Shown here: positions 1 to 64,000 of the stretch, in pieces
Layout: each line of letters opens with the position of its first letter
Numbering within the stretch: position 1 is the stretch's first letter
The notes under the pieces: model-generated
What the model was told of the DNA's origin: nothing
Databases searched by the model: none
Seen by the model: the letters and a program-made list of their open reading frames with translations, nothing else
Position numbers and translations under genes: made by a program
NCBI RefSeq assembly: GCF_016734905.1
Contig: NZ_JAERPO010000004.1
Coordinates: 1-64,000, forward strand
Origin: Sphingopyxis jiangsuensis
GTDB taxonomy: Bacteria > Pseudomonadota > Alphaproteobacteria > Sphingomonadales > Sphingomonadaceae
Reading direction: 5' to 3'
DNA length: 64,000 nt

Positions 1-47
1 TTGCCAAGCCCGGGCGAGCCGCTATAGAGCGCCCTCGCACCGGCCGT

Positions 48-122
48 TGGGGCGTAGCCAAGCGGTAAGGCAGCGGTTTTTGGTACCGCCATGCGCAGGT
101 TCGAATCCTGCCGCCCCAGCCA
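48..122 (+). tRNA. tRNA-Gln (anticodon TTG)
   Basis: A full cloverleaf can be drawn. The acceptor stem pairs TGGGGCG with CGCCCCA, the anticodon stem is GCGGT/ACCGC around the loop TTTTGGT (anticodon TTG), and the T arm contains GGTTCGAATCC. The discriminator G and an encoded CCA end the gene. A tyrosine recombinase gene starts about 180 bases downstream on the same strand, the usual layout when a tRNA 3' end serves as an integration site. Confidence 0.95.
99..122 (+). other. Probable attachment site (attL) at the tRNA-Gln 3' end
   Basis: Inferred only. The T arm and acceptor 3' strand of the tRNA gene directly precede a site-specific recombinase and island-type genes, and many tyrosine recombinases use this part of a tRNA gene as the crossover site. 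I did not find the matching direct repeat elsewhere in the window, so the other end is either outside it or decayed. Exact core limits are unknown. Confidence 0.4.
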
Positions 123-301
123 GTCGGTGCGGCTGAATCCCTTGGGATTCGGCGTAAAACGTAGGGTTTCAGGGACAGCTCCAAAAGGGCTCGGCCGGAC
201 GGTCATTTGGACTGATTTGGCCAGCTTTGGACCGGGTTTGACACCTATTGTCCCCGAGTTTGTCCCCTGATTTTCCGGATAGCCGATTTTGGAGTCGGCA
301 C

Positions 302-1612
302 ATGTCCGGAAAGACTGCTTTCACACCATCTGGTCTTGATTCGCTGCGTGGCGGAACGCTCAGCGATCCGCTTACACCGGGTCTCAGCATCGAAGTCCTG
401 GCACGCGGGAAGAAGAAATGGCGCTACGAGCGCCGGCTCGTCGGCGGGGATGGCAAGGTCAAGATGTCGCTGGGCCTCTATCCGGCCCACGGTATTGCCG
501 CGGCCCGGGAGTGGGCGAGAGCGCTCAACGATCTCGTCGAAGTGGGTGTCGATCCACGGGAAGTCCAGCGAGCTGCCGAGGAGCGCGCCAGCATGACAGT
601 CGCCAAGGCGCATGGTCTTTATATCGAAGCCGCCCGTGAAGGTCGGGCATCGCGCGCGAAAAGGAAGAACAAGCCGCGTACCATCTCCGACAAGCTCAAA
701 ATCTATCATACCGACATCGAGCCGAAGCTCGGGAAAACATCGATCTATGCGGTGACGGAGAGGGACCTGATCAAGCTGGTTCAGGCAAAGGGCCGCACGG
801 CGAAGGTTCGGGCCAATCGGCTCGCGGCGGAACTGGGAGTGTTTTTTGGCTGGGCCTCAAGTCTACGCGGTCTTGAGGTCGGTCTCGAGGACAATCCCGC
901 TCGCCGGCTGGCGGACCTTCGGTTTCCCGAGGCGCCTCGCAAACGCAAGCTCAGCCTTGAAGAAATTGGTTGGTATCTGCGCGCGGTCGCTGACGAAGAG
1001 GATCGCGATTTCCGCCGGGGATTTGTGTTGTTCCTGCTTACCGCAGTCCGCTTCTCCGAGCTTACCAAAGCGCGCCGCGTCGAGGTCGAGCGTGGGATAT
1101 GGACGATCCCGTCGAAACGTAGCAAAAACTCGAGCGCGCACGCTATCGCGCTTGGACCATGGGCCGCAGCGCTCATGATGACCAATTCCGAGTGGATTTT
1201 CCCTGCACCCCGCGTCGATGGGCCGCGAACGCAGGGATGGTACGAAGCCCGCGATCGCATCCTCAAACGCATGGCCGATTATGCGGGGCATCCTATTGAG
1301 CATTTCGTGCCGCACGATCTCCGCCGCACGATGCGGAGCAATACAAGGCGACTGAAAATCGACTTCGAGACCGCAGAGGCGATGCTCAACCATCTGAAGT
1401 CAGGGATGGAAAGAATATATGACGGATATGAGCATGAGGAGGAAATGGCGGCGTCCTTTTTACGATGGGAAGAGGAAGTCGGGCGATTGGCTCGGGCCGA
1501 GGGCGTAGCCGAAAGACTTGAGTTGCCTGCCGTGCGGATCGATCCACCTCGATCAACTCGGATGCGGTACCGCCGCGACGGCAAGCGCTCGCAGAGGGAT
1601 CGGCTGGCATAG
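302..1612 (+). CDS. int: Tyrosine-type site-specific recombinase (integrase)
   Basis: A 436-residue integrase of the P4/island type, expected to insert and excise the element at the adjacent tRNA-Gln. The N-terminal 90 residues resemble the arm-binding domain seen in island integrases (LTPGLSIEVLARGKKKWRYER), followed by a core-binding helical domain and a C-terminal catalytic domain. Visible catalytic residues are the first Arg in TAVRFSELTKAR, the HDLRR box and the tyrosine in MERIYDGY. A TTG-initiated extension from position 248 is possible, but the ATG at 302 gives the usual family length. It reads away from the tRNA. I see no frameshift, so it is probably intact. Confidence 0.93.
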   Translation: MSGKTAFTPSGLDSLRGGTLSDPLTPGLSIEVLARGKKKWRYERRLVGGDGKVKMSLGLYPAHGIAAAREWARALNDLVEVGVDPREVQRAAEERASMTVAKAHGLYIEAAREGRASRAKRKNKPRTISDKLKIYHTDIEPKLGKTSIYAVTERDLIKLVQAKGRTAKVRANRLAAELGVFFGWASSLRGLEVGLEDNPARRLADLRFPEAPRKRKLSLEEIGWYLRAVADEEDRDFRRGFVLFLLTAVRFSELTKARRVEVERGIWTIPSKRSKNSSAHAIALGPWAAALMMTNSEWIFPAPRVDGPRTQGWYEARDRILKRMADYAGHPIEHFVPHDLRRTMRSNTRRLKIDFETAEAMLNHLKSGMERIYDGYEHEEEMAASFLRWEEEVGRLARAEGVAERLELPAVRIDPPRSTRMRYRRDGKRSQRDRLA

Positions 1613-1720
1613 TCGTTTCGGCATGCACCGGCGGGCGTCCAGGAACAGGCGGAGCGTCGCGTATCAGCGCCGGCAATCGGCGGCGCCCGCCGGCCTATCA
1701 CGCGAGAGTAAGAGACGGAC

Positions 1721-1737
1721 CCCGCCTTTTTGGCGGG
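1721..1737 (+). terminator. Short GC hairpin in the integrase-parB gap
   Basis: CCCGCC and GGCGGG flank a TTTTT loop in the 173-base gap between int and the ParB-like gene. It lacks a T-run after the stem, so it may be a pause or leader structure of the parB-like mRNA and not a true terminator. Apart from this I see nothing else in the gap. Confidence 0.3.
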
Positions 1738-1785
1738 CCAGAAGCCAAGAGAGAGTCTCGCGGCGGCCCGCCATGGAGAAATGGC

Positions 1786-3894
1786 ATGGCCAGATCGGTT
1801 CCCAAACTTACCCTCAACCCGTCGCGCGACATTCCGCTCGACCTGCTTGAGCTTTCCCCCTCCAATGTCCGGAAGATCGCTGCCAGCTCGCCTATCGGCG
1901 AGCTGGCGGACGATATAGCGAGGCGCGGCCTGCTCCAGAGCCTCAGCGTTCGCCCGATCCTCGACGAGTCTGGCGCGGAATCCGGACGCTTTGAAATTCC
2001 GGCCGGTGGCCGGCGCTTCCGCGCCCTTCAGCTGCTCGTGAAACAGAAGCGGCTCGCGAAAGATGCACCGATCCCTTGCGTCGTTCGCGCCGCGGATAGC
2101 GAAATCCTCGCCGAGGACGACAGTCTCGCCGAAAACGCGCGGCGCGAGGCTTTGCATCCGCTCGACCAGTTTCGTGCCATGCAGTCGATGATTGATCGGG
2201 GTGACGATGTCGAATCCATCGCGGCTCATCATTTCGTCACCCCGGCCGTCGTGCGCCAGCGGCTCAAGCTCGCTTCGGTCTCGCCCGTTCTGCACGAAGC
2301 CTATGCCGACGACCGGATGTCGCTCGAACAGTTGATGGCGTTCACGATTTCGGATGATTTCGAACGCCAGGTTCAGGTGTTCGACATGCTGACCGAGAGC
2401 CACTGTCTCTCACCGGCCTTCATCCGCCAGAAACTCACCGAGAATGTCGTGCGGGCCGCCGACAAGCGCGCGCGCTTCGTGACGGCCGACGCTTATGTCG
2501 AAGCCGGCGGCGGCATCGTGCGCGATCTCTTCGAGGCCGACGGCGGGGGCTGGCTGACCGATCCGGCGCTGCTCGACCGGCTCGTTGATGAAAGACTCAA
2601 GGCCGAAGGCGAGGCGCTGCTCGCGGAAGGCTGGAAATGGGCCGCGACTTCGGTCGATCTTCCTTGGGATGCGCTCCGCGACCTTCGCGCGATCGACCGC
2701 GACGAGGTGCCGATGACCGAGGAAGAGGAGGCTCGATTTGCCGAACTCGAGGCGGAAGGCGAAGCGATCGACCGCGAATGGTCCGAGGCCGAGGAGGTGC
2801 CGGACGAAATCCATGCGCGGGTCGACGCGATCAATGCCGAATATGCGGTGCTGACGACGCGGCCGCTGCACTTCGCGCCCGAAGATATCGCGAATGCCGG
2901 CGTTTTCCTGTCGATCGAACGCGATGGCTCGCTGCGGATCGATCGGGGCTATGTCCGCCCCGAGGATGAACCCGCGAATGATGGGCCGGACGACGGCGAA
3001 GAAGCTCGTGACGACGGCGCTCCCACCGAGACTAGGCTGCGCGATGACGCCCATGGGGATGGCGCTGGCACAGCCGACGAGGACGAGCCTGTGGCGGAGC
3101 AACTGAAGCCGCTCCCCGATCGCCTCGTTTCGGATCTGACCGCCTGGCGGACCCTGGCGCTGCAGGATGCCTTTGCGCAGCGTCCCGACGTCGCCTATCT
3201 CGCGATCCTGCACGCGCTCGTGATCGGCTGCTTCTATGGCTACAGCCGCGAAGGCTGCGTCCAGATCGCGGCGAACCGCGTCTATTTCTCGAATGCGCCG
3301 ACGAACCTGCGCGATTGTGCGCCCGCCGCAGCGATCGATCAACGAACGGCTGAGTGGAAGGACCGCCTGCCGCAATCCGACAAGGAAGTGTGGGATCATC
3401 TTCTCGCCATGTCCGGCGAGGACCAGGCGATGCTCCTCGCCCACTGCGCCGCGCTCACCGTCAATGCGCAGGCCGAGATTGTCGGGCGCTACGACAATGG
3501 CCGCATTTCGGCGCATGGGGTCGAACGTCGGATCGCTCACAGCGACATTCTCGCGCGCGCAGTCGGGCTCGATGTTCATGCTGCCGGCTGGCGGCCGACT
3601 GTCGAGGCATATTTCGGCAGCGTCACCAAGCCGCGCATCATCGCCGATGTCACCGAGGCGCGGGGCGAGAATTTCGCGCAGATGATCGACCATCTCAAAA
3701 AGGCCGACATGGCGCGCGAAGCTGAGCGCCTTCTCGAGGAAAGTGACTGGATTCCCGCCTGTATGCGTACGGCCGACGTCGAGGGCGAAGGCGTGGCCGC
3801 AGTCGCCGGTGACGTCGACGCAGAGGAACTGCCCGCCTTTCTCGCGGACGACGGGGAAGGAGGTGACGACGCGGCCGCGATCGCTGCCGAATGA
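1786..3894 (+). CDS. ParB/RepB-like partition family protein, 702 aa
   Basis: The N-terminal 250 residues show the ParB nuclease-like fold: an SPSNVRK motif, then PAGGRRFRAL (the GxRR box), then ENARREALHPLDQF and a helix-turn-helix region around residues 140-170 (VESIAAHHFVTPAVVRQRLKLA). The remaining 450 residues are acidic, with a Glu/Asp-rich stretch around 300-350 and an unrecognised C-terminal domain. Canonical chromosomal ParB is about 300 residues, so this is the long form found beside helicase and Toprim genes on proteobacterial plasmids and integrative elements. No ParA is next to it, so a role in segregation is not assured; a DNA-binding or regulatory role in element maintenance is equally possible. 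Confidence 0.85.
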   Translation: MARSVPKLTLNPSRDIPLDLLELSPSNVRKIAASSPIGELADDIARRGLLQSLSVRPILDESGAESGRFEIPAGGRRFRALQLLVKQKRLAKDAPIPCVVRAADSEILAEDDSLAENARREALHPLDQFRAMQSMIDRGDDVESIAAHHFVTPAVVRQRLKLASVSPVLHEAYADDRMSLEQLMAFTISDDFERQVQVFDMLTESHCLSPAFIRQKLTENVVRAADKRARFVTADAYVEAGGGIVRDLFEADGGGWLTDPALLDRLVDERLKAEGEALLAEGWKWAATSVDLPWDALRDLRAIDRDEVPMTEEEEARFAELEAEGEAIDREWSEAEEVPDEIHARVDAINAEYAVLTTRPLHFAPEDIANAGVFLSIERDGSLRIDRGYVRPEDEPANDGPDDGEEARDDGAPTETRLRDDAHGDGAGTADEDEPVAEQLKPLPDRLVSDLTAWRTLALQDAFAQRPDVAYLAILHALVIGCFYGYSREGCVQIAANRVYFSNAPTNLRDCAPAAAIDQRTAEWKDRLPQSDKEVWDHLLAMSGEDQAMLLAHCAALTVNAQAEIVGRYDNGRISAHGVERRIAHSDILARAVGLDVHAAGWRPTVEAYFGSVTKPRIIADVTEARGENFAQMIDHLKKADMAREAERLLEESDWIPACMRTADVEGEGVAAVAGDVDAEELPAFLADDGEGGDDAAAIAAE

Positions 3895-3933
3895 TCCCGC
3901 GCCGCGCTAGGCGGCTACCTGTATTCTCAACCT

Positions 3934-3968
3934 CGAAAGCCCGGCCTCTGTGCCGGGCTTTCGCTTTT
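3934..3968 (+). terminator. 12-bp stem-loop with T-rich tail
   Basis: CGAAAGCCCGGC pairs perfectly with GCCGGGCTTTCG around a 6-base loop, followed by CTTTT. It lies 40 bases after the parB-like stop and before the next gene, so it probably terminates or attenuates transcription. An almost identical hairpin occurs at 5045-5076. Confidence 0.7.
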
Positions 3969-4043
3969 CCGGAGAAGTGAAAATGAACAGCTTTCAACAT
4001 CAGGCCGCGCATGGTCGCCGGCCCATCGCGCGGGGAGGTCGTC

Positions 4044-4523
4044 ATGGCTGACCGTGTTTCCGTCACCTTCACCCTGGGCGGCCGGATTTCGGTCGCCGAC
4101 TATGAGGAATTGGTCTCGGTCATCGTCTCCGAGGGTCTGTCGACCGAATGGGACGGCCCGGTCTTCGAAGCCTCGCATCGGACCGAGGGAGAGCCTCTCG
4201 AACTCTTTGCCAATGAAGTGGCGTGGGGAAAGGTCGAGGCCCTTGAGAGTTTCTGTGCTGACCATGATCTTGCCTACCACTTCTGGGCCGGCGGTTTCTT
4301 CGCAGAATGGAGCGCCGAGCGGATCATTTACCGGGGCGAGGGGGCGCCCGACTCCTTCATTGCCGACGAGTCCGACCGCGTTCTGATCGATCGCGGCGAG
4401 ATCGAACGGCGCGGCAGCTTCGAGGCTGTGCTCGCCTATTTCGACGCCGCCGACTTCGCCGTTCCGCCGCTCGTGATCGAGGACGAAGGCGATACGGCCG
4501 GAAAGGAGGTGGGTCGTGGCTGA
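4044..4523 (+). CDS. Unknown acidic island protein, 159 aa
   Basis: Unrecognised family. The start at 4044 is chosen because GGGGAGG lies six bases upstream. The protein is acidic, contains no membrane segment or signal, and ends in a low-complexity tail rich in Glu and Gly. It is the first of two overlapping small genes between the ParB-like gene and the helicase. Its stop overlaps the start of the next gene, so the pair is probably translationally coupled. Genes in this position of similar elements are usually annotated as hypothetical; I give no function. Confidence 0.75.
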   Translation: MADRVSVTFTLGGRISVADYEELVSVIVSEGLSTEWDGPVFEASHRTEGEPLELFANEVAWGKVEALESFCADHDLAYHFWAGGFFAEWSAERIIYRGEGAPDSFIADESDRVLIDRGEIERRGSFEAVLAYFDAADFAVPPLVIEDEGDTAGKEVGRG

Positions 4524-5019
4524 TTATTTTTCCCAGACCGTCATCCGCCCGGACATTCCGCGCACAGCAATGACCGCGCTCGAACGAAAGGTCCTCGGCG
4601 AGATTTTCGAGGAAGAAGCGGTTGGCGAGGATGTCTATTATTGCGCCAGCCATGGACCGGGCGATCTCGTGTTCCTCGGCATGGCCGAGGTTCGCGCCCT
4701 TCTCGCAGAAGATGAAGCTATCGAGAGCAGTCTCGCAGATCTGGCTCGCGACGAACTCGCACGAGTCGATGCCGACGCGGACGAACTCGAACTCGATCTG
4801 TCGGTCATCAGCTTCGAGGGCATCTTCCAGGATATCGTGAAGCGCTCGTCGCTCGACTATGTCGAGGTCGAAGCGGCGTGGACTTGCTCGAAGATGCGCC
4901 CCGACGGGTTTGGTGGTGCCGCGACGTTGATCACCGCGGACGACATCCAATCGGTATCGACCGCCGGCTGGCTCGAGGAGGCTATCGCCCGCCTGTCCGG
5001 AGATTCCGGTCCCGGCTGA
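4516..5019 (+). CDS. Unknown acidic island protein, 167 aa (GTG start)
   Basis: Unrecognised. The GTG start at 4516 is supported by a strong GGAGGTGG ribosome site inside the end of the preceding gene, giving an 8-base overlap. The product is very acidic (runs such as DADADELELDL), soluble, and without recognisable catalytic motifs. Strong acidity in small mobile-element proteins is sometimes linked to DNA mimicry or anti-restriction, but nothing here proves it. It is followed by a second copy of the parB-proximal hairpin. Confidence 0.75.
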   Translation: MADYFSQTVIRPDIPRTAMTALERKVLGEIFEEEAVGEDVYYCASHGPGDLVFLGMAEVRALLAEDEAIESSLADLARDELARVDADADELELDLSVISFEGIFQDIVKRSSLDYVEVEAAWTCSKMRPDGFGGAATLITADDIQSVSTAGWLEEAIARLSGDSGPG

Positions 5020-5044
5020 TCGGCGCCGCTTCCCTCGTACCATC

Positions 5045-5082
5045 CCGAAAGCCCGGCCCTTGCGCCGGGCTTTCGGTCTTTT
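5045..5082 (+). terminator. 13-bp stem-loop, second copy
   Basis: CCGAAAGCCCGGC pairs with GCCGGGCTTTCGG around a 6-base loop, followed by TCTTTT. Stem sequence and loop size match the hairpin at 3934-3963, so the two are copies of one element. It separates the two overlapping small genes from the next one. Confidence 0.7.
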
Positions 5083-5107
5083 CGGCTCCCGCGAAATGGA
5101 GGTTCCC

Positions 5108-5752
5108 ATGCCGGAGATTATCGAAACCACGGTCTATCAGATCGACGAGCTATCGGAAGAAGCCCGCGAGAAAGCGCGGCAATGGTACCGCCAGGGCGGG
5201 TTCGACTTTGAATGGTGGGAATTCGTCTATGACGATTTCGAGCGCATCTGCGCCATCATCGGGGTCGAACTGCATAGGCGGCCTGTCCGCCTCTATGGTG
5301 GCGGAACGCGGCGAACGCCGAGCATCTGGTTTTCGGGCTTCTGGAACCAGGGCGACGGAGCCTGCTTCGAGGGCGACTATTGCTACGCGAAAGGCTCGTC
5401 CGCCGCGATCCGCGCCTATGCCCCCACGGATGAGGAGCTTCATCGGATCGCCGATGCGCTCGCCGACATCCAATGGCGCAATTTCTTCCAGCTGCACGCG
5501 TGCGCGACGCATCGCGGCCGATATTATCACGAATATTCCATGGGGTTCTCGGTCGAGCGCGACAGCCCGGTCTATCAGGAGATGACCAAGGACGCCGAAG
5601 AGGAGGTGATCGAGGCGCTCCGCGATCTCGCCCGCTGGCTCTACCGCCGCCTTGAGGAGGAGTTCGACGGTTTGAATTCGGATGAGGCAGTCGACGAGGC
5701 GATCGCGGCCAATGAATATAGCTTCACCGCGGAGGGCAAGCGCTTCGGCTGA
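5108..5752 (+). CDS. Unknown phage/plasmid-type protein, 214 aa
   Basis: Unrecognised but distinctive. The N-terminus (VYQIDELSEEAREKARQWYRQ) resembles a short motif I associate with hypothetical proteins of phages and plasmids. A Trp/Tyr-rich central part follows (FEWWEFVYDDFERIC), then a Cys-containing stretch (GACFEGDYCYAKG). It is soluble with no signal. The start at 5108 is preceded by AAATGGAGG. It belongs to the set of small genes between the ParB-like gene and the helicase. Function unknown. Confidence 0.75.
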   Translation: MPEIIETTVYQIDELSEEAREKARQWYRQGGFDFEWWEFVYDDFERICAIIGVELHRRPVRLYGGGTRRTPSIWFSGFWNQGDGACFEGDYCYAKGSSAAIRAYAPTDEELHRIADALADIQWRNFFQLHACATHRGRYYHEYSMGFSVERDSPVYQEMTKDAEEEVIEALRDLARWLYRRLEEEFDGLNSDEAVDEAIAANEYSFTAEGKRFG

Positions 5753-5791
5753 GAGCCAGAGAGGGGCCGGGAAGGGGGAACGGCCCGGGTC

Positions 5792-5834
5792 CGAGAGAGA
5801 GCGGCGGGCGGTTCGTCCCTTTCCCTCTCTCTCG
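5792..5834 (+). promoter_or_regulatory. Leader hairpin abutting the helicase ribosome site
   Basis: CGAGAGAGAG (5792-5801) and CTCTCTCTCG (5825-5834) form a perfect 10-bp stem with a 23-base loop. The last stem base is the first base of the GAGG ribosome site of the gene starting at 5846. Such a structure could modulate translation. This is inferred from sequence complementarity only. Confidence 0.45.
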
Positions 5835-5845
5835 AGGATCTACCG

Positions 5846-8800
5846 ATGCGAAACATTCTTCCCGAGGCGGCGCCGGGCGCCGCCGCGTCCTCCGGTGCGG
5901 CGGTTCCCGCGAGCGCCGCTGAACGGATCATCGCCGCTGCCGAGCTCATGCAGCCGCTGCTCGAGGCCGGGGCGCCTTTCGACACCGGCCAGCTCCGCGA
6001 GGCGATGGTGGGCGCCTTCGGCGCGGGCGACGCGGAAGGAGCCTGGGACTGGAAGACCGCTTATGACGCGTGCGAGGTCGCGCAGGTGATGCTGCTGCGC
6101 CGCTATGGCGGCGCCATGGCGGTCCGCAGCCGGTCCGACCAGAGCCGCCTCGCTATGTGGCAGCGGCTCGCGAGTCGCATCCCGACCCAGACGCGCCGCT
6201 CCGAAGAGGGGCAATCTTTCCAGCAATTTTCGACGCCGCTGCCGCTCGCCTTCGTTGCCGCACGCGCGGCGTCGATTTCGGCGGGCAATGTGGTGCTCGA
6301 GCCTTCCGCCGGTACGGGGATGCTCGCGATCCACGCCGAGCTTGCAGGTGCCAGGCTATTGCTCAACGAGTTCGCGGATGCACGGGCCGACATTCTCGGC
6401 CTCGTCTTTCCTTCAGCTGCGGTGACGCGTCACGATGCGGCCTCGATCGACGATCGCCTCGTCGAGGGCGCGGTGCCCGAGGTCGTCTTGATGAACCCGC
6501 CCTTCTCGGCGGCAGCGCGTGTCGACAGGCCGATGCGCGATGTTGCGCTCCGCCATGTCGCTTCCGCGCTTGCGCGGCTGCGCGACGGCGGCCGGCTCGT
6601 GGCGATCGTCGGTGCGAATTGCTCGCCCGAGGCCTCGGCCTTCCGGTCCGGCTTCGAGCGCCTGCAGGAGCAGGGGACTTTGGTCTTCTCGGCCGCCGTT
6701 GCGGGCAAAGTCTATGCGAAGCATGGGACGACCACCGCAACGCGCCTGCTGGTCATCGACAAGGTTGCAGCGGAAGATCCGACCTCCTTCGTTGCCAGCT
6801 GCGGCGAGGCGCCCGATGCCCGGACGCTGCTGCAGTGGGTCGAAGAGGAGCTTCCACCGCGCTCGGGGCCGCCGGCGGGCGCACAGCCCATTGTCGTACC
6901 GCAGATCGCGGCCTCGCGTGGTGGTCAGCGCCAGCGCGATGCCGGACGTGGCGACCCGGCGGTCCCGGACATTGGCGGCGCTGTCGATGAACTCGATTAT
7001 GAGCTGGTCGACTGGACGTCGCCAGAGGGCCAGCTCGCCGACAGCATCTATGAGCCCTATGCGCTCCAGTCGCTGCGGATCCCGCTCGCCCGTCCACATC
7101 CGACCGCGCTCGTCCAGTCGGCGGCGATGGCGTCGGTTGCTCCGCCCAAACCTTCATATCGTCCGCGTCTGCCCACGCGGCTGATCGCCGAAGGCATATT
7201 GTCGGACGCGCAGCTAGAATCCGTCATCTATGCGGGCGAGGCGCATCAGGGGCATCTATCGGGTGCATGGAATGTCGACGACGACTGGGACAGCGTCGGT
7301 GCCGCAAGCGACGATGCCGAGGCGGCGGTCCACTTCCGACGCGGCTGGTTCCTGGGAGACGGCACGGGTGCGGGCAAGGGCCGGCAGGTCGCCGGGATCA
7401 TTCTCGACAACTGGCTGAAGGGTCGGCGCCGCGCGCTCTGGATCTCGAAGTCGGACAAATTGCTCGAGGACGCGCAGCGCGACTGGTCGGCGCTCGGCCA
7501 GGAGAAATTGCTCGTCACGCCGCTCTCGCGCTTCAAACAGGGCACGCCGGTCAAGCTCCGCGAAGGCATCCTCTTCACCACCTTTGCTACGCTTCGGTCG
7601 CAGGGGCGCGAGGGCAAGGCGAGCCGGATCGAACAGATGGTCGAGTGGCTCGGCCGAGATTTCGACGGCGTCATCATCTTCGACGAGGCGCACGCGATGG
7701 CGAACGCCGCGGGCGGCAAGGGCGAGCGCGGCGACCAGAAGCCCTCGCAGCAGGGGCGCGCGGGGCTTCGCCTGCAGCATGCGCTCCCCGATGCGCGCAT
7801 CGTCTATGTGTCGGCGACCGGCGCGACGACGGTGCAGAACCTCGCCTATGCGCAGCGGCTCGGACTCTGGGGCGGGACCGACTTCCCCTTTGCGACGCGC
7901 TCGGAATTTGTCGCTGCCATTGAGGAGGGTGGGGTCGCGGCGATGGAGGTGCTCGCGCGCGACCTGAAGGCGCTCGGTCTCTATGCCGCGCGATCGCTGT
8001 CCTTCGATGGAGTGGAATATGAGCTGCTCGAACATGCGCTGACCGACGAGCAGCGCCGCATCTACGACAGCTATGCCGGCGCCTTCCAGGTCATCCACAA
8101 CAATCTCGACGCTGCGATGGAGGCCGCGGGCGTCACCTGCTCCGAGCATGGCACGCTCAACGCACAGGCGAAGTCGGCGGCGCGATCAGCGTTCGAGAGC
8201 ACGAAGCAGCGCTTCTTCAATCATCTCATCACCGCGATGCAGACGCCGAGCGTCGTCGCGAGCATCAAGCGCGACCTCGAGGAGGGCCATGCCGCCGTTG
8301 TCCAGATCGTCTCGACCGGCGAGGCGCTGCAGGAGCGCCGGCTCGCCGAAATCCCCGCAGAAGAGTTCGACGATGTGTCGCTCGACATCACGCCGCGCGA
8401 ATATGTGCTCGACTATCTCCAGCACAGCTTTCCCGTGCAGCTCTTCGAGCCCTGCACCGACGGCGAGGGCAATCTTTCGTCGCGCCCGGCCTATGACGGG
8501 GACGGCAATCCGATCGTCAATCGCGAGGCGGCCCGACGCCGCGATGCAATGATCGAGAAGCTCGCGTCGTTGCCGCCGGTCCCCGGCGCGCTCGACCAGA
8601 TCGTCCAGCATTTTGGGGCGGAAGCAGTCGCCGAGGTCACCGGGCGCTCGCGGCGGATCATCCCGAAGACGAATGGCGACGGGTCGGTACGCTTCGCGGT
8701 CCAGAACCGTCCGGGGAGCGCCAACATCGGCGAGACCCACGCCTTCATGGACGATGTCAAGCAGATCCTGATCTTCTCCGAGGCCGGCGGAACCGGGCGG

Positions 8801-10201
8801 TCTTACCATGCCGACCTCGGCGCGAAGAACCAGCGGCGGCGCATCCACTATCTGCTCGAGGCGGGCTGGAAGGCCGATGCCGCGATTCAGGGCTTCGGGC
8901 GCACCAATCGGACGAACCAAAAGCAGCCGCCGATGTTCCGTCCGGTCTCGACCGACGTGAAGGCGCAGAAGCGCTTCATCTCGACGATCGCGCGGCGCCT
9001 CGATTCCATGGGCGCGATTACGCGCGGTCAGCGGCAGACCGGTGGGCAGAATATGTTCCGTCCCGAAGATAATCTGGAATCGCATTATGCGCGCGACAGC
9101 CTGCGCCAGCTCTATGTGCTGATCGCCGACGGCAAGGTCGATGGCTGCTCGCTCACTGCCTTCGAAAATGCGACCGGCTTGTCGCTGATCGACGCCGACG
9201 GCGGGCTTCGCGACGAGCTGCCGCCAATCACGACCTTCCTCAACCGCATGCTCGCGCTCACCATCGACCTCCAGAACATCCTCTTCGAGGCGTTCGAGGA
9301 CCTGCTGATGGCGCGGATCGAGGCGGCGGTCGCGTCGGGGAGCTACGAAATCGGGCTCGAGACCTTGCGCGCCGCGAGCTTCGTCATCGATGCGCGGCAG
9401 ACGATCTACACCCATCCCGGCACAGGCGCTGCGACCGAATTGCTGACGGTGAGCCGGAAGGACCGGGTGACGCCGATGTCGATCGATGATGCGTTGGCGC
9501 TCGCTGCAGCGCGCGAGGGCGCGCTCGTGGTCAACGCGCGCTCGGGCCGCGCGGCCGTCCGCCTTCGTGCGCGGAGCCTCTTCGATGATGATGGCGAAAT
9601 TCATCGCCGCATCCGGCTGCAGCGCCCGCTCGAGAAACTGAACATGCTTGAGGCCGATTATCTGACGTCGCACTGGGAAACCGTCGCCTCAGGACGCTTT
9701 GCCGAGGCGTGGAAGGCCGAGGTCGCCGAGCTTCCCGAGTTCGAAGCCTCAACGATGCACATCGTCACCGGTCTGCTGCTTCCGATCTGGGGACGCCTGC
9801 CGAAGGAATCCTCGCGCGTGTACCGGCTTCAGACCGATGCCGGCGAGCGGGTTATCGGGCGCAAAGTGTCGGCAGCCTGGGCGGCGGCGGTGACCGGCGT
9901 CGCCGAGGTCAAGCTCGCGCCGTCCGATGCCTGGCGCATGCTGCTCGCGGGCGAGGCGGGCCTCGGGCTCGCCGAGGGGCAGGCACTGAATCGGGTACGG
10001 TCGATGAACGATTGGCGGATCGAGCTCTCGGGCTTCAACGATCTTGGCGTCGAGCGCCTCAAATCGATGGGCTTGATCTCCGAGATCGTCTCGTGGAAAC
10101 TGAAGCTCTACGTGCCGGCAGGGGCTGCTGGCGCCGATGTGTTCGAACGCCTGGTCGATCGATTTCCGATCGCGCGGGTTCTCGAGCGCAAGGCCGCCTG
10201 A
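5846..10201 (+). CDS. Adenine methyltransferase-helicase fusion, strawberry-notch family
   Basis: A 1451-residue protein with two enzymatic parts. The first 350 residues contain an N6-adenine-type methyltransferase: an AdoMet loop EPSAGTGMLA and the catalytic NPPF. The middle is an SF2 helicase with Walker A GDGTGAGKGRQ, a DEAH box (IIFDEAHAMAN) and an SAT motif. The C-terminal half matches the strawberry-notch helicase domain, with AGWKADAAIQGFGRTNRTNQ serving as the arginine-finger motif VI. Such fusions are common backbone genes of sphingomonad plasmids and integrative elements and may act in replication, transfer or self-protection by methylation. The frame is intact. The Toprim gene follows 11 bases after the stop and is probably co-transcribed. 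Confidence 0.9.
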   Translation: MRNILPEAAPGAAASSGAAVPASAAERIIAAAELMQPLLEAGAPFDTGQLREAMVGAFGAGDAEGAWDWKTAYDACEVAQVMLLRRYGGAMAVRSRSDQSRLAMWQRLASRIPTQTRRSEEGQSFQQFSTPLPLAFVAARAASISAGNVVLEPSAGTGMLAIHAELAGARLLLNEFADARADILGLVFPSAAVTRHDAASIDDRLVEGAVPEVVLMNPPFSAAARVDRPMRDVALRHVASALARLRDGGRLVAIVGANCSPEASAFRSGFERLQEQGTLVFSAAVAGKVYAKHGTTTATRLLVIDKVAAEDPTSFVASCGEAPDARTLLQWVEEELPPRSGPPAGAQPIVVPQIAASRGGQRQRDAGRGDPAVPDIGGAVDELDYELVDWTSPEGQLADSIYEPYALQSLRIPLARPHPTALVQSAAMASVAPPKPSYRPRLPTRLIAEGILSDAQLESVIYAGEAHQGHLSGAWNVDDDWDSVGAASDDAEAAVHFRRGWFLGDGTGAGKGRQVAGIILDNWLKGRRRALWISKSDKLLEDAQRDWSALGQEKLLVTPLSRFKQGTPVKLREGILFTTFATLRSQGREGKASRIEQMVEWLGRDFDGVIIFDEAHAMANAAGGKGERGDQKPSQQGRAGLRLQHALPDARIVYVSATGATTVQNLAYAQRLGLWGGTDFPFATRSEFVAAIEEGGVAAMEVLARDLKALGLYAARSLSFDGVEYELLEHALTDEQRRIYDSYAGAFQVIHNNLDAAMEAAGVTCSEHGTLNAQAKSAARSAFESTKQRFFNHLITAMQTPSVVASIKRDLEEGHAAVVQIVSTGEALQERRLAEIPAEEFDDVSLDITPREYVLDYLQHSFPVQLFEPCTDGEGNLSSRPAYDGDGNPIVNREAARRRDAMIEKLASLPPVPGALDQIVQHFGAEAVAEVTGRSRRIIPKTNGDGSVRFAVQNRPGSANIGETHAFMDDVKQILIFSEAGGTGRSYHADLGAKNQRRRIHYLLEAGWKADAAIQGFGRTNRTNQKQPPMFRPVSTDVKAQKRFISTIARRLDSMGAITRGQRQTGGQNMFRPEDNLESHYARDSLRQLYVLIADGKVDGCSLTAFENATGLSLIDADGGLRDELPPITTFLNRMLALTIDLQNILFEAFEDLLMARIEAAVASGSYEIGLETLRAASFVIDARQTIYTHPGTGAATELLTVSRKDRVTPMSIDDALALAAAREGALVVNARSGRAAVRLRARSLFDDDGEIHRRIRLQRPLEKLNMLEADYLTSHWETVASGRFAEAWKAEVAELPEFEASTMHIVTGLLLPIWGRLPKESSRVYRLQTDAGERVIGRKVSAAWAAAVTGVAEVKLAPSDAWRMLLAGEAGLGLAEGQALNRVRSMNDWRIELSGFNDLGVERLKSMGLISEIVSWKLKLYVPAGAAGADVFERLVDRFPIARVLERKAA

Positions 10202-10212
10202 AGGAGCCCCGC

Positions 10213-11247
10213 ATGACCAGCACAGCCGCCGATATCGCACGCCGCCTCGCAGACAATGCCGAGGCGGTGTGCCGCCGCTATCTCTCCAACGGCCGCCGCG
10301 AAGGCCATTATTGGATGGTCGGTGACATAAGGAATAGTCCCGGCCGCAGCCTCTATGTCCGTTTGTCGGCGCGCGGTGAAGGCGGCGGGGCGGCGGGAAA
10401 GTGGACCGATGCCGCGAGCGGCGATCATGGCGATCTCCTCGACGTCATCGCCGCAAGCTGCGGACATACGGGCTTCCGCGAGACGCTCGACGAGGCGCGG
10501 CATTTCCTCAGCCTGCCGATGCCGGATCCGTCGCCCCCTGGACCGAAAGCGAAGAAGGCCGCGCAGGGATCGCCCGAGGCGGCGCGCCGCCTATGGGCGG
10601 GGTCGAGGCCGATGGCTGGCACGCTGGTTCGCTTCTATCTAAATGCTCGCAAGATCATCGACCTCAGGGCCGGGGATCCGCTCCGCTTTCATCCGCATTG
10701 CTTCTATCGACCTTCCGGGGAGGACGAGCCGGGCGGCCCGCCAGCATGGCCCGCCATGATCGCCGCGGTCACGAGTGAGGATGGCCGCGTCACCGGCGTT
10801 CATCGCACCTGGCTCGATCCGGCAACAGTGGACAAGGCCCCCGTCACCTGTCCCCGCCGCGCCATGGGACTGCTGCTTGGTCACGGTGTGCGTTTCGGGT
10901 CCGCCGCGCCGGTCATGGCCGCAGGAGAAGGGATCGAGACTTTGCTGTCGATCCGCGAGCCGATGCCGGCGATGTCGATGATCGCCGCACTATCGGCAGC
11001 GCACCTCGCGGCGATCGAATTTCCGCGTGCGCTGCGCCGCCTATATGTCGCCCGTGACGACGATGGCGCCGGTGCCGGCGCCCTCGCGACGCTGACCGAC
11101 CGCGGCGACGCCGCCGGCATCGAGGTCGTGCCGCTCGAGCCGGAGCGCGGCGACTTCAACGCCGATCTCGTCCTTCTCGGCCGCGACCGCCTTGCGCGGT
11201 CGCTGTCGCGTCAGCTTCATCCATCGGACCGTCATCGCTTTCTCTGA
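10213..11247 (+). CDS. Toprim-domain protein (primase-like)
   Basis: 344 residues with an AAGGAG ribosome site just before the ATG. The N-terminal part has a DNA-primase-like region (KWTDAASGDHGDLLDVI), and the C-terminal part a Toprim fold with the conserved Glu in AAGEGIETLLS and the DxD-type LYVARDDDGAG. This is the virulence-associated E/primase-like Toprim form found in mobile elements. It probably primes or assists element DNA synthesis, working with the upstream helicase. No zinc-binding cluster of canonical DnaG is evident, so full primase activity is uncertain. Confidence 0.88.
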   Translation: MTSTAADIARRLADNAEAVCRRYLSNGRREGHYWMVGDIRNSPGRSLYVRLSARGEGGGAAGKWTDAASGDHGDLLDVIAASCGHTGFRETLDEARHFLSLPMPDPSPPGPKAKKAAQGSPEAARRLWAGSRPMAGTLVRFYLNARKIIDLRAGDPLRFHPHCFYRPSGEDEPGGPPAWPAMIAAVTSEDGRVTGVHRTWLDPATVDKAPVTCPRRAMGLLLGHGVRFGSAAPVMAAGEGIETLLSIREPMPAMSMIAALSAAHLAAIEFPRALRRLYVARDDDGAGAGALATLTDRGDAAGIEVVPLEPERGDFNADLVLLGRDRLARSLSRQLHPSDRHRFL

Positions 11248-11383
11248 CGGCCGCTAGTCGGCCGGAAAGGGAGAGCAGGTGGCGGGAGCGGGAACGGCCT
11301 TGGTGTTCCGGTAATGCCGCGCTCCGGCCTTCGCAGAGGGCGACTGCGGCAGACGGACCGGCATCGCAATGGCGGCGTTCGCT

Positions 11384-11435
11384 GCAATTTTCCGCCGGGG
11401 CCTTTGGGCCCCTTTGCATCGCGAAGCAAAATTGC
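11384..11435 (+). promoter_or_regulatory. Nested stem-loop in the 314-base leader of the DUF2493 gene
   Basis: The gap 11,248-11,561 has no gene. It holds GCAATTTT (11,384-11,391) paired with AAAATTGC (11,428-11,435), enclosing a perfect inner hairpin GGGGCC/GGCCCC (11,397-11,412). A second GC-rich hairpin (CCCCGCC...GGCGGGG) follows. The arrangement resembles the leader of the DUF736 gene near 26,030, suggesting a structured 5' untranslated RNA shared by element genes. Confidence 0.45.
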
Positions 11436-11561
11436 CGCGCGCTCGCCATCCTCCGCTGCGCTTCGGCCCCGCCCTCTGGGGCGGGGTGCGGTCCCGTGCC
11501 GCCTGCCGCTGCCTGTCGCCGCGAAGGCCGCGCGGAGCGCGGCACATTCAGGAGACCTTCC

Positions 11562-12497
11562 ATGACCGATGCCAGCGATCATCGCGACACGAGCACCGCC
11601 GAACCCGGCTCGACGGCCTATCTCCTCCAGGAGATGCAGCTCTTCGGCTACCGGCCCTATGAGGATGAACCCGACCCGCGACCGCTTCCCGATGCGCAGC
11701 TTGCAGGCGGTGCGATCGCCGACATGTTCGACGGACTCGCTGGGTGTCTCGTCGAGACGCGGATCGAGCCCGACCTCGAGGATCTGCTCTGGAACCTCGT
11801 CAATCTCTTCCACCGCGCCGGCGAGCGCATCGAACGCGGGCTCGACGACAATGAGCAGCTGCAGCGCCGACTACAGCGCGAGCAGGATGGCAGCGAAATC
11901 CGCTCGGTCGAGCTCGAGAAGGCGACGCGCGAGGGCATTTCGCTCATCGAGCGTCGCGACGTCATGGAGTTTTTCCGTGAAGCGTCCGCGGAACAGTTCC
12001 GGCTGCTGCTCCGCAAGGCCTGGGCTCCACGAACGGGATCGCGCGTCCGGCACCAGACGCTGACCGCATCGCTGATCGACAGCCGCGACTTCCTCGACGA
12101 GAAACTTCGAAAGCGCGCAGCGGCTCTCCTTCCCGAGGGCACCCGCATCGCTTTCACCGGCGGCAGCGATGTCGGCGAGCATCGGGCGATCTGGGATGTT
12201 CTCGATCGGACCCGTGAACGGCATCCTGACATGATCCTCCTTCACGGCGCGACGCCGACGGGCGCTGAGCGGGCCGCTGCCTGCTGGGCCGAGGCGCGCG
12301 GCGTCGCACAGGTCGCCTTCCGGCCTGACTGGAACCGACATGGCAAGGCCGCCCCGTTCAAGCGCAACGATCGCCTTCTCGAAGCGCTGCCGGTCGGCCT
12401 GATCGTCTTTCCGGGAACCGGAATTCAGGACAATCTCGCCGACAAGGCGAACAAAATGGGGATTCCGCTCTGGGACTTCCGGAAGCGGGGCGGCTGA
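11562..12497 (+). CDS. DUF2493 (SLOG-like) protein
   Basis: 311 residues. The C-terminal third carries the DUF2493 fold: IAFTGGSDVGEH, then ILLHGATPTGAERAA and LIVFPGTGIQDNLA, a Rossmann-like nucleotide-binding pattern of the SLOG superfamily. The N-terminal 190 residues are helical and unrecognised. CAGGAG precedes the ATG. DUF2493 proteins are regular members of this ParB-helicase-Toprim backbone. SLOG domains are thought to sense nucleotide-derived ligands, but no ligand can be read from the sequence. Confidence 0.85.
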   Translation: MTDASDHRDTSTAEPGSTAYLLQEMQLFGYRPYEDEPDPRPLPDAQLAGGAIADMFDGLAGCLVETRIEPDLEDLLWNLVNLFHRAGERIERGLDDNEQLQRRLQREQDGSEIRSVELEKATREGISLIERRDVMEFFREASAEQFRLLLRKAWAPRTGSRVRHQTLTASLIDSRDFLDEKLRKRAAALLPEGTRIAFTGGSDVGEHRAIWDVLDRTRERHPDMILLHGATPTGAERAAACWAEARGVAQVAFRPDWNRHGKAAPFKRNDRLLEALPVGLIVFPGTGIQDNLADKANKMGIPLWDFRKRGG

Positions 12498-12542
12498 TGT
12501 GACGCTTTTGCGTCCATTTCAGGAGATTGGCTCAATCTGGTT

Positions 12543-12570
12543 CTATTTTCCGAATATATTTGAAAAATAG
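12543..12570. promoter_or_regulatory. Dyad with the ATATTCGG word upstream of luxR
   Basis: CTATTTT (12,543-12,549) and AAAATAG (12,564-12,570) are inverted repeats. Inside, CCGAATAT (12,550-12,557) is the reverse complement of ATATTCGG, which also occurs before the first lasso precursor (15,727) and before fecI (25,021). It lies about 165 bases before the luxR start, the right range for an operator or promoter element. Confidence 0.45.
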
Positions 12571-12733
12571 ACACTTGGCCCGCAGTTTCAGATTTTCCCA
12601 AGATCGCCTCGACCAGCAGCGATCAGCCGCAAGCGGCACGGCCAGCTCAGTAAGAGGGCAGGGCCTGCCGCGTTGACGAGGGGCTCGCGGACCGGACTGG
12701 TCGGAAACACCGGCCCGCGCGCCATGGGTCGCA

Positions 12734-13468
12734 ATGCCGACGATCGACGCCGCGCATGATTTCGCGCTCGACGTCTCTCGCGTGAAGAACATGGAGGGTC
12801 TTGCAGACCTGCTGCAGGAAGCCTGTTCGCGAATGGGCTGCTCCTGGTTTGCGCTCAGTCATCATATCGATTTCCTGGCGACGCCGGACCGGGGTATCCG
12901 GGTTCACAACTATCCTGAAGAGTGGGAGCATTGGTTCGACGAACAAAGGCTCGGCGCCACCGATCCCGTCCACCGCGAAAGCCAGCGCAAGATGGCCGGC
13001 TTTCTTTGGCACGACATGAAAACCGAGCGACCCGAGGATGAAATCATCCTGGCGGAGGCGCGGCGACATGGCATCGGCGATGGGCTTACCGTCCCCGCCC
13101 ACCTTCCAGGACACGCGCATGGCTCGGTGTCCTTTGCTTGGAAACCCGGCGCCTTTGCGAGCGCTGACGCGCTGCAATTCGCCCGGATGATCGGCGGACC
13201 AGCCTTCGACGCAGCGCGTCTGATAGCCTATCCAGATCTGGCGCGTGTCGGGCCGCGGCTCACGCGCCGGCAGCGCGAGGTGCTGATCTGGGCGGCAAAA
13301 GGCGAAACCGTCCGGAGGATCGGCCTCAGGCTTGGTCTCAGTCCAGACACGGTGCGCGAGCATCTGCGAAACGCCCGGCAGCGTTATGAGGCGAATGGCG
13401 GCATCACGCTCACGGTGCGGGCGCTTTACGATGGCGACATCAGCTTCGAGGACATCGCCAAGCGCTGA
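12734..13468 (+). CDS. luxR: LuxR-family quorum-sensing regulator
   Basis: 244 residues: an N-terminal autoinducer-binding domain (about 20-160) and a C-terminal LuxR helix-turn-helix (about 175-235). In the ligand domain YPEEWEHWF and GATDPVH match the conserved Tyr/Trp/Asp-Pro positions that hold acyl-homoserine lactones. The DNA-binding part reads LTRRQREVLIWAAKGET...LGLSPDTVREHL. luxI follows 91 bases downstream on the same strand. No clear ribosome site is seen before the start chosen; an internal ATG at 12,791 is the alternative. The ligand cannot be read from sequence. The position next to a lasso locus suggests it controls that cargo. Confidence 0.9.
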   Translation: MPTIDAAHDFALDVSRVKNMEGLADLLQEACSRMGCSWFALSHHIDFLATPDRGIRVHNYPEEWEHWFDEQRLGATDPVHRESQRKMAGFLWHDMKTERPEDEIILAEARRHGIGDGLTVPAHLPGHAHGSVSFAWKPGAFASADALQFARMIGGPAFDAARLIAYPDLARVGPRLTRRQREVLIWAAKGETVRRIGLRLGLSPDTVREHLRNARQRYEANGGITLTVRALYDGDISFEDIAKR

Positions 13469-13558
13469 GAAAAATCACTCGCACCCCCCTATCGTGCTAT
13501 GGCGGGAGGGCAAATAATCCTTCAATTGGAACGCCTCTTTTCAAACGGAGGCTTATCC

Positions 13559-14173
13559 ATGTTGCTTATTGTCGATTCCACCAACCGGGCGCTCGAGCAC
13601 AAGGCGATGCGCACGATGTTCGAGGCGCGCAAGCGCGTCTTCATCGATCTGCTGAAATGGGACCTGCCGGCACTCGCCGGACGGTTCGAACTCGACCAGT
13701 TCGACGATGAGGATGCGAATTATCTCATCGTCACCGATGAAGGCGGCGAGCATCTCGCGTCGGCCCGGCTTCTGCTGACGACGCGGCCGGCGCTGCTCGA
13801 CAGCCTGTTTCCGGGCCTCGTCGACGGCGAGGTGCCGCACGGCGCCGATGTCCTCGAAATCACGCGTTTCTGCCTGTCGCCCGGGATCGGTGCGCGCCAG
13901 CGGCGCATCGCGCGCGACGCGCTTCTTGTCGGGCTTGCCGAATTCGCTCTCGCGAACGGCATCCGCACCTACACCGGCGTCGCCGAACTCGCCTGGTTCC
14001 GCCAGATCCAGACCTTCGGCTGGGATTGCCGCGCGCTCGGCGAGCCCGTCCTTCACGCCAGCCAGGCGCTCGTTGCGCTTCGCATCGATATCGACGGATC
14101 GACCGTCGATAAGCTCGCGGGTGCAGGCATCGTCAGCAATGCCGCCGCGGCCCCCGCTGCGTTCGCTGCTTGA
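13559..14173 (+). CDS. luxI: Acyl-homoserine-lactone synthase
   Basis: 204 residues. All landmark LuxI residues are visible: R24, F28 and W34 in the N-terminal helix region, D46 and D49/50, R70, F84, and E100/R103 in EITRF. The enzyme makes an acyl-homoserine lactone from S-adenosylmethionine and an acyl carrier. ACGGAGG is well placed before the ATG. The C-terminal Ala-rich tail is of unknown use. The pair with luxR gives a complete circuit. The 91-base gap before it contains C-rich and G-rich runs and a CTATCG/CTATGG repeat that might hold the LuxR site, but no convincing lux-box dyad. Confidence 0.92.
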   Translation: MLLIVDSTNRALEHKAMRTMFEARKRVFIDLLKWDLPALAGRFELDQFDDEDANYLIVTDEGGEHLASARLLLTTRPALLDSLFPGLVDGEVPHGADVLEITRFCLSPGIGARQRRIARDALLVGLAEFALANGIRTYTGVAELAWFRQIQTFGWDCRALGEPVLHASQALVALRIDIDGSTVDKLAGAGIVSNAAAAPAAFAA

Positions 14174-14183
14174 GGAGGGCGTC

Positions 14184-15107
14184 ATGATCATCAATCAGGC
14201 TTCTCTCGATGCGGCGCTTCCACGGTCAGCCGCCAGCCACGAAATGATGGCGCAGGGCTATACGATCCTGCGTCGTGCGGCCCCGGCGGAGCTTATCGCC
14301 GCCATCTCGGAGGATCTCGGCCCGCGTTTCGAAGCCACGCCCTTCTGCGAGGGCGGTTTCTACGGCGCACGCACCAAACGCTTCGGCCGACTGCTCATCC
14401 GGTCGCCGCTGATGGCGGACCTCGTCATGAACCCGGCGATCCTCGGTCTCGCCGAACGGGCGCTGGGCAATTGGTGCGACCGCATCCAGCTCAACCTCGC
14501 GCAGGCGATCGAGCTCCACCCTGGCGCGCTTGCGCAGCTACCCCACCGCGACCAGGATCTCTGGCAGGGCGCGCTTGGCGAGGTCGAATATCTGATCAAC
14601 GTCATGTGGCCTCTGACGCGCTTCACCGAGGAGAATGGGGCGACGATCATCTGGCCGCACAGCCATGGCGTCGAAGCGCTCGTCGAACAGCCCAGGGAAG
14701 CGCCGATCGTCGCCGAGGCCCAGCCCGGCGACGCCATCGTCTTTCTCGGTTCGACGCTTCACGGTGCCGGCGAGAACCGAAGCGCCAGTGTCCGGCGCGG
14801 GATCATCGTCAGCTACTGCCTCGGCTGGCTCAAGCCCTACGAGAACCAGTGGCTCGCTTATCCCCCCGAGATCGCGCGGACCTTCCTGCCGGAAGTCTCC
14901 GCGCTCGCCGGGTATGCGCAGCATCGGCCCAATCTCGGTAACTTCGAAGGGCAATGTCCGTCGATACTGTTCGACGGCTATCCCGACCATCCGCTTGCGG
15001 CGGTCGATGCACTGCGCCCCGACCAGCAATTGTTGCTTGCCGACTATGTGATCGCGCAGCAGCCGGGAGGGGAGGGCCAGCGTAGGCGCGGGCCGCTCGC
15101 GGCATGA
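14184..15107 (+). CDS. Phytanoyl-CoA dioxygenase (PhyH) family oxygenase
   Basis: 307 residues, a non-haem Fe(II)/2-oxoglutarate dioxygenase. The facial triad is visible as H121-x-D123 (LPHRDQD) and H193 (STLHGAG), with an Arg at 204-205 for 2-oxoglutarate. The start has a strong GAGGAGG and sits ten bases after luxI, while its stop overlaps the gntR start, so it belongs to a luxI-phyH-gntR operon. The substrate is unknown: candidates are the acyl chain or lactone of the signal, or side chains of the lasso peptide. I recall luxI-phyH neighbours in other sphingomonads, which favours a quorum-sensing role, but cannot check this here. Confidence 0.85.
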   Translation: MIINQASLDAALPRSAASHEMMAQGYTILRRAAPAELIAAISEDLGPRFEATPFCEGGFYGARTKRFGRLLIRSPLMADLVMNPAILGLAERALGNWCDRIQLNLAQAIELHPGALAQLPHRDQDLWQGALGEVEYLINVMWPLTRFTEENGATIIWPHSHGVEALVEQPREAPIVAEAQPGDAIVFLGSTLHGAGENRSASVRRGIIVSYCLGWLKPYENQWLAYPPEIARTFLPEVSALAGYAQHRPNLGNFEGQCPSILFDGYPDHPLAAVDALRPDQQLLLADYVIAQQPGGEGQRRRGPLAA

Positions 15108-15727
15108 GCCCCGGCGCCACGATGGAGCGGGTCTATCTGGATCTGAAGGCGCGTATCCTGTCGGGTGCTTATCCGCCGGGCACCCGGCTCGAGGCGGTGC
15201 AGCTCTCGCGGTCGCTCGCCGCGAGCGCTACGCCCGTCCGCGATGCGCTGTATCGTCTCTCGGGCGAGCGGATCATCGAGAGCTGGCATCAGGAGGGGTT
15301 CCGGCAGCCATTTCTCAGCGAGGCCGATCTGGTCGATCTCTATGGCTGGGCCGGCGCATTGCTCTCGATGGCCTTGAAGGGAAGGTTGCCGCGGCCCGAT
15401 TTGCCCGGCGGGCTGATCGAGCTCGCGTCGTACGACTCATATCCCGAGTCGATCGAACACCTCTTCAGAACCATCGCAATCGGCAGCCCGAATGGCGAAC
15501 TTCGCGCCGCGATCGTCAATGTTGTCGAGCGAAGCATGACAATTCGTGGGATCGAGGCTCGCGTCGATGAGTCCGCCGCCGATGCGCTGGCCGCGATGTC
15601 GGAGGATTATCGCTTCGGGCGCTGGAGCGCTTTGCGCAGCAAAATCACACGCTTCCACCGCCGGCGGGCCACCTTCGCAGGTCGTGTCGCGGCCGAGATC
15701 CGCAAGCGGTCGGAGCCGCTTCGATAA
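15104..15727 (+). CDS. GntR-family transcription regulator
   Basis: 207 residues. The first 70 form a GntR winged helix (ILSGAYPPGTRLEAVQLSRSLAASATPVRDALYRL), followed by an all-helical domain that resembles a shortened FCD ligand domain. The ATG overlaps the phyH stop (ATGA), implying coupling. The lasso precursor starts 97 bases after its stop and two inverted repeats lie in between, so this protein is a likely direct regulator of the lasso genes. The ligand is unknown. A metal-binding FCD triad is not evident. Confidence 0.85.
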   Translation: MSPGATMERVYLDLKARILSGAYPPGTRLEAVQLSRSLAASATPVRDALYRLSGERIIESWHQEGFRQPFLSEADLVDLYGWAGALLSMALKGRLPRPDLPGGLIELASYDSYPESIEHLFRTIAIGSPNGELRAAIVNVVERSMTIRGIEARVDESAADALAAMSEDYRFGRWSALRSKITRFHRRRATFAGRVAAEIRKRSEPLR

Positions 15728-15765
15728 TATTCGGAGAATATGGGTCGTATAAAATTCCTATACGA
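15727..15765. promoter_or_regulatory. Two palindromes in front of the lasso precursor genes
   Basis: ATATTC-GGA-GAATAT (15,727-15,741) and TCGTATA-N7-TATACGA (15,745-15,765) are both perfect inverted repeats, 60-98 bases before the first precursor ATG. The second has the GTAT...ATAC form expected for GntR-type operators. The first shares ATATTCGG with sites before luxR and fecI. Both are candidate operators controlling precursor transcription. Confidence 0.6.
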
Positions 15766-15824
15766 GCGGTGAGCCTTAGCTTTCGAGGTGCCGCAATTCC
15801 GCGGCATATTGGAAGGAAGCGATC

Positions 15825-15947
15825 ATGGACCGCGAAACCAATGAACTGATCGAGCTCGGCAGCGTCAGCGCCGACACCGCCGGCGACTTCGGTATCGGCA
15901 CCGAAGCCAATGGCAAGGTCAAGCTCCCCGGCCTCAGCATCGACTGA
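15825..15947 (+). CDS. Lasso peptide precursor A1 (40 aa)
   Basis: A short gene with a GGAAGGAAG ribosome site. The leader fits the lasso pattern LxxxGxxxxxTxG: Leu8, Gly12 and the key Thr18 at position -2, with the core starting at Gly20. The predicted core begins GDFGIGTE, so Gly1 can be linked to Glu8 in an 8-residue macrolactam ring, leaving a 13-residue tail ending in SID. The leader is only 19 residues and lacks the Tyr and Pro often seen at -17 and -14. It lies directly before a second precursor and the B and C enzymes. Function of the mature peptide is unknown. Confidence 0.88.
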   Translation: MDRETNELIELGSVSADTAGDFGIGTEANGKVKLPGLSID

Positions 15948-15954
15948 CCCGGGC

Positions 15955-15983
15955 GCCGGGGGCCAGCGCGCCTGGTCCCCGGC
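15955..15983 (+). terminator. Stem-loop between the two precursor genes
   Basis: GCCGGGG pairs with CCCCGGC, then after a G/T mismatch CCAG pairs with CTGG around a 5-base loop. It lacks a T-run, so it more likely protects the A1 message or attenuates read-through into A2 and the enzyme genes than fully terminates. Such hairpins after precursor genes help make more precursor than enzyme. Confidence 0.5.
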
Positions 15984-16019
15984 AGGCCGCTCTCCATGAT
16001 CCCAATCGAGGAAGTGAAG

Positions 16020-16142
16020 ATGGAACGCGAACCCAATGACCTCGTCGAGCTCGGCACCGTCACCGCGGACACCGCGGGCGACTGGGGCCCTCCGTTCGAG
16101 CCCGCCGGCCGCATGCCGCGCGCTGCGATCGAGCAGGACTGA
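16020..16142 (+). CDS. Lasso peptide precursor A2 (40 aa)
   Basis: A second precursor of exactly the same length. The leader is nearly identical to that of A1 (LVELGTVTADTAG against LIELGSVSADTAG), with Thr18 at -2. The core begins GDWGPPFE, again giving a Gly1-Glu8 ring, here with two prolines and aromatic Trp3 and Phe7, and has a 13-residue tail with two arginines (after GR and PR). Shared leaders with diverged cores indicate duplication and diversification, both products being processed by the same B and C proteins. Confidence 0.88.
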   Translation: MEREPNDLVELGTVTADTAGDWGPPFEPAGRMPRAAIEQD

Positions 16143-16194
16143 GCAGGCGTCGGGAGCGGCCTGGCGGTCGCTCCCGATCCTGCCGCTATTGTGG

Positions 16195-16848
16195 ATGGGC
16201 TGGCGACTGGCACATGGGACGGGCTATTGCGAAGCGGGCGGCGAACTCGTATTCCTCGACTTGGCTCGCGACAAATATCTCTCGCTGCGTGGCCGCGATC
16301 GCGCCGCGTTCGAGCGGCTTCGTGCCGGCGAGCCGAACGACAGCGACGCTATGACGCGGCTTGTCGCGACGGGCCTCTTTGCGCGTTGCGACGGCGGGCA
16401 TGACGTCGCGCCCACGCGCGTCTTGGTGCCGTTCCGCGACCTGGCCTCGCACCACGATGCCCCCTTTGGCGTCGGCATGGCAATTCAGGCGGCCCGCGCG
16501 CTCGGCTGGGCGAAACGCGCTATGCGATCCGCACAGATAGCGAGCACCGTCGAACGCCTACGGACAGCCAAGCGCGAACTCGCCGTTCCCGGTGACGAGG
16601 ACGCGATCGTGGCGATCGCTCGGCGCTATTCTGCTTGCCGCTGGCTCATTCCGATCGAGCCCCGGTGTCTCGTCGACGCGCTTGCGCTCGACCGGATCTT
16701 GCTCAAGCGGCGTCTCGCCGTGTCGCTCGTCTTCGGCGTGCGCCTCGATCCGTTCGCGGCGCATTGCTGGCTGCAGACCCCCGAAACCATCCTCACCGGT
16801 ACGTTGGCCGAGGCCCGGAACTACACGCCCATCCTGGTGGTCGCATGA
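16195..16848 (+). CDS. Lasso peptide B protein: leader-binding domain fused to Cys protease
   Basis: 217 residues. The first 70 resemble a PqqD-like precursor-recognition domain (GGELVFLDLARDKYLSL), which binds the leader peptide. The rest is the transglutaminase-like protease that cuts after the leader, with the probable nucleophile C158 (PRCLVDALALDRIL) and H190 (FAAHCWLQT); the third acidic residue is not obvious to me. A single fused B protein is typical for proteobacterial lasso loci. The ATG at 16,195 has no evident ribosome site, so the true start may differ slightly. Its stop overlaps the start of the cyclase gene. Confidence 0.9.
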   Translation: MGWRLAHGTGYCEAGGELVFLDLARDKYLSLRGRDRAAFERLRAGEPNDSDAMTRLVATGLFARCDGGHDVAPTRVLVPFRDLASHHDAPFGVGMAIQAARALGWAKRAMRSAQIASTVERLRTAKRELAVPGDEDAIVAIARRYSACRWLIPIEPRCLVDALALDRILLKRRLAVSLVFGVRLDPFAAHCWLQTPETILTGTLAEARNYTPILVVA

Positions 16849-18593
16849 CGCGGGGCGTGATCGCCTTCGTCAGCTGCGAGGGCAGCGCGGACCATTTCGA
16901 GGCCATCGCGGCTGTCCACGGACTTCGCCGGATCGCGTCACCTCCTGGCCTATTCCTCTTCGCGGGCCCGAAGTTGTCAGATCGCCTGATGGCGGATGGC
17001 TCGGTGCTCCTGGGCGAGGTCTTCTCGCTCTCGGGGGCGAGCTGTCACGCGCCTTCAGACGGCTGGGGCAACTATCTCGCCTTCGCGAGGCGGGAAGGTC
17101 GCTGGCTGATCGATCGTGCTCCGTTGACGGGCGCTCCGCTCTATTGGACCCGTTGGCGGGGCGGAATATTGTGCGCTTCGCACCTCGAGTTGATCGCCGA
17201 TCTGCTGGAATCGCCGACCGTAGACTGGGAGTTCATCGCCCAGGCCCTTATATACAGCAATCTTCGGACCGAGCGCACCGGCCTCACTGGCCTGTCGGAG
17301 CTTCTGCCGGGAATGCGGCTCGCGATTGACGATGCTTCGGCAAAGACGATCCCGCTCTGGTCACCATGGGAGCATGTCGGGAAGGCAATTAATGCGGGAA
17401 TAGCCGAGCTAGCTCCCGAGCTGGAGCGGCGACTGGTCGCTTCGGTGCGCGCGTGGAGCGGCACGCGCAAGGAGATCATGCTCGAGCTTTCGGGCGGGCT
17501 CGACTCGTCGATCGTCGCGGCCGCCTTGTCGGCCGCGGGTTCCGACTTCACCGCGATCAATTTTGTTACGCGCGGCGCGGATGGCGACGAGCGTCATTAT
17601 GCGCGCGCGGTAGCAAGCCGGTGCGGTATCGAACTGATCGAGAGCGAGATCGATCCGGCTGATGTCGATCTCGTTGCCCGGCCCTCGGTAATCGGGGCCA
17701 GGCCTGGAGCCTATGCCGTGCTTCGCGGCATTGACCGCGCATTCGAGCGCGGGGTCGGTGGCCGCGAGGTGTCGTTGTTCGGCGGCATCGGTGGCGACAA
17801 TATCTTCTGTTTCGACGGTTCGGTGTCGCCATTCCTCGACGCCGCTGCGACTTTCGGGATGGGACGCCGTGCCTTCCGGACGCTCCGCGACGTGGCGCGC
17901 GGTGGCGGAGCGACCCTTTGGGGTGCGGCACTGCTTGCGTGGAAGGCGTGGCGACGAGGTCCACGCGATCATTGGCGGAGCGAACCGGAATTCCTGAGCC
18001 CCGACGCCATTCCTGCTGCGCCCTTCGCACATCCGTGGGACGAGGGGGCACGAGGCCAGAGTCAGGCGAAGCGCAACCATGTCGAGGCGGTGCGGCGAAT
18101 TCTCGATTTCGTCGACCGACCGCCGCGCTGGGCGGCGCGCGACGTGGTCGCGCCGCTTCTGTCGCAGCCCGTGGTCGAATATTGCCTCTCCATTCCCAGC
18201 TGGACCTGGATCGAGGGCGGGCGGGACCGCGCGGTCGCGCGCGCCGCCTTCGCCCATCGCCTGCCGCCCGAGGTCGTCTGGCGTCGCGGCAAGGGACGGC
18301 TCGAGTCGGTCGCCACTGCCGCCTATCTTCGCCAGCGCGCCGAGCTCGCTGAACTGCTGCTCGGCGGACGCCTTGCCGAGCATGGCCTGCTCGACCTCGA
18401 CGCGATCCGGGCTTATCTCGTGCGCGATCTCGCCGACGGCGACTTTCTCTATTACCGGCTGCTCGAAATCGCCGACGTCGAACTCTGGGTGCGGTCGGTC
18501 GAGGAACTCTTCGCCTCGCGGCCGAGCTTCGACCAGCGATCATATTGCGGTGACTTGGCTGGATCGGGGTCGACCTCGTCCTTGAGCCAGTAG
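16845..18593 (+). CDS. Lasso peptide C protein: asparagine-synthetase-like macrolactam synthetase
   Basis: 582 residues. The ATP-binding PP-loop SGGLDSS at residues 216-222 activates the Glu8 side chain as an adenylate so that Gly1 can close the ring. The N-terminal 200 residues keep the shape of the glutamine amidotransferase domain, but the sequence begins MTRG, without the nucleophilic Cys2, as expected for a cyclase that needs no ammonia. A 4-base ATGA overlap couples it to the B gene. Its last 142 bases overlap the 3' end of the convergent isopeptidase gene. Confidence 0.92.
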   Translation: MTRGVIAFVSCEGSADHFEAIAAVHGLRRIASPPGLFLFAGPKLSDRLMADGSVLLGEVFSLSGASCHAPSDGWGNYLAFARREGRWLIDRAPLTGAPLYWTRWRGGILCASHLELIADLLESPTVDWEFIAQALIYSNLRTERTGLTGLSELLPGMRLAIDDASAKTIPLWSPWEHVGKAINAGIAELAPELERRLVASVRAWSGTRKEIMLELSGGLDSSIVAAALSAAGSDFTAINFVTRGADGDERHYARAVASRCGIELIESEIDPADVDLVARPSVIGARPGAYAVLRGIDRAFERGVGGREVSLFGGIGGDNIFCFDGSVSPFLDAAATFGMGRRAFRTLRDVARGGGATLWGAALLAWKAWRRGPRDHWRSEPEFLSPDAIPAAPFAHPWDEGARGQSQAKRNHVEAVRRILDFVDRPPRWAARDVVAPLLSQPVVEYCLSIPSWTWIEGGRDRAVARAAFAHRLPPEVVWRRGKGRLESVATAAYLRQRAELAELLLGGRLAEHGLLDLDAIRAYLVRDLADGDFLYYRLLEIADVELWVRSVEELFASRPSFDQRSYCGDLAGSGSTSSLSQ

Positions 18594-20431
18594 AGGAACC
18601 AGTCGAGGTTACGCTCATAGACCGCGAGCTTCTGACGAGGCTCGAACTTAATATGGGGGGCGAGCGGGTAAATGTGCAGCTCACCCATGCGGGCCGTCGC
18701 GAGCTTGCTCTGCAACTCGATGGTCTGCCTCGCCTCGCTCTCGGGCAGCTGCAGAAGAATCGGAGCCCGGATGCGCGCGATGTCGGCCGACGGGGACAGG
18801 CGGCGCCACCCGGCCGGGTCGGCGTCGGGCGACCCGAGCTTCCAGTAGCGCTGCACATTATCGACGAACATCGACCGGCTCGGCCGCTCGTTGAACCAGT
18901 AATAGCTCGGCTCGAGGCTAACCGAGGCGCTCGCGGCGGCCCTGAGCAGATTGCTGTGAGTCGCGGTCCACATCGTAACTTCGCTTCCGAAGCTTAGACC
19001 GCCCATGCCGACGCGACTAGGATCGACGATCCCTTGGCGCGCCAGATGGTCGATCGCGGCCTCCACGACCTGGCGGCCGAGCTTGTAACCTGCTTCCGCG
19101 GTCATCTCTCCCGGGAGCCGGTTGATGCAAAGCGTCGCAATTCCGCGCGCTGCCATGGCACGCAGGGGATATTCATCGCCCAACCCCCCACGCACGAAGC
19201 CGGGGCACCGGTAGTAGGTCACGAAGAGCGGCAGCCGCCCGGGGATCTTCGGGCGAATCAAAACGCCCGACGCACGGCTGCCGCTCACCTGCCATGCGAT
19301 GGTTTCGGCAAGGAGCCCGTCGCTGTCAGGAAACTGGTTGGGAGTGTCGATGATGGTCTTGGCGCCATCAAGCCCGATCCGCACGAGGCGCGGCGGCGTC
19401 GAGGGGGTGGCTTCGACGCAGAATAGAGCATCGGGCGCCGCAGCGCAGGGGGAATCCTCGTCGCGGCTTCCCGAGAGCAGACCGTCGGTCGCGGCAAGAG
19501 GCGACAATTCCGCCGTGCCGGATGACCAGATGTAAAGAGTCTCGCGGAGCGCGCGATCTCGCAAGGTGACGATCGTCCGCCCGTCGGCGAGTGGCAGAGT
19601 CGAGGCAAGGCGCCGTGATCCCTCCGCGCAGCCGAGGATTTCGAAGCACACGCCGCTCGCCTGCAGCTTGGCCTTGAGCACTGCGGTCGGTCCGGCGGAT
19701 GCGCGAGGAAGCGGCGGGGGCAGTGCCCCCGCCTCGGCGGTGGAGGCGACGCGCGCCGACCCAGTAGCCATGTCATGGACGCGGATGATGCGGGGTTGGT
19801 CGGCGAGCAGCGGCGCGCGGTCGAACCAGTCGCCGGTGAAGCGCTGCGTCGCCGCACGGCCATTGACAAGCCCGCCGCGATAAAGCGGTGCGGACAGATC
19901 GACGCGCCCATCGACGAGAATACCGGTCTCCCGCTCTGCATCTTCCGCGCGCGCGATCGCCTCGCGAGAAGGGCCTTCCGCGGCGATGACGGTGCCGTCG
20001 GCCTGGATTGCGAAGCCCTCGATATCGCCGTCGCCCACGACGATCGGGACGAAGCCCGAGCCGTCCACCTCGCTTCGCCATAGCGCGACCCGCCCGTCGA
20101 CCAGCGCGCGGACGACGATGGCGCGGCTGTCCGGGGTCCAGGTCGCTTCGCCTGGCATGACGACCCCGACTTCATAGATCAGCGCGGTGCCGAGGCGTCC
20201 GAGCCCCCGCGGCTGGCCCTTGCCGTCAGCAGGCGCGATGTACCAGTCGACATCGATCCGGTTTGTAGCAGTTGAGGGTCGCTCGATACGGTAGGCGATC
20301 CATCGCCCGTCGGGGGAGGCGGCAAGACCCGAGATGTCGGCAATCTCGGCAATTTCGCGCGGGGTCGTCTGGCCGGCTGCGGCAGGTGCCGCAGCCAGCA
20401 TGGCGAGAAGAAGCGCGGTACGGCTTACCAC
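18452..20431 (-). CDS. Lasso peptide isopeptidase (prolyl-oligopeptidase fold)
   Basis: 659 residues with an N-terminal signal peptide (cleavage near AAAGQ), so it acts in the periplasm. An N-terminal beta-propeller region is followed by an alpha/beta hydrolase domain with nucleophile S480 in GLSFGSE, probable acid in the PESE segment near 564-566 and H593 in APHIKF. This matches the family of the astexin isopeptidase AtxE2, which hydrolyses the ring isopeptide bond of its own lasso peptide. The GTG start overlaps the stop of the TonB receptor gene by 7 bases. The C-terminal 40 residues after FLYWLKDEV are polar and read through the end of the cyclase gene. Confidence 0.9.
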   Translation of the reverse strand: MVSRTALLLAMLAAAPAAAGQTTPREIAEIADISGLAASPDGRWIAYRIERPSTATNRIDVDWYIAPADGKGQPRGLGRLGTALIYEVGVVMPGEATWTPDSRAIVVRALVDGRVALWRSEVDGSGFVPIVVGDGDIEGFAIQADGTVIAAEGPSREAIARAEDAERETGILVDGRVDLSAPLYRGGLVNGRAATQRFTGDWFDRAPLLADQPRIIRVHDMATGSARVASTAEAGALPPPLPRASAGPTAVLKAKLQASGVCFEILGCAEGSRRLASTLPLADGRTIVTLRDRALRETLYIWSSGTAELSPLAATDGLLSGSRDEDSPCAAAPDALFCVEATPSTPPRLVRIGLDGAKTIIDTPNQFPDSDGLLAETIAWQVSGSRASGVLIRPKIPGRLPLFVTYYRCPGFVRGGLGDEYPLRAMAARGIATLCINRLPGEMTAEAGYKLGRQVVEAAIDHLARQGIVDPSRVGMGGLSFGSEVTMWTATHSNLLRAAASASVSLEPSYYWFNERPSRSMFVDNVQRYWKLGSPDADPAGWRRLSPSADIARIRAPILLQLPESEARQTIELQSKLATARMGELHIYPLAPHIKFEPRQKLAVYERNLDWFLYWLKDEVDPDPAKSPQYDRWSKLGREAKSSSTDRTQSSTSAISSSR

Positions 20432-23370
20432 CGGATCGTCGCCTGGATCGAGGCGGTCCGCCCATAGGGGTTGGCCTTCTCAGGATCATAGCCGAGCGCT
20501 GAAGTGCTGCTCCGCACTTCGACGAAGGGCGGATCTCGATCGAAGAGGTTCTGGACGCTGAACGCGAGGGTCAGCCCGCGACCGTCGGCCCCTCCCGTGC
20601 CGCCGATTTGCTGGGCAAGCGTCAGATCAACTGTGGTCCACGACGATACCCGGGCCGCCGGAATGACGGTCTGGTTCGTGTAGCCCTCGACATAATTGAC
20701 GAAGGCATTGGCCGAGAAGCCATCTTCCGACCATCCCGCCCGTCCGCGCAGCCGCCATTTGGCGGGGCTGGCGTAGAGCCCCACGACGTCGATGCTCGGC
20801 GCGCCCACGGTGAGCTGCCGCTTGATCGAGAAAATATGGGTTCCCGCGATCCCGAGATCGAGCATTCCGCTGCCGACTCGCGGAGCATAGCCGAGATCGA
20901 AATCGATCCCGCGCTGCCGTTCGGCTGACAGATTGCGCGTTCGTCCGTCGAGGATCGCGGCAATGTCGCCGGGCGCGAAGCCGAACGGATTGAAAAACAG
21001 CGGCGAGTTGAAATAGCCCTGCACGAGGTCGGGCGATGGGTTCTCGGTGACGACGCCCGCAAAGGCTTCGCGGTCGACAAGGAAGCGGAGATAGTCCTCG
21101 CTCGCGCTGCCGATCCGGTCGCGATAGTCGACATCATAATAGGTGAGCGATGCCTTCAGCCCCGGGACCGACGGCGGGGCGATGTCGAAGCCGGCGGTCC
21201 AGGTCTTTGCCCTCTCGGGCTGCACGTTCGGAGCATAGCCGAAAAGGCCGATGACATTAGCCACGCCCGAGGTTGTCGTCGGGTCGGGCACCTGCAACGT
21301 CGTATAGAAGGCGACCGTCTCGCCGATCAGCTCGGAGAAGAGCGGTGCGCGGAACGATGTGCCGTAGGATGCGCGCAGCGCAATGCCGTCCACCGGTTCC
21401 CACCGCACTCCGAGCTTGGGATTCTCGGTGCGCCCGAACTGGTTATAATCCTCGATCCGGCCCGCCAGCGTGAGATCGAGCTTCTGGAAGCCGGGAACGG
21501 CATTGTCGGCGCCGAAGATCGGCACCAGCAGCTCCGCATACACCGATTTGACGTGCCGGGGACCGGGCAGGCCGAAGAAGGGCGAGGCATCGGGCGTCAG
21601 GAAGCTGGCGTCGTTGATCGTGAAATAATCATAGGCCTCGCGTCGATATTCGGCGCCGACGGCAACGCGAACCTCGCCGCCAGGAAGACGCAACAGCGGG
21701 CCATCGGCGCGCAGCGCGGCCGACCAATTATCGAACGTGTCGATCGTCGCATAGCTGCCGCGAATGCTTTCGATCGACGCGGGATTATTGGCGCTGCCGT
21801 CGCCGAACACATTGAACGCTGTCGCGGGATTGGTGTCGGCGAGCGCCGCGCGAAGACGCGCGCTGTTCACGACATTGTCGAAGCTCGCGCGGCTCTTCTG
21901 GCGGCCATAATTGCCTCCGAGCTGGATGCGCCAGGCCCCGATTTCCTGCTCGAGCGCTGCCGACGCCGAAACCGCCCAGACACGGCCCCTGTTGATCTGC
22001 GGCCCAAGCTCGTTTGTGAAGCTATAGGCGACGGCAACGGGTTCGTTCGTCCCGATCGGATCGACGTAGAAGGGATTGGTCACCGGCACGGTGGCAGTGC
22101 GGAGGAAGTCGGTCTTGCCGATCTGCCGGTATCGGCGCTCCGCTGCGAGAATGTTGGTCCGCAGCGTCAGCGTGCCCGTGATGTCGACCGCGCCGCTGGC
22201 GTAGAGGCTATGGACGCGCTGACGGGGCAGGAGGTCGGCTTCGAGCCGGTTGTCGCGCCGGTTCTGGACGCCGGGGAGAAGGTCGGCCGCGGTAAGCGCG
22301 GTCCCGTTCTGGCCAGCCGGGATTCCGAAAATCTGTCCGTTCGCGGCCGTGATCGTCCCGGGGGCTGCAAAGAGTGACCGGTAATCCCCGCCACCGAAGG
22401 GGCGGAGGTCCTCGCGGGCATAGTCTCGCTTCGCGGCCGCGAGCGCGCCGCGTTCGGAATATTGATAGGCAATCATGAAATGACCGCCGTCCCAACCCTT
22501 GCCGAAGAGCTGGCTGAACTGGAGATCGGTCATGTCGCCGTCCGACGTGCCCGCCCGAAACAGCGTTTCGGCGCCCTCGAAGCGGTTGCGGAGCCGTAGG
22601 TTGACGACCCCGGCGACGGCATCGGCGCCATAGATGGCCGAGGCGCCGTCGGTGAGAACCTCGATCCGCTCGACCGCAGTGACTGGAATAAGCGAGATGT
22701 CTGCAAAGGCTCCGCCAAGTCCGCCGAGCGCCGGCCGGGTTCCGTCGATGAGAACGAGCGTCGACGAGGTTCCGAGGCCGCGCAGGTTGATGCCGCTACC
22801 GTAGGTCGCATCGGCGCCTGCGCCATTGCGCGTCGTCGCGCCGAGCGTCGTTTCGGTGACGCCGCCGCCGAATGCCTGCGGAAGCGACTGGAGCATCTGC
22901 TGAACCGTGCCGTAGCCGCTCTTCTCAATAGCTTTGCGATCGATGCTTATGACCGGAGACCCCACGGGCCCTGCACCGCGGATGCGAGAACCGGTGACTA
23001 CGATCGCATCGCGGCCGCTCGTTTCAGTCGATCCAGCCTCCGCGGCAACGTCGTTTCCCTCGCGGATGACAAGCGCGCCATCGACGAGTTCCGCTACGAG
23101 GCCGGTGCCGGAAAGGAGGCGCGACAGTGCGGCGTCGTCGCTATACCGGCCTTGGACGCGCGCGCTGCGCTTCCCCTGTACGATCGACGACGACGCGATC
23201 ACCTCGCGGCCGGACACCTGCGAATAGCGCTGCAATGCCGTGCCGAGATCCTGGGCAGCGATATCGTAGCTTTGCTGTACGGACTGGACCTGCGCATGTG
23301 CCGTGGGAACCTGAATCGCGATTGACGCGGTGCTCGCCGAGAGCATCGCCCCCAGAAACTTGTACTTCAT
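20425..23370 (-). CDS. TonB-dependent receptor with STN signalling domain
   Basis: 981 residues, outer membrane. After a signal peptide (ending near TAHAQ) comes an STN domain (YDIAAQDLGTALQRYSQVSG), which marks transducers that signal to FecR-type anti-sigma factors. Then follow a TonB box-like DAIVVTGSRI, a plug domain and a long barrel ending in an aromatic residue (TIRW). The ATG at 23,370 is preceded by GGGAGGT. It is coupled to the isopeptidase gene, so it most likely imports the lasso peptides from this locus, or related ones, and reports their presence to FecR/FecI. Confidence 0.92.
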   Translation of the reverse strand: MKYKFLGAMLSASTASIAIQVPTAHAQVQSVQQSYDIAAQDLGTALQRYSQVSGREVIASSSIVQGKRSARVQGRYSDDAALSRLLSGTGLVAELVDGALVIREGNDVAAEAGSTETSGRDAIVVTGSRIRGAGPVGSPVISIDRKAIEKSGYGTVQQMLQSLPQAFGGGVTETTLGATTRNGAGADATYGSGINLRGLGTSSTLVLIDGTRPALGGLGGAFADISLIPVTAVERIEVLTDGASAIYGADAVAGVVNLRLRNRFEGAETLFRAGTSDGDMTDLQFSQLFGKGWDGGHFMIAYQYSERGALAAAKRDYAREDLRPFGGGDYRSLFAAPGTITAANGQIFGIPAGQNGTALTAADLLPGVQNRRDNRLEADLLPRQRVHSLYASGAVDITGTLTLRTNILAAERRYRQIGKTDFLRTATVPVTNPFYVDPIGTNEPVAVAYSFTNELGPQINRGRVWAVSASAALEQEIGAWRIQLGGNYGRQKSRASFDNVVNSARLRAALADTNPATAFNVFGDGSANNPASIESIRGSYATIDTFDNWSAALRADGPLLRLPGGEVRVAVGAEYRREAYDYFTINDASFLTPDASPFFGLPGPRHVKSVYAELLVPIFGADNAVPGFQKLDLTLAGRIEDYNQFGRTENPKLGVRWEPVDGIALRASYGTSFRAPLFSELIGETVAFYTTLQVPDPTTTSGVANVIGLFGYAPNVQPERAKTWTAGFDIAPPSVPGLKASLTYYDVDYRDRIGSASEDYLRFLVDREAFAGVVTENPSPDLVQGYFNSPLFFNPFGFAPGDIAAILDGRTRNLSAERQRGIDFDLGYAPRVGSGMLDLGIAGTHIFSIKRQLTVGAPSIDVVGLYASPAKWRLRGRAGWSEDGFSANAFVNYVEGYTNQTVIPAARVSSWTTVDLTLAQQIGGTGGADGRGLTLAFSVQNLFDRDPPFVEVRSSTSALGYDPEKANPYGRTASIQATIRW

Positions 23371-23450
23371 CTTACCTCCCCAAGCGGCCTCCGATGGCCG
23401 TCTGGGGGTGCAAAACACCGGAAAGGGGATTCCCCCTTTTGCGATTGGGA

Positions 23451-24389
23451 TTATTTTTTGCTGAGGGTGATTGCGTCCGGACCTTCTTCGTCATCCAGCC
23501 CAAAAGCTGCGGCGAGCTTGCGAGCGAGGCTCGCGCTGTCGGCGACATCGAAGCGGCCCGTTACGGGGAGCGATCCCAGCGCAGGGTCTGCGAGGCGGAT
23601 CGGTTTGGCATTGGCCTTGTTGGCGGCATCGATGACGGCGCCGAGCGGGAGCGCGTCGGCCGCCAGCATCGTCGTCGGCTCACTCGTTTGCACGGGGCTT
23701 GCCATGGCCGGGAGGAGGCGAGGGCCGTCGTCCGACACTTCGGCTGTCTCTCCCGGCGCGAGGCGGAGCGCTTTGCTCGAACCGCCAAGCCGGACCTCGA
23801 CCGAACCGCGCACGAGCTTGACGGTGGGGACGCTCGATCTGGCGTCCACCTCGAAGATGGTCCCGAGCGCCTTTGTCTCCGAGACACCCGCGACGACAAT
23901 GAATGGCCTTGCACTATCGTGGGCGACATCGAACCGCGCGCGGCCGCCGTGCAGGCGGATACGCCGCTCGGTGTCGGAGAATTGCGGTTCCGCCCAGGCA
24001 CCATCCATTAGTGTCACGGTCGAGCCGTCGGCGAGGCGGAGCTGGCCGGGCAGCATGGGGCCTTCTGCAATCTGCGGCGTGTCGGCCTGTCGTCCCATTT
24101 GCCAGGTGAAAGCCACCGCTATGCCGATTGCGGCGATCGTCGCGACGGCCCAGCGGAAGCCCCCTGGTGCATTGCACTCTTTGTGCGCCCCGGCTTCGCT
24201 TCGCGCCATGGCTTCGATGCGGGTTCGAGAGGCGGCGCCTGACACCGCGAAATCATCCTCTGCCACGGCAAAGGCCTCGGCGTTGCCGGGCACCGCACAC
24301 CAGAGTTTGAAGGCTTCGCGGTCGGCTTCGGTCGGCGCACCGCGTAGCCGCACGGCCCATTCGGCCGCCTCGCGTTCGACAGATCTCAC
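23451..24389 (-). CDS. fecR: FecR-type anti-sigma factor
   Basis: 312 residues, GTG start overlapping the fecI stop by 4 bases. The N-terminal part has the cytoplasmic Trp-containing region that binds the sigma factor (EREAAEWAVRLRG and FKLWCAVPGN), one membrane segment near residues 80-95 (WAVATIAAIGIAVAF), and a periplasmic FecR domain (LADGSTVTLMDGAWAE through the GRARFDV region). It ends with a small STN-like part. It should relay the signal from the receptor STN domain to the sigma factor. Confidence 0.9.
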   Translation of the reverse strand: MRSVEREAAEWAVRLRGAPTEADREAFKLWCAVPGNAEAFAVAEDDFAVSGAASRTRIEAMARSEAGAHKECNAPGGFRWAVATIAAIGIAVAFTWQMGRQADTPQIAEGPMLPGQLRLADGSTVTLMDGAWAEPQFSDTERRIRLHGGRARFDVAHDSARPFIVVAGVSETKALGTIFEVDARSSVPTVKLVRGSVEVRLGGSSKALRLAPGETAEVSDDGPRLLPAMASPVQTSEPTTMLAADALPLGAVIDAANKANAKPIRLADPALGSLPVTGRFDVADSASLARKLAAAFGLDDEEGPDAITLSKK

Positions 24390-24967
24390 GAGTGCGTGTC
24401 TCGCGCCTTGCGGACAGCGATCAGGGCTTTGACGATATGTCTTTCCACGGCCTTCACATCCATCCCTTTGAGTCGTCCGATCTCTGGATAGCTGACATCG
24501 TCGAACCTGTGCATCAGGAATACATCCCGTGTGGTTGGATCTAGTTTCGCGATCGCATCCTCTACCCGGCGCAGCATGTCGCGATGCTCGAGCGTCGCAT
24601 GCGGGTCGGGCCCGGCGACTTCATGATCCTCGAAACTGTGATGGGCTTGGAGCTGGCCTCTTACCCCGGACCGCTTCCGGTTCTTCAGGATCGTGCGCGC
24701 TGCCGCGGCGAGATAGGCTCCGGGCGCATCGAGAAAGGCTGCGTGCACACCTTTCGCGGAGAAGAGCCGGCGAAACGTCTCCTGCACGAGGTCGCCGACA
24801 TCCTGCGGGTGAACATTGCGGCGAAAGATGCCCGCGATGCGCGCCTGGTGCGCGACATAGAGCGCTTCTTCGCGATCCGCACGGCCATATTCCGCCCAAT
24901 CGCCGGGAGGCAGGGGATCGCCTGCGGCGACGGCGCGCCGATCAGCCGGGTCATCGTCATAGTCCAT
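24386..24967 (-). CDS. fecI: FecI-type ECF sigma factor
   Basis: 193 residues with sigma region 2 (QDVGDLVQETFRRLF) and region 4 (LDPTTRDVFLMHRFDDVSYPEIGRLKGMDVKAVERH). The start at 24,967 is preferred because an upstream in-frame extension would run through the regulatory dyad. First gene of the fecI-fecR-tonB-isopeptidase operon, which it probably activates when the receptor is occupied. Confidence 0.9.
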   Translation of the reverse strand: MDYDDDPADRRAVAAGDPLPPGDWAEYGRADREEALYVAHQARIAGIFRRNVHPQDVGDLVQETFRRLFSAKGVHAAFLDAPGAYLAAAARTILKNRKRSGVRGQLQAHHSFEDHEVAGPDPHATLEHRDMLRRVEDAIAKLDPTTRDVFLMHRFDDVSYPEIGRLKGMDVKAVERHIVKALIAVRKARDTHS

Positions 24968-25020
24968 TCCACATCGCCTACCGGTCGGACCGAGGGGCAA
25001 TGAAGCCGGGAGGTAAGAAC

Positions 25021-25034
25021 ATATTCGGAAATAT
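25021..25034. promoter_or_regulatory. Palindrome with ATATTCGG upstream of fecI
   Basis: ATATT-CGGA-AATAT is a perfect inverted repeat 54 bases before the fecI start. It shares ATATTCGG with the palindrome before the lasso precursors and the dyad before luxR. It may be the operator that co-ordinates the two halves of the lasso locus. Confidence 0.5.
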
Positions 25035-25208
25035 GCGCCGCCGCCTTTAGCCCGAGGGCCTGGACATACGCGTCGGCCACCCGGCAACGGATGGGAATAT
25101 CACAAGGCTTTCCGAACGGAATTCTTACGTTCCGGCATCGCGCGCCTGCCAGCCCGATGCCCTCCAAGCATAGCCGGACGTAACGTCAGGGCAAGCCTGT
25201 GGTGCGAA

Positions 25209-25231
25209 GATTGATCCAAATTGAATCAATC
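25209..25231. other. Inverted repeat downstream of the nuclease gene
   Basis: GATTGAT (25,209-25,215) and ATCAATC (25,225-25,231) are perfect inverted repeats with a 9-base spacer, just after the nuclease stop. No T-run follows on the transcribed strand, so a terminator role is uncertain. Confidence 0.3.
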
Positions 25232-25239
25232 GGACTTGG

Positions 25240-25902
25240 CTATTGGCCCCGATAGGGTTCGCAGGCGATGCCATCGCCGTCGCCGTCCATTTCGGGTCTG
25301 TAGCCCGGTTGCCCTCGGTAAATTGGCGCGGCGCCCGCGGCCCGTGCATCTTTGCAGTTCCTGTAATATACGCCCGACGGCGCGTTCGATCGTTGCGGAG
25401 TGACGGCGCGCGCCCGTTCCACCGGACGATCGCTCTTCCGGGGATTTGCGGCCCTGTAGTCCGCGGGCATCTGGAAGGATCCCGCCCACAGCCCGACGCG
25501 TGCATCGCGTGCGCGGGCTTCGGCGCCGACATATTGTGTGCTGAACTGCGTGAAGGCGACGGCGAGCCCGGCATTCACCATTGCCTCACCGAGATCCGTC
25601 GATCCAACGCGGCAGGTGGACACCACCCGGCCATGGTCGTCATAGTCGCGTTGCTCGCAGGCAACCGAGCCGCGGGCGACCAACTCGGCGAGTTTCGCGG
25701 CGGCCTCCCGCCCGCATGGCCAGGACTGGCCCGAGCGTTCGCAGCCTTGCGCCAGTTCGGGCGCGTCGATGCCATATATCCGGACCGCGATGCCGCCGAA
25801 ATCGAGCGAGTCGCCGTCTACAACGCGCGCCGGTCCGCTGACGTCCTGCGCTTCGGCAGGATATGCGGAAAGCAGGAGCAAGGCGGCGATGGTCGATCTC
25901 AT
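25240..25902 (-). CDS. Secreted thermonuclease with Excalibur domain
   Basis: 220 residues. A signal peptide (residues 1-19, ending AEAQ) precedes a staphylococcal-nuclease-like domain with VVDGDSL, RIYGIDAPE, then the GREAA region and a DDHGRVVSTC segment. The C-terminal 45 residues form an Excalibur calcium-binding motif (NCKDARAAGAAP...DMDGDGDGIACE type, here DGDGDGIACEP). The start at 25,902 is chosen for its signal peptide; an upstream extension is implausible. It probably degrades DNA or RNA outside the cytoplasm. It lies between the lasso operon and DUF736 but shows no direct link to either. Confidence 0.88.
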   Translation of the reverse strand: MRSTIAALLLLSAYPAEAQDVSGPARVVDGDSLDFGGIAVRIYGIDAPELAQGCERSGQSWPCGREAAAKLAELVARGSVACEQRDYDDHGRVVSTCRVGSTDLGEAMVNAGLAVAFTQFSTQYVGAEARARDARVGLWAGSFQMPADYRAANPRKSDRPVERARAVTPQRSNAPSGVYYRNCKDARAAGAAPIYRGQPGYRPEMDGDGDGIACEPYRGQ

Positions 25903-26022
25903 CGCCCCGCCATAGCGCCGTCCGACGATCAAATCCCTTCCAAATGATTCCAATTTGACCGGAACGGGATGCCACTCGGGGCTCGTTCGGCGCTGTGAAT
26001 GGCGCGCTCGCTGCCGCAACGC

Positions 26023-26097
26023 CGCCGCGCCGCCTTTTTCCCCGGCCACGTTGCGGCCTCCTCGCGGGCGCTTCGCGCACAAAAAGCCGACGCGGCG
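26023..26097 (+). promoter_or_regulatory. Structured leader of the DUF736 gene
   Basis: The 306-base gap 25,903-26,208 has no gene. CGCCGCG (26,023-26,029) pairs with CGCGGCG (26,091-26,097) and CTTTTT (26,034-26,039) pairs with AAAAAG (26,081-26,086), forming an interrupted long stem. The layout, a T-run and A-run paired around GC-rich inner hairpins, is like that before the DUF2493 gene. It is a candidate structured untranslated RNA. Confidence 0.45.
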
Positions 26098-26208
26098 CCG
26101 TCCTTCGCTGCCGCTACGGCCCTGGCGGGTGCGCCCGCGCCCTTGGCGCCATTCCCGGGCTGCCGACGCCCCGGGGATTGGCCCCCGGGCGGTGCAGGAG
26201 AATGGATC

Positions 26209-26532
26209 ATGGGCGCAATCGGCCTCGTCAGCGGAACGATGGAGAAGGGCTATGTCGGCCAGCTCACGACGATCACGATCCGCGTCCCTATCGAGATCCG
26301 TCGCAATCCGTCGAAGACCGGTGACATTCAGCCCGACTATCGTGTCTGGTCCGACGGCGTCGAATGCGGGGCAGGGTGGCTCCGCCGGAGCGAAGCATCG
26401 GACAGGCTCTACGTGTCGCTCTGCCTCGAAGCGCCGGAGTTCGGCCCGCGGCGCATCTATGCGCGGCTCGGACGCGCGGCGGGGCAGGATAATCCCGACG
26501 TCTACGCGCTCATCTGGAACCCGATGGACTAG
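26209..26532 (+). CDS. DUF736 family protein
   Basis: 107 residues; the sequence MGAIGLVSGTMEKGYVGQL and the tail VYALIWNPMD resemble DUF736 proteins, a small family found almost always on plasmids and integrative elements of alphaproteobacteria, frequently beside transfer genes. CAGGAG lies nine bases before the ATG. The biochemical role is unknown. Its presence here supports the reading of the whole region as an integrated element; in better-preserved elements relaxase or pilus genes often follow, but none do here. Confidence 0.82.
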   Translation: MGAIGLVSGTMEKGYVGQLTTITIRVPIEIRRNPSKTGDIQPDYRVWSDGVECGAGWLRRSEASDRLYVSLCLEAPEFGPRRIYARLGRAAGQDNPDVYALIWNPMD

Positions 26533-26769
26533 GAGGCGAAGCGATGCTTTCCAAGGTGATCAGTATTTCTTGTTTCCCTCACGGTAAGGCGCTGCCTATC
26601 GCGGCGGCGCCAGCAGGGGGATCCGGCTGGCGGCAGGGGCAAATGCTCTCTCCCTTCCAGACTCCTGTCGGCCGGGCTTGCGACCCGCCTGGCCGCAAAC
26701 GGCGGCATCCTTGCGACCGGATCAATCTCGGCGTGCAAGGGTGTCGCCACCTTGTTAGGGTGACGGGCA
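26533..26769 (+). other. Gap after DUF736 with a possible truncated small gene
   Basis: An ATG at 26,544 has a strong GGAGGCGAAGCG ribosome site, but the frame (89 residues, ending at 26,813) soon becomes Pro/Arg-rich and overlaps the next gene. It may be the first codons of a gene that normally follows DUF736, cut off when the defence genes were inserted. I see no convincing product. Confidence 0.3.
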
Positions 26770-27699
26770 ATGCGTACCAGCCTCGAACATCTCCCTCCCC
26801 ACAAGCAGCGTGAGCTCGAGCGGATCGTCCAGATCATCTTCGAGGAGTTCGAGGATGTGCTGGCGCTCGCGACCCAGGACTGGAAGCGCAAAGGACGGAT
26901 TTCCAAGATCATCCTGTATGGCAGCTATGCGCGGGGTGGGTGGGTCGATGAGCCGCATACCGCCAAGGGCTATCAGTCCGATTATGACCTGCTGATCATC
27001 GTCAATGACGATCGCCTGACGGATCGCGTCGAGTATTGGTCGAGGCTCGACGACCGGCTCATCCGTGAGCTTTCGGTGACCAAGGCGCTTCGGACGCCGG
27101 TGAACTTCATTGTGCATAGCGGTGGAGAGGTGAATGCCGGGCTGTCGCAGGGGCGCTATTTCTTCATGGATGTCGCGCGCGATGGGATAGCGATTTACCA
27201 GGCTGTCGATAACGAACTGCCCGAGCCGCAGCCGAAGACGCCGCATGCGGCGCTTGAGATGGCGCGGGAATATTTTGAGGAGTGGTTTCCATCCGCGATC
27301 AAAAGGCTCGAAGGAGCCCAGTTTTACGTTGGGAAGGGCTATTTCAAGGACGCGGCATTCGACTTCCATCAAACGACCGAGCGTCTATACAACTGCGCCC
27401 TTCTCGTTTGTTCGTTCTACAGTCCCCATGTTCACAATCTCGCTTTTCTCCGGACACAAGCCGAGCGGATCGATGCAAGGCTGGCCGACGTCTGGCCTCG
27501 CGAATCTAAGGCGGACCGCGCGCGCTTCGAGAAATTGAAAGAGGCTTACATCAAGGCACGATATTCGAAGCATTACCGGATCAGCGAGGAAGAGCTGTCA
27601 TGGCTCGGCGATCGCGTGGCTGCGCTCGCATCAATCGTCGAACAGATTTGCCGCGAACGCATCGCCGATCTGGAAGCAACGGCAAGGGATGCCGGCTAG
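26770..27699 (+). CDS. Fused nucleotidyltransferase (MNT) and HEPN protein
   Basis: 309 residues. The N-terminal half is a minimal nucleotidyltransferase with LYGSYARGGW and the metal-binding pair in SDYDLLII. The C-terminal half, from about residue 160, is a HEPN domain of paired helices with FDFHQTTERLYNCALL and a possible RNase-type motif RYSKHY (Arg-x3-His). Separate MNT and HEPN genes form toxin-antitoxin pairs in which the MNT part modifies the HEPN RNase; here both are in one chain. It opens the defence-rich part of the island, so an anti-phage or stabilisation role is likely but unproven. Confidence 0.85.
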   Translation: MRTSLEHLPPHKQRELERIVQIIFEEFEDVLALATQDWKRKGRISKIILYGSYARGGWVDEPHTAKGYQSDYDLLIIVNDDRLTDRVEYWSRLDDRLIRELSVTKALRTPVNFIVHSGGEVNAGLSQGRYFFMDVARDGIAIYQAVDNELPEPQPKTPHAALEMAREYFEEWFPSAIKRLEGAQFYVGKGYFKDAAFDFHQTTERLYNCALLVCSFYSPHVHNLAFLRTQAERIDARLADVWPRESKADRARFEKLKEAYIKARYSKHYRISEEELSWLGDRVAALASIVEQICRERIADLEATARDAG

Positions 27700-27701
27700 G
27701 G

Positions 27702-27923
27702 CTATTTGCCGCGGAAGCGCTTGAAGCGCTCCCGATCTTCGGCGAGCTTGACCGCCAGCGCCGCGTTCGCGCATTCAGTTCCCGTCACGGATCCGTCGGT
27801 GCAAGCCGCGATCACCGCCTCGGCCTCATCGGGATGCGCTTCAAAATATTCGACGCTGCGAGCCTCGCGAGAGGAACAGGCAGTTAGGCATAATGCCGCC
27901 ATCACGATACTTGTTTTTCGCAT
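27702..27923 (-). CDS. EexN-like small lipoprotein
   Basis: 73 residues with a lipoprotein signal (ALCLTAC, lipobox LTAC) and a Cys pair in AACTDGSVTGTECANA, the hallmark of the EexN family of plasmid and integrative-element lipoproteins proposed to exclude incoming related elements. The start at 27,923 gives a proper lipoprotein signal. Convergent with the MNT-HEPN gene, with stops two bases apart. It is the only conjugation-linked gene visible. Confidence 0.75.
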   Translation of the reverse strand: MRKTSIVMAALCLTACSSREARSVEYFEAHPDEAEAVIAACTDGSVTGTECANAALAVKLAEDRERFKRFRGK

Positions 27924-28339
27924 TCTACCCTCCTGCTCCTCATCTGGCGCATGATTCCTTTCTCGCGCGGCGAACGCGAGAGGAATTGGGCTCAATTTGA
28001 GTGCAACCTCATGTCGGCTTCGCGCCCATGTCGGCCGTTGCGATCAGCTAGAATTAGCTTCGAAAGCGGACGTTGGATTTTCCGGGGACCGTGACGGCAA
28101 ACGCCTTATCTCGGCTAGCTAGGTAGCGCGAAATTAACCCGAGAACGGGCACTCGAGTTCTCAATTGATCGAAGGACACTACTGGTGGCTGCGGTTTAGG
28201 TGCTTCTCGAAGTACCGCGCCGCAGCCGGGTATGACATATACCCGGAGGTGTTTGAACGGGAGCGCGCAGCGCGAATCTTGCCTATGACTGTAAAGATTG
28301 CGCGGGAGGGGCAGCGCATGCGGAGGGGTAAGGCACAAT
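27924..28339. other. Gene-free gap of 416 bases
   Basis: No coding frame with convincing start and composition, and no strong hairpin, is seen between the EexN-like gene and the next protein. It probably contains the divergent promoters of both. Confidence 0.5.
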
Positions 28340-28975
28340 ATGGCGGCAACTGCCGATTTCGAAGCACGCGATAGAGATCGCGACCTCATGATCGATGCGA
28401 AGGCGCGCGCGGCGAGTATCGAACAACTCATTGTCGATCAGCACGGTATTCCGTCTCCGCTTGTCAGGGAATATGCGGTCCTGCAGATTCGCATGCTCTG
28501 CGAAATCATTGGGCTCGCTTGTCTCGTCGCGCACGGCGATCTCGTGGCAAGCGGCCCGGCACATCTGCGCAAGGCTTATGCACCCGGCGAGATCTTCGCG
28601 GCGCTCGGCGACATGCATGACGATTTCTATCCGGTACCGATCGTCCCACAGCTGGTCGCGCCGGGATGGCATATGGCCGAATATGACGGGCCTCCATTTC
28701 TAAAAAGGGAAGAGGTCAAGGGCCTCTGGGACCGCTGTGGCGGCGATCTCCATAAGGGTAGCCTCAAGCGACTTCTCAAACCCAACAATCCGCTGCAGAC
28801 GAATTTTGCGGACATCAACGAGTCCTTGGGCAAAATTCTGAACCTGCTTGGCAATCACCGAATGCTTCGAAAGGATCGCAAGATCGCATTCATCGCGATG
28901 CTCTCGAACGCGGCAGGAGCGGTACAAGTCGAGATCGGCGAGGCGATCGAGCCCGAAGACACGGCAGGAGACTAG
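28340..28975 (+). CDS. Unknown helical protein, 211 aa
   Basis: Unrecognised. The product is soluble and mainly helical, with a conserved-looking centre (REYAVLQIRMLCEIIGLACLVAHGDL) and a Lys-rich segment (KGSLKRLLKPNNPLQTNF). It starts close to GGAGGGGTAAGG. Its position between an MNT-HEPN protein and the Qat operon, in a region where almost every neighbour is defence-like, makes a role in defence or element stability possible, but no motif shows this. Confidence 0.65.
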   Translation: MAATADFEARDRDRDLMIDAKARAASIEQLIVDQHGIPSPLVREYAVLQIRMLCEIIGLACLVAHGDLVASGPAHLRKAYAPGEIFAALGDMHDDFYPVPIVPQLVAPGWHMAEYDGPPFLKREEVKGLWDRCGGDLHKGSLKRLLKPNNPLQTNFADINESLGKILNLLGNHRMLRKDRKIAFIAMLSNAAGAVQVEIGEAIEPEDTAGD

Positions 28976-29027
28976 ACCACTCCCAGCGTAGAACTCTTAA
29001 TCCGCGACGGGGCCGCCATTCAGTCGA

Positions 29028-29423
29028 TTATTCGGATTGTGCGGCGAGAAAAGCGCGCCAACGCTCGGACGCCGTGAACTCGATCTCGCCGGCGACTTTT
29101 TCGTCGTAGCGAGTATGGATCTCGAAACGGTGCCCGAAGATCGCATCGCAGTGTCGGCAGCCATTACTCATATAGGTCCGGCCAGCGGTGGCGCTTCGAC
29201 GAGGCTTGATCGCCCCGACGCCATGCGACAAAGGGAGGCTTGCGGCGAGCTTGTCGATGAGGTCAGGCCAATCGGTAAAATCGGCAGCCGAGCAATCGAT
29301 GCTCAAACAGCCTTCGCCGAGCGTGATCGATGACAGGACTGTCGTCTCGCAGCCGCATGACCAGCAAACGGCTGGTGCAGTGCGTAATATTGCAAAAATC
29401 TTGTCCATCGCACGAGTAGCCAT
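29028..29423 (-). CDS. Unknown protein with two Cys pairs, 131 aa
   Basis: Unrecognised. CWSCGCE near the N-terminus and CRHCDAIFGHRFE near residue 90 together resemble a split zinc ribbon, so it probably binds zinc and perhaps nucleic acid. The start is uncertain, with ATGs at 29,423 and 29,411 and no clear ribosome site. It lies alone between the 211-residue protein and the end of the Qat operon. Confidence 0.6.
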   Translation of the reverse strand: MATRAMDKIFAILRTAPAVCWSCGCETTVLSSITLGEGCLSIDCSAADFTDWPDLIDKLAASLPLSHGVGAIKPRRSATAGRTYMSNGCRHCDAIFGHRFEIHTRYDEKVAGEIEFTASERWRAFLAAQSE

Positions 29424-29559
29424 ATCGCAATGATCCAGATCTATTGATCTCAACTAGGAGAACGCTTGGAGGGCTCTCGCAATTCGCCTAGTTCTACGCT
29501 CGCCACTCGTTGATATAAGGTGGATTAACATTAGCCGGGATTCAATATCTCCGGCGTAA

Positions 29560-30303
29560 CTATGAAAGCAGAAACGTCAGGTTCTTAATGACCTGGGCCT
29601 GGACTTGTTTCGGGTCGAGCCCCCGCAGCGTGGCGATAGCCGCTAGGACTTGCGTAACATCCCCCGGTCCAATTGACTCGCCGTCTCTTTCGACGAACGG
29701 ACCATCGGTTTCGGTCAATATACGGTCGTCCGGGATCTCTGCCAGCAGACGAGAACCGCGAGGCGATCTCAGCATCGCTTCGTTGACAGAGAAAAAGCAA
29801 CCCAAGTCTAGACCTCGGCGCACCTCGGCCAGGCTACCGGTGAACCAGTGAAGCACGACTCTTCCTTTATTGTTTGGAAGATTCGTCTCGATCAGATCAA
29901 GAACCTGCTTCGAGGCACGGACGCTATGAACGGTCAGCACCTTGTCCCCGGCTGCGGCGCAAAGCTGGAGCACTGATGTAAACACCCGGACTTGGGCTTC
30001 GAAAGAGCGATAGAAGCGGGGCCCGGCGTCCAGACCGACTTCACCCACATAGCGCGTTTCAGGAAGAAGCTTTCGGAAGAGATCGAGTTCATTCTCCCTC
30101 TCCCCAACGAGTTGAGGGTGAAGGCCTAACGCGACCCGGACGAAACTACTATTACGGGCCAACTCTTGGTTATGTGGGAAAGCGCGGGGTGTGGTGGTAA
30201 CCGCCAAGGTCGCCGTCCGGCGACGATCGCAAGCCTCGATGGCTACCGCGAGATTCGGATACAGGTCGAGATGACAGTGAAAGTCGACGAGCTCGGGTCG
30301 CAT
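29560..30303 (-). CDS. qatD: QatD: TatD-like metal-dependent nuclease
   Basis: 247 residues of the TatD family. Metal ligands are visible in FHCHLD, GEVGLD, VHSVR, LHWFTG and TETDGP. TatD proteins are metal-dependent DNases; in the Qat anti-phage system this is the fourth component. It starts five bases after the qatC stop, completing a qatABCD operon. A housekeeping TatD is unlikely given this strict context. Confidence 0.9.
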   Translation of the reverse strand: MRPELVDFHCHLDLYPNLAVAIEACDRRRTATLAVTTTPRAFPHNQELARNSSFVRVALGLHPQLVGERENELDLFRKLLPETRYVGEVGLDAGPRFYRSFEAQVRVFTSVLQLCAAAGDKVLTVHSVRASKQVLDLIETNLPNNKGRVVLHWFTGSLAEVRRGLDLGCFFSVNEAMLRSPRGSRLLAEIPDDRILTETDGPFVERDGESIGPGDVTQVLAAIATLRGLDPKQVQAQVIKNLTFLLS

Positions 30304-30308
30304 GGGCG

Positions 30309-31673
30309 CTAGTGCGGCTTGGTGACCACACCGTCAAGCAGTTTGCCTACCTCGATGACGCCCCGACGAAACACATCGGCATAGGCTGTTATCTCAGACG
30401 CTGAATCCCCTAAGGGGCCAGGCTTGTGTACGAGAATCGACGAGAGGGCAGGCGTGGCCACGATGCGTTTTGCCATAAGTTGGAAGGACCTCACATGTTC
30501 GCCTTCCTTTCGGTCCGAGAAAAGAGGCTGCGATTTGCTGACCGCCACCGCGTATTGCGTTGGATCCGGAATACCAAGTCCGGCGTCTAGCGAGGCGCGA
30601 CGAATGAGACAGGGCACGCAATATCCGCAATGCCGCGGCGACAGACCACGAAAACGGGCCTTCGCGGGGGATGAGCAGGACATCGAGTTTCCAGCCTCCT
30701 TCTGCAGGAACGGAAGGTCTGCGCAGTTCTCGACCATCTCACCTTTCGTGGCGTGGCGATATGGATTTACCAGAGTTCCCTCTATTTGGATGTCTTTGAG
30801 CAGCGCGTTCATACCCGCTATAAAATGTGGATGCGCGGTCCGCGTGCTCAGCGCGCCGAAGCGGAGCGGGTCGAGCGGGACATTAAGTGCGATCAGTCCG
30901 TTCTCGGGCACGTTGATCTTCGTGGGCCGTCCAAGCGCGGAGCCCGCGAGTGCGGCGAGGGCGAAGAAAAGGAAGGAACGGCCGCGCTGTGTGTTCTCTG
31001 TTTCACCCGTCCCCAGATCGTTGCTGTCGAACCCAAGGCGCACCCGAAGGTTTCGAATCTCGGGCCCAGGAAATCGTGTTTCGAGCCGGCTGAGAAGATA
31101 GGCCTGAGCCTTGGCCGTCTCGGAATCCCAGTAGTGACTGACGAGCAGGGGCCGCTTACCGCCCTTCAACAGATCAATTACACCGATCAGGCTATCTAGG
31201 CCGCCCGAAAAGAGGCAAACTTCATCGAGCGTGTCTAAGGGGAGCGTATTTACCGCTTTGACCAGAGACGCGTGAGTCTTCGGACGCGGACGAAAGAAAA
31301 AGCGCCAACGGTCACCCGTCAGGAAGCGCAGCAGCGCCGTCAACCGCTCCCCATGAGGGCGCCATAAGTCTGGCGCTGACACAGGTATGTAGAGGTCGAT
31401 TTCCCGCGTCCATCCGTCCTGTGCATTGGCGGCGCGAGAAACCCGTGTGTCACCCGCGTTCACAAGCGCGGCAATCAAAGTCAGGTCGACTGCCTTCTCG
31501 CTGGGTGTCAGGCCGAGGGTGCCAAGCTGAGCGAGCGCGTGACCAATCCCAAATCCAAGGGTTCCGTCCTGACCTGCGAAGTTTACTTCGTGGACTACCG
31601 AATCCTTTTGGACAATTTCGACGATCTCCTCGACGGAGCCGCCAAGCATCGCAACAAAGCTGAACCGCTTCAT
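30309..31673 (-). CDS. qatC: QatC: QueC-like ATP-dependent enzyme
   Basis: 454 residues. A PP-loop ATP-binding motif (FSGGLDSLIG) and a C-terminal zinc site (CGYCVPCLIRR) are those of 7-cyano-7-deazaguanine synthases, but the chain is twice the usual QueC length with an extra N-terminal 150-residue domain, as in Qat systems. The start at 31,673 overlaps the qatB stop by four bases. In Qat it presumably modifies a protein or base during phage response; the chemistry is not settled to my knowledge. Confidence 0.9.
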   Translation of the reverse strand: MKRFSFVAMLGGSVEEIVEIVQKDSVVHEVNFAGQDGTLGFGIGHALAQLGTLGLTPSEKAVDLTLIAALVNAGDTRVSRAANAQDGWTREIDLYIPVSAPDLWRPHGERLTALLRFLTGDRWRFFFRPRPKTHASLVKAVNTLPLDTLDEVCLFSGGLDSLIGVIDLLKGGKRPLLVSHYWDSETAKAQAYLLSRLETRFPGPEIRNLRVRLGFDSNDLGTGETENTQRGRSFLFFALAALAGSALGRPTKINVPENGLIALNVPLDPLRFGALSTRTAHPHFIAGMNALLKDIQIEGTLVNPYRHATKGEMVENCADLPFLQKEAGNSMSCSSPAKARFRGLSPRHCGYCVPCLIRRASLDAGLGIPDPTQYAVAVSKSQPLFSDRKEGEHVRSFQLMAKRIVATPALSSILVHKPGPLGDSASEITAYADVFRRGVIEVGKLLDGVVTKPH

Positions 31674-32536
31674 TGCGCTTCGCCCAGCGTCTGCATCAGG
31701 TCGAACGCGGCGACGTACAGGTCCGACACGAATCCTTCGATCTGTCCTGAAGTGATGTCCGCAAGACTTGTTCCGGTCGTATCGAAGCGGTCGCGGACAC
31801 ACCCGTCCACGAAGTCGTGAAGCATGCGCTGGGTCCTCTCTACCGCCGCGACGCTCGCCGCGACGCGGATGCTGTTCGTCCCCACCTCGTTCAGTATTTT
31901 GCCCTCGATGGAACGGGAAACGACTCCGATGAAAAATTCTTGAAGATCGCTCTGGGTCATGTCGTCGAAGTTGCCAACGCCCTCCGCCGCGAGGGCAGCG
32001 ACGGTCTCGAGCATCGCGTCACGGGCGATCGCTTCATCAATCGTCCCGCCAGGTGGACAAAGGGCATCGGTCAGAGCGACGAATACGTCCACGGCCGGGG
32101 CGCCGGCCAGCGCCTCTAGGTTGAACGTGCGGAGCGCCTCGACCGGACCATCGACTAGGAAGCTGCGGGCGAAGTTGGCAATTCCCCCTGCCGTCGCCCG
32201 CGAACTCGACATCTGGCGCGCGGCTCCTCCGCCTCCGCCCGACGCTGACACATATTTGCTGGCGCCCCGCCGGACCGATCTTGAGTCGGAATTCCTCGCG
32301 CCGCGGGTGATATCGCCCCGGGCGTCGCCCAAGCCGGAGCCCACCCCCGGCGACCGAATTGGCGGGTATGCACGAGGTGCATCCGCGACAGGTGATTTTC
32401 CATCATCGCCGTCGGACGGCGCGCCATCGGTTCCGTTGGGATCAGTGGCAGGCGGAGATGCCGAGGGCGTGGGATCTCCGACCCAGCTCGGAACAAGACT
32501 ATGTTTCGATCCACCGAACGTACCGGAGGTGCCCAT
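31670..32536 (-). CDS. qatB: QatB
   Basis: 288 residues. The N-terminus MGTSGTFGGSK followed by about 100 disordered Ser/Pro/Gly-rich residues and a helical C-terminal domain is typical for QatB, the component of unknown function. It starts in a TGATG overlap with the qatA stop and ends in overlap with qatC, so all four proteins are made from one message. No catalytic motif is visible. Confidence 0.85.
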   Translation of the reverse strand: MGTSGTFGGSKHSLVPSWVGDPTPSASPPATDPNGTDGAPSDGDDGKSPVADAPRAYPPIRSPGVGSGLGDARGDITRGARNSDSRSVRRGASKYVSASGGGGGAARQMSSSRATAGGIANFARSFLVDGPVEALRTFNLEALAGAPAVDVFVALTDALCPPGGTIDEAIARDAMLETVAALAAEGVGNFDDMTQSDLQEFFIGVVSRSIEGKILNEVGTNSIRVAASVAAVERTQRMLHDFVDGCVRDRFDTTGTSLADITSGQIEGFVSDLYVAAFDLMQTLGEAQ

Positions 32537-34470
32537 CAGCGCTTCCGTCCTTTTCCAAGGTTTATGGCCCCGGAGGCTGCCGATTGCAGGGCTTTGTTCT
32601 CAGACTGCCCCGCCCATTCCGCGAGCAACGTCTGGAACTCTGATTTTGCAGTATCGTCCGTGAGCGCGCGCGCCCAGCCACTCACGGCCCACGGCCCGAG
32701 CTTCGCCGTCGGGAGACTGCGCATAAGGGCGACGAAGGACGGTTGAAGGAAGGCGTGGTGCTTGATCACCGCAGCCAGCCCGAGCACGCCGGGGGGCTGC
32801 TCGCCAAGATCCTCAGCGACTGTCACCTTGGCCTTCAGCGCATCGAACACCTGTTCTGCGTCGCCGGTTGATAGGCGCGAAGTTTCGGGCTCAGCCTGAC
32901 TCACCTGCAAAGAAACGCTGCTGAGGCGCAGAACAAGATCGTCGAGCCCGCCGAGCGACGTGACCGCGCCGAAGACGCTGCGACGATCACGTGTGACGAA
33001 GACATACGGGCGTAGATCATAGTCCGCTAAAGGTGGATCTATTCTGGCCCATTGCTTCGCCCATTCCAGATTGGGCCAATCCGGCAGCGTCGATTCGGCT
33101 TCTGCCGTTACACCCTTAGCCTGCCTTTTCGCGTCCGCAGGTGCCAGTTTCGGCTCGTTCGGGATCCGGACCGCAGCCTCGAGTGCTGAAAGTTCTTCGG
33201 AAGAGCCCGTCCCAGCAGACCCTCTCGCGATCGTGTCGTAGACCTCGGGCGCGAAACGCTCGGCGAGCATGATTTTGGCGAGTACCGCAGCTTTCAACTC
33301 GTCGCCAAAGCCTCGCTCTTCCGCGATGGCGATGCGCATCGTCATCGTATTGATGAACCTCTTCACCTGGCGCGGATTCCCGCGCGCCCCGTCGGTGAGA
33401 ATCGGTGCGATGCGGTGCGCGATGTCGAGCGCGCGCTCCACCGGCTCTGGCACGGAACCGAGTGCCTCCGCGATCCCCTTCCGATCTAGACCGGCGCCTT
33501 CCCACGGCCGTTTTAGCGCCTTCCGGGCGAGTTCGACGAGCGCGTTGAACTCTGTCGAGTCCTCGCCGCAATCGTTGAGGACCAAGAGCAAGGCGATATA
33601 AATTCGCGTCTCGGCATACCCGAGCGATGGGAGCCGGAAGGGTACCTGGATCAGCTTCTCCAGATAATTTCGCGCGTAGCTCGCCGGTCCCGACGCAACG
33701 GGAAGGTCAGGAAAATGCTGACGGACCGCATATTCGATCATTCCCTCGTCGGCGGCGATGACAAAGGCCGCACGGGGCACGAAAAGGAACAAGCGGATCG
33801 CCTCTAGGGTCCCAATTGCGGTCTTGGGTAGGCAGCGGTCAAGATCGTCGACGAGCACCACCAGCCGGTCGATATCCGCGCGCCGCAGAAGCTCCTCGAA
33901 CTCATCCCGGAACGCGTGCATCTGTTCCGGCGCTGTTTCGGGCTCGGCCTCTTTCAGTATTTGACCGGCCCGTTCCGAGACCACCTTTAGATTTTCAGGC
34001 GTGATCTCCTCAGCGCCCTTGCCCACCAAACCTGCGAGTCCGTCATACAACTCGCGGAGCGAGCCGATGGGGGGGATACCCGTCGCGGCGGTAAAGGCGA
34101 GGGCCCCCGCCCCGCGCGCGGCCTTCATCCAGTCGACGCGGCGCAGAACCTTTTTGGCTTGATCAACCACCTTCGTCGAATTCGAACGGTGCTTAAGCAA
34201 CTCGTCTACGATCGTCTCAATGAGAACCGCCTTCGCGTCCTCAAAGCCTTGGAAAAGCCAGCCGTTGAATCGGACGCAGAGCACGCGATCCTTGTCCGAG
34301 TATGCTTGCTGGACCATCACCAGGACGCTCGATTTGCCGGCGCCCCAATCACCGTGGACGCCAATTGTTAGTGGCTCATCGGATTTTTCGTCGATCAGGC
34401 GCACAACAGTACGCGCAATTGGCTCGTAGTAGAGAAGATCTACCGCGGTTTCATTGTCTGCAACTATCAT
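32536..34470 (-). CDS. qatA: QatA: KAP-family P-loop ATPase
   Basis: About 644 residues. Walker A HGDWGAGKSS and Walker B LVVLVDDLDRCLP identify a KAP NTPase; the arginine-rich ARGNPRQVKRFINTM segment follows, as in this class. KAP NTPases often have membrane segments between the Walker motifs, and the Ala/Gly-rich stretch after DWMKAARGAG may be one. The start at 34,470 (ATGATAGTTG, after GGGGGCG) gives a normal N-terminus; an in-frame ATG at 34,551 would add 27 residues. First gene of the Qat anti-phage operon. Confidence 0.88.
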   Translation of the reverse strand: MIVADNETAVDLLYYEPIARTVVRLIDEKSDEPLTIGVHGDWGAGKSSVLVMVQQAYSDKDRVLCVRFNGWLFQGFEDAKAVLIETIVDELLKHRSNSTKVVDQAKKVLRRVDWMKAARGAGALAFTAATGIPPIGSLRELYDGLAGLVGKGAEEITPENLKVVSERAGQILKEAEPETAPEQMHAFRDEFEELLRRADIDRLVVLVDDLDRCLPKTAIGTLEAIRLFLFVPRAAFVIAADEGMIEYAVRQHFPDLPVASGPASYARNYLEKLIQVPFRLPSLGYAETRIYIALLLVLNDCGEDSTEFNALVELARKALKRPWEGAGLDRKGIAEALGSVPEPVERALDIAHRIAPILTDGARGNPRQVKRFINTMTMRIAIAEERGFGDELKAAVLAKIMLAERFAPEVYDTIARGSAGTGSSEELSALEAAVRIPNEPKLAPADAKRQAKGVTAEAESTLPDWPNLEWAKQWARIDPPLADYDLRPYVFVTRDRRSVFGAVTSLGGLDDLVLRLSSVSLQVSQAEPETSRLSTGDAEQVFDALKAKVTVAEDLGEQPPGVLGLAAVIKHHAFLQPSFVALMRSLPTAKLGPWAVSGWARALTDDTAKSEFQTLLAEWAGQSENKALQSAASGAINLGKGRKR

Positions 34471-34765
34471 TGCTAGTCTTCGCCCCCAATGGATCGCCAT
34501 GTAGCACGCATTCGAAAGCGCCCCAACGCCTTCTTCAAATGGAAAGTCCAATCTGGTTCATTCTTAGAAGACCAAATAGGATGTTGCTCGCTTCAGGCAT
34601 TTGAACCGCTGCAACAGCTGTCGTAACCGGCTGCCCCGGACCACCCGTTGACGGAACGTAGCAGGGAAAACGCGCTTCGATGAGGGGCCTTCGCGACTTA
34701 AACGCTGAACGAAAAGGCGCGGAATTACCCAGAGTAGTCGAAGCATATCGAGACGGATTGTTGCG
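34471..34765. other. Gap upstream of qatA
   Basis: About 295 bases without a convincing gene. It should contain the promoter of the Qat operon (reading leftward) and the 3' end of the adjacent two-gene unit. I see no clear terminator. Confidence 0.4.
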
Positions 34766-35290
34766 TCACAGCCCGAACGGCGGGCGCTTCAAGCAGTCCA
34801 GGGCGACGGCATGAAAGGCGTAGATCAATAAACCGGGACGCGTGGCCAGTGTGCCAGCAGGGGCCAAGTAGCGAAGCTGCGAGCCGCCTAAGTGGTGCCG
34901 ACCGGAGAGGTTGCGAAGCGATTCCACAAAGTCATCCCGAAAGTTCACGGTGCGGGCCGGGGCTATCCCTTCCGCCTGAAAGTCATCGTTCGTCTTCTCG
35001 GCTGCTTGCAGAACGCGGTCCCGGATCAGCTCTGGCGCGTCATCCCAGAGCTTGTCGAGACGGTGGCCGTAGCTCTTCATGTCGTCCATCGTCTTGCCAA
35101 GGCTTAGATGGACGGACTTCAGGAAGACTTCGACGCCCACGCCAAGCGTATTCAGCAGTGGCCGGTTGAACAGTCGCGGTTGCGCTCGGTAGATTTCGGT
35201 ATCAGTGACCAGCCGGGCCATGGATAGATACTGCACCGCATTCAGCAGGAAACGTCCTGCATCGGTGTCTTCAAAGTTTTGCGTAGCCAT
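34766..35290 (-). CDS. Unknown HEPN-like small protein, 174 aa
   Basis: Unrecognised family. Helical throughout, with VEVFLKSVHLSLGKTMDDMKSYGHRLDKLW, whose pattern of helix, Gly-His-Asp/Arg-Leu and Leu-Trp resembles HEPN-like abortive-infection proteins, though the diagnostic Arg-x4-6-His is not certain. The ATG at 35,290 overlaps the preceding stop (TGATG) and has GGGGAG in front, so it is co-translated with the next entry. Confidence 0.65.
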   Translation of the reverse strand: MATQNFEDTDAGRFLLNAVQYLSMARLVTDTEIYRAQPRLFNRPLLNTLGVGVEVFLKSVHLSLGKTMDDMKSYGHRLDKLWDDAPELIRDRVLQAAEKTNDDFQAEGIAPARTVNFRDDFVESLRNLSGRHHLGGSQLRYLAPAGTLATRPGLLIYAFHAVALDCLKRPPFGL

Positions 35291-35877
35291 CAAGCTCCCC
35301 GGCTGAACCGGTTGAAGGCGCCCTTCTTTTCCGCCCGCTCTAAAATCATTTGGTTCCTTCTACCTACGCGGTCCCAGAAGTGGGTACAGTAGGCAGCCAG
35401 AAAACGCTTCTCTCGATCGAGCTCCTTGCGCTTCGACAGGATGACCGCGATGCGCCAAGGGTAGTAGGGCGGATGGTATTCCCCATATTCAAAGTGCCGA
35501 TCCAGCCCATGGTTGAAGCGGTCGATTTGGGTTTTCAAATCGTTGTCGGTGGCGCGTATCTCTGCCCGAAAATCCGCTTCCGGCTGGTCGAAGATTTCGA
35601 GGTCACCGCTCGCTTGACCATAGGTCTGGCCTTCGTCCAGCGTCTTATCGAAGAAGGTAGCCATCCACTCGCGGCGCTTCTTGTCCAGCTTGGCTTTATC
35701 GGCAGCGGTCAAGATTACCGCTCCGTTCAAACGGTCAATCAGAGCGTCCAGCATTTCAAATTCGTCCCTATCATCAACAACGGGGGCGGGCGCTGTCACA
35801 GAAGCGGGCGAGGCCACAGGCTGTGTTGTGGGAGCGCTTTGCGGTCGCGAGGCGAAGAGCTTGGTCAGGAAGCGCAT
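35290..35877 (-). CDS. Unknown protein with Ala/Pro linker, 195 aa
   Basis: Unrecognised. A basic N-terminus (MRFLTKLFASRPQ) is followed by a Pro/Ala/Thr linker and a charged helical domain (LDALIDRLNGAVILTAADKAKLDKKRREW) ending in KKGAFNRFSRG. The N-terminal hydrophobic helix is too short for a clear membrane anchor. The start may instead be 35,913. It is coupled to the following HEPN-like gene and divergent from a broken HEPN-like gene, suggesting a small toxin-antitoxin or abortive-infection unit. Confidence 0.6.
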   Translation of the reverse strand: MRFLTKLFASRPQSAPTTQPVASPASVTAPAPVVDDRDEFEMLDALIDRLNGAVILTAADKAKLDKKRREWMATFFDKTLDEGQTYGQASGDLEIFDQPEADFRAEIRATDNDLKTQIDRFNHGLDRHFEYGEYHPPYYPWRIAVILSKRKELDREKRFLAAYCTHFWDRVGRRNQMILERAEKKGAFNRFSRGA

Positions 35878-35940
35878 CACAACTTTATAGGAGATGCCAC
35901 GACGCTTGACCATAATGCCAACTGCACGGGATAAGGCGAC

Positions 35941-36519
35941 ATGGCGGTAAAGCTCTTCCTTCCGATGCCCTTCGACTATTTCAAGTTTGAAGGCAATATC
36001 GTTGGTCGTATCGTGATTGAGTATGGCGAGCTTGAATGGGCACTTTGCCTGCTGGCGAACCACGTCATCGGCAACATGGATATCGCCTTAAAGTCTCTTT
36101 ATCGACCACGGGGCGAAAGCCAGCGGCTTGATATTGCGGACGCGCTAATACGCAACAGTATCCCAGCTAAGCTGAAACAGACCTAAGAGGAAACGCTGGC
36201 TCATATCCGCGTCTGCCTTTCGATACGGAACCGTTACGCACATTCGAACTGGATTCACGCGGGCGGGGATAGACTGATGTTCATCGACATAGAGGAATTG
36301 GCAGGGCGAAACGAACCAGTCGATTTCGACCGCATGACGCACTACCACCTGACCAAGGATGTCATCGAAGATCAGGCTCGCTTCTTCATGGAGGTCATGC
36401 AGAACATCACGTATCTGAACATGGAGATTCAGCACCTAAAAGGCACCTCTTCTGTCACGGGTTTTCACTATGTCCCCAACATCAAACGTCCGTTGATGGC
36501 TGAAAAAGCGGATGTGTGA
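35941..36519 (+). pseudogene. HEPN-like gene with in-frame stop codon
   Basis: Two parts in one frame: residues 1-81 end in KLKQT at a TAA (36,184-36,186), and reading continues without shift for another 110 codons (ETLAHIRVCLSIRNRYAHSNW and so on) to a TGA at 36,519. The whole 192-codon chain reads as one soluble helical protein with RNRYAH, the Arg-x4-His signature of HEPN ribonucleases, after the stop. The stop would remove that site, so the gene is probably inactivated, unless it is read through or is a sequencing error. Divergent from the 195-residue gene on the other strand. Confidence 0.7.
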
Positions 36520-36830
36520 TCAACGCGCAGCCGTCCGGAGTCCCGGATTTTCGTAACCTCGTACCCGAGCGGCAATTGTCCCTGCTCGGGCTATAACTTA
36601 TGCATCGGACCGTGGGGCGGACATTATTGCATCTTCGGCGGCGGGAACAAGTGGTACCGCGTATAGACGACAGAGGTATGTCGGCTATTCCTATCTTCGA
36701 TCTAAAAGCAGCCTGTCCGGAATCGGCCAGAGTCGGCGGTATCGCCCACTCGGGGGACAGCTAGTGCCTTCAATGGCCGGATTATGATGGGGAGCGGACA
36801 AACATCAGCTGACCCACAAAAAGAGCCTCG
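36520..36830. other. Gene-free gap of about 310 bases
   Basis: No coding frame or RNA gene recognised. Base composition is lower in GC than the flanks. It may contain the boundary of the integrated region. Confidence 0.4.
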
Positions 36831-37192
36831 CTATGTTATGGGTGTTTCGTTTCTCCGTAGCGTGAGGACCTCTACTCCACTGGCAGTCACGGCCACCGTA
36901 TGCTCAAATTGGGGTCGTCAGCTGTCATTCTCACTCCATCGGCTACTAATGTCCGGTTCTCCAGGTTCGCCGCTTGGGGCACGATTTCGACAAGGCAATT
37001 CTTGCTATGACCGGCGATGAAGCGGTTCTTGTGAGCGTGAGGTTGAGATTGATTGATGATGTCACCGTCGCGGTCGACCTCGATCGGATCGGGGCGCTGC
37101 GGTGTCGCCACTGTGCCCTCCCACAACCCTGAAGGCGGAATTCCAATTTGCCGACTTGACGCGCCAAGCCAAAGTGACGCAGCCGCATTCAC
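36831..37192 (-). pseudogene. C-terminal remnant of an M24-family peptidase
   Basis: On the minus strand the last codons before a TAG at 36,831 read QFEHTVAVTASGVEVLTL, the hallmark end of methionine aminopeptidase/creatinase-type M24 enzymes, where the Glu binds metal. The preceding residues (VEIVPQAANLENRTLVADG) continue the same protein in another frame, the switch falling in a CCCC run near 36,911. About 90 codons remain and no N-terminal part is found. It is a dead fragment, probably left by recombination. Confidence 0.55.
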
Positions 37193-37275
37193 AAGAGGCG
37201 TTGCGGCCGCTATCCAAAGGACATTGGCCGGGACAAATGAACTCGGTATCGGTCGGATACTTTTTGGAGTTGTTG

Positions 37276-38004
37276 ATGAGCAAGGACGTGGGGGAGGACA
37301 TGGCCGGCGATAAAGCCGACCTCGGCGAGCAGGCCTATCGCCTTCTCTATAGGGAGGTCGTCCGCTGCAGAATTCTGCCCGGGCAGGATATCACCGAAGC
37401 CCAGCTGTGCGATACCTATAATCTCAGCCGCAGCCCGGTTCGGCGTGCGCTTGCCTTGCTCGCCCATGACGGGCTGATCACGCCGATACCCCGCTTGGGA
37501 TTCCATGTCTCGGACATCAGCCTGGTAACCATTCGCCAAACCTTTGAAATGCGTGCGTCACTGGAGGGGCTAGCCGCGCGCGCCAGCATCGGGCGGGTCA
37601 ATGTCGATGGATTGCGGGACTTGAACAGCCAATATGTTGAAGGCGCCAATTCCGGCTCGCCCGGAATGATGGATGTGCATGACGAGATGCATTACCGAAT
37701 CTATGCGGCGAGCAACAATCCCATCATGGAAAAGGTCCTGCATCAGCTCCTCGACCAGTCAAATCGCATTGCCTACTTCGTTTCAAAGGTCGGCGGCCGC
37801 GGTAATGCGGGCAGCGACGTCGTCGTGAGCGAGCATGAGCAATTGTTCCAAGCACTCGAAAGCGGCGATCCCGAAACAGCGGCTTCGTCGTTCCAGGCGC
37901 ATGTCCGCCACAGCGAGGAACGCGTCATCGGTGCACTTCTGTCATCGCGCTATTTCAGTGATCTTCCGATCCGAATCGATGAAAAGGGCGTCGCTTCGAC
38001 CTGA
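37276..38004 (+). CDS. GntR-family regulator, FadR/FCD type
   Basis: 242 residues. N-terminal winged helix (DITEAQLCDTYNLSRSPVRRALALLAHDGLI) and a C-terminal all-helical FCD domain with the usual metal-binding His residues (MMDVHDEMHYRIYAASNNP). TTTTTGGAGTTGTTG before the ATG supports this start over the longer frame. It precedes the uptake and catabolic genes and probably represses them until an acidic ligand binds. Candidate operators are the dyads at 38,198 and 46,512. Confidence 0.88.
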   Translation: MSKDVGEDMAGDKADLGEQAYRLLYREVVRCRILPGQDITEAQLCDTYNLSRSPVRRALALLAHDGLITPIPRLGFHVSDISLVTIRQTFEMRASLEGLAARASIGRVNVDGLRDLNSQYVEGANSGSPGMMDVHDEMHYRIYAASNNPIMEKVLHQLLDQSNRIAYFVSKVGGRGNAGSDVVVSEHEQLFQALESGDPETAASSFQAHVRHSEERVIGALLSSRYFSDLPIRIDEKGVAST

Positions 38005-38129
38005 CCGTTCGACGGCAGCGGGAACGGACTAGGGAGATCGCGGCTGCGCTCCGGCGTCGCTTGGTGGCCGATAGTGCGTTGCGCGTCTGCCGTTTGCAGC
38101 GAAGCGGATTGCAAGATAATTTTCGTTCG

Positions 38130-38160
38130 AACGCCGCGAGACTTCGCGGCGTTTGCTTTT
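38130..38160 (+). terminator. Rho-independent terminator after gntR
   Basis: AACGCCGCG pairs with CGCGGCGTT around a short loop, followed by TGCTTTT. It sits 125 bases after the gntR stop and separates it from the TonB receptor gene. Confidence 0.75.
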
Positions 38161-38197
38161 CCGCGTGACTGGTCGTTCGCAGCTCGCTGAGCATGAA

Positions 38198-38243
38198 ATG
38201 TCAAGCATAGCCTGTTGACATTATCAAATTGCGCCATAAGAAT
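38198..38243 (+). promoter_or_regulatory. Promoter with operator-like dyad before TonB receptor
   Basis: ATGTCAA (38,198-38,204) and TTGACAT (38,215-38,221) are perfect inverted repeats. TTGACA at 38,215 is also a good -35 box, with TAAGAA 16 bases on as a possible -10 box. Regulator binding there would block the promoter. Confidence 0.6.
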
Positions 38244-38265
38244 GTCACAAAGAAGGGGACTCGAC

Positions 38266-40485
38266 ATGACGCTGCGCACTGGACTTCTTATTTCGGCTTC
38301 GATCCTGATCTCGGCCATCGGCACACCGGCGTTTGCCCAAGCTGTCGATGAAGCCGACACGGCCAGCAATAGCGGTGCAGGGGAAATCATCGTCACGGCG
38401 CAAAGGCGCGAAACGGCGCTCAGTCGGACCGCCGTCTCGGCGACCACCTTCAGTGGGGATCAGTTGCAGAGCGCGGGCATCGCAACGCTCGACGATCTTG
38501 CAACTCAGACACCGAATTTCAACTATGTCGATACCGGACTGATCCCCCGATACCGTATCCGCGGCGACGGCCTGCAAGTGTTCAACGACACATCTGAATC
38601 GCCGGTTGGCTTTGCAGTCGACGATATTGTCTATGGCGCCGGCGCGCTCCAGCGGACGCCGCTCTACGATGTGCAGCGTGTCGAAGTGCTTCGCGGCCCG
38701 CAAGGCACGCTGTTCGGACGCAATACTACCGCGGGGCTGGTTCAGGTTACCACCAACAAGCCCGGAGACAGCTTCGGCGGATACTTGCAAGGCCAGTTCG
38801 GATCGTTCTGGCAGCGACAGATCGAGGGCGCGGCGAATATTCCGTTCGCCGAGGGGGTCCGCGGGCGTCTCGCCTTCTATTATGACAAGGACGATGGATA
38901 TCAACGCAACGCGGCATTCCCGGACGGTCAGCGCTGGTCGGCTCGCGATGTTCTTTCCGGTCGTGCCCAACTGGGGTTCGACCTCGGCGCCGACGCATCT
39001 CTGCTTCTCAAGACGAGTGTGACCCGCGACCGCAGTGTCGCCCCCTCGTCGGGTAGTCAGGGCGCGCTCGATCCCGTCACCGGCGCGCCATGCAGCACGG
39101 ACAGAATATTGGCGAATGAGTGCGTCAATGGCACCGGTTTCAACTTTGGTGAGCCCAACCCCAAAAAAATCTTCAGCGATTTTGACGGGATGCCGAACCA
39201 TCTCGATTTCGCGGAGTATAGCGCTCGACTGAACTGGAATATCGCGCCATCGATCGAGCTGGTCTCGATCACCGGCTATCTCGATTATGATCGAATCTTT
39301 CAGGAAGATGCCGACGGGAGCGCGGTGGGCGGCTTCCTTGGCAATGCATCGGCGATATATACGCTCGACGCCAAGCAATTCTCCCAGGAGTTTCAGTTGC
39401 GGGGCGGCCGCGAGGGCGGCTTGAACTGGGTTGCCGGCGCCTTCTACTATGATGACCGGCGGACTGCGACGAGCACCGTGCCCGAATTTTTTGGGACCGC
39501 GATCGACACCACAGGGCGCGTCAAGACCGAATCGGGTGCGGTTTTTGTAAACGCTGACTTCCCGCTTGGCGAAGCGATCGGGGTCGAGCTCGGCGGCCGC
39601 TACACCAAGGAGACCAAGAAGCTCGACCTTGTTTTCGCGGCGGCGCCGGACGCGAGCTACAAGGTGTCGGTCGATGAATTTACCTGGCGCGCGGGGATCA
39701 ACTGGAAGCCGAACGATGTTCTCTTCGTATACGCCAATGCGGCGACGGGATATAAATCGCCCGACTTCAACACGACGCTTCTCTTTGGCGACGCCTCTGC
39801 CGCAGCGCCGACCGATCCCGAAACAAGCCTGGCACTGGAACTCGGCGCCAAGTGGCGGCTAAACGGTGGACGCCTGCTCTTTTCGGCGGCGGGGTTTCGC
39901 AACCATGTCGAAAACAAGCAGTCGACGGTGGCGCAGCTCGTCAACGGGCTTCCCGTGTCACGCCTTTTCAATTTCGGCGAGGTCGAAATTTTCGGTGCCG
40001 AGTTCGAACTGACCGGAAAGCTTACCGATAATCTGACGCTCCAGCTTGGCCTCTCGCTGCTTGATACCGAGATCAGCGCACCGCCCACCACGACCTTCCG
40101 TTCGGGTCCCGCCGCCGATGTAACGCCGGTCGATGGCAAGGAGCTGACGGCGACACCCCATTATAAGGTCAACGGGCTGGTCCGCTACGATTTCGAGCCA
40201 TCGTCCGCCGGCCAATTCGCGGTCCAGGGAGATTTCACCTATACAGGGCATCAGTATTTCCAGCTCGATAACAATGATCGTGATGTCCAGAAGGCTTATG
40301 GGACCCTGAATCTGAGGCTCTTCTGGCGCGACCCGAGTGACCGGTTCAGCGTCCAGGCGTTTGTCGAGAATGTGACAAACACGGAATATGCTTCCTATGT
40401 CGTCACCCCGGGCGGTTTCGATACACGCTATATCTGGTGGGGCAAGCCGCGGACCTGGGGCGTGCGCCTGGGCATGGACTTCTGA
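38266..40485 (+). CDS. TonB-dependent outer-membrane receptor
   Basis: 739 residues: signal peptide ending near PAFAQ, a TonB box (GEIIVTAQRRE), a plug with YDVQRVEVLRGPQGTLFGRN, and a 22-strand barrel ending in an aromatic (GMDF). No STN domain, so it transports without FecR signalling. The MTLRTGLL start follows AGAAGGGG. It is probably for a small organic substrate of the catabolic genes that follow, or for a siderophore; the sequence does not decide. Confidence 0.9.
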   Translation: MTLRTGLLISASILISAIGTPAFAQAVDEADTASNSGAGEIIVTAQRRETALSRTAVSATTFSGDQLQSAGIATLDDLATQTPNFNYVDTGLIPRYRIRGDGLQVFNDTSESPVGFAVDDIVYGAGALQRTPLYDVQRVEVLRGPQGTLFGRNTTAGLVQVTTNKPGDSFGGYLQGQFGSFWQRQIEGAANIPFAEGVRGRLAFYYDKDDGYQRNAAFPDGQRWSARDVLSGRAQLGFDLGADASLLLKTSVTRDRSVAPSSGSQGALDPVTGAPCSTDRILANECVNGTGFNFGEPNPKKIFSDFDGMPNHLDFAEYSARLNWNIAPSIELVSITGYLDYDRIFQEDADGSAVGGFLGNASAIYTLDAKQFSQEFQLRGGREGGLNWVAGAFYYDDRRTATSTVPEFFGTAIDTTGRVKTESGAVFVNADFPLGEAIGVELGGRYTKETKKLDLVFAAAPDASYKVSVDEFTWRAGINWKPNDVLFVYANAATGYKSPDFNTTLLFGDASAAAPTDPETSLALELGAKWRLNGGRLLFSAAGFRNHVENKQSTVAQLVNGLPVSRLFNFGEVEIFGAEFELTGKLTDNLTLQLGLSLLDTEISAPPTTTFRSGPAADVTPVDGKELTATPHYKVNGLVRYDFEPSSAGQFAVQGDFTYTGHQYFQLDNNDRDVQKAYGTLNLRLFWRDPSDRFSVQAFVENVTNTEYASYVVTPGGFDTRYIWWGKPRTWGVRLGMDF

Positions 40486-40574
40486 TAGACAAGCGATGTT
40501 GCTGCGGGCGGGCTGACGGCTTGCCGCCCGTGCTGGCGGCAATCTCGGCGCGATTCTTTTGAGCGAGGGCGAAT

Positions 40575-41747
40575 GTGAGCGACACGGCACCTGCATCGAA
40601 CCGAATGCATATAAGCGTATCGCCCGAGATCAGGAAAGTGATGCCGGGTTTCAAGATCAGCCGGGCGGTGCGGGCCGGGCCATGGCTGTTCACCAATGGA
40701 CAAATGGACATGGGCGCGGGAGGAAAGGTACTGAACCCCGGCGATATCATGGCACAGACGGCTGCCTGCATGCGCAGCGTCTATGAAGTAATTGCGAAGG
40801 CGGACTGCCGCTTGTCCGAACTGGCGCAGCTGCAGATATTCTACCTTGCATCGTCGATCGTGGACGAGGCCGCGTATCGCTCGGAGATACTTGCCGAATT
40901 CCCCGAATGTGCCGAGGTGTTGATTGTAATGACGCCCGTTCCGAGCTTCGCTACTCTGGGTAGTGAAGTCGAGATCGACGCCATTGCCGTCAAAGGGCGG
41001 CGCGCCGCGTCCAGGCGCAAGACCGGCGAGGTGCGCGGGGTCAGGCGCGGCGATTGGCTTTTCGCAAACGCCCGCGCGGCAATTGGAAACGCGCCGTGCG
41101 ATGGCTTGCGCGCGGCGCTCGCCGAGCTGGATGGGACGCTCGACGATATCTGCCGGCTCTACGCTTATTATCCCGAGGATCTCGCACTTGCGGATCGGAC
41201 CGCGATCGAGCGGGATCTCGCGACGCTTTTCAGCTGCTCGCCGCCTGCCTATCATGCCGCATTGCTTCCGGCGCAGCGGGGACGCGAATTTGCTGTCGAG
41301 CTGGAAGTGATCGCTCACAGCGGGACCGCGACGGAAAAAATCCGCCACGGAAGTGCTGCCGCGCCCTCGTCGGCGTTCGATTGGCCCTTCGTCGAGACGC
41401 TCCGCTGTCAAGACGTCGTGTTTGCCAGTGGCCAGCCGCCGATCGAGGCGAACGGATCGATTCAGCATCCGGGGAATATCGCCGACCAGGCCAGACTCGT
41501 GATGACGAAACTCGAGCGAGCCCTTGAACGCGCGGGCGCCGACATGGCCGATCTTGTAAAGATCAAAACCTATTATGAAGGCGCGTGGGACAAGGAAAAC
41601 TGGTTCGACAATCTGCGCGCGCGCATGGAGCTATTGAGCGATCCGGGGCCGGCTTCGTCGGGCATCGAGGGGCTGCTGCCCGTGATGCCCGGCACATTGC
41701 TCTCGGTCGACGGAATTGCGGTCATCGACGGACAGCCACTTGCGTAA
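40575..41747 (+). CDS. Triple RidA (YjgF)-domain protein
   Basis: 390 residues, three times the usual 130. The first domain (residues 10-140) includes GPWLFTNGQMDM and LAQLQIFYL, the third (270-390) has VFASGQPP, DLVKIKTYY and PGTLLSVDGIAV. The middle third (145-265) is a divergent copy with RGDWLFANA and VELEVIAHSG. RidA proteins hydrolyse reactive enamines and imines or act as related deaminases and chorismatase-like enzymes. It starts with GTG at 40,575. It overlaps or abuts the MFS gene. A catabolic role on a cyclic or amino substrate is possible. Confidence 0.82.
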   Translation: MSDTAPASNRMHISVSPEIRKVMPGFKISRAVRAGPWLFTNGQMDMGAGGKVLNPGDIMAQTAACMRSVYEVIAKADCRLSELAQLQIFYLASSIVDEAAYRSEILAEFPECAEVLIVMTPVPSFATLGSEVEIDAIAVKGRRAASRRKTGEVRGVRRGDWLFANARAAIGNAPCDGLRAALAELDGTLDDICRLYAYYPEDLALADRTAIERDLATLFSCSPPAYHAALLPAQRGREFAVELEVIAHSGTATEKIRHGSAAAPSSAFDWPFVETLRCQDVVFASGQPPIEANGSIQHPGNIADQARLVMTKLERALERAGADMADLVKIKTYYEGAWDKENWFDNLRARMELLSDPGPASSGIEGLLPVMPGTLLSVDGIAVIDGQPLA

Positions 41748-43014
41748 CGAGGTGCGCGCTCAGGGCTTCATTCGCCGGCACGGACTTTTGGCTGCGCTGA
41801 CGCTAATCATCGTCATTCACGCCGTTGATCGTCTCGCGATCGTGATCCTGCTTGAGGACATAAAGGCGGACCTGCTTCTCAGCGACGCGCAACTGGGCAT
41901 ACTTTCGGGTTTTGCCTTCGTGGCGCTTTATGTTGCCGCCGGCATCCCAATGGCGTTCATTTCCGACCGGTCAAACCGCAGCCGCACGATCGGTTTTGCG
42001 CTGACTGCCATGGGTGGCATGACGATGCTGTGCGGGATGGCACAAAATTTCCTGCAACTTGTCGCGGCGCGTTGCGGTCTTGGGATCAGTGCTTCGCCCT
42101 GTGTGCCCGCTGCGCATTCGATCATCGCCGACGTCTATCCGCCTGCGCAGCGGACCACCGCGCTTTCGGTGACGGAATCGGGCTTCTTCATCGGCTCCTT
42201 CCTTGGCCTTTGGCTTTGTGGTTGGATCGCAACCGACCATGGCTGGCGCATAGCCTTCTTTGCCATCGGCATGTTGCCGCTGCTGCTTGGCCTTTCGGCT
42301 CTGGCGTGGATGCGCGACCCCGCGCGGTCGCTGCGCGACGAACGGGCGCAGCTCGGATTTCGGGACACGATGCGAAAGATCGTCGGTGTGAGGCAGGTCC
42401 GTTGGTATGTCGCCGGAAGTGCCTTTGCCGTCTTCGCATCGGCCGCGATGATGACGTGGCTTCCGGCGTTGATGATCCGCTCCTATGGTATGACGCGCAC
42501 CGAGGCAGGCGGCCTGATCGGTGCGATCAACGGCGTGGGCGGGTTGATCCTCACCATCGTTGTCGGCGTCGTCGCGGACCGGCTCGCGCGGCGCGACGCG
42601 CGCTGGAATCTTTGGATACCCGCACTCTTGTTTGCTGCCAGCGCACCTTTTGCGGCGCTCGCATTTCTCAGCTACACGCCGTTCGCGCTTATCAGCTGTT
42701 TTGCTGTAGCAGCCTGCATGATTACCGCATGCAGCGCGCCCATCATCAGCTATTCCCAGCAGATCACCCCGCCCAATGTGCATGCGATGGTGACCGCATC
42801 GATCTTTCTGGTCTTCAACCTCGCGGGATACGGTCTGGCGCCGCTCGCGGTCGGCGCGCTCAGCGACCATCTCGCGCGAACGGGGCAGGCTGAACAGAGT
42901 CTGCAGTTGGCGCTGCTTTATCTGACGGCGCCGTCGCTCGTCATCGCGGCTGTTCTTGTCTTTATCGGGGGGCGCTTTGGGGACGACACCAGGGCTGCGC
43001 GCCAGGAGAATTGA
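41740..43014 (+). CDS. MFS transporter
   Basis: About 424 residues with 12 predicted membrane segments. It resembles the spinster/aromatic-acid type (VDRLAIVILLEDIKADL, then LSVTESGFFIGSFLGLWLCG). No ATG is available: TTG at 41,740 (overlapping the RidA stop), GTG at 41,752 or TTG at 41,716 are possible starts. It probably imports the substrate taken up by the TonB receptor across the inner membrane. The quinone oxidoreductase follows three bases later. Confidence 0.85.
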   Translation: MRNEVRAQGFIRRHGLLAALTLIIVIHAVDRLAIVILLEDIKADLLLSDAQLGILSGFAFVALYVAAGIPMAFISDRSNRSRTIGFALTAMGGMTMLCGMAQNFLQLVAARCGLGISASPCVPAAHSIIADVYPPAQRTTALSVTESGFFIGSFLGLWLCGWIATDHGWRIAFFAIGMLPLLLGLSALAWMRDPARSLRDERAQLGFRDTMRKIVGVRQVRWYVAGSAFAVFASAAMMTWLPALMIRSYGMTRTEAGGLIGAINGVGGLILTIVVGVVADRLARRDARWNLWIPALLFAASAPFAALAFLSYTPFALISCFAVAACMITACSAPIISYSQQITPPNVHAMVTASIFLVFNLAGYGLAPLAVGALSDHLARTGQAEQSLQLALLYLTAPSLVIAAVLVFIGGRFGDDTRAARQEN

Positions 43015-43017
43015 TCG

Positions 43018-44016
43018 ATGAAAGCCCTCTTATCCGTTCGTCCGGGCGGACCGCAAACCCTCGAACTCGCCGAAATCCCCGAACCGCAGCCGTCTGCTGG
43101 CGAATTGCGGGTTCGCGTTCTGGCGTGCGGGATCAACTATCCCGACGTCTTGATCATCGAAGACAAATACCAGTTCAAGCCGCCTCGCCCATTTGCTCCG
43201 GGAAGCGAGATTACCGGCGTCGTTGAAGCGATCGGCGAGGGCGTCTCGGGCTGGCAGGTCGGAGATCGGCTGTTCGCCCTGATGCGCGACGGCGGCGGAC
43301 TGGCCGAGCAGGCGGTCGTGCCGTCCGATAGCGCATTCAGACTGTTGCCCGGATTCGATGCCGTCGAAGGCGCGGCGCTTCTTTTTACCTACGGGACCAC
43401 CATCCACGCGCTGACCGATCGCGGGCGGCTCAAGCCCGGCAATACCCTGCTTGTGCTGGGGGCTGCGGGAGGCGTCGGTCTGGCGGCGGTCGAGATCGGC
43501 AAGGCTATGGGCGCCAGAGTCGTGGCGGCGGTGTCGCACGCACGCAAAGCGGCAGCGGCGCGCAAGGCCGGAGCCGATGAGGTGATGATCTATGGCAAGG
43601 GGCCCTTTGACGCCGCAGCCGCGCGTGAGCTTGCGGCGTCGTTCAAGGCTGCGGTCGGTCCCGATGGCGCGCATGTGATATATGACCCTGTCGGCGGCGA
43701 CTATTCCGAAGCCGCGTTGCGAGCCATCGCATGGGAAGGCAATTATCTTGTCGTCGGATTTCCGGCAGGTATCCCGCGGCTGCCGCTCAATCTTGCGCTT
43801 CTGAAAGCGGCGAATATTTGCGGCGTGTTCTGGGGCGGTTTCTTTGCGCGAAACCCGGAGCGGCATCGCCGGCATGTCTCGCAACTGCTCGACTGGTGGG
43901 CACAGGGCCGGATCTACCCGAAAATCGACCAAATCTATTCGCTTGCCGACGGCGGCATGGCGATAGCGCGCCTTGCGGAGCGCTCGGTAATCGGCAAGGT
44001 CGTCGTCTGCCCCTGA
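43018..44016 (+). CDS. NADPH:quinone oxidoreductase / zinc-free MDR enzyme
   Basis: 332 residues of the medium-chain reductase family: GroES-like N-terminal part (ACGINYPDVLIIEDKYQ, PGSEITGVVEAIGEGV) and a Rossmann NADPH domain with LVLGAAGGVGLAAVEIGKAMGA. The zinc ligands of alcohol dehydrogenases are absent, as in quinone oxidoreductases. It presumably reduces an enone or quinone intermediate. It lies directly after the MFS gene, probably in one operon with the RidA protein. Confidence 0.88.
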   Translation: MKALLSVRPGGPQTLELAEIPEPQPSAGELRVRVLACGINYPDVLIIEDKYQFKPPRPFAPGSEITGVVEAIGEGVSGWQVGDRLFALMRDGGGLAEQAVVPSDSAFRLLPGFDAVEGAALLFTYGTTIHALTDRGRLKPGNTLLVLGAAGGVGLAAVEIGKAMGARVVAAVSHARKAAAARKAGADEVMIYGKGPFDAAAARELAASFKAAVGPDGAHVIYDPVGGDYSEAALRAIAWEGNYLVVGFPAGIPRLPLNLALLKAANICGVFWGGFFARNPERHRRHVSQLLDWWAQGRIYPKIDQIYSLADGGMAIARLAERSVIGKVVVCP

Positions 44017-44035
44017 CGCGCGGGGCTGCCGCGTG

Positions 44036-45085
44036 TCAGCCGAGATCGACGCTCGTCCATTCCTTGGCCAGATAAGCGACGCTGTCGCCGCTGTGCACGA
44101 CAGGATCCTGACGGATCGCGATCAGCAGAACGTCCATAGGCATTCTGACTGTGTCGACGGTCAGCCCCGTAAAATCGGTTATCGTTCCGATCGGGTCACC
44201 GGCTTTCACCAAAGCGCCGGGCAGGAGGTCGGACTGCCACAGTCCGCCAACATCGACGTTGCAATGGCCGCGGGATGTCACCAGCCGTGATTGCGGCGAC
44301 CCGGTTGTCCTGTGTTCTGCGGCCAGAATTCCAAGCTCGGCGCAGATACCCGAATAACACTGAATACCGAACCGGACCTCGTCGGGAGTCGAACGCTGGG
44401 CGACACCGAACTCGATCATGAAGGCCGGAATACCATGCGCCATTGCCTGATAGTCAAGTGCCCCCGCGTGGTGACCGGGGTGCTCGCCCGCTCCCGGTCC
44501 GACGCGCATGTGGCAAATTGCGAAGGGCTCGAAGACACGGAGAAATCGATAGAGATCGGACGGCTCGACCGGGCTCTCGGGCGGCAGTTTGTAGACGCCG
44601 TAGATCTTGCTGGAGAAATCCGTTCCCTGGGCATGCATGCTGAGCAGCAGGTCCGGCCGGACGGCCAGAATTTCGCTGAACAGCCGGTGTGCCATGCGCT
44701 CGGTAATGAAGCCATCGGGGCGACCGGGGAAGGACGTATCGAGATTTTGTCCGAAATCTTGCTGCGTCGCCCAGGTCCGGCTTTCCAGGGCCAGTGGGTT
44801 GCCACTGGCAGTGAAAACCACATTCCCGGTCATCTGACTGGGGTCGAGGCGCCGGCAAAATTCAATTCCGGCCACGATGGCGCAAACCTCGGTGCCATGA
44901 ACCTGACCGTTGATCCATAATGTCGGGCCGGGTTCGCGCCCGACGACAACGATATAGCTGAGCGCGATGTCCGCCCCGGTCGCGCGGCTTCCCAGTGCGA
45001 TGCGTCCGCGATGCATCATACCACGCGGAGACTCGTCCAATATTTGCTTGATCAGGTTGCGAGAATTACCTGGCTGCGGCTGCAT
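44036..45085 (-). CDS. Succinylglutamate desuccinylase/aspartoacylase-type deacylase (M14)
   Basis: 349 residues. The zinc site appears as NGQVHGTEVCA (HxxE), followed by the downstream MHAQG histidine. These enzymes remove acyl groups from N-acyl amino acids or related amides. GAGGGGAC is well placed before the ATG. Convergent with the quinone oxidoreductase gene and divergent from the second MFS gene, with a dyad-rich shared promoter between them. Confidence 0.85.
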   Translation of the reverse strand: MQPQPGNSRNLIKQILDESPRGMMHRGRIALGSRATGADIALSYIVVVGREPGPTLWINGQVHGTEVCAIVAGIEFCRRLDPSQMTGNVVFTASGNPLALESRTWATQQDFGQNLDTSFPGRPDGFITERMAHRLFSEILAVRPDLLLSMHAQGTDFSSKIYGVYKLPPESPVEPSDLYRFLRVFEPFAICHMRVGPGAGEHPGHHAGALDYQAMAHGIPAFMIEFGVAQRSTPDEVRFGIQCYSGICAELGILAAEHRTTGSPQSRLVTSRGHCNVDVGGLWQSDLLPGALVKAGDPIGTITDFTGLTVDTVRMPMDVLLIAIRQDPVVHSGDSVAYLAKEWTSVDLG

Positions 45086-45139
45086 TTTTCCGTCCCCTCT
45101 GAATCCGAACCGATCGCGCGATCACTGGCTGTGTAAAGG

Positions 45140-45195
45140 ATTTCATCGAAATTTCAATAAAGCTTTGATGAAATGTCAAAGTATGCCATACCGTG
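45140..45195. promoter_or_regulatory. Divergent promoter region with dyads
   Basis: ATTTCATC (45,140-45,147) and GATGAAAT (45,167-45,174) are inverted repeats, and ATGTCAA follows at once (45,173-45,179). TTGATG at 45,166 could be a -35 box. ATGTCAA and the GTATGCC after it resemble the ATGTCAA-GCATAGCC element at 38,198. Confidence 0.5.
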
Positions 45196-45219
45196 TTCCG
45201 AGGCTTGGCAGGGGATGAC

Positions 45220-46503
45220 ATGAATCAGCGCGCCAAATTTGTGTCCGTGGCAATTCTCACCGCCGCGGTCATTCTCTCATATATTGATCGCAGCGCCTTG
45301 TTCCTGCTTATCAGTGAAGTCGAACGCGACATACCGATGTCGCTAGCTCAACAGAGCTGGCTCCTCGGCGGAGGATTTGCCATCGCATATGGAATTGCGG
45401 CATTTCCTGCGGGTATCTTGCTCGACCGCTTCTCCCGGCGTCATATATTGTTCTGGGCTGTCACCGGGTGGAGCATCTTCACGCTGCTTTCCGGCTTTTG
45501 CACGGATTATCTATCGCTTCTCATATGTAGGGCGGGGGTCGGAATAGGCGAGGCCATGCTCGCACCCGGAGCCTATTCGCTTATCCGCAGCTATTATGAT
45601 GGTAAGGCCAGAGTACGCGCGTTTTCGACATTTAGTGTCGGCAATGCAATCGGCGGCGGGGTCGCGTTGCTGATCACCGGCGTGCTGCTCCATTATCCAT
45701 TGTCCCTGCCGGGCCTTCAATCCGATGCAGCTCCGTGGCGCGCCGTATTGATCCTGATTGGATTTGCTGGCGTGGTGTTCGCCTTTCTTCTCCTGACGCT
45801 TCACGAGCCTGCGCGTGCAGTCGAAGATAAGACGAGCAGCGCTTCAATCATTCCGCATCTGAAATCCAACCGGAGGCTCTATCTGATTGTCTACGCAGCC
45901 CAGGCGGCGATGGGTGCGTCATTGTTTGGGTTCATGGCATGGGCGCCGAGCTTTCTCATTCAGTCGCACGGTTGGTCGGCATCTTATGTGGGAGCCAATT
46001 TCGGCCAATTGCAGCTGGTTGCCTCGCTCGGCGGCTTGGCATTCGGCACAATAATCCTGCAAGCTTTTGCCGCTCGCGACGCGATCGCTGCCGTTGCGGC
46101 ATATGGCGGGGCCACAGCCTTTCTTGCGGGCAGCGCGATGCTCGGCTTCAGCCTCTTGGGCACCCACCAAACGGTATGGGTATTTCTAACCCTCATGCTT
46201 TTCTGCTTCCCGAGCTTGGCGCTCGTTAGTGCGCTCGCCCTTGCTCATATTACGCCCGTCCGCTTGATGGCGCGGATTTCGTCGATCAGCTTCGTCTTGG
46301 CAAGCTCGGTCGGGGCTTCGATCGGCCCGGCTCTGATAACCTATTCTGCAGAGTTCGCCTCAGGATCTGATCGGCCGCCAGACCTTGCTCTTGGTATCGC
46401 CGTTGGAGCGGGGGTTCCGATGTTGGCCGCTGCGCTCTTGTGGACCGCCTACGCCCTCCTGCCCAAGCAGCCACCGACCGTGCAGCGATTGGAAATGTCA
46501 TAA
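45220..46503 (+). CDS. MFS transporter
   Basis: 427 residues, 12 membrane segments; LSYIDRSALFLLI, RFSRRHILFWAVTGWS and GIGEAMLAPGAYSLI match the spinster/hexuronate-like MFS class. The ATG at 45,220 follows GGCAGGGGATGAC. It is divergent from the deacylase gene and precedes a TonB receptor gene, suggesting a paired outer- and inner-membrane route for the same solute. Confidence 0.88.
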   Translation: MNQRAKFVSVAILTAAVILSYIDRSALFLLISEVERDIPMSLAQQSWLLGGGFAIAYGIAAFPAGILLDRFSRRHILFWAVTGWSIFTLLSGFCTDYLSLLICRAGVGIGEAMLAPGAYSLIRSYYDGKARVRAFSTFSVGNAIGGGVALLITGVLLHYPLSLPGLQSDAAPWRAVLILIGFAGVVFAFLLLTLHEPARAVEDKTSSASIIPHLKSNRRLYLIVYAAQAAMGASLFGFMAWAPSFLIQSHGWSASYVGANFGQLQLVASLGGLAFGTIILQAFAARDAIAAVAAYGGATAFLAGSAMLGFSLLGTHQTVWVFLTLMLFCFPSLALVSALALAHITPVRLMARISSISFVLASSVGASIGPALITYSAEFASGSDRPPDLALGIAVGAGVPMLAAALLWTAYALLPKQPPTVQRLEMS

Positions 46504-46511
46504 AGCCTGAT

Positions 46512-46540
46512 TGACATGTTAATGACGCAAGCATAACATG
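46512..46540 (+). promoter_or_regulatory. Promoter with dyad before second TonB receptor
   Basis: TTGACA (46,512-46,517) and TAACAT, 17 bases later, form a near-consensus promoter. CATGTTA and TAACATG within it are perfect inverted repeats, and GTCAA beyond mirrors TTGAC. An operator overlapping the promoter is likely. Confidence 0.65.
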
Positions 46541-46565
46541 TTTACGTCAACAAGAGGGGGTGGAC

Positions 46566-48803
46566 ATGAACATGCGAATTTTCCGCTACGCACCGGTCGC
46601 GGCACTTGCCATCTGTGCGCAAGTTCGGGCTGAAGCGGCAGATCTGTCCACCAGCGCGCAAGCCGATACCGAAACGACTGAGTTGCAGGATATTGTTGTT
46701 ACCGCCCAACGGCGGACAGAAAATCTTGCATCGGCGCCGATGTCGATCAGCGCGCTCTCAGGGGAAGCGCTTCAGAAAGCCGATATCAACGGGATCTCGG
46801 ATCTCTACCTGCACTCCCCGAATGTGACCTTCAATACAACGACGGGTGCGGCTCAGATATTCATTCGCGGTGTAGGCACTGCGGTAGCCTCCTTTTCCGT
46901 CGACGGAAGCGTTGCGATCAGTGTTGACGGCGTCAATTTATCGCGACCCGCGGCCGCGCTTGTGGACTATTTTGACGTGGAACGGGTTGAGCTGGTTCGG
47001 GGGCCTCAGGGAACCTTATATGGTCGCAACGCAACCGCAGGCGTGCTCAACATTCTCAGCAAGCGACCCACACGCGAGGTGGAGGGCTATGCAACCGCAA
47101 CCTATGGTTCATTTGACCGCCGTGAGATCAAGGGCGCACTCAGTGGCCCTGTCGGCGACAAATGGGCTGCCCGCATTGCCGGGCGCATCCGCCGCGATGA
47201 TGGATTTACCAAGGACCTCGATCCGAGAGGCACAAATGAATCCGACAAATCGGATGTTGATGCGGTTCGCATAACGCTCGATTCGTTCGATTACGATAAG
47301 GTCAAAGTGAAGCTGACGGCTGATTTCATTCATCAGCGCCAAGGAAGCCAGACCCTGCGGCCTCTCGATCCTTCAGGTCAAGCGGAAGCGCTCGGAGCAT
47401 CGACGCCCTCCGGCTTTCACCAGACACGTAATAACAGTCCGGCAAGGAATGACACGAAAACCTACGGGGTTGCAGCCGAGTTGAATGTGGACCTTGGAGG
47501 CATCGAGCTTGTCTCTATTACAGGTGTCAGAAGTTTAAAGCAGCGCTTCACGATAAACACCGACGGAACAGAAGCCGACGTAACGGAAACCTTTGCCAAT
47601 CAAGATCAAACGCAGTTCTCGCAGGAGATTCGACTGCAGTCTGCGGAGCAGGATAGTTTCTCCTGGATATTGGGGGCTTATTATTTGCGCGACCGAGTCG
47701 ACGGCGAGCTCGCGATCAACCGGTTTTCGGGCACCGGTGCGACGCCTGCCACTTTGGTCGCGCCCGATGGGAGGAGTCGCACCAGCGCTTATGCTGCTTT
47801 CGCTGATGCCACCGTCAAGCTGACCGATCGACTGGAATTGACGATGGGTGCCCGTTACTCGCGCGAAGAGAAGCGCATACGTCGGGAGTTCTTGTTTATC
47901 GGCGGCGTGGCGGGTGGGCTAGATGCGCCAAACCTGGCACCGGCAGCCCTGCGAATCCTGCGTCTTGATGCACCGAACTATGAGGCCTTTTCTCCCCGTG
48001 CGCTTCTGACTTATCGGCCCAGCCGCGACGTCACGATTTACGCATCCGCGACAAAGGGTTTCAAATCGGGCGGCACCGGACAGGCCGATGTTCTCGTCGC
48101 GCTGGGCACATTTGCGCCGCCATTCGCAAACGAACAGCTGTGGGCTTATGAAGCGGGTATCAAGGGGCAGACCTTCGATCGAAAGCTTTATGCCAGCCTC
48201 AGTGCGTTCCTTTATGACTATACCGACCTTCAGGTGACGACATTCCAGAATGGTTTGAACGTCATTCAAAATGCAGCCACGGCGCGCCCCAAGGGTATCG
48301 AGATAGAGCTGCGGGCACGCCCGACCCGAGACGTGACGTTCGGTTTTACAGGGGCGTATCTCGACGCGCGCTACGGACGGTTCATGTCGAGCTTGAACAA
48401 TGTGCCAAAGGATGCATCGGGCAATCGCATGATCTCATCGCCGAAATGGACGGCGAGTTTTCACGGCGAATATGTTGCAACCCTCGCTGGCGGTAGCACG
48501 ATATCGCTCAATTCATCGCTGAACTACCGGTCAGCGGTCGATTTCATCCAGTTCAACTTCCCGCTCAACCGCCAAAAGGCGGTGACCCTCTTGAACGCGC
48601 GCGCGACATGGACCTCATCCGACGAGCGCTACTCGTTGTCGTTGTTCGGCAAGAATCTGACCGATCGGCGATATCTCCACAACATTGTGACGTTTACGAG
48701 CGTGACGGCACCAGCTGCACTGGCTCTCTACCCGCAAGGAACAAGCCTTGGCTATCCAGCCGAAGGCCGGTCAGTGAACGTCGAGGCAACCCTCCGCTTT
48801 TAG
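46566..48803 (+). CDS. TonB-dependent outer-membrane receptor
   Basis: 745 residues. A signal peptide leads to LQDIVVTAQRRTENL (TonB box), the plug motif VERVELVRGPQGTLYGRN and a barrel ending EATLRF. There is no STN domain. AAGAGGGGG precedes the ATG. It is placed between an MFS transporter and CoA-pathway genes, so probably takes up their substrate. Sequence alone cannot name the ligand. Confidence 0.9.
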   Translation: MNMRIFRYAPVAALAICAQVRAEAADLSTSAQADTETTELQDIVVTAQRRTENLASAPMSISALSGEALQKADINGISDLYLHSPNVTFNTTTGAAQIFIRGVGTAVASFSVDGSVAISVDGVNLSRPAAALVDYFDVERVELVRGPQGTLYGRNATAGVLNILSKRPTREVEGYATATYGSFDRREIKGALSGPVGDKWAARIAGRIRRDDGFTKDLDPRGTNESDKSDVDAVRITLDSFDYDKVKVKLTADFIHQRQGSQTLRPLDPSGQAEALGASTPSGFHQTRNNSPARNDTKTYGVAAELNVDLGGIELVSITGVRSLKQRFTINTDGTEADVTETFANQDQTQFSQEIRLQSAEQDSFSWILGAYYLRDRVDGELAINRFSGTGATPATLVAPDGRSRTSAYAAFADATVKLTDRLELTMGARYSREEKRIRREFLFIGGVAGGLDAPNLAPAALRILRLDAPNYEAFSPRALLTYRPSRDVTIYASATKGFKSGGTGQADVLVALGTFAPPFANEQLWAYEAGIKGQTFDRKLYASLSAFLYDYTDLQVTTFQNGLNVIQNAATARPKGIEIELRARPTRDVTFGFTGAYLDARYGRFMSSLNNVPKDASGNRMISSPKWTASFHGEYVATLAGGSTISLNSSLNYRSAVDFIQFNFPLNRQKAVTLLNARATWTSSDERYSLSLFGKNLTDRRYLHNIVTFTSVTAPAALALYPQGTSLGYPAEGRSVNVEATLRF

Positions 48804-48814
48804 GATAAATCTCG

Positions 48815-49147
48815 ATGCAACCAACATTATATCTCCTTGCGCCAGGGCAAGACGTCGACCCGATCTTTTGTCCCGAATCCGCAATGGTTGAGGGCATTCT
48901 GCATTACTACCCGTCAATTCTCGACGCCGTGGTTGTGAAGCGCATTGCCTTTGCGCGGCCCCGCCCAGACCTCGTGGCAGCGCTTGGTGAAGCCTACCAG
49001 GGCGCGCCAGTTCTCGTCTTCGCGGATGATGTGGAGGCGCCCGCTTCGTGCGAGTCAACACCGGAGGGCAGGCGCTTCCTCGCTGGGCCCGACGCAATTG
49101 CGACTTTCTTCGCGGACGCAGGTCTTGCAGGCCGACGGGCACCATGA
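48815..49147 (+). CDS. DUF3088-family protein
   Basis: 110 residues. LYLLAPG near the start, CPESAMVEGIL and VVVKRIAFARPRPDLV match DUF3088, a small thioredoxin-like domain family of unknown role in alphaproteobacteria. Only one Cys is in the usual position (FCPES), so redox activity is doubtful. The stop overlaps the crotonase start (ATGA), indicating one operon with the CoA genes. Confidence 0.75.
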   Translation: MQPTLYLLAPGQDVDPIFCPESAMVEGILHYYPSILDAVVVKRIAFARPRPDLVAALGEAYQGAPVLVFADDVEAPASCESTPEGRRFLAGPDAIATFFADAGLAGRRAP

Positions 49148-49902
49148 TGGATCTGACTGCAAGTGGACAGACCCCCTCAGCGGTCGTCGTTCGCAGCGTG
49201 AGCGAAGGGGTCGGCCGTATCACCCTCAATCGTCCGGGCAAGCGCAACGCGATGACGCCGGAGATGTTCGATCTGTTCAATGCGGCGATGCGGTCTCACG
49301 AAGCCGACGACGAGGTCCGCGCGGTCTTGATCCTCGGCGAGGGGGCGGCCTTCTGTGCCGGCGGAGATCTTGGTATGATCGAAGCCGCGAACAAGGGCGC
49401 CGTGGATGCGGACGGTCTCGATCTCGACTTTTTTCAGCCCGGGTTGATTACCAAACCGATCATTTGCGGGATCAACGGCGCTTGCGTTGGCGAAGGCGTG
49501 GCCATGGCCCTGGCGAGCGATATCGTCATTTGCGGGCGATCGGCGCGCTTTGCCTTGCCCGAGGTCGCGCTTGGTATTCCTCCCGTGGATATTCCGCTGC
49601 TTGCGGCGCGGCGCGTTGGCGCCAACCATATTCTCGAAGCGCTGCTGACCGGCGACTGGAAAGATTCAGGTTGGGCGGAGAAAACGGGACTGGTCAACGA
49701 GGTTGTCGAGGATGACATGGTGACTGCGACCGCAGCCTCCCTTGCCCAGAAAATTGCCGGATTGCCGACATCGGTCGTCGCCCTTGTGAAATCGCTTGTC
49801 TATGAAGCGAGAGGCGGCGTGGACCCCGCTGCATTGCGACGCGAGGGAGCCGCGCGGCGGTCGCGCCTGCGTCAGGCAGCGATCGACCGTTCGGTTCCTT
49901 AG
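49144..49902 (+). CDS. Crotonase-superfamily protein (enoyl-CoA hydratase/isomerase-like)
   Basis: 252 residues. The CoA-binding oxyanion loop is GAAFCAGGDLGMI and the core is NGACVGEGVAMALASDI. One catalytic acid is present in LPEVALG (the Glu164 position of rat hydratase), but the Glu144 position is Ala in GEGVAMA, as in isomerases and other crotonases. It probably isomerises or otherwise transforms an acyl-CoA. Coupled to the DUF3088 gene, and the PaaK-like ligase follows 16 bases later. Confidence 0.88.
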   Translation: MMDLTASGQTPSAVVVRSVSEGVGRITLNRPGKRNAMTPEMFDLFNAAMRSHEADDEVRAVLILGEGAAFCAGGDLGMIEAANKGAVDADGLDLDFFQPGLITKPIICGINGACVGEGVAMALASDIVICGRSARFALPEVALGIPPVDIPLLAARRVGANHILEALLTGDWKDSGWAEKTGLVNEVVEDDMVTATAASLAQKIAGLPTSVVALVKSLVYEARGGVDPAALRREGAARRSRLRQAAIDRSVP

Positions 49903-49918
49903 CGAGGTTGATGTGACC

Positions 49919-51289
49919 ATGAATCGAGCCCATTTGCACCAACCCGCTCTCGAGCATCTCACTGGCGACGCCCTGCGCGACCATCAACTTTTGAAACTGC
50001 GAACGCAGCTGGTGCGCGTCTACCGGGATTCACCCTATTACCGTGAAAAGTTTGATGCGGCGGGTGTCGATCCGCTGCGCTTTGGCGGCTGGGACGATTT
50101 TGCCCGTTACCCCTTTTTCGACAAGGACGAGGAAAGGGTCAGCCAGGAACGATCACGCGAGGAGATGGGCCATCCGTTCGGGATGCATGTGACCTGCGAC
50201 GTTCGGGATATTAACCGGGTCAGCGCCTCGTCGGGAACAACTGGCGCGCCGACCTATATCGGCTACACCGCGAATGACCGCGCCGTGTCGCAGGATCATG
50301 TCGCGCGCATGATGGCCCGCGCCGGATTGAAGCGCGGCGATCGTGTGCTGTTTGCCGGCGTCATGAGCATGTGGATTGTCGGCATCCCCGCTGTCGACGC
50401 GCTTCTCAATCTCGGCTTTTGTGTCATCCCGATCGGCGGCCTCGCCACGACCGAGCGCTTCGCTCAGACTGCGATCGACACGCGCGCCGACATGATGATG
50501 TGCACGCCGTCCTATGCTCTGCACCTGATCAAGGCGGTTCCCCAAAAGACCCGCTGGAGCACTGAGGCATTCGGAATCCGCAAACTGATCGTTTTCGGTG
50601 AGCCGGGGGGCAGTATCCCTGAAATCCGCGATCAGTTGTCGGCAGGTTTCGGCGGTGCCGAGATTTACGACATGTCAGGCGGCACGGGCTGCACCAATCC
50701 GCTCGGCCTCTCATGCGAGGCGCATAACGGCATTCATATATTCGGCAACGACAATGCGTTGATGGAAATATTGGACCAGGACCTCAATCCTCTGCCAATC
50801 GAAAACGGGGTGGAGGGCGAAGTGGTCTTCACCGGGCTGGTCAAGGAGTGTCAGCCGCTGATCCGCTGGCGCGACAAGGATCTGATCCGGGTCTACACCG
50901 ATCCATGCCCGTGCGGGCGTCCGGGACCCCGCATCGAATTTCGCGGTCGGATCGACGACATGCTGCTTGTCAAGGGCGTCAACGTCTTTCCCAATGCGGT
51001 TCGCGATGTGGTCGCGGCGAGTTCGGACCTCGTCGGCGGTGAGATCCAGTTACTGCGCTATTCCGACTCTGCGGTTGTCGAGGCACCTGTCGATGTCGAA
51101 GTGTGCCTGAAACCCCACGTTGCAGCTGAGGCGCACGCACGCCTCGCACAGGAACTCGAGGGAGCGATCCAGAACAAGCTGAGGTTCCGCGCGCGCGTGC
51201 ACCTGATCGAACCCGACAAATTTTCGATGGAATATGGCGCGACCGGCAAGGCTAAGCTGGTGCGCACCGTCGACCGACCGGCCACCTAG
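49919..51289 (+). CDS. PaaK-like acyl/aryl-CoA ligase
   Basis: 456 residues, related to phenylacetate-CoA ligase. The adenylate-forming P-loop is SASSGTTGAPTYIG; later motifs are RWRDKDLIR and FRGRIDDMLLVKGVNVFP. The acid is activated with ATP and coupled to CoA. The start at 49,919 (MNRAHLHQ) avoids overlap with the upstream gene. It should supply the CoA ester oxidised by the dehydrogenase that follows. Confidence 0.88.
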   Translation: MNRAHLHQPALEHLTGDALRDHQLLKLRTQLVRVYRDSPYYREKFDAAGVDPLRFGGWDDFARYPFFDKDEERVSQERSREEMGHPFGMHVTCDVRDINRVSASSGTTGAPTYIGYTANDRAVSQDHVARMMARAGLKRGDRVLFAGVMSMWIVGIPAVDALLNLGFCVIPIGGLATTERFAQTAIDTRADMMMCTPSYALHLIKAVPQKTRWSTEAFGIRKLIVFGEPGGSIPEIRDQLSAGFGGAEIYDMSGGTGCTNPLGLSCEAHNGIHIFGNDNALMEILDQDLNPLPIENGVEGEVVFTGLVKECQPLIRWRDKDLIRVYTDPCPCGRPGPRIEFRGRIDDMLLVKGVNVFPNAVRDVVAASSDLVGGEIQLLRYSDSAVVEAPVDVEVCLKPHVAAEAHARLAQELEGAIQNKLRFRARVHLIEPDKFSMEYGATGKAKLVRTVDRPAT

Positions 51290-51400
51290 CGCCGTCGGCG
51301 AGGACGGCCTCCGTTTCCGCGAGGATCGCCCCGAGCTTTGCACATGCTGACGCCATGACCGTCGTCGGCATTTCGCCGCATATGTTGTCAGGAGTGCGTT

Positions 51401-53131
51401 TTGGTCAGCTATGTTCCTCCAACCACGGACTATCGCTTTCTCCTCGAAAAGGTGCTGGGGTTCGACCAGATCATGGCCGAGTTGGGCCGGGACATCGACG
51501 TCGAACTCGCTGTCGCCGTGCTCGAAGAAGCGGGCCGGCTGTGCGCCGACCGGCTGCACCCTCTCAACCGCGAGGGCGACGAATTCGGGTGCCGGCTGGT
51601 GGACGGCGCGGTGGAGACCCCACCGGGTTTCGCCGAGGCGTACCGCGATTTTGTCGCGGCAGGGTGGCCGGCGCTCAGTGCCGATCCGGAGCATGGCGGA
51701 CAAGGCCTGCCGCTTGTCGTGCAACTTTGGGCCGACGAGATGCTCTCGGCCACCAATCTTGCGTTCGGGCTGTGCCCGAGCCTGACGCGCGGCGCCTGCG
51801 AAGCACTCGCCGCCCATGCCGACCCCGAGCTCAAGGCGCGCTGGCTTCCGCCGCTCGTGCGAGGGGAATGGACGGGCGCAATGGCCTTGACCGAGAGCGC
51901 GGCGGGATCCGATCTTTCGCTCCTCAGAACGCGGGCCGAGCCGCGCAACGACGGCAGCTATCAGGTCAACGGCACGAAGATTTTCATTTCTTCCGGCGAC
52001 CATGACTATGGCGGAAACATCGTCCATCTCGTCCTCGCGCGGCTCCCGGGCGCGCCGCACGGCGTCAAGGGGATCAGCCTGTTTCTCGTTCCGAAGTTTC
52101 TGCCCGATGCCGCTGGCAATTTCAGTATTCGCAATGCGATGTCCGTTGGCGCTCTGGAAAAGAAGATGGGCATGCACGCCCAGCCGACCTGCCTCATGAA
52201 CTATGACGATGCGACGGCTTGGCTGGTTGGCGAGCCGCATCGCGGCCTCGCCGCGATGTTCACGATGATGAACACCGAACGGCTGATGTGCGGCGTTCAG
52301 GGGTTGGGCGTCGCAGGCGGTGCGTACCAGCAGGCATTGGCCTATGCCCGCGACAGACGACAGGGCCGCGCGACCGGCACTTCATCGGGGCCTGCGGCAA
52401 TCATCGAGCATGCTGATGTGCGCCGCATGCTGCTTTCGATTCGGTCTTTTGTCGAGGCCGCGCGTGCGCTGGTCGGCTGGTGTGCGTTGCAGGTCGATCG
52501 GGCGCGACACCATCCGGATTCTGCCGAACGCGCCCGCGCTGACTGTGTTGCCGCCTTGCTGACACCCGTCATCAAGGCCGGACTTACCGACATGGGCTTT
52601 GAGAGCGCCGTCGTGGCGCAGCAGATTTTCGGCGGTCACGGCTACATCCGCGAATGGGGAATGGAGCAATATGTTCGCGACGCCCGCATCGCCCAGATCT
52701 ACGAAGGGACCAATGGTATCCAGGCGATGGATCTCGTGACCCGGAAACTGCCGCTCGAAGACGGAGCAGTCGCCGACACCTTTTTCGAGGCAATAGCGGC
52801 CGATCTGCGCGCGGCTCCGGAATTGTACGTGACTGAGCGCACACGCATCGCGTTGGACCAGTTGCGCGGCGCAACGGCGCAGGTTCGTGAGGCACAAGCG
52901 AACATGGCCGGTGCGGTCGCGGTCGATTATCTGCGGCTGTTCACGCTGGTGTTGCTCGGATGGATGTGGTCGCGGATTGTCGCTGGCGCGGCAGCAGAAA
53001 CAACATTCAAGGTCAAGCTTGCCACCGCCGACTTTTTCGCTCGCCGGAGTCTGTCGCAATCCGACGGTCTCGCCGCGGGCATCGCAGCGGCGATCGAAGG
53101 GGGCGAGCTCCTCGCCGCCGCCGACTTTTGA
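51401..53131 (+). CDS. Acyl-CoA dehydrogenase
   Basis: 576 residues, the long bacterial type with a C-terminal extra domain. FAD-binding segments are MALTESAAGSDLS and KIFISSGDHD; the catalytic Glu lies in AQIYEGTNGIQAMDL. It starts with TTG at 51,401, supported by CAGGAG upstream. It introduces a 2,3-double bond into the acyl-CoA made by the ligase, the first step of a beta-oxidation-like route. Confidence 0.9.
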   Translation: MVSYVPPTTDYRFLLEKVLGFDQIMAELGRDIDVELAVAVLEEAGRLCADRLHPLNREGDEFGCRLVDGAVETPPGFAEAYRDFVAAGWPALSADPEHGGQGLPLVVQLWADEMLSATNLAFGLCPSLTRGACEALAAHADPELKARWLPPLVRGEWTGAMALTESAAGSDLSLLRTRAEPRNDGSYQVNGTKIFISSGDHDYGGNIVHLVLARLPGAPHGVKGISLFLVPKFLPDAAGNFSIRNAMSVGALEKKMGMHAQPTCLMNYDDATAWLVGEPHRGLAAMFTMMNTERLMCGVQGLGVAGGAYQQALAYARDRRQGRATGTSSGPAAIIEHADVRRMLLSIRSFVEAARALVGWCALQVDRARHHPDSAERARADCVAALLTPVIKAGLTDMGFESAVVAQQIFGGHGYIREWGMEQYVRDARIAQIYEGTNGIQAMDLVTRKLPLEDGAVADTFFEAIAADLRAAPELYVTERTRIALDQLRGATAQVREAQANMAGAVAVDYLRLFTLVLLGWMWSRIVAGAAAETTFKVKLATADFFARRSLSQSDGLAAGIAAAIEGGELLAAADF

Positions 53132-53148
53132 TCTGCCGCGAAAGACTC

Positions 53149-54930
53149 ATGACCATCGAGATCGAGAATTTGCGCGATGTGCATTTGCTGCGCATCGCAA
53201 ACGGACCCGCCAATATACTCTCGGTCGCCACCGGGGTTACCGCAGCGCTTGCGACGGCACTGGCGACCGCTCAGGCCGCGCCGGAGTGCCGCGGGGTCGT
53301 CATTGCCGGCGGCCGCGACATATTCTGCGGCGGCGCCGATCTTGGCGATCTCAGCTGCTCCGACGATCTGCGCGAACTGTTCGCGGCCATCGAATGGTCC
53401 GCCATTCCCGTGATAATGGCGATCGGCGGCGCTGCACTTGGCGGCGGTGTCGAACTGGCACTCGCCGGTCACTGGCGCATCGCAACGCGGGCCGCGCGTT
53501 TCGCTCTTCCCGAAGTCGGTCTCGGGCTGCTGCCAGGGCTGGGCGGGACGCAGCGATTGCCGCGCTTGATCGGCGCCCATTGCGCGCTCGAATTGATGCT
53601 GTCGGGAAGAGAGGTCACTGCCGAAGCCGCGCTCGCCGCCGGACTGATTGACGCCATCGTCGATGAGGATGTCGTTGAGACCGCGATCCGCTTTGTTCGC
53701 GATGGCAAGGCGCCGGTGCGCCGGACGTGCGAATTGCCGCCACCTCGCGATGCTGCTTCTGCGGTGACAGCGCGCCGTCAAACGCTGCGACCGAGTCTCA
53801 ATCGGGCGCCCGAACGCATCCTCGACTGTGTCGCAGGCATATCGGCGGATTTCTCCGCTGGTATGCGACTGGAGGCGAAATGGTTCGACAGGCTGGTGGC
53901 GTCGGAGGCGTCGGGCGGGCTTCGGCACGCGTTTTTCGCATATCGGGCTGCCAAACATATTCCGGGGCTGGACAAGGGGCGAAGGGCAAGACCGCCTGCG
54001 GCGGCACATATTTGGGGGCACTGCGCCTTTTCGCAGCAAATGGCGCTCGCCATGCGGGCGTCGGGGGTCGAGGTTTTCCAAGGCGATCCTCATGAAGGCC
54101 CCGGCAAACCGGAGCTTGTCGTTGTGGTGAACGAAACAGACGGATTGCATGCCGGGCCGGCCTCCACCACTGCCGCCGTCACCGCCTTTCCACGACGTGC
54201 CGCGACATCATCCGGCAAGCAGGATGTTCACATTCGCCGCGACGCTCAAGCGGCGGCAAAGCAGGTCCAATTTCAATGTGCGGGCTCCGGGGCGCTGCTG
54301 GAGGTGATCCGAACGCAGCACACAGCGCCCACCGCATTGGCGACGATGGCGGCACTCGGTAAGGCGATGGGCAAGACGGTCATCGTGTCGGGTGACCGTA
54401 ATGGGTCGATTATCGAACGCCTGATCGAGGGTTATGGCGCGTCGGTCGGCTCGCTGCTGGCGTCAGGCACTTCGTCTGACCGCATAGAACAAGCGCTTAC
54501 GCGATGGGGCATGGCGCAAGGGCCCGTTGCGGCAGGCCACCTTTGCTCGCCCGCGGCCGGAACCTGCCCTCGCGTCAGCTTGCGCCCGCAGCAGGCGAGC
54601 GATGCGCAAATCGTCGAACTCTGTTTGCTTCACCTCATCAACGAGGGTGCGCGGCTTATCGACGACCAGGTCGCTTGGCGCACTGCCGATATCGACGTTG
54701 TCGCCCTGGAGGTGTTGGGATTCCCGCGCGAACGCGGCGGGCCGATGTTTCAGGCCGATCGGATCGGTCTTCCCCGCGTCCTCGCGCGATTGCGAAGCCT
54801 CTATGCCGAGGGGAGGCTGGCCCGCGAGCCGGCAGCGCTGATCGAGACGCTCGCGCGAGCGAATGTCGCACTCTCAGGGTACGACGCCACGGCGGGGCTG
54901 ACGCGGATCGAGCGACAGGCTGCTATGTAG
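53149..54930 (+). CDS. Enoyl-CoA hydratase fused to degenerate 3-hydroxyacyl-CoA dehydrogenase
   Basis: 593 residues. The N-terminal crotonase domain is complete: FCGGADLGDL, then both catalytic Glu residues in GGGVELAL and LPEVGLGLLPGLGGTQRL. The C-terminal part aligns by shape with a 3-hydroxyacyl-CoA dehydrogenase (GSGALLEVIR, GKAMGKTVIVSG, GFPRERGGPMF), but the NAD-binding GxGxxG is replaced by IWGHCAFSQQMA and the catalytic His before the NP/SP segment is absent. It probably hydrates enoyl-CoA but cannot oxidise the product by itself. Seventeen bases after the acyl-CoA dehydrogenase gene. Confidence 0.85.
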   Translation: MTIEIENLRDVHLLRIANGPANILSVATGVTAALATALATAQAAPECRGVVIAGGRDIFCGGADLGDLSCSDDLRELFAAIEWSAIPVIMAIGGAALGGGVELALAGHWRIATRAARFALPEVGLGLLPGLGGTQRLPRLIGAHCALELMLSGREVTAEAALAAGLIDAIVDEDVVETAIRFVRDGKAPVRRTCELPPPRDAASAVTARRQTLRPSLNRAPERILDCVAGISADFSAGMRLEAKWFDRLVASEASGGLRHAFFAYRAAKHIPGLDKGRRARPPAAAHIWGHCAFSQQMALAMRASGVEVFQGDPHEGPGKPELVVVVNETDGLHAGPASTTAAVTAFPRRAATSSGKQDVHIRRDAQAAAKQVQFQCAGSGALLEVIRTQHTAPTALATMAALGKAMGKTVIVSGDRNGSIIERLIEGYGASVGSLLASGTSSDRIEQALTRWGMAQGPVAAGHLCSPAAGTCPRVSLRPQQASDAQIVELCLLHLINEGARLIDDQVAWRTADIDVVALEVLGFPRERGGPMFQADRIGLPRVLARLRSLYAEGRLAREPAALIETLARANVALSGYDATAGLTRIERQAAM

Positions 54931-55032
54931 AATGACGTTCTACGCTGAAGCGATAAACCGTCGCGCCGGGCGACAATCGCGGTGCGCTAAGAGTCCGTCC
55001 CCATCCATTTACCGGAACGGAAAATATTGACC

Positions 55033-55440
55033 ATGAGCGCATCGATTACCCGGCTTAACCCTCCTGCCCTGCCCGACGCGGCGGCAGCAGGTTATTCGCA
55101 AATCTCTATCGCTGACGCAGGCCGCATCGCCTGTATTTCGGGCCAGGTCGCGTGGACGCGCGATGGGGGGCCGGTGCCTGCGACGCTTGGAGGGCAAGCG
55201 GAGCTGGCCGTCCGCAACGCCAAGGCCGCCCTCGCTGCCATCGGCGCCACCGCAAAAGACCTGATGATCGTGCGCGTCTATCTTGTCGACCTCAATGAAA
55301 CCCGGCTGGGTGAACTGTGGCCGCACGTTCATGCGCTGTTCGACGGTGAACAGCCGAGCCTCACGGGTGTCGGTGTCGCCGCATTGGCGAGCCCCGACCT
55401 TCAGGTCGAGATCGAGATGACCGTGCGTGTGCCGGACTGA
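55033..55440 (+). CDS. RidA-family protein
   Basis: 135 residues, a single RidA domain: ISIADAGRIACISGQVAW, DLMIVRVYLVDLNE and a C-terminal VEIEMTVRV. The conserved Arg of imine deaminases (usually in the R-V-E segment) is not in the normal place, so the activity is uncertain. It lies 100 bases after the fused hydratase gene and before a LysR gene. Confidence 0.8.
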   Translation: MSASITRLNPPALPDAAAAGYSQISIADAGRIACISGQVAWTRDGGPVPATLGGQAELAVRNAKAALAAIGATAKDLMIVRVYLVDLNETRLGELWPHVHALFDGEQPSLTGVGVAALASPDLQVEIEMTVRVPD

Positions 55441-55524
55441 AATCCGCCGCCAAATCCTTCGCCTTCGCCAAAGATCATGGGTCGAAAGCGCAAGGCTGCT
55501 GCATTAGGGTGGCATGAGCAATCC

Positions 55525-56448
55525 ATGTTGGGCGTGGAAGTGGAGAATGCCGTGCTGCGCGCCAATCTGAACGATATTCTGGTATTTCTCGCCATCGTCG
55601 ATGCGGGCAGTTTCGTGGCCGGAGGGCAGGCGATGGGCCTGACCCGGTCGGCGGCGGGGAAGGCCGTTGCCCGGCTCGAGGACCGTCTGGGTGTTCGTCT
55701 TCTTAATCGGACGACGCGCACCCTTAGCCTGACCGACGAAGGCCGAATTTTTTATGATCGCGGCTTGCAGATTGTCAGCGCTATCGAGGATGCCGAAGCC
55801 AGCGTCGCGCAGCAGGGTGGCAAACCGAAGGGACTGCTGCGGCTGACGGTGCCCGACGCGTTCGGTCGTCTCGTTGTCCTTCCCCTGCTCAAGCAATTTC
55901 TGGCTGACTGGCCCGACATCCAGGTCGAGATCAGCTTCAGCGATCGCGTGGCCGATTTGTTCGAGGAAGGGTTCGACCTGGCCGTTCGTATCGGGGTCAC
56001 GAGCTCCGATACCCGCCTCGTGAGCCGTGTCGTCGCCAAATATCGCGCGTTGCTGTGCGCTGCGCCTTCTTATCTCGAACACCGAGGCAACCCCAAGTCG
56101 ATTGACGAGCTTTCTCGCCACGATTGCCTGTTTTTCAGCAGCCGGGCCAGGAAGCAGAGCTGGCGTCTGCGCGATGCATCGACCGCCTGGGCAAAAGTGC
56201 ATGGGCAAAGCCGTTTGCGTCTCGATAGCGGTGAAGCTATTCGCGACGCCGCTCTTGCCGGGCTCGGGATCGGGCTGCTGCCGGAATTTCTGGTTGCAGC
56301 CGATCTCGAAGCGGGGCGGCTACATCATGTGCTCCCCGGCGCCGAGACCGACGAGGTCAAGATCATTACTGTTTATCCGACAAAGCGTTTCCTCGAACCT
56401 CGCGTGCGGCACTTCATCGATATGATGGTGGCAAAGCTCGCGACTTGA
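55525..56448 (+). CDS. LysR-family transcription regulator
   Basis: 307 residues with an N-terminal winged helix (ILVFLAIVDAGSFVAGGQAMGLTRSAAGKAVARLE) and the periplasmic-binding-like effector domain (LRLTVPDAFGRLVVLPLLKQFL). An upstream ATG at 55,477 would add 16 residues. It is convergent with the SDR-isomerase-ligase operon and may control that operon or the preceding CoA genes. Effector unknown. Confidence 0.88.
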   Translation: MLGVEVENAVLRANLNDILVFLAIVDAGSFVAGGQAMGLTRSAAGKAVARLEDRLGVRLLNRTTRTLSLTDEGRIFYDRGLQIVSAIEDAEASVAQQGGKPKGLLRLTVPDAFGRLVVLPLLKQFLADWPDIQVEISFSDRVADLFEEGFDLAVRIGVTSSDTRLVSRVVAKYRALLCAAPSYLEHRGNPKSIDELSRHDCLFFSSRARKQSWRLRDASTAWAKVHGQSRLRLDSGEAIRDAALAGLGIGLLPEFLVAADLEAGRLHHVLPGAETDEVKIITVYPTKRFLEPRVRHFIDMMVAKLAT

Positions 56449-56476
56449 GCGCGCGATCGCGGTGCAATCCTTGGGT

Positions 56477-57352
56477 TTAGGCGTGGTAGGGGTTATCTGG
56501 ATCGGGCAGACCGCGCAATTCGCGCAGGCTGGGGACGAAGAAGTCGGGCACGATATCGATGTCGGCGATGCCCGGCGGCGCATAGCTGGCCAGATCGTCG
56601 ATGCCATGCGCGGCGAGCAGTTCGTCGTCGATAAAGAAATTGCCGGTCGTTTCGCTGGCCTTGCTGGTCAGCACGATATGCGCGGCGTCGGCCATGATTT
56701 CGGGCGAACGCAGCGCTCCCTGCCCGATGGCGGGTTTGAACTCTGCCATGGCCGCGGTCGCAATGGCCGTTCGCGGCCATAGCGCATTGGCGCCAATCCG
56801 GCCGCGATACTCGCCGGCGACGCCGAGGATCACGAGGCTCATTGCATATTTCGCCATGCTGTAGGCAACATGCGGTGCGAACCAGCGCTCTTCCATATGG
56901 AGCGGCGGCGAAATGGCCAAGATGTGGGGGTTGTCCGCATTCAGCAGATGCGGAAGGCATTTCTGCGTGACCAGAAACGTTCCCCGTCCATTGACGCCAT
57001 GCATCAGGTCAAACCGTTTCATCGGTGTGTCGAGAATTCCCGTCAGCCGGATCGCGCTGGCGTTGTTGATGCAGATATCGATTCCGCCGAACGTTCGAAC
57101 GGCCTCCTCGACCGCACGCTCGACCTGATCTTCCTCTCGGATATCGCACAGGATCGGCAGGGCTTGTCCGCCGGCATCACGGATCGCCGCCGCGGCACTA
57201 TAGATCGTGCCCGGAAGCGTCGGATGGGGTTCACTCGTCTTCGCCGCGATTGCGACATTTGCGCCGTCGCGCGCCGCGCGCAGCGCAATCGCAAGACCGA
57301 TACCGCGCGAGCCGCCGCTGATGAAGAGCGTCTTGTTTTTGAGCGAAGCCAT
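56477..57352 (-). CDS. SDR oxidoreductase, HSDL2-like
   Basis: 291 residues. NAD(P)-binding SGGSRGIGLAIA, NNASA, and the catalytic YSMAK with Ser in LAISPPLHM. The pattern with SEPHPTLPGTIYSAAAAI is typical for the hydroxysteroid dehydrogenase-like 2 group, usually tied to fatty-acid or sterol-like substrates. The start at 57,352 is chosen by the family N-terminus. Last gene of a leftward operon with an HCCA-isomerase-like protein and a CoA ligase. It could supply the 3-hydroxyacyl oxidation lacking in the fused hydratase. Confidence 0.88.
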   Translation of the reverse strand: MASLKNKTLFISGGSRGIGLAIALRAARDGANVAIAAKTSEPHPTLPGTIYSAAAAIRDAGGQALPILCDIREEDQVERAVEEAVRTFGGIDICINNASAIRLTGILDTPMKRFDLMHGVNGRGTFLVTQKCLPHLLNADNPHILAISPPLHMEERWFAPHVAYSMAKYAMSLVILGVAGEYRGRIGANALWPRTAIATAAMAEFKPAIGQGALRSPEIMADAAHIVLTSKASETTGNFFIDDELLAAHGIDDLASYAPPGIADIDIVPDFFVPSLRELRGLPDPDNPYHA

Positions 57353-57422
57353 TATGTCCTGTCCTCTATTGCGGCCGGCGGCCGCCCGATACTCGTGATA
57401 CGGCAAGGAGGGAACGCGAGGG

Positions 57423-58064
57423 CTACCATCCGCCGCTGGCGATCCACGCCTCGACCATGGGGATTCGGTCGGCGCCCCAGAATGTTTCGCCGTCGACGAC
57501 GAAGGTAGGCGATCCGAACACTCCCGCGCATATCGCAGCAGCCACTTCATCGGCCAGCGCCTTCTTGATCGCGTCGCTTTGCAGCGCTTCGGCTGCGCCA
57601 GAGCGTGGCAGGCCGATCTCTGCGATGACATCGAGGACCGTGTCGTCGCGCGAAATGTCGCGACCGCCGGACCAATGCGCCCGATACAGGGCTAGAATGA
57701 GCGCGTGAAGATGGTCGGGGGCAGCTCTGCGCGCCCATATTGCCGCCCGCGCCGCCGCGAGCGAGGAGAAGCCGAAGCGAGCGGAATCCGTGAGGCGGAG
57801 GCCATGATGGCGTAGTGACCGGGCGATGTCGTGCCGGAGATAGGGGCCCTTTAGTGGTGTTTCGAGCGGCGGAGGCAGACCCATTGCGTCGAGCACCGTC
57901 ACCTTCAGCAGGATCGGATGCCAGCGGAGCGGCCGGGCGAAGCGTGCCGCCACTTCGCCTATCTTTTCAGCGGCGATCCACCCATAGGGCGACACAAAGT
58001 CGAAATAGACGTCGATCGCGCGCTCGCTTGCAGCGGCGTCGCGCTCTGCGAATTCAATCGGCAC
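57423..58064 (-). CDS. 2-Hydroxychromene-2-carboxylate isomerase / DsbA-like protein
   Basis: 213 residues of the DsbA-like kappa-class fold. FDFVSPYGWIAA carries the Ser used to activate glutathione in HCCA isomerases, and VFGSPTFVVDGETFWGADR is the conserved C-terminal part. Such proteins isomerise ring-cleavage products in polycyclic aromatic degradation, though many have other substrates. It starts 3 bases after the ligase stop. Confidence 0.85.
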   Translation of the reverse strand: MPIEFAERDAAASERAIDVYFDFVSPYGWIAAEKIGEVAARFARPLRWHPILLKVTVLDAMGLPPPLETPLKGPYLRHDIARSLRHHGLRLTDSARFGFSSLAAARAAIWARRAAPDHLHALILALYRAHWSGGRDISRDDTVLDVIAEIGLPRSGAAEALQSDAIKKALADEVAAAICAGVFGSPTFVVDGETFWGADRIPMVEAWIASGGW

Positions 58065-58067
58065 GGG

Positions 58068-59693
58068 CTAATCGCCGGACGCGCGGCTGAGGAGGATATC
58101 GCGCAAGGCGAATTTTTGAACTTTTCCCGACGCCGTTTGCGGGAAAACCTCCATGAAGTGCCATCGCCGTGGCACCTTATATCCGGCCAGCCGGGCACGA
58201 CAGTAGTCGGTGAGATCTTCGGGTGACGGCTGCCCGGCTTCGGCCGGGCGGATGCAGGCAGCGACCGTCTCGCCCCAGTCGGCGTCGGGAATGCCGACGA
58301 CCGCGGCATCGGCGACCCCGGGGTGGGCGATGAGCACATCCTCGATCTCGCGCGGGTAGACATTTTCACCGCCTCGAATGATCATGTCGCGCAGCCTGCC
58401 GAGAACCCGGCAATATCCATATTCGTCCATGCTGCCGACGTCGCCCGTGTGAAGCCATCCTTCGGCATCAATCGCGGATTTGGTCGCTTCCTCGGAATCA
58501 TGATAGCCCGCCATGATGCAATAACCCCGCGCGCAGATTTCGCCCGAGACACCGATCGGTTGCACCGCGCCGCTTGCGGGATCAATGATCTTAACCTCGG
58601 TCTGAGGAAGCGGCCTGCCGATAGTCTCGGCCCACTGCGGATGCGGATCCGCAGGCAGGGTGTGGGTGAGATAGGGCGATGATTCGGTCTGCCCGAAGCC
58701 GATGCCGACCTCGACGCCCGCGACACGCTGCGCGCGGCGGACAAGTTCGGGCGGCACCGGCGCGCCGCCCAATGTTACAAGCCGCCACGTCGTCAGGTCG
58801 CGTGGCGCCTTTTCCTGGACTTCGAGCATCCGGGTGAGCATTGTCGGGACGCAAAGCGTAATTGTGCCGCGCAGATGCTCGAACAAGTCGAGCATCCGGT
58901 CCGCGTCAAAACCCGGCGCCATGACCTGGGTGCCTCCGGTCTGGAGCGCACCCAGGGTCGCGAGTCCGCAGCCGGCGGTATGGAACATCGGCATTGCGTT
59001 AATCCACACATCGCCTTCGCGGGCACCGATCGTCTCGGCATAGAGGCGCGCATTGTTGGCGAGACCCCGATGCTTCAAACAGGCGCCTTTGGGAAAGCCG
59101 GTCGTGCCCGATGTATATTGGATCTGGGCGATTGCCTCCGGCAACACCTTCGGAAGCTGGCGATCCGTATCCGTGGTCATGAAGTCGCCCCAACCGGACA
59201 ATGGCAAGACAAACTCGAGGCCGGGCAAATCTGTGCGGACCTGCGCGACGATCGCGCAAAGGTCGCGCCCACGATAATTGTCTTCGACGATGATGCCTTT
59301 CGCCCGGGACTGGCGAAGGACGTGGGTCAGTTCATGAGCGAGATAGGCCGGGTTGACCGTGACGAGTACGAGTCCCGCTAGAGCCGCGCCATATTCGACG
59401 ATCGCCCATTCGGGTCGGTTGCTTGACCAGATGGCGACATGGTCGCCCGGCTCGAAATGTTCGAGGAGCGCCTGTGCTGCGAGACGCGCGTCCGCCGCGA
59501 GATCGCGAAATGACCAGCTGCGCCGCAGTCCGGGCGCCGATTGTCCGTCGATCAGTGCGATCGCGTCGTCAAAACGGTCGGCCGCGGCAAGCAGTATCTC
59601 GCCGACGGGCTGTTCAATTAGCGGGATGCTGCGGTCAGCGGGGTACCACGAGGCGGTAAGCGGGCGCGAGGTGGCCAGCATCTCGTGCATCAT
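58068..59693 (-). CDS. Acyl-CoA synthetase (AMP-forming)
   Basis: 541 residues; IQYTSGTTGFPKGA is the ATP-binding loop, EGWLHTGDVGSM and SGKVQKFALRD are the A8 and A10 motifs with the catalytic Lys. Related to medium-chain and cyclic-acid CoA ligases. The start is 59,693 or 59,690. First gene of the leftward operon, divergent from a TonB receptor gene with which it shares a 254-base promoter region. Confidence 0.9.
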   Translation of the reverse strand: MMHEMLATSRPLTASWYPADRSIPLIEQPVGEILLAAADRFDDAIALIDGQSAPGLRRSWSFRDLAADARLAAQALLEHFEPGDHVAIWSSNRPEWAIVEYGAALAGLVLVTVNPAYLAHELTHVLRQSRAKGIIVEDNYRGRDLCAIVAQVRTDLPGLEFVLPLSGWGDFMTTDTDRQLPKVLPEAIAQIQYTSGTTGFPKGACLKHRGLANNARLYAETIGAREGDVWINAMPMFHTAGCGLATLGALQTGGTQVMAPGFDADRMLDLFEHLRGTITLCVPTMLTRMLEVQEKAPRDLTTWRLVTLGGAPVPPELVRRAQRVAGVEVGIGFGQTESSPYLTHTLPADPHPQWAETIGRPLPQTEVKIIDPASGAVQPIGVSGEICARGYCIMAGYHDSEEATKSAIDAEGWLHTGDVGSMDEYGYCRVLGRLRDMIIRGGENVYPREIEDVLIAHPGVADAAVVGIPDADWGETVAACIRPAEAGQPSPEDLTDYCRARLAGYKVPRRWHFMEVFPQTASGKVQKFALRDILLSRASGD

Positions 59694-59947
59694 GTGTCTC
59701 CCTCTCAACGCATCGAACGAGTGCGCATTTCTAGCGATGGGGAACAGGCAATGTCAAATAATGATTTATATCGAAATAATGAAATTTCGATAGATCGCGA
59801 CCCTTTGCCTCCGTTTCCCGTGGCCTGGGATGCACCGGCTGTACGAATTGCAATATATGAAATATGTGCATATATTGACATAGCGGTCATCAGTGGTAAG
59901 GAGAGGCAAATAGGGCGGGACGCGCTCGAAGTCCGGGAGGGAAGACA
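59694..59947. promoter_or_regulatory. Divergent promoter region, CoA ligase / TonB receptor
   Basis: AT-rich. ATGTCAA (59,751-59,757) reads TTGACAT on the minus strand towards the ligase, and TTGACAT (59,875-59,881) faces the receptor. GAAATTTCGATA-like repeats (ATCGAAAT...ATTTCGAT, about 59,770-59,793) form a further dyad. No gene is seen inside. Confidence 0.5.
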
Positions 59948-62392
59948 ATGTTCGATCATCGACGCCGCGAAAAAGCTCGTGCGCGCCTTGCTGCATCCGC
60001 GATACTGATAGCCGCGCTCCCCCTCGCTGCCGCTGCGCAGGACGCGCCCGCACAAACCGAGGATGAACTGGCCAGCCGCGCCGGCGACATCGTCGTCACG
60101 GCTCAGAAGCGCGAACAGCGGCTGCAGGATGTCGGCCTCAGCGTGACGGCGTTTGGCAATGAGGCCCTGGAAAACGCCGGGGTGAACGCTATTACCGATC
60201 TTGCGAAGATCGTCCCCGGTCTCGACGTCACTCCCTCGCCGAGTAGCACGCCCGTCTACACCTTGCGCGGCGTCGGCTTTTTCGAAAGCACGCTCAGCGC
60301 AGCACCCGACGTGGCCCTGTACCTCGACCAGGTCCCGCTTGCGATTCCGGCTTTCGGGGCACTCACCGCATTCGACGTCGAGCGGATCGAAGTGCTGAAA
60401 GGGCCGCAAGGGACCCTGTTCGGAACCAATGCGACGGGCGGTGCTATCAATCTCATCGCAGCCAAGCCGACAAACGATATGCAAGCTGGGGTCGAGCTTG
60501 GTTATGGTCGATTCAACATGGTGCGCGTCGGCGCCTATGCCAGCGGCCCCATCACCGACACGTTGAATGGCCGTATCGCGGTCAAACTCAGTCGGGGCGA
60601 CGAATGGCAATATAGCTATACGCGCGACGACAAGCTCGGAAAGACCGACGAGGTCGCGGGCCGGATGATCCTCGACTGGCAGCCGAGCGATGCGGTGAAT
60701 GTGCTGTTCAACGTCAATGGCTGGCTCAATCGCTCGGATCCGCAGGCGCCCCAACTTGCCCGGCAGACGACCCCGGCCGACCTTCAGGCGCCCGTCGGTT
60801 CGGTGACCTTCGGTCAGGTTGTCCCGCCTGATTTTCCTTTGTTGCTGATCCCCGCGGCGCCCGCCAACAATCGCGCGGCCAACTGGAGCCCCGATAACCG
60901 TCCCTATCGCGACGACCGCTTCTATCAAACGTCGTTGACCGCAAATATCGACGTCAGCGACACAATCACGCTCACGTCTCTGACCGGCTACAGCGATCTG
61001 CGCCAGCGCAAGGCATCATCCTATTCGGGGACCGACCTGGCCGCCTTCGATCAGGCAGCCAATCCGGCAAAGGCCAATGATTTCAGCCAGGAGCTGCGTC
61101 TTGCCAGCGCCGAGTCGTCGGCGCAGCTTCGCTGGATGATCGGCGGCAACTACCAGCGCACCTTCAGCTACGAGCGGATCGACGCCATCTACCCCTTCGC
61201 CTCGACCGGGTTTCGCGACGGCTTCACGGCGAACACGCTCGACACGCGGCAAGTGTTCGAACAATGGGCAGCGTTCGGGAACCTCGAATTTGACCTGACG
61301 GACCGGCTGACCTTGAAGGCCGGGATCCGTTATACGGACAGCAGCCGCACGACCGCCGGGCGCGTTTACGACACCCCGGGTTATGTGGAGCCGATCCCCG
61401 GCTCGCTCGGCCTGACCCAGTTCTTCAATGTGCTGATCCCGCTGGCCTATGTCCCGCTTTTTTGCCCCACTGTCACCTTCACGCCGGTGACCCCCGGAGA
61501 CTCGGTTTCGCTCGACCCCGACACCTGCGTGTCGGGCACCTATAATGCGAAGTTGAAGGAGGATAACGTCCCCTGGAGCCTCGGGGCCGATTTCAAACCG
61601 AACGACGATCTGCTTTTCTATGCCAACATGTCGCGCGGTTTCAAAGGCGGCGCTTTCCCACTCGTCAACGCAGCCAGCCAAGCGCAATTCTATCCGGTTC
61701 CGCAGGAAAAGCTGACCGCATATGAAGTCGGCTTCAAATCCAGCTTCGACGGTAGCCGCATCGTCTTCAACGGCGCTGCCTTCTATTACGACTATGCGAA
61801 CAAGCAAACGCGCGGGAAAACGGTCGATCCGCTGTTCGGGGCGCTCGAACAGCTGGTCAGCATTCCCAAATCGCGCATCTATGGCGCCGAGTTCGACCTG
61901 GCCGCGGAGCCAGCGCGCGGACTGACGCTGCGTCTTGCCGGGACCTATCTCAACACGCGGATCAAGCGCTTCGACGGCATCGTTGGCACACAAAATGTGG
62001 GCGGCCTGCTTTTTCCCGTATTTGCCTCCTTTGAAGGCGCCGACCTGCCGTTTGCGCCCAAGTTTGCGGCGTCAGCAAGCATCGACTATGCGTTTCCGGT
62101 CAGCGGCAGCGTCGATGCCTTCCTCGGTGCGGGTGTACGCAGTCAGACGAAGAGCTATGGCTCGCCGCAGCTCGGCGGGCAGGACAAGCTCGATGCCACG
62201 ATCAAAGGCTATACCACCCTCGACCTTCGGGCCGGGCTGACATCGCCCGGCGCCGGCTGGAAGCTCATGGTCTGGGGCAAGAATGTGACCGACACGCATT
62301 ACTGGACCAACAGCCTGCGCGCGTTCGACACCATCGTGCGCTACACAGGGCGGCCTGCCGAATATGGCGTGACCTTCAGCTACGATTTCTGA
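59948..62392 (+). CDS. TonB-dependent outer-membrane receptor
   Basis: 814 residues: signal peptide ending near AAAAQ, TonB box GDIVVTAQKREQRLQ, plug motif VERIEVLKGPQGTLFGTN and a barrel ending FSYDF. No STN domain. Its extracellular Cys pair (LFCPT...DTCVSG) is typical for large-loop receptors of catabolic sphingomonad loci. GGGAGGGAAGAC precedes the ATG. A hydrolase and an aldehyde dehydrogenase follow, suggesting an ester or aldehyde-forming substrate. Confidence 0.9.
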   Translation: MFDHRRREKARARLAASAILIAALPLAAAAQDAPAQTEDELASRAGDIVVTAQKREQRLQDVGLSVTAFGNEALENAGVNAITDLAKIVPGLDVTPSPSSTPVYTLRGVGFFESTLSAAPDVALYLDQVPLAIPAFGALTAFDVERIEVLKGPQGTLFGTNATGGAINLIAAKPTNDMQAGVELGYGRFNMVRVGAYASGPITDTLNGRIAVKLSRGDEWQYSYTRDDKLGKTDEVAGRMILDWQPSDAVNVLFNVNGWLNRSDPQAPQLARQTTPADLQAPVGSVTFGQVVPPDFPLLLIPAAPANNRAANWSPDNRPYRDDRFYQTSLTANIDVSDTITLTSLTGYSDLRQRKASSYSGTDLAAFDQAANPAKANDFSQELRLASAESSAQLRWMIGGNYQRTFSYERIDAIYPFASTGFRDGFTANTLDTRQVFEQWAAFGNLEFDLTDRLTLKAGIRYTDSSRTTAGRVYDTPGYVEPIPGSLGLTQFFNVLIPLAYVPLFCPTVTFTPVTPGDSVSLDPDTCVSGTYNAKLKEDNVPWSLGADFKPNDDLLFYANMSRGFKGGAFPLVNAASQAQFYPVPQEKLTAYEVGFKSSFDGSRIVFNGAAFYYDYANKQTRGKTVDPLFGALEQLVSIPKSRIYGAEFDLAAEPARGLTLRLAGTYLNTRIKRFDGIVGTQNVGGLLFPVFASFEGADLPFAPKFAASASIDYAFPVSGSVDAFLGAGVRSQTKSYGSPQLGGQDKLDATIKGYTTLDLRAGLTSPGAGWKLMVWGKNVTDTHYWTNSLRAFDTIVRYTGRPAEYGVTFSYDF

Positions 62393-62421
62393 CGGCAAGA
62401 CACCGGGAAGGACGACGCGGC

Positions 62422-63255
62422 ATGACGATCCGACAAGGTATTCCGATCCGAGATACGGTCCTGTGGGTCGAGGATACGGGCGAGACGGACTTGACGCCGA
62501 TCCTATGCCTTCACTCGCTCTTCCTCGACGGGCGGATGTTCGACGACCTGGTTCCGGCAGCGGCTGGCCGCTTCCGGGTCGTGCGGCCTGATTTTCGGGG
62601 ACAGGGGAGCAGCGCTCCCGCTACCCAAGCCACCGTCTCAATGGAGTGCTGCGCCGCCGACATGATCGCGCTGGTCGAAGCGATGAGGCTTCCGCCCGTA
62701 CATCTGGCGGCGGCGTCGATGGGCGGCGACGTTGCGGTGCGCATGCTCGCGCAGCGTCCCGAGCTGTTCCGCTCGGTCGTCATGATGGGGTCGTCGGTGC
62801 GCAGCGAACCCCCCGAGCAGATGGCGAACTTTCGCGGGCTGCTCGACCGGACCCGCGAGGACGGCTTTGCGGGCGACGATCTCGAAATGATGATGGCGAT
62901 CATGTTTGGCGCGACGACGCGCGCCAAAGTGGAAGCCCAGGCGATGCTCGCGCATTGGCGCATGCGCATAGGTCTTCTGCCGCGATCGGCGTGGCCCGCC
63001 ATGTACGGCGTCTTGGAAAGGACCGATGCGGCCGGCCTTCTGCCGAGCGTTACCGTCCCGGCGCTCGTCTTTGCGAGCGAAGACGATATCGCGCGGCCGA
63101 TCGAATGGAGCCGCGAAGTCGTGGAGGGAATTCGCGGGGCGCGGCTCGTGCCCCTCAGGGGCGTGGGGCATAGTCCGATTCTCGAGGCACCCTCGGTCGT
63201 CATCCCCGAAATGCTGGCTTTCATGGCGGCGGTCGAACAGGAGAAGCAGGCATGA
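62422..63255 (+). CDS. Alpha/beta hydrolase
   Basis: 277 residues. The nucleophile elbow is AASMGGD, the oxyanion region LCLHSLFLDGRMF, and the catalytic His lies in GVGHSPILEAP; the acid is probably in FASEDDIA. It could hydrolyse an ester, lactone or ring-cleavage product. Its stop overlaps the aldehyde dehydrogenase start (ATGA). Confidence 0.88.
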   Translation: MTIRQGIPIRDTVLWVEDTGETDLTPILCLHSLFLDGRMFDDLVPAAAGRFRVVRPDFRGQGSSAPATQATVSMECCAADMIALVEAMRLPPVHLAAASMGGDVAVRMLAQRPELFRSVVMMGSSVRSEPPEQMANFRGLLDRTREDGFAGDDLEMMMAIMFGATTRAKVEAQAMLAHWRMRIGLLPRSAWPAMYGVLERTDAAGLLPSVTVPALVFASEDDIARPIEWSREVVEGIRGARLVPLRGVGHSPILEAPSVVIPEMLAFMAAVEQEKQA

Positions 63256-64000
63256 TCTTCGACGACAATTATAGCATGACCATCGACGGCAAAGCTGTCG
63301 TCAGTGACGCGGGGATCGCGGTCGTCAATCCGGCGACCGAAGAGGTAATCGGCCATGCTCCCGACGCAAGCCGCGCGCAACTTGATGCCGCCGTGACCGC
63401 GGCTAAGAACGCTTTTCCGGCTTGGTCGGCGCGGCCGATCGGCGAACGACAGGCGATGATCGCCGCGATCGCCGACCACATGCTTCGGCACAAGTCCGCG
63501 ATGGCACGCCTGTTTACCGCCGAGCAGGGAAGGCCTCTCGGCGGCGCGGAATGGGAAATCGATGTCTGTGCGCAATGGTGCCAGGCGGTGGCGGGCTTCA
63601 CGCTGCCAGTCGAGCTGGTGGAAGATAACGACACACGCCGCGTCGAAATCCATCACCGGCCCATCGGAGTCGTCGGCGCAATCACGCCGTGGAATGCGCC
63701 GTTGTTGATGGCGATCTGGAAGATGGCGCCCGCGTTGCTCGCGGGCAACACGGTGGTCCTCAAGCCGTCGCCCTATACGCCGCTCTCGACGCTGAAGCTG
63801 GGCGAACTGCTCCGCGACGTCCTCCCTGCCGGAGTGCTCAACATCGTGTCGGGCGGCAATGATCTTGGACAATGGATCACTGCGCATCCCGACATCGGCA
63901 AAGTGTCTTTCACCGGATCGACCGCGACCGGCAAACGCGTGATGGAAAGCGCCGCACAGACGCTGAAGCGCGTCACATTGGAACTTGGCGGCAACGACGC
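63252..64000 (+). CDS. NAD(P)-dependent aldehyde dehydrogenase (cut by window end)
   Basis: The first 249 residues only. ITPWNAPLLMAIWKMAPALLAGNTVVLKPSPYTPLS is the cofactor-binding core by shape (segments ITPWNAPL and VVLKPSPYTPLS), followed by FTGSTATGKRVM and LELGGNDA, with the catalytic Cys lying beyond the window. Translationally coupled to the hydrolase. It should oxidise an aldehyde product to a carboxylate ready for CoA activation. Confidence 0.92.
   Translation, partial: MIFDDNYSMTIDGKAVVSDAGIAVVNPATEEVIGHAPDASRAQLDAAVTAAKNAFPAWSARPIGERQAMIAAIADHMLRHKSAMARLFTAEQGRPLGGAEWEIDVCAQWCQAVAGFTLPVELVEDNDTRRVEIHHRPIGVVGAITPWNAPLLMAIWKMAPALLAGNTVVLKPSPYTPLSTLKLGELLRDVLPAGVLNIVSGGNDLGQWITAHPDIGKVSFTGSTATGKRVMESAAQTLKRVTLELGGND

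Follow-up and report, generated by a model that had tools for sequence, protein, structure and literature searches.

Isopeptidase-type lasso peptide clusters share a nearly constant architecture, in which a GntR-like gene precedes the precursor while a TonB receptor gene and sigma/anti-sigma factor genes lie behind the isopeptidase, and they mostly lack an exporter (PMC9266682); the function of their peptides was called enigmatic in the same 2022 review. For sphingomonads, luxR-luxI-phyH synteny has already been published (PMC3704786, PMC5012321, PMC4288048), including a case from Novosphingobium subterraneum (novR-novI3-phyH-gntR) in which gntR lies behind phyH. The word "lasso" has zero occurrences in the texts of these three papers, and our literature search, with subscription papers and bioRxiv outside its range, returned no work joining lasso peptides and luxI in sphingomonads.

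Here we analyze a locus in which the two gene sets adjoin, located in a 64-kb window (the whole stretch of DNA analyzed) that corresponds to contig 4 of a 3.13 Mb Sphingopyxis genome. An earlier note on this DNA had considered the adjoining LuxR/LuxI circuit with its phyH and gntR genes to be the unusual part; given the published synteny this claim weakens for luxRI-phyH, and it fails for gntR, a standard component of such clusters that is described as nearly constant before the precursor (PMC9266682). With moderate confidence, we read the locus as a single unit of regulation and biosynthesis, with an acyl-homoserine-lactone circuit gating a lasso system of the isopeptidase type.

Gene content of the locus

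All genes named in the earlier note—luxR, luxI, phyH, gntR, two precursors, B and C, facing an isopeptidase, an STN-TonB receptor, fecR and fecI—were found where it had placed them using Pfam and NCBIfam profiles. The forward-strand series begins with luxR (12734-13468), whose product carries the autoinducer-binding (Autoind_bind, 4e-25) and HTH (GerE) domains of AHL-binding LuxR-type regulators and shares 92% identity with the copies of loci L157 and L163. By eye, one normally invariant Tyr of this LuxR is Phe. The product of luxI (13559-14173, forward; Autoind_synth 1e-22) is a predicted acyl-homoserine-lactone synthase that retains the invariant Arg, Phe, Trp, Arg, Glu and Arg positions (95-100% conserved in the family alignment). 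This is the sole LuxI in the genome, and the LuxR is likewise the sole one of its type.

Starting 10 bp behind luxI, phyH (14184-15107, forward; Pfam PhyH 7e-21) encodes an Fe(II)/2-oxoglutarate oxygenase with the HxD...H residues retained (100% conserved in an alignment of 56 sequences with 60% mean column identity), whose nearest profile matches are the small-molecule oxygenases AndA, PrhA and SptF. We disfavor the possibility that PhyH modifies the lasso peptide, as phyH trails luxI at many loci without lasso genes and is strongly conserved while the peptide cores vary freely; action on the lactone side is likelier. One locus (L176) has lost phyH. Overlapping phyH by 4 bp, gntR (15104-15727, forward; Pfam GntR 2e-13) encodes an FCD/VanR-like GntR regulator, with an AlphaFold model (pLDDT 92) that Foldseek matches to VanR, PmiR, McbR and TM0439.

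The first lasso precursor, A1 (15825-15947, forward), scores 38.3 bits against the benenodin model NF033522 (cut-off 33) and has the predicted core GDFGIGTEANGKVKLPGLSID with a G1-E8 ring, its boundary being placed by the T-x-G motif. A2 (16020-16142, forward; predicted core GDWGPPFEPAGRMPRAAIEQD, ring G1-E8) falls under the same cut-off at 27.9 bits and is conserved in four relatives (L164, L175, L171, L047), with a near-identical core in L164. These are followed by the leader peptidase gene B (16195-16848, forward), which contains a B2 transglutaminase-like domain (NF033537, 73 bits, above cut-off; Transglut_core3), and by C (16845-18593, forward; Asn_synthase 6e-28), encoding an asparagine-synthetase-like macrolactam cyclase whose closest relatives, among three loci returned by a contig scan with C, come from Sphingopyxis sp. 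H050 and S. bauzanensis DSM 22271 (60-61%).

Facing these genes on the reverse strand are an AtxE2-family lasso isopeptidase (18452-20431; NF033523, 500 bits against a cut-off of 400; 1e-36 to AtxE2, PDB 5txc), a TonB-dependent receptor with an N-terminal STN signaling domain (20425-23370; TonB barrel, Plug, and STN at 1.3e-9), the anti-sigma regulator gene fecR (23451-24389; FecR 1.5e-14, DUF4880), and the ECF sigma factor gene fecI (24386-24967; Sigma70_r4_2 6e-13), the start of which was read from the sequence. Judged by the architecture given in PMC9266682, this is an isopeptidase-type (benenodin-family) lasso cluster: the precursor lies beside B and C, the isopeptidase is of the AtxE2 family, GntR precedes the precursor, and the TonB receptor, sigma and anti-sigma genes lie behind the isopeptidase. 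As the earlier note had claimed, an ABC exporter is absent (a scan of the genes flanking the cluster gave zero ABC transporter matches), which is expected for this cluster type. The STN domain on the receptor and the adjoining FecR and FecI place these genes with FecI/FecR/FecA-type signaling; re-import of the peptide, its cutting and feedback through FecI would follow by homology.

Footprinting of fecI also brought up an 88-base structured RNA element (25000-25087, reverse strand; model R1, 87.4 bits) in the space separating the fecI start (24967) from the next gene upstream, ahead of fecI-fecR-tonB-isopeptidase; a longer fecI frame, to 25087, would cover it. Across 42 sequences, 96.2% of cells are paired in its three-way-junction structure, both-sided (compensatory) changes occur in 17 of 26 pairs, and the covariation score is 0.38, compared with 0.17 for shuffled and below 0.10 for slid controls. 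Of 77 lasso loci, 54 contain the element, usually in front of fecI and occasionally in front of A; among 84 luxI loci that lack lasso genes, none does. It is not specific to lasso loci, since it occurs in 126 of 299 family genomes, with copies close upstream of genes for a subtilase, a GIY-YIG protein and an HSDR_N protein and also near a GGDEF protein gene. A search of Rfam 15 with a permissive E-value limit of 10 gave zero matches to this leader.

Linkage of luxI and lasso loci across genomes

We surveyed 299 genomes of the family for luxI (PF00765) and isopeptidase (NF033523) genes, and found luxI within 10 kb of the isopeptidase in 23 of 49 loci above the curated cut-off, and in more at 15 kb. 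For the 10-kb count, a hand calculation from genome size gives a chance expectation of about 0.3. Within Sphingopyxis (80 genomes), isopeptidases separate into two classes by score. Of the 59 loci scoring under 612 bits, 56 carry luxI at a distance of up to 15 kb and always in convergent orientation, compared with 3 of 28 loci at 612 bits or above. The contrast between the classes is plain, with a Fisher p of 2e-15 that overstates the test because the 612-bit split was chosen post hoc, after data inspection. On the LuxI tree, lasso-linked LuxI proteins are strongly clustered (10 changes for the canonical group vs. 35 when shuffled). A class-level search found an isopeptidase outside the family in just one other genome, which makes an outside control for the linkage impossible.

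Gene order, read by profile searches at about 160 loci, revealed that luxR-luxI-phyH-gntR-A-B-C facing isopeptidase-tonB-fecR-fecI recurs in many genera and accounts for most luxI-linked loci. In a second arrangement (L015-L018, L021, L027, L028, L030), luxR-luxI-phyH-gntR is divergent from fecI-tonB-isopeptidase and fecR is missing; here A has no GntR-type box and a second lux box lies before fecI, so the wiring is not universal. The database comparison suggested in the earlier note, in which luxRI and lasso genes never traveling together would have counted against it, thus turned up co-occurrence in dozens of genomes from many genera.

These patterns bear on whether the luxRI-phyH genes and the lasso cluster are merely chance neighbors, carried on one mobile genomic island and functionally unlinked. 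A tRNA-Gln gene and genes for an integrase, ParB and a helicase upstream of the locus fit such an origin, as does the occurrence of luxI-phyH at loci without lasso genes, but the order repeats in many genera with differing flanks and one isopeptidase class is almost always linked to luxI, and we therefore regard chance neighborhood as very improbable.

The lux box and a candidate operator at the precursor promoter

An EM search of 97 non-redundant luxI upstream regions recovered a dyad near CTATCCCCAGATCTGGGGATAG at about -75 of luxI (log-likelihood 396 vs. 100-110 for shuffled regions). In the window its top match (14.3 bits) across the whole 64 kb is the lux box GCACCCCCCTATCGTGCTATGG at 13481-13502 on the forward strand, which precedes the luxI start by 78 bp. 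No gntR-to-A interval contains a lux-box match of 13 bits or more. With no such site at A, direct LuxR control of the precursor was rejected for this locus.

A second motif, CCGTATAAAxTTCggATA, is common to the gntR-to-A intervals (log-likelihood 195 vs. 63-75 shuffled). The corresponding GntR-box candidate in the window, CGTATAAAATTCCTATACG (15743-15765, forward), lies in the A1 promoter and scores 31 bits, with the second-best site in the window at 11 bits. It forms a perfect six-base dyad, CGTATA-N7-TATACG (GTATA-N7-TATAC), that occurs a single time in the 3.13 Mb genome even with up to 3 mismatches allowed. Across 16 luxI-linked promoters—the same set from which the motif was built—the candidate lies at -79 to -85 of the A start (one weak). 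The earlier note had described luxR through C as running without a break, which is not quite accurate: luxI has its own promoter region, where the lux box lies, and between gntR and A1 there is a 97-bp gap that contains a conserved operator of its own.

The dyad is also retained at A promoters without a local gntR (L005, L031, and more weakly L037/L038), in genomes where luxR-luxI-phyH-gntR lies either at a distance of 20-60 kb or on a different contig (L118, L110, L106); L006 retains the box as well, with the gntR of that genome located in another lasso cluster. Such retention where the modules are separated is a further point against chance neighborhood. There is a counter-example, L004, in which the box is absent despite a lux module in the genome (L088), and four loci of Sphingopyxis (L143/L171, L170, L172, L165) show a drifted box or none. 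Of two strains with the gene order of the window, S. bauzanensis DSM 22271 (L143) has a drifted dyad and H050 (L142) an intact one.

The simplest reading of these sequence patterns is that GntR owns the dyad and that luxI-phyH-gntR would constitute a regulatory module. Counting against GntR as the probable owner, the candidate is strongly asymmetric in some loci, and clusters with gntR but without luxI carry a different, weaker dyad. FecI as the owner was disfavored, since the dyad is absent before fecI/tonB and differs where gntR occurs without luxI. The dyad appears to overlap the -35 region, and control of either sign would then be possible. GntR proteins are often repressors; if this one were, the lactone would turn the peptide off.

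Comparison between genomes gives firm support to the linkage and to the regulatory sites, and it is the order of events that we infer from them. LuxR with its lactone would act at the lux box and drive luxI-phyH-gntR; GntR would then bind the dyad in the A promoter, as activator or repressor, and set A1-A2-B-C transcription. The peptide would exit the cell and re-enter through the STN-type TonB receptor, which would signal through FecR to FecI, and the isopeptidase would open the imported peptide, which may itself serve as a kin signal. For gating of the lasso system by the lactone circuit, the evidence, all of it at the level of sequence, comprises gene content, conserved linkage, the lux box, the unique dyad and the cassette exchange presented below. 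Density gating of the precursor, as proposed in the earlier note, is thus not supported in its direct form, since A promoters contain no lux box; the DNA evidence favors an indirect route via the luxI-phyH-gntR operon.

Cassette exchange, peptide function and known systems

Comparison with close relatives revealed a sharp change in conservation along the locus. Between the window and L157, LuxR, LuxI and PhyH are 92%, 99% and 88% identical, compared with 38% for B, 36% for C and 37% for the isopeptidase; at the DNA level, 87% similarity extends over 10390-15833 and ends nine bases into A1, at its start codon. Against L163, DNA homology returns at about 22285, within the receptor gene, and the N-terminal STN part of the receptor is conserved. 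Across Sphingopyxis, distances for B, C, isopeptidase and receptor are intercorrelated (0.68-0.87), while those for C and the isopeptidase show hardly any correlation (0.11-0.26) with those for luxR, luxI or phyH.

With cassette types assigned by C+isopeptidase identity, the luxR+luxI+phyH tree requires at least 4 type changes on well-supported branches. On the C+isopeptidase tree, type I forms one clade with 1 change, as expected from how the types were defined, so the information comes from the lux tree; the typing of L174 is unsure because of two isopeptidases and a split C. These patterns indicate at least 4 exchanges of the segment comprising A, B, C, the isopeptidase and the receptor barrel, a specificity cassette, while the lux module and the fecI/STN genes were conserved.

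Tentatively, the locus may belong to a two-tier system, in which a lactone common to many strains would open the GntR-relayed gate, the lasso peptide, paired with a dedicated receptor barrel and an isopeptidase that inactivates it, would serve as a strain-specific pheromone, and exchange of the cassette between genomes would create Gram-negative pheromone types. A density-controlled scavenging system is also possible, if somewhat doubtful: the lasso peptide would be a siderophore-like carrier whose cargo enters via the TonB receptor and is freed by the isopeptidase, quorum sensing would limit a costly shared good, and cassette exchange would provide carrier/receptor privacy, by analogy with pyoverdine types. 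Joint variation of the receptor barrel and maturation genes agrees with scavenging, as do the likeness of STN-TonB, FecR and FecI to siderophore uptake signaling, remarked on in PMC9266682, and the loss of phenanthrene use in Sphingomonas BPH upon transposon insertion into a lasso B gene (PMC11006600). The latter, however, is a single insertion in a single strain, and the predicted cores appear to have no obvious metal ligand set.

Interference competition would treat the peptide as a narrow-spectrum toxin made at high density and the isopeptidase as the producer's immunity enzyme, in keeping with the common quorum control of antimicrobials and with the joint swapping of producer and immunity-like genes as a cassette. 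We consider this unlikely, as isopeptidase-type lasso peptides, with the exception of astexin-1, reportedly have no antimicrobial activity (PMC9266682) and the producer retains an uptake receptor next to the peptide gene, which a toxin producer would not need.

The fixed link to a lactone circuit, the single operator in this genome and the exchangeable peptide-receptor cassette provide handles on the enigmatic function of these lasso peptides, whose role becomes testable as that of a signaling system. A lasso link would also explain why phyH and gntR are frequent beside sphingomonad luxI.

Among known systems, the isopeptidase lasso clusters (astexin-2/3, benenodin-1, sphingopyxin, subterisin, sphingocin) resemble the window in having GntR before A, A-B-C facing isopeptidase, TonB receptor and FecR/FecI, and no exporter; to these the window adds luxR-luxI-phyH joined to gntR, the lux box at luxI and the dyad at A. 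Sphingomonad luxR-luxI-phyH loci have the same order of these three genes, with gntR in one case, in papers silent on lasso genes. FecI/FecR/FecA-type cell-surface signaling shares the STN domain on the receptor and the FecR and FecI neighbors, but the ligand proposed here is the cell's own lasso peptide. In polymorphic peptide signals of Gram-positive bacteria such as Agr or ComQXPA, the peptide gene varies jointly with the genes that process it and with the receptor part, while the output genes stay. The window resembles them in this joint change beside constant output genes, and differs in being Gram-negative, in using a lasso peptide and a TonB receptor, and in having a lactone circuit above the putative peptide signaling.

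Structured RNA element upstream of fecI

We identified a covarying RNA element that forms a three-way junction (model R1, window 25000-25087, minus strand), whose AUGUCCA and AAAG loops are invariant and which is present in 126 of the 299 Sphingomonadaceae genomes. The comparison covered the lasso loci of L002-L176, together with L177-L206. In most lasso loci, it lies 5' of fecI or of the precursor gene, lasso A; outside lasso loci, it precedes unrelated accessory genes. Searches against Rfam 15 matched no family, and the element has the look of a cis-regulatory leader. Tandem pairs spaced ~200 bases apart also occur, at L160 18490-18835 and L166 984-1323.

Variant lux and lasso loci

In two loci (L089, L094), luxR-luxI-phyH-gntR leads into fecI-fecR-tonB together with a gene resembling S9 peptidases, and the stretch retrieved contains neither lasso B nor C; another peptide is possibly placed under the same control there. 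L054 is a decaying copy whose entire lux-lasso cluster lies in numerous frameshifted fragments. In L176, luxI and gntR occur without the intervening phyH, luxR is inverted, and a lux box is absent; this natural phyH deletion could reveal whether phyH is necessary.

Flanks of the window locus

The upstream flank (window 48-12497) begins with a tRNA-Gln, behind which come genes of the integrase, ParB-like, strawberry-notch helicase, Toprim and YAcAr types; a genomic island appears to carry the lux-lasso locus. Portions of this flank are common to other Sphingopyxis loci (L157, L159, L162-L164, L173). Downstream, a single protein (window 26770-27699) combines polymerase-beta nucleotidyltransferase and HEPN domains, and is possibly akin to MNT-HEPN toxin-antitoxin pairs.

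Follow-up and report, generated by a model that had tools for sequence, protein, structure and literature searches.

A tandem pair of lasso-peptide precursors directly downstream of a luxR-luxI cassette in Sphingopyxis jiangsuensis

Lasso-peptide clusters with several precursors per B/C pair are well documented and include those of astexin-2/-3, caulosegnins I-III, the caulonodins and xanthomonins I-II (PMC7549694). The role of isopeptidase-type lasso peptides has been called enigmatic (PMC9266682), and a transposon mutant of Sphingomonas BPH showed that sphingocin, which derives from a different precursor than those described here, is needed for phenanthrene use (PMC11006600). Acyl-homoserine lactone (AHL) genes have been seen near such clusters or in similar arrangements. 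For example, a 'hserlactone, lassopeptide' hybrid region matching Citromicrobium was listed by antiSMASH in Qipengyuania pacifica (PMC9318849), and Novosphingobium has the gene order novR-novI-phyH, once with a gntR-like gene next (PMC3704786, PMC5012321). A survey of luxR-linked biosynthetic gene clusters took luxR/luxI inside a cluster as evidence of quorum-sensing control, and its main text mentions neither lasso clusters nor sphingomonads (PMC5872303). No statement of a general lasso-luxI link was found in the literature covered, which included few subscription papers.

The locus described here lies in a window of 64,000 nt, the whole stretch of DNA analysed, from Sphingopyxis jiangsuensis (GCF_016734905.1, NZ_JAERPO010000004.1, positions 1 to 64,000, forward strand). 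It is headed by two precursor genes:

15825..15947, plus strand, lasso precursor A1, leader MDRETNELIELGSVSADTA, core GDFGIGTEANGKVKLPGLSID, matching NF033522 and PF24178
16020..16142, plus strand, lasso precursor A2, leader MEREPNDLVELGTVTADTA, core GDWGPPFEPAGRMPRAAIEQD, matching NF033522 and PF24178

Inspection of both open reading frames bears out most of a preliminary description of this DNA: each has 40 codons, Thr at -2, Gly1 and Glu8, and the cores divide into the rings GDFGIGTE (A1) and GDWGPPFE (A2) plus 13-residue tails, ANGKVKLPGLSID and PAGRMPRAAIEQD, respectively. A second in-frame ATG lies 24 nt upstream of the 40-codon start of A2; the 40-codon start is preceded by AGGAAG and agrees with the start in A2 homologues. 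The cores differ as claimed (6/21 amino acids and 44% of nucleotides identical between A1 and A2), and the leaders are similar, although at 13/19 amino acids and 84% of nucleotides they fall short of the near-identity ascribed to them. A1 matches NF033522 (benenodin family, NCBIfam) above the curated cut-off of 33 bits (E = 9e-10, 38.3 bits) and A2 matches below it (1.6e-6, 27.9 bits); with Pfam Subterisin (PF24178), A1 (6.5e-7) is likewise above and A2 (5.7e-5) below the cut-off. A chance origin of A1 and A2 is excluded by these matches. Apart from A1 and A2, no frame in the 64 kb carries LG-x5-T-x-G-x(5-7)-[DE] near its stop, and an NF033522 search of the whole genome returned no other match. 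At the sequence level, A1 and A2 are thus confirmed as real lasso-peptide precursors of the ordinary type, and a threaded Gly1-Glu8 macrolactam is predicted for both.

Two features had been singled out as odd. The leader does lack Tyr-17 and Pro-14 (A1 has Arg and Asn there), and the Tyr-17/Pro-14 motif is a feature of other lasso groups. However, YxxP occurs in 0/37 related precursors, so an unusual leader was rejected and the missing residues are, across the sequences compared, the rule for this clade. The ring prolines and tryptophan, described as uncommon, are common within the A2 class, with Pro at ring position 6 in 9/13 A2 orthologues and Trp3 in 4/13, and this candidate oddity was also rejected. 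The ring of a single-precursor sister clade is GDFGPPVE or GNFGPPVE. The preliminary description mentioned neither the luxRI linkage nor the hairpins, and left out the half of the cluster that comprises the isopeptidase and TonB genes.

Genes for processing, ring opening and uptake follow the precursors:

16195..16848, plus strand, B, transglutaminase-like leader peptidase (NF033537 4e-20; PF13471 7e-18)
16845..18593, plus strand, C, Asn-synthase-like macrolactam cyclase (PF00733 6e-28), with an ATGA overlap with B
18452..20431, minus strand, E, AtxE2-family lasso isopeptidase (NF033523 500 bits; AtxE2 5txc 1e-36)
20425..23418, minus strand, TonB-dependent receptor with an N-terminal STN signalling domain (PF00593, PF07715, PF07660)
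23451..24389, minus strand, FecR-type anti-sigma regulator (PF04773 1.5e-14)
24386..25087, minus strand, FecI-type ECF sigma factor (PF08281 6e-13), true start probably internal

The isopeptidase score is well above the NF033523 cut-off of 400 bits; C gives partial matches to lasso cyclase models, under their cut-offs. RRE family models did not match the N-terminal half of B, which is presumed to be an RRE. No transporter gene, ABC or other, was noted between 12.7 and 25.1 kb. With precursor, C, E and the GntR/TonB/FecI/FecR genes of an isopeptidase-type proteobacterial lasso cluster all present, the gene content is that of a complete cluster of this type headed by A1 and A2; published examples have the same composition, with gntR before the precursor (PMC9266682). 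Gene order and family models, together with the fact that 20 congeners retain the pair, support the proposed sharing of one B/C pair by two precursors, and both peptides would be processed by this single set. The convergent 3' ends of C and E share 142 bp (18452-18593), an overlap also found in related loci; mutual antisense effects between cyclase and isopeptidase are conceivable. Elsewhere, locus L110 (G418:C1:1008900-1021400) is a tandem of two isopeptidase-type lasso clusters; in the downstream member of this series, listed second, C is reduced to an 83-aa remnant beside an intact-looking isopeptidase.

In the rest of the window, a tyrosine integrase gene (248-1612) comes after a tRNA-Gln(ttg) (48-122), with ParB-like, strawberry-notch helicase and Toprim primase genes next; together they resemble one terminus of an integrative element. 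Contig C1 (L155) has a further copy of the 3' part of the tRNA-Gln where no intact tRNA is present, which may be an att site. Qat anti-phage defence genes lie at 30309-34551 on the minus strand (QatA 6e-270, QatB 5e-87, QatC 2e-175; PADLOC), and an adjoining 247-aa open reading frame (29560-30303, minus strand) could be QatD.

The A1/A2 tandem, spaced by about 195 bp, is present in 20/80 Sphingopyxis genomes (the window genome included; G421 has it twice), and the search for core relatives that had been called for did recover them, including 13 distinct A1/A2 pairs. G1, E8, G11, D-3, T-2 and A-1 are invariant across these pairs. A1 cores mostly have G6 and K12; A2 cores have G4 and R12, mostly P6 and mostly M13. 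Core identity in the 13 pairs is 52% for A1-A1, 60% for A2-A2 and 43% for A1-A2 at the same locus. A clean A1/A2 split was not obtained on a tree of the precursor protein, which is too short and offers few columns; the classes are defined by diagnostic residues and by where each gene lies. The pair is an old duplication kept in Sphingopyxis with distinct core classes. Concerted evolution of leaders inside a locus is not supported, as same-locus identity is no higher than identity between loci (P = 0.21). Plasmid copies of the lasso cluster were looked for and none were found. Contig C12 of G421 carries two oppositely oriented copies of the A1/A2 cluster (L114, L115), separated by about 108 kb and with identical precursors. 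In G446, the A2 homologue MNNETNDLVELGCVSTDAAGEHGLPMEMGGREDWAGLTQD (L120:4094-4213, approximate) has Ala in place of Thr at -2; it either is decaying or puts the Thr-2 rule to the test in nature.

A stable GC-rich hairpin lies 3' of both precursor genes in 13/13 pair loci:

15955..15983, plus strand, RNA hairpin 3' of A1, folding in 13/13 pair loci
16149..16178, plus strand, RNA hairpin 3' of A2, with compensatory changes in 7/10 pairs

The A1 hairpin varies little among these loci. Both are without a T-run and therefore look stabilising or attenuating rather than full terminators; in astexin-1 constructs, a hairpin downstream of A was removed for better expression (PMC7549694). The hairpins bear on whether A1 or A2 alone is processed, its partner being a decaying duplicate. 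That A2 scores under both family cut-offs, that Ala replaces Thr-2 in the G446 homologue and that several related clusters have a single precursor would all fit such decay. However, both classes have kept Thr-2, G1, E8, G11 and length in 13 distinct pairs, each gene retains its own hairpin, and in G427, the closest relative, the A2 core shares 19/21 residues with that of the window compared with 12/21 for A1. We regard processing of one precursor alone as improbable, and favour two products.

A quorum-sensing cassette, luxR-luxI-phyH-gntR, lies directly upstream of A1/A2:

12734..13468, plus strand, luxR-type regulator, Autoind_bind plus GerE (Pfam PF03472 4e-25, PF00196 3e-10)
13480..13502, plus strand, luxR-luxI intergenic block CACCCCCCTATCGTGCTATGG, candidate lux-box/promoter, common to most type-1 loci
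13559..14173, plus strand, luxI, AHL synthase (PF00765 1.6e-22)
14181..15107, plus strand, phyH, Fe(II)/2-oxoglutarate dioxygenase (PF05721 7e-21)
15104..15727, plus strand, gntR regulator (PF00392 2e-13), standard in isopeptidase-type lasso clusters (PMC9266682)
15723..15764, plus strand, conserved candidate promoter/operator block of A1, GATAATATTCGGAGAATAT..CGTATAAAATTCCTATACG, aligned in 26 loci
15789..15806, plus strand, 5'UTR inverted repeat TGCCGC-AATTCC-GCGGCA before the A1 start, in most loci

The luxR gene, encoding an AHL-binding domain and HTH, adjoins luxI, as in a LuxR/LuxI circuit. This luxI is related to the solved AHL synthases 6wns and 3p2f and is the sole luxI match of the genome (E <= 1e-5). 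The block CACCCCCCTATCGTGCTATGG, divergent in L131/L132, was not seen upstream of A1 on inspection by eye; direct LuxR control of A1 is thus unsupported, and read-through is assumed. The A1 block covaries in sequence with GntR (r = 0.85; partial r = 0.83 given C; Mantel P = 0.0005), tracking this protein far better than C, B or LuxI. Because gntR adjoins the block, co-inheritance could explain part of the covariation, which is weaker evidence of binding for that reason.

These arrangements suggest a scheme that we consider likely, namely that two lasso peptides are made in a density-gated manner, sensed again through the TonB receptor and opened by the isopeptidase. LuxI would make an AHL, and LuxR-AHL would activate luxI; read-through via phyH-gntR would raise A1-A2-B-C, with a second promoter immediately before A1 under GntR control. 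The hairpins after A1 and A2 could raise the abundance or stability of the precursor messages relative to those of B-C. B may bind both leaders through their shared EL-G-x-V-x-x-D-T-A segment and cut after the Thr-Ala end of the leader, and C would close the ring between Gly1 and Glu8, so that two lassos of 21 residues form, each with an 8-residue ring. After export, the peptides would be taken back up through the TonB receptor; its STN domain could signal through FecR to the sigma factor, and the isopeptidase would then open the lasso ring.

Linkage to luxI extends well beyond the window. All 37 type-1 loci examined have luxI and gntR directly upstream of the lasso genes and in the same orientation, and phyH is present in 35/37; the exceptions, L128 and L129, have luxI and gntR and divergent precursors, GEEGRPIEGAGLLPVTGISD and GDNGRPIEGAGLLPVTGISD. 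Across the family, 134/198 (~68%) benenodin-type precursor loci are within 20 kb of luxI (86/124 in the genus, 48/74 in other genera), counting distances on broken contigs as unlinked and including loci of shared ancestry, which are not independent events. The linked loci include 53 in the genus and 26 in other genera with luxI <=3.5 kb upstream on the same strand. Random placement would give ~1-2% by our own estimate, from ~1.6 luxI per 4.2-Mb genome. A type-2 layout, luxR-luxI-phyH-gntR-fecI-fecR-tonB-E facing C-B-A, is found at L135, L136, L138 and L149, and L148 resembles it without a gntR match. The L136 core, GIEPLGPVDEDQGEHYLFAGGITADD, is presumably that of sphingopyxin I, and the L136 isopeptidase is near-identical to PDB 5jrk. 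That structure is the sphingopyxin I isopeptidase according to the reference list of PMC9266682.

At L139-L142, L144-L147, L150 and L154, luxI is followed by phyH, with no B, C or E within the few kb fetched. Because phyH accompanies luxI at these loci without lasso genes found nearby, and also in the Novosphingobium loci (PMC3704786, PMC5012321), we assign it to the AHL module. Hydroxylation by an Fe/2-oxoglutarate enzyme has been described for a lasso precursor (PMC9266682), and phyH sits between luxI and the lasso genes, so that PhyH might be a tailoring oxygenase comparable to CanE of canucin; yet lasso loci L128/L129 do without phyH, and with both lines of evidence against it a tailoring role seems doubtful.

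The same loci bear on a further possibility, in which the lasso cluster works as proposed above and luxR-luxI-phyH is a mere island neighbour, GntR and FecI alone setting production. About one-third of precursor loci are apart from luxI, and the window has an integrase at tRNA-Gln, as hitchhiking would predict. It would account less readily for a linkage of ~68% against ~1-2% expected, in many genera, for two layouts that place the cassette at different ends of the cluster, or for an order luxI-phyH-gntR-A that is preserved despite divergence to 30-50% identity. We therefore see hitchhiking as possible, at less than even chances, and retain density-gated production as the preferred reading.

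AHL appears not to be required in general, because ~1/3 of loci have no luxI inside 20 kb, and a luxI search of the single non-sphingomonad isopeptidase genome found (n = 1) gave no match; control genomes gave none either. The class-level isopeptidase survey sampled luxI linkage sparsely beyond sphingomonads. One precursor match, on contig C21 of G398, which we take to be a possible counterpart of sphingocin in S. bauzanensis, had no luxI found on that contig. A broader statement is offered tentatively and may well be too wide: that sphingomonad isopeptidase-type lassos are typically the output of an AHL circuit, and that Sphingopyxis uses a non-redundant A1/A2 pair with one enzyme set, receptor and isopeptidase for density-gated release and recapture.

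Because the pair lies directly downstream of the sole luxI, and about two-thirds of related clusters are alike, the role of these peptides becomes testable as a response to population density. A general physical link between lasso and AHL genes offers a cheap, concrete test of that role and may reveal how to activate silent sphingomonad clusters; the retained pair allows two peptides that share a receptor and an isopeptidase to be compared in a natural setting. What makes the locus interesting is its AHL-signalling linkage and the long retention of two core classes, the arrangement of two products from one set being already known.

Compared with described systems, the locus shares with the benenodin/subterisin family (NF033522, PF24178) its leader type, Thr-2, Gly1, Asp/Glu ring residue, B and C enzymes, and isopeptidase and TonB neighbours, and differs in its new cores and in an A2 that falls under both curated cut-offs. 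Novosphingobium nov loci share the luxR-luxI-phyH order, in papers silent on neighbouring lasso genes (PMC3704786, PMC5012321). The Qipengyuania/Citromicrobium region also has lasso B2, cyclase, AtxE2-type isopeptidase and AHL synthase genes, presented as a predicted hybrid type without proposing a signal-peptide link (PMC9318849). The sphingopyxin I cluster (isopeptidase 5jrk/5jrl) has the same enzyme set, and a near-copy of it (L136, L138) also carries luxR-luxI-phyH-gntR; unlike at the present locus, its cassette lies on the FecI side (type 2), its precursors are not in tandem and its core is unrelated. As in the astexin-2/-3, caulosegnin, caulonodin and xanthomonin clusters, multiple precursors are served by one B/C set, whereas A1 and A2 form two diagnosable classes across many species of one genus.
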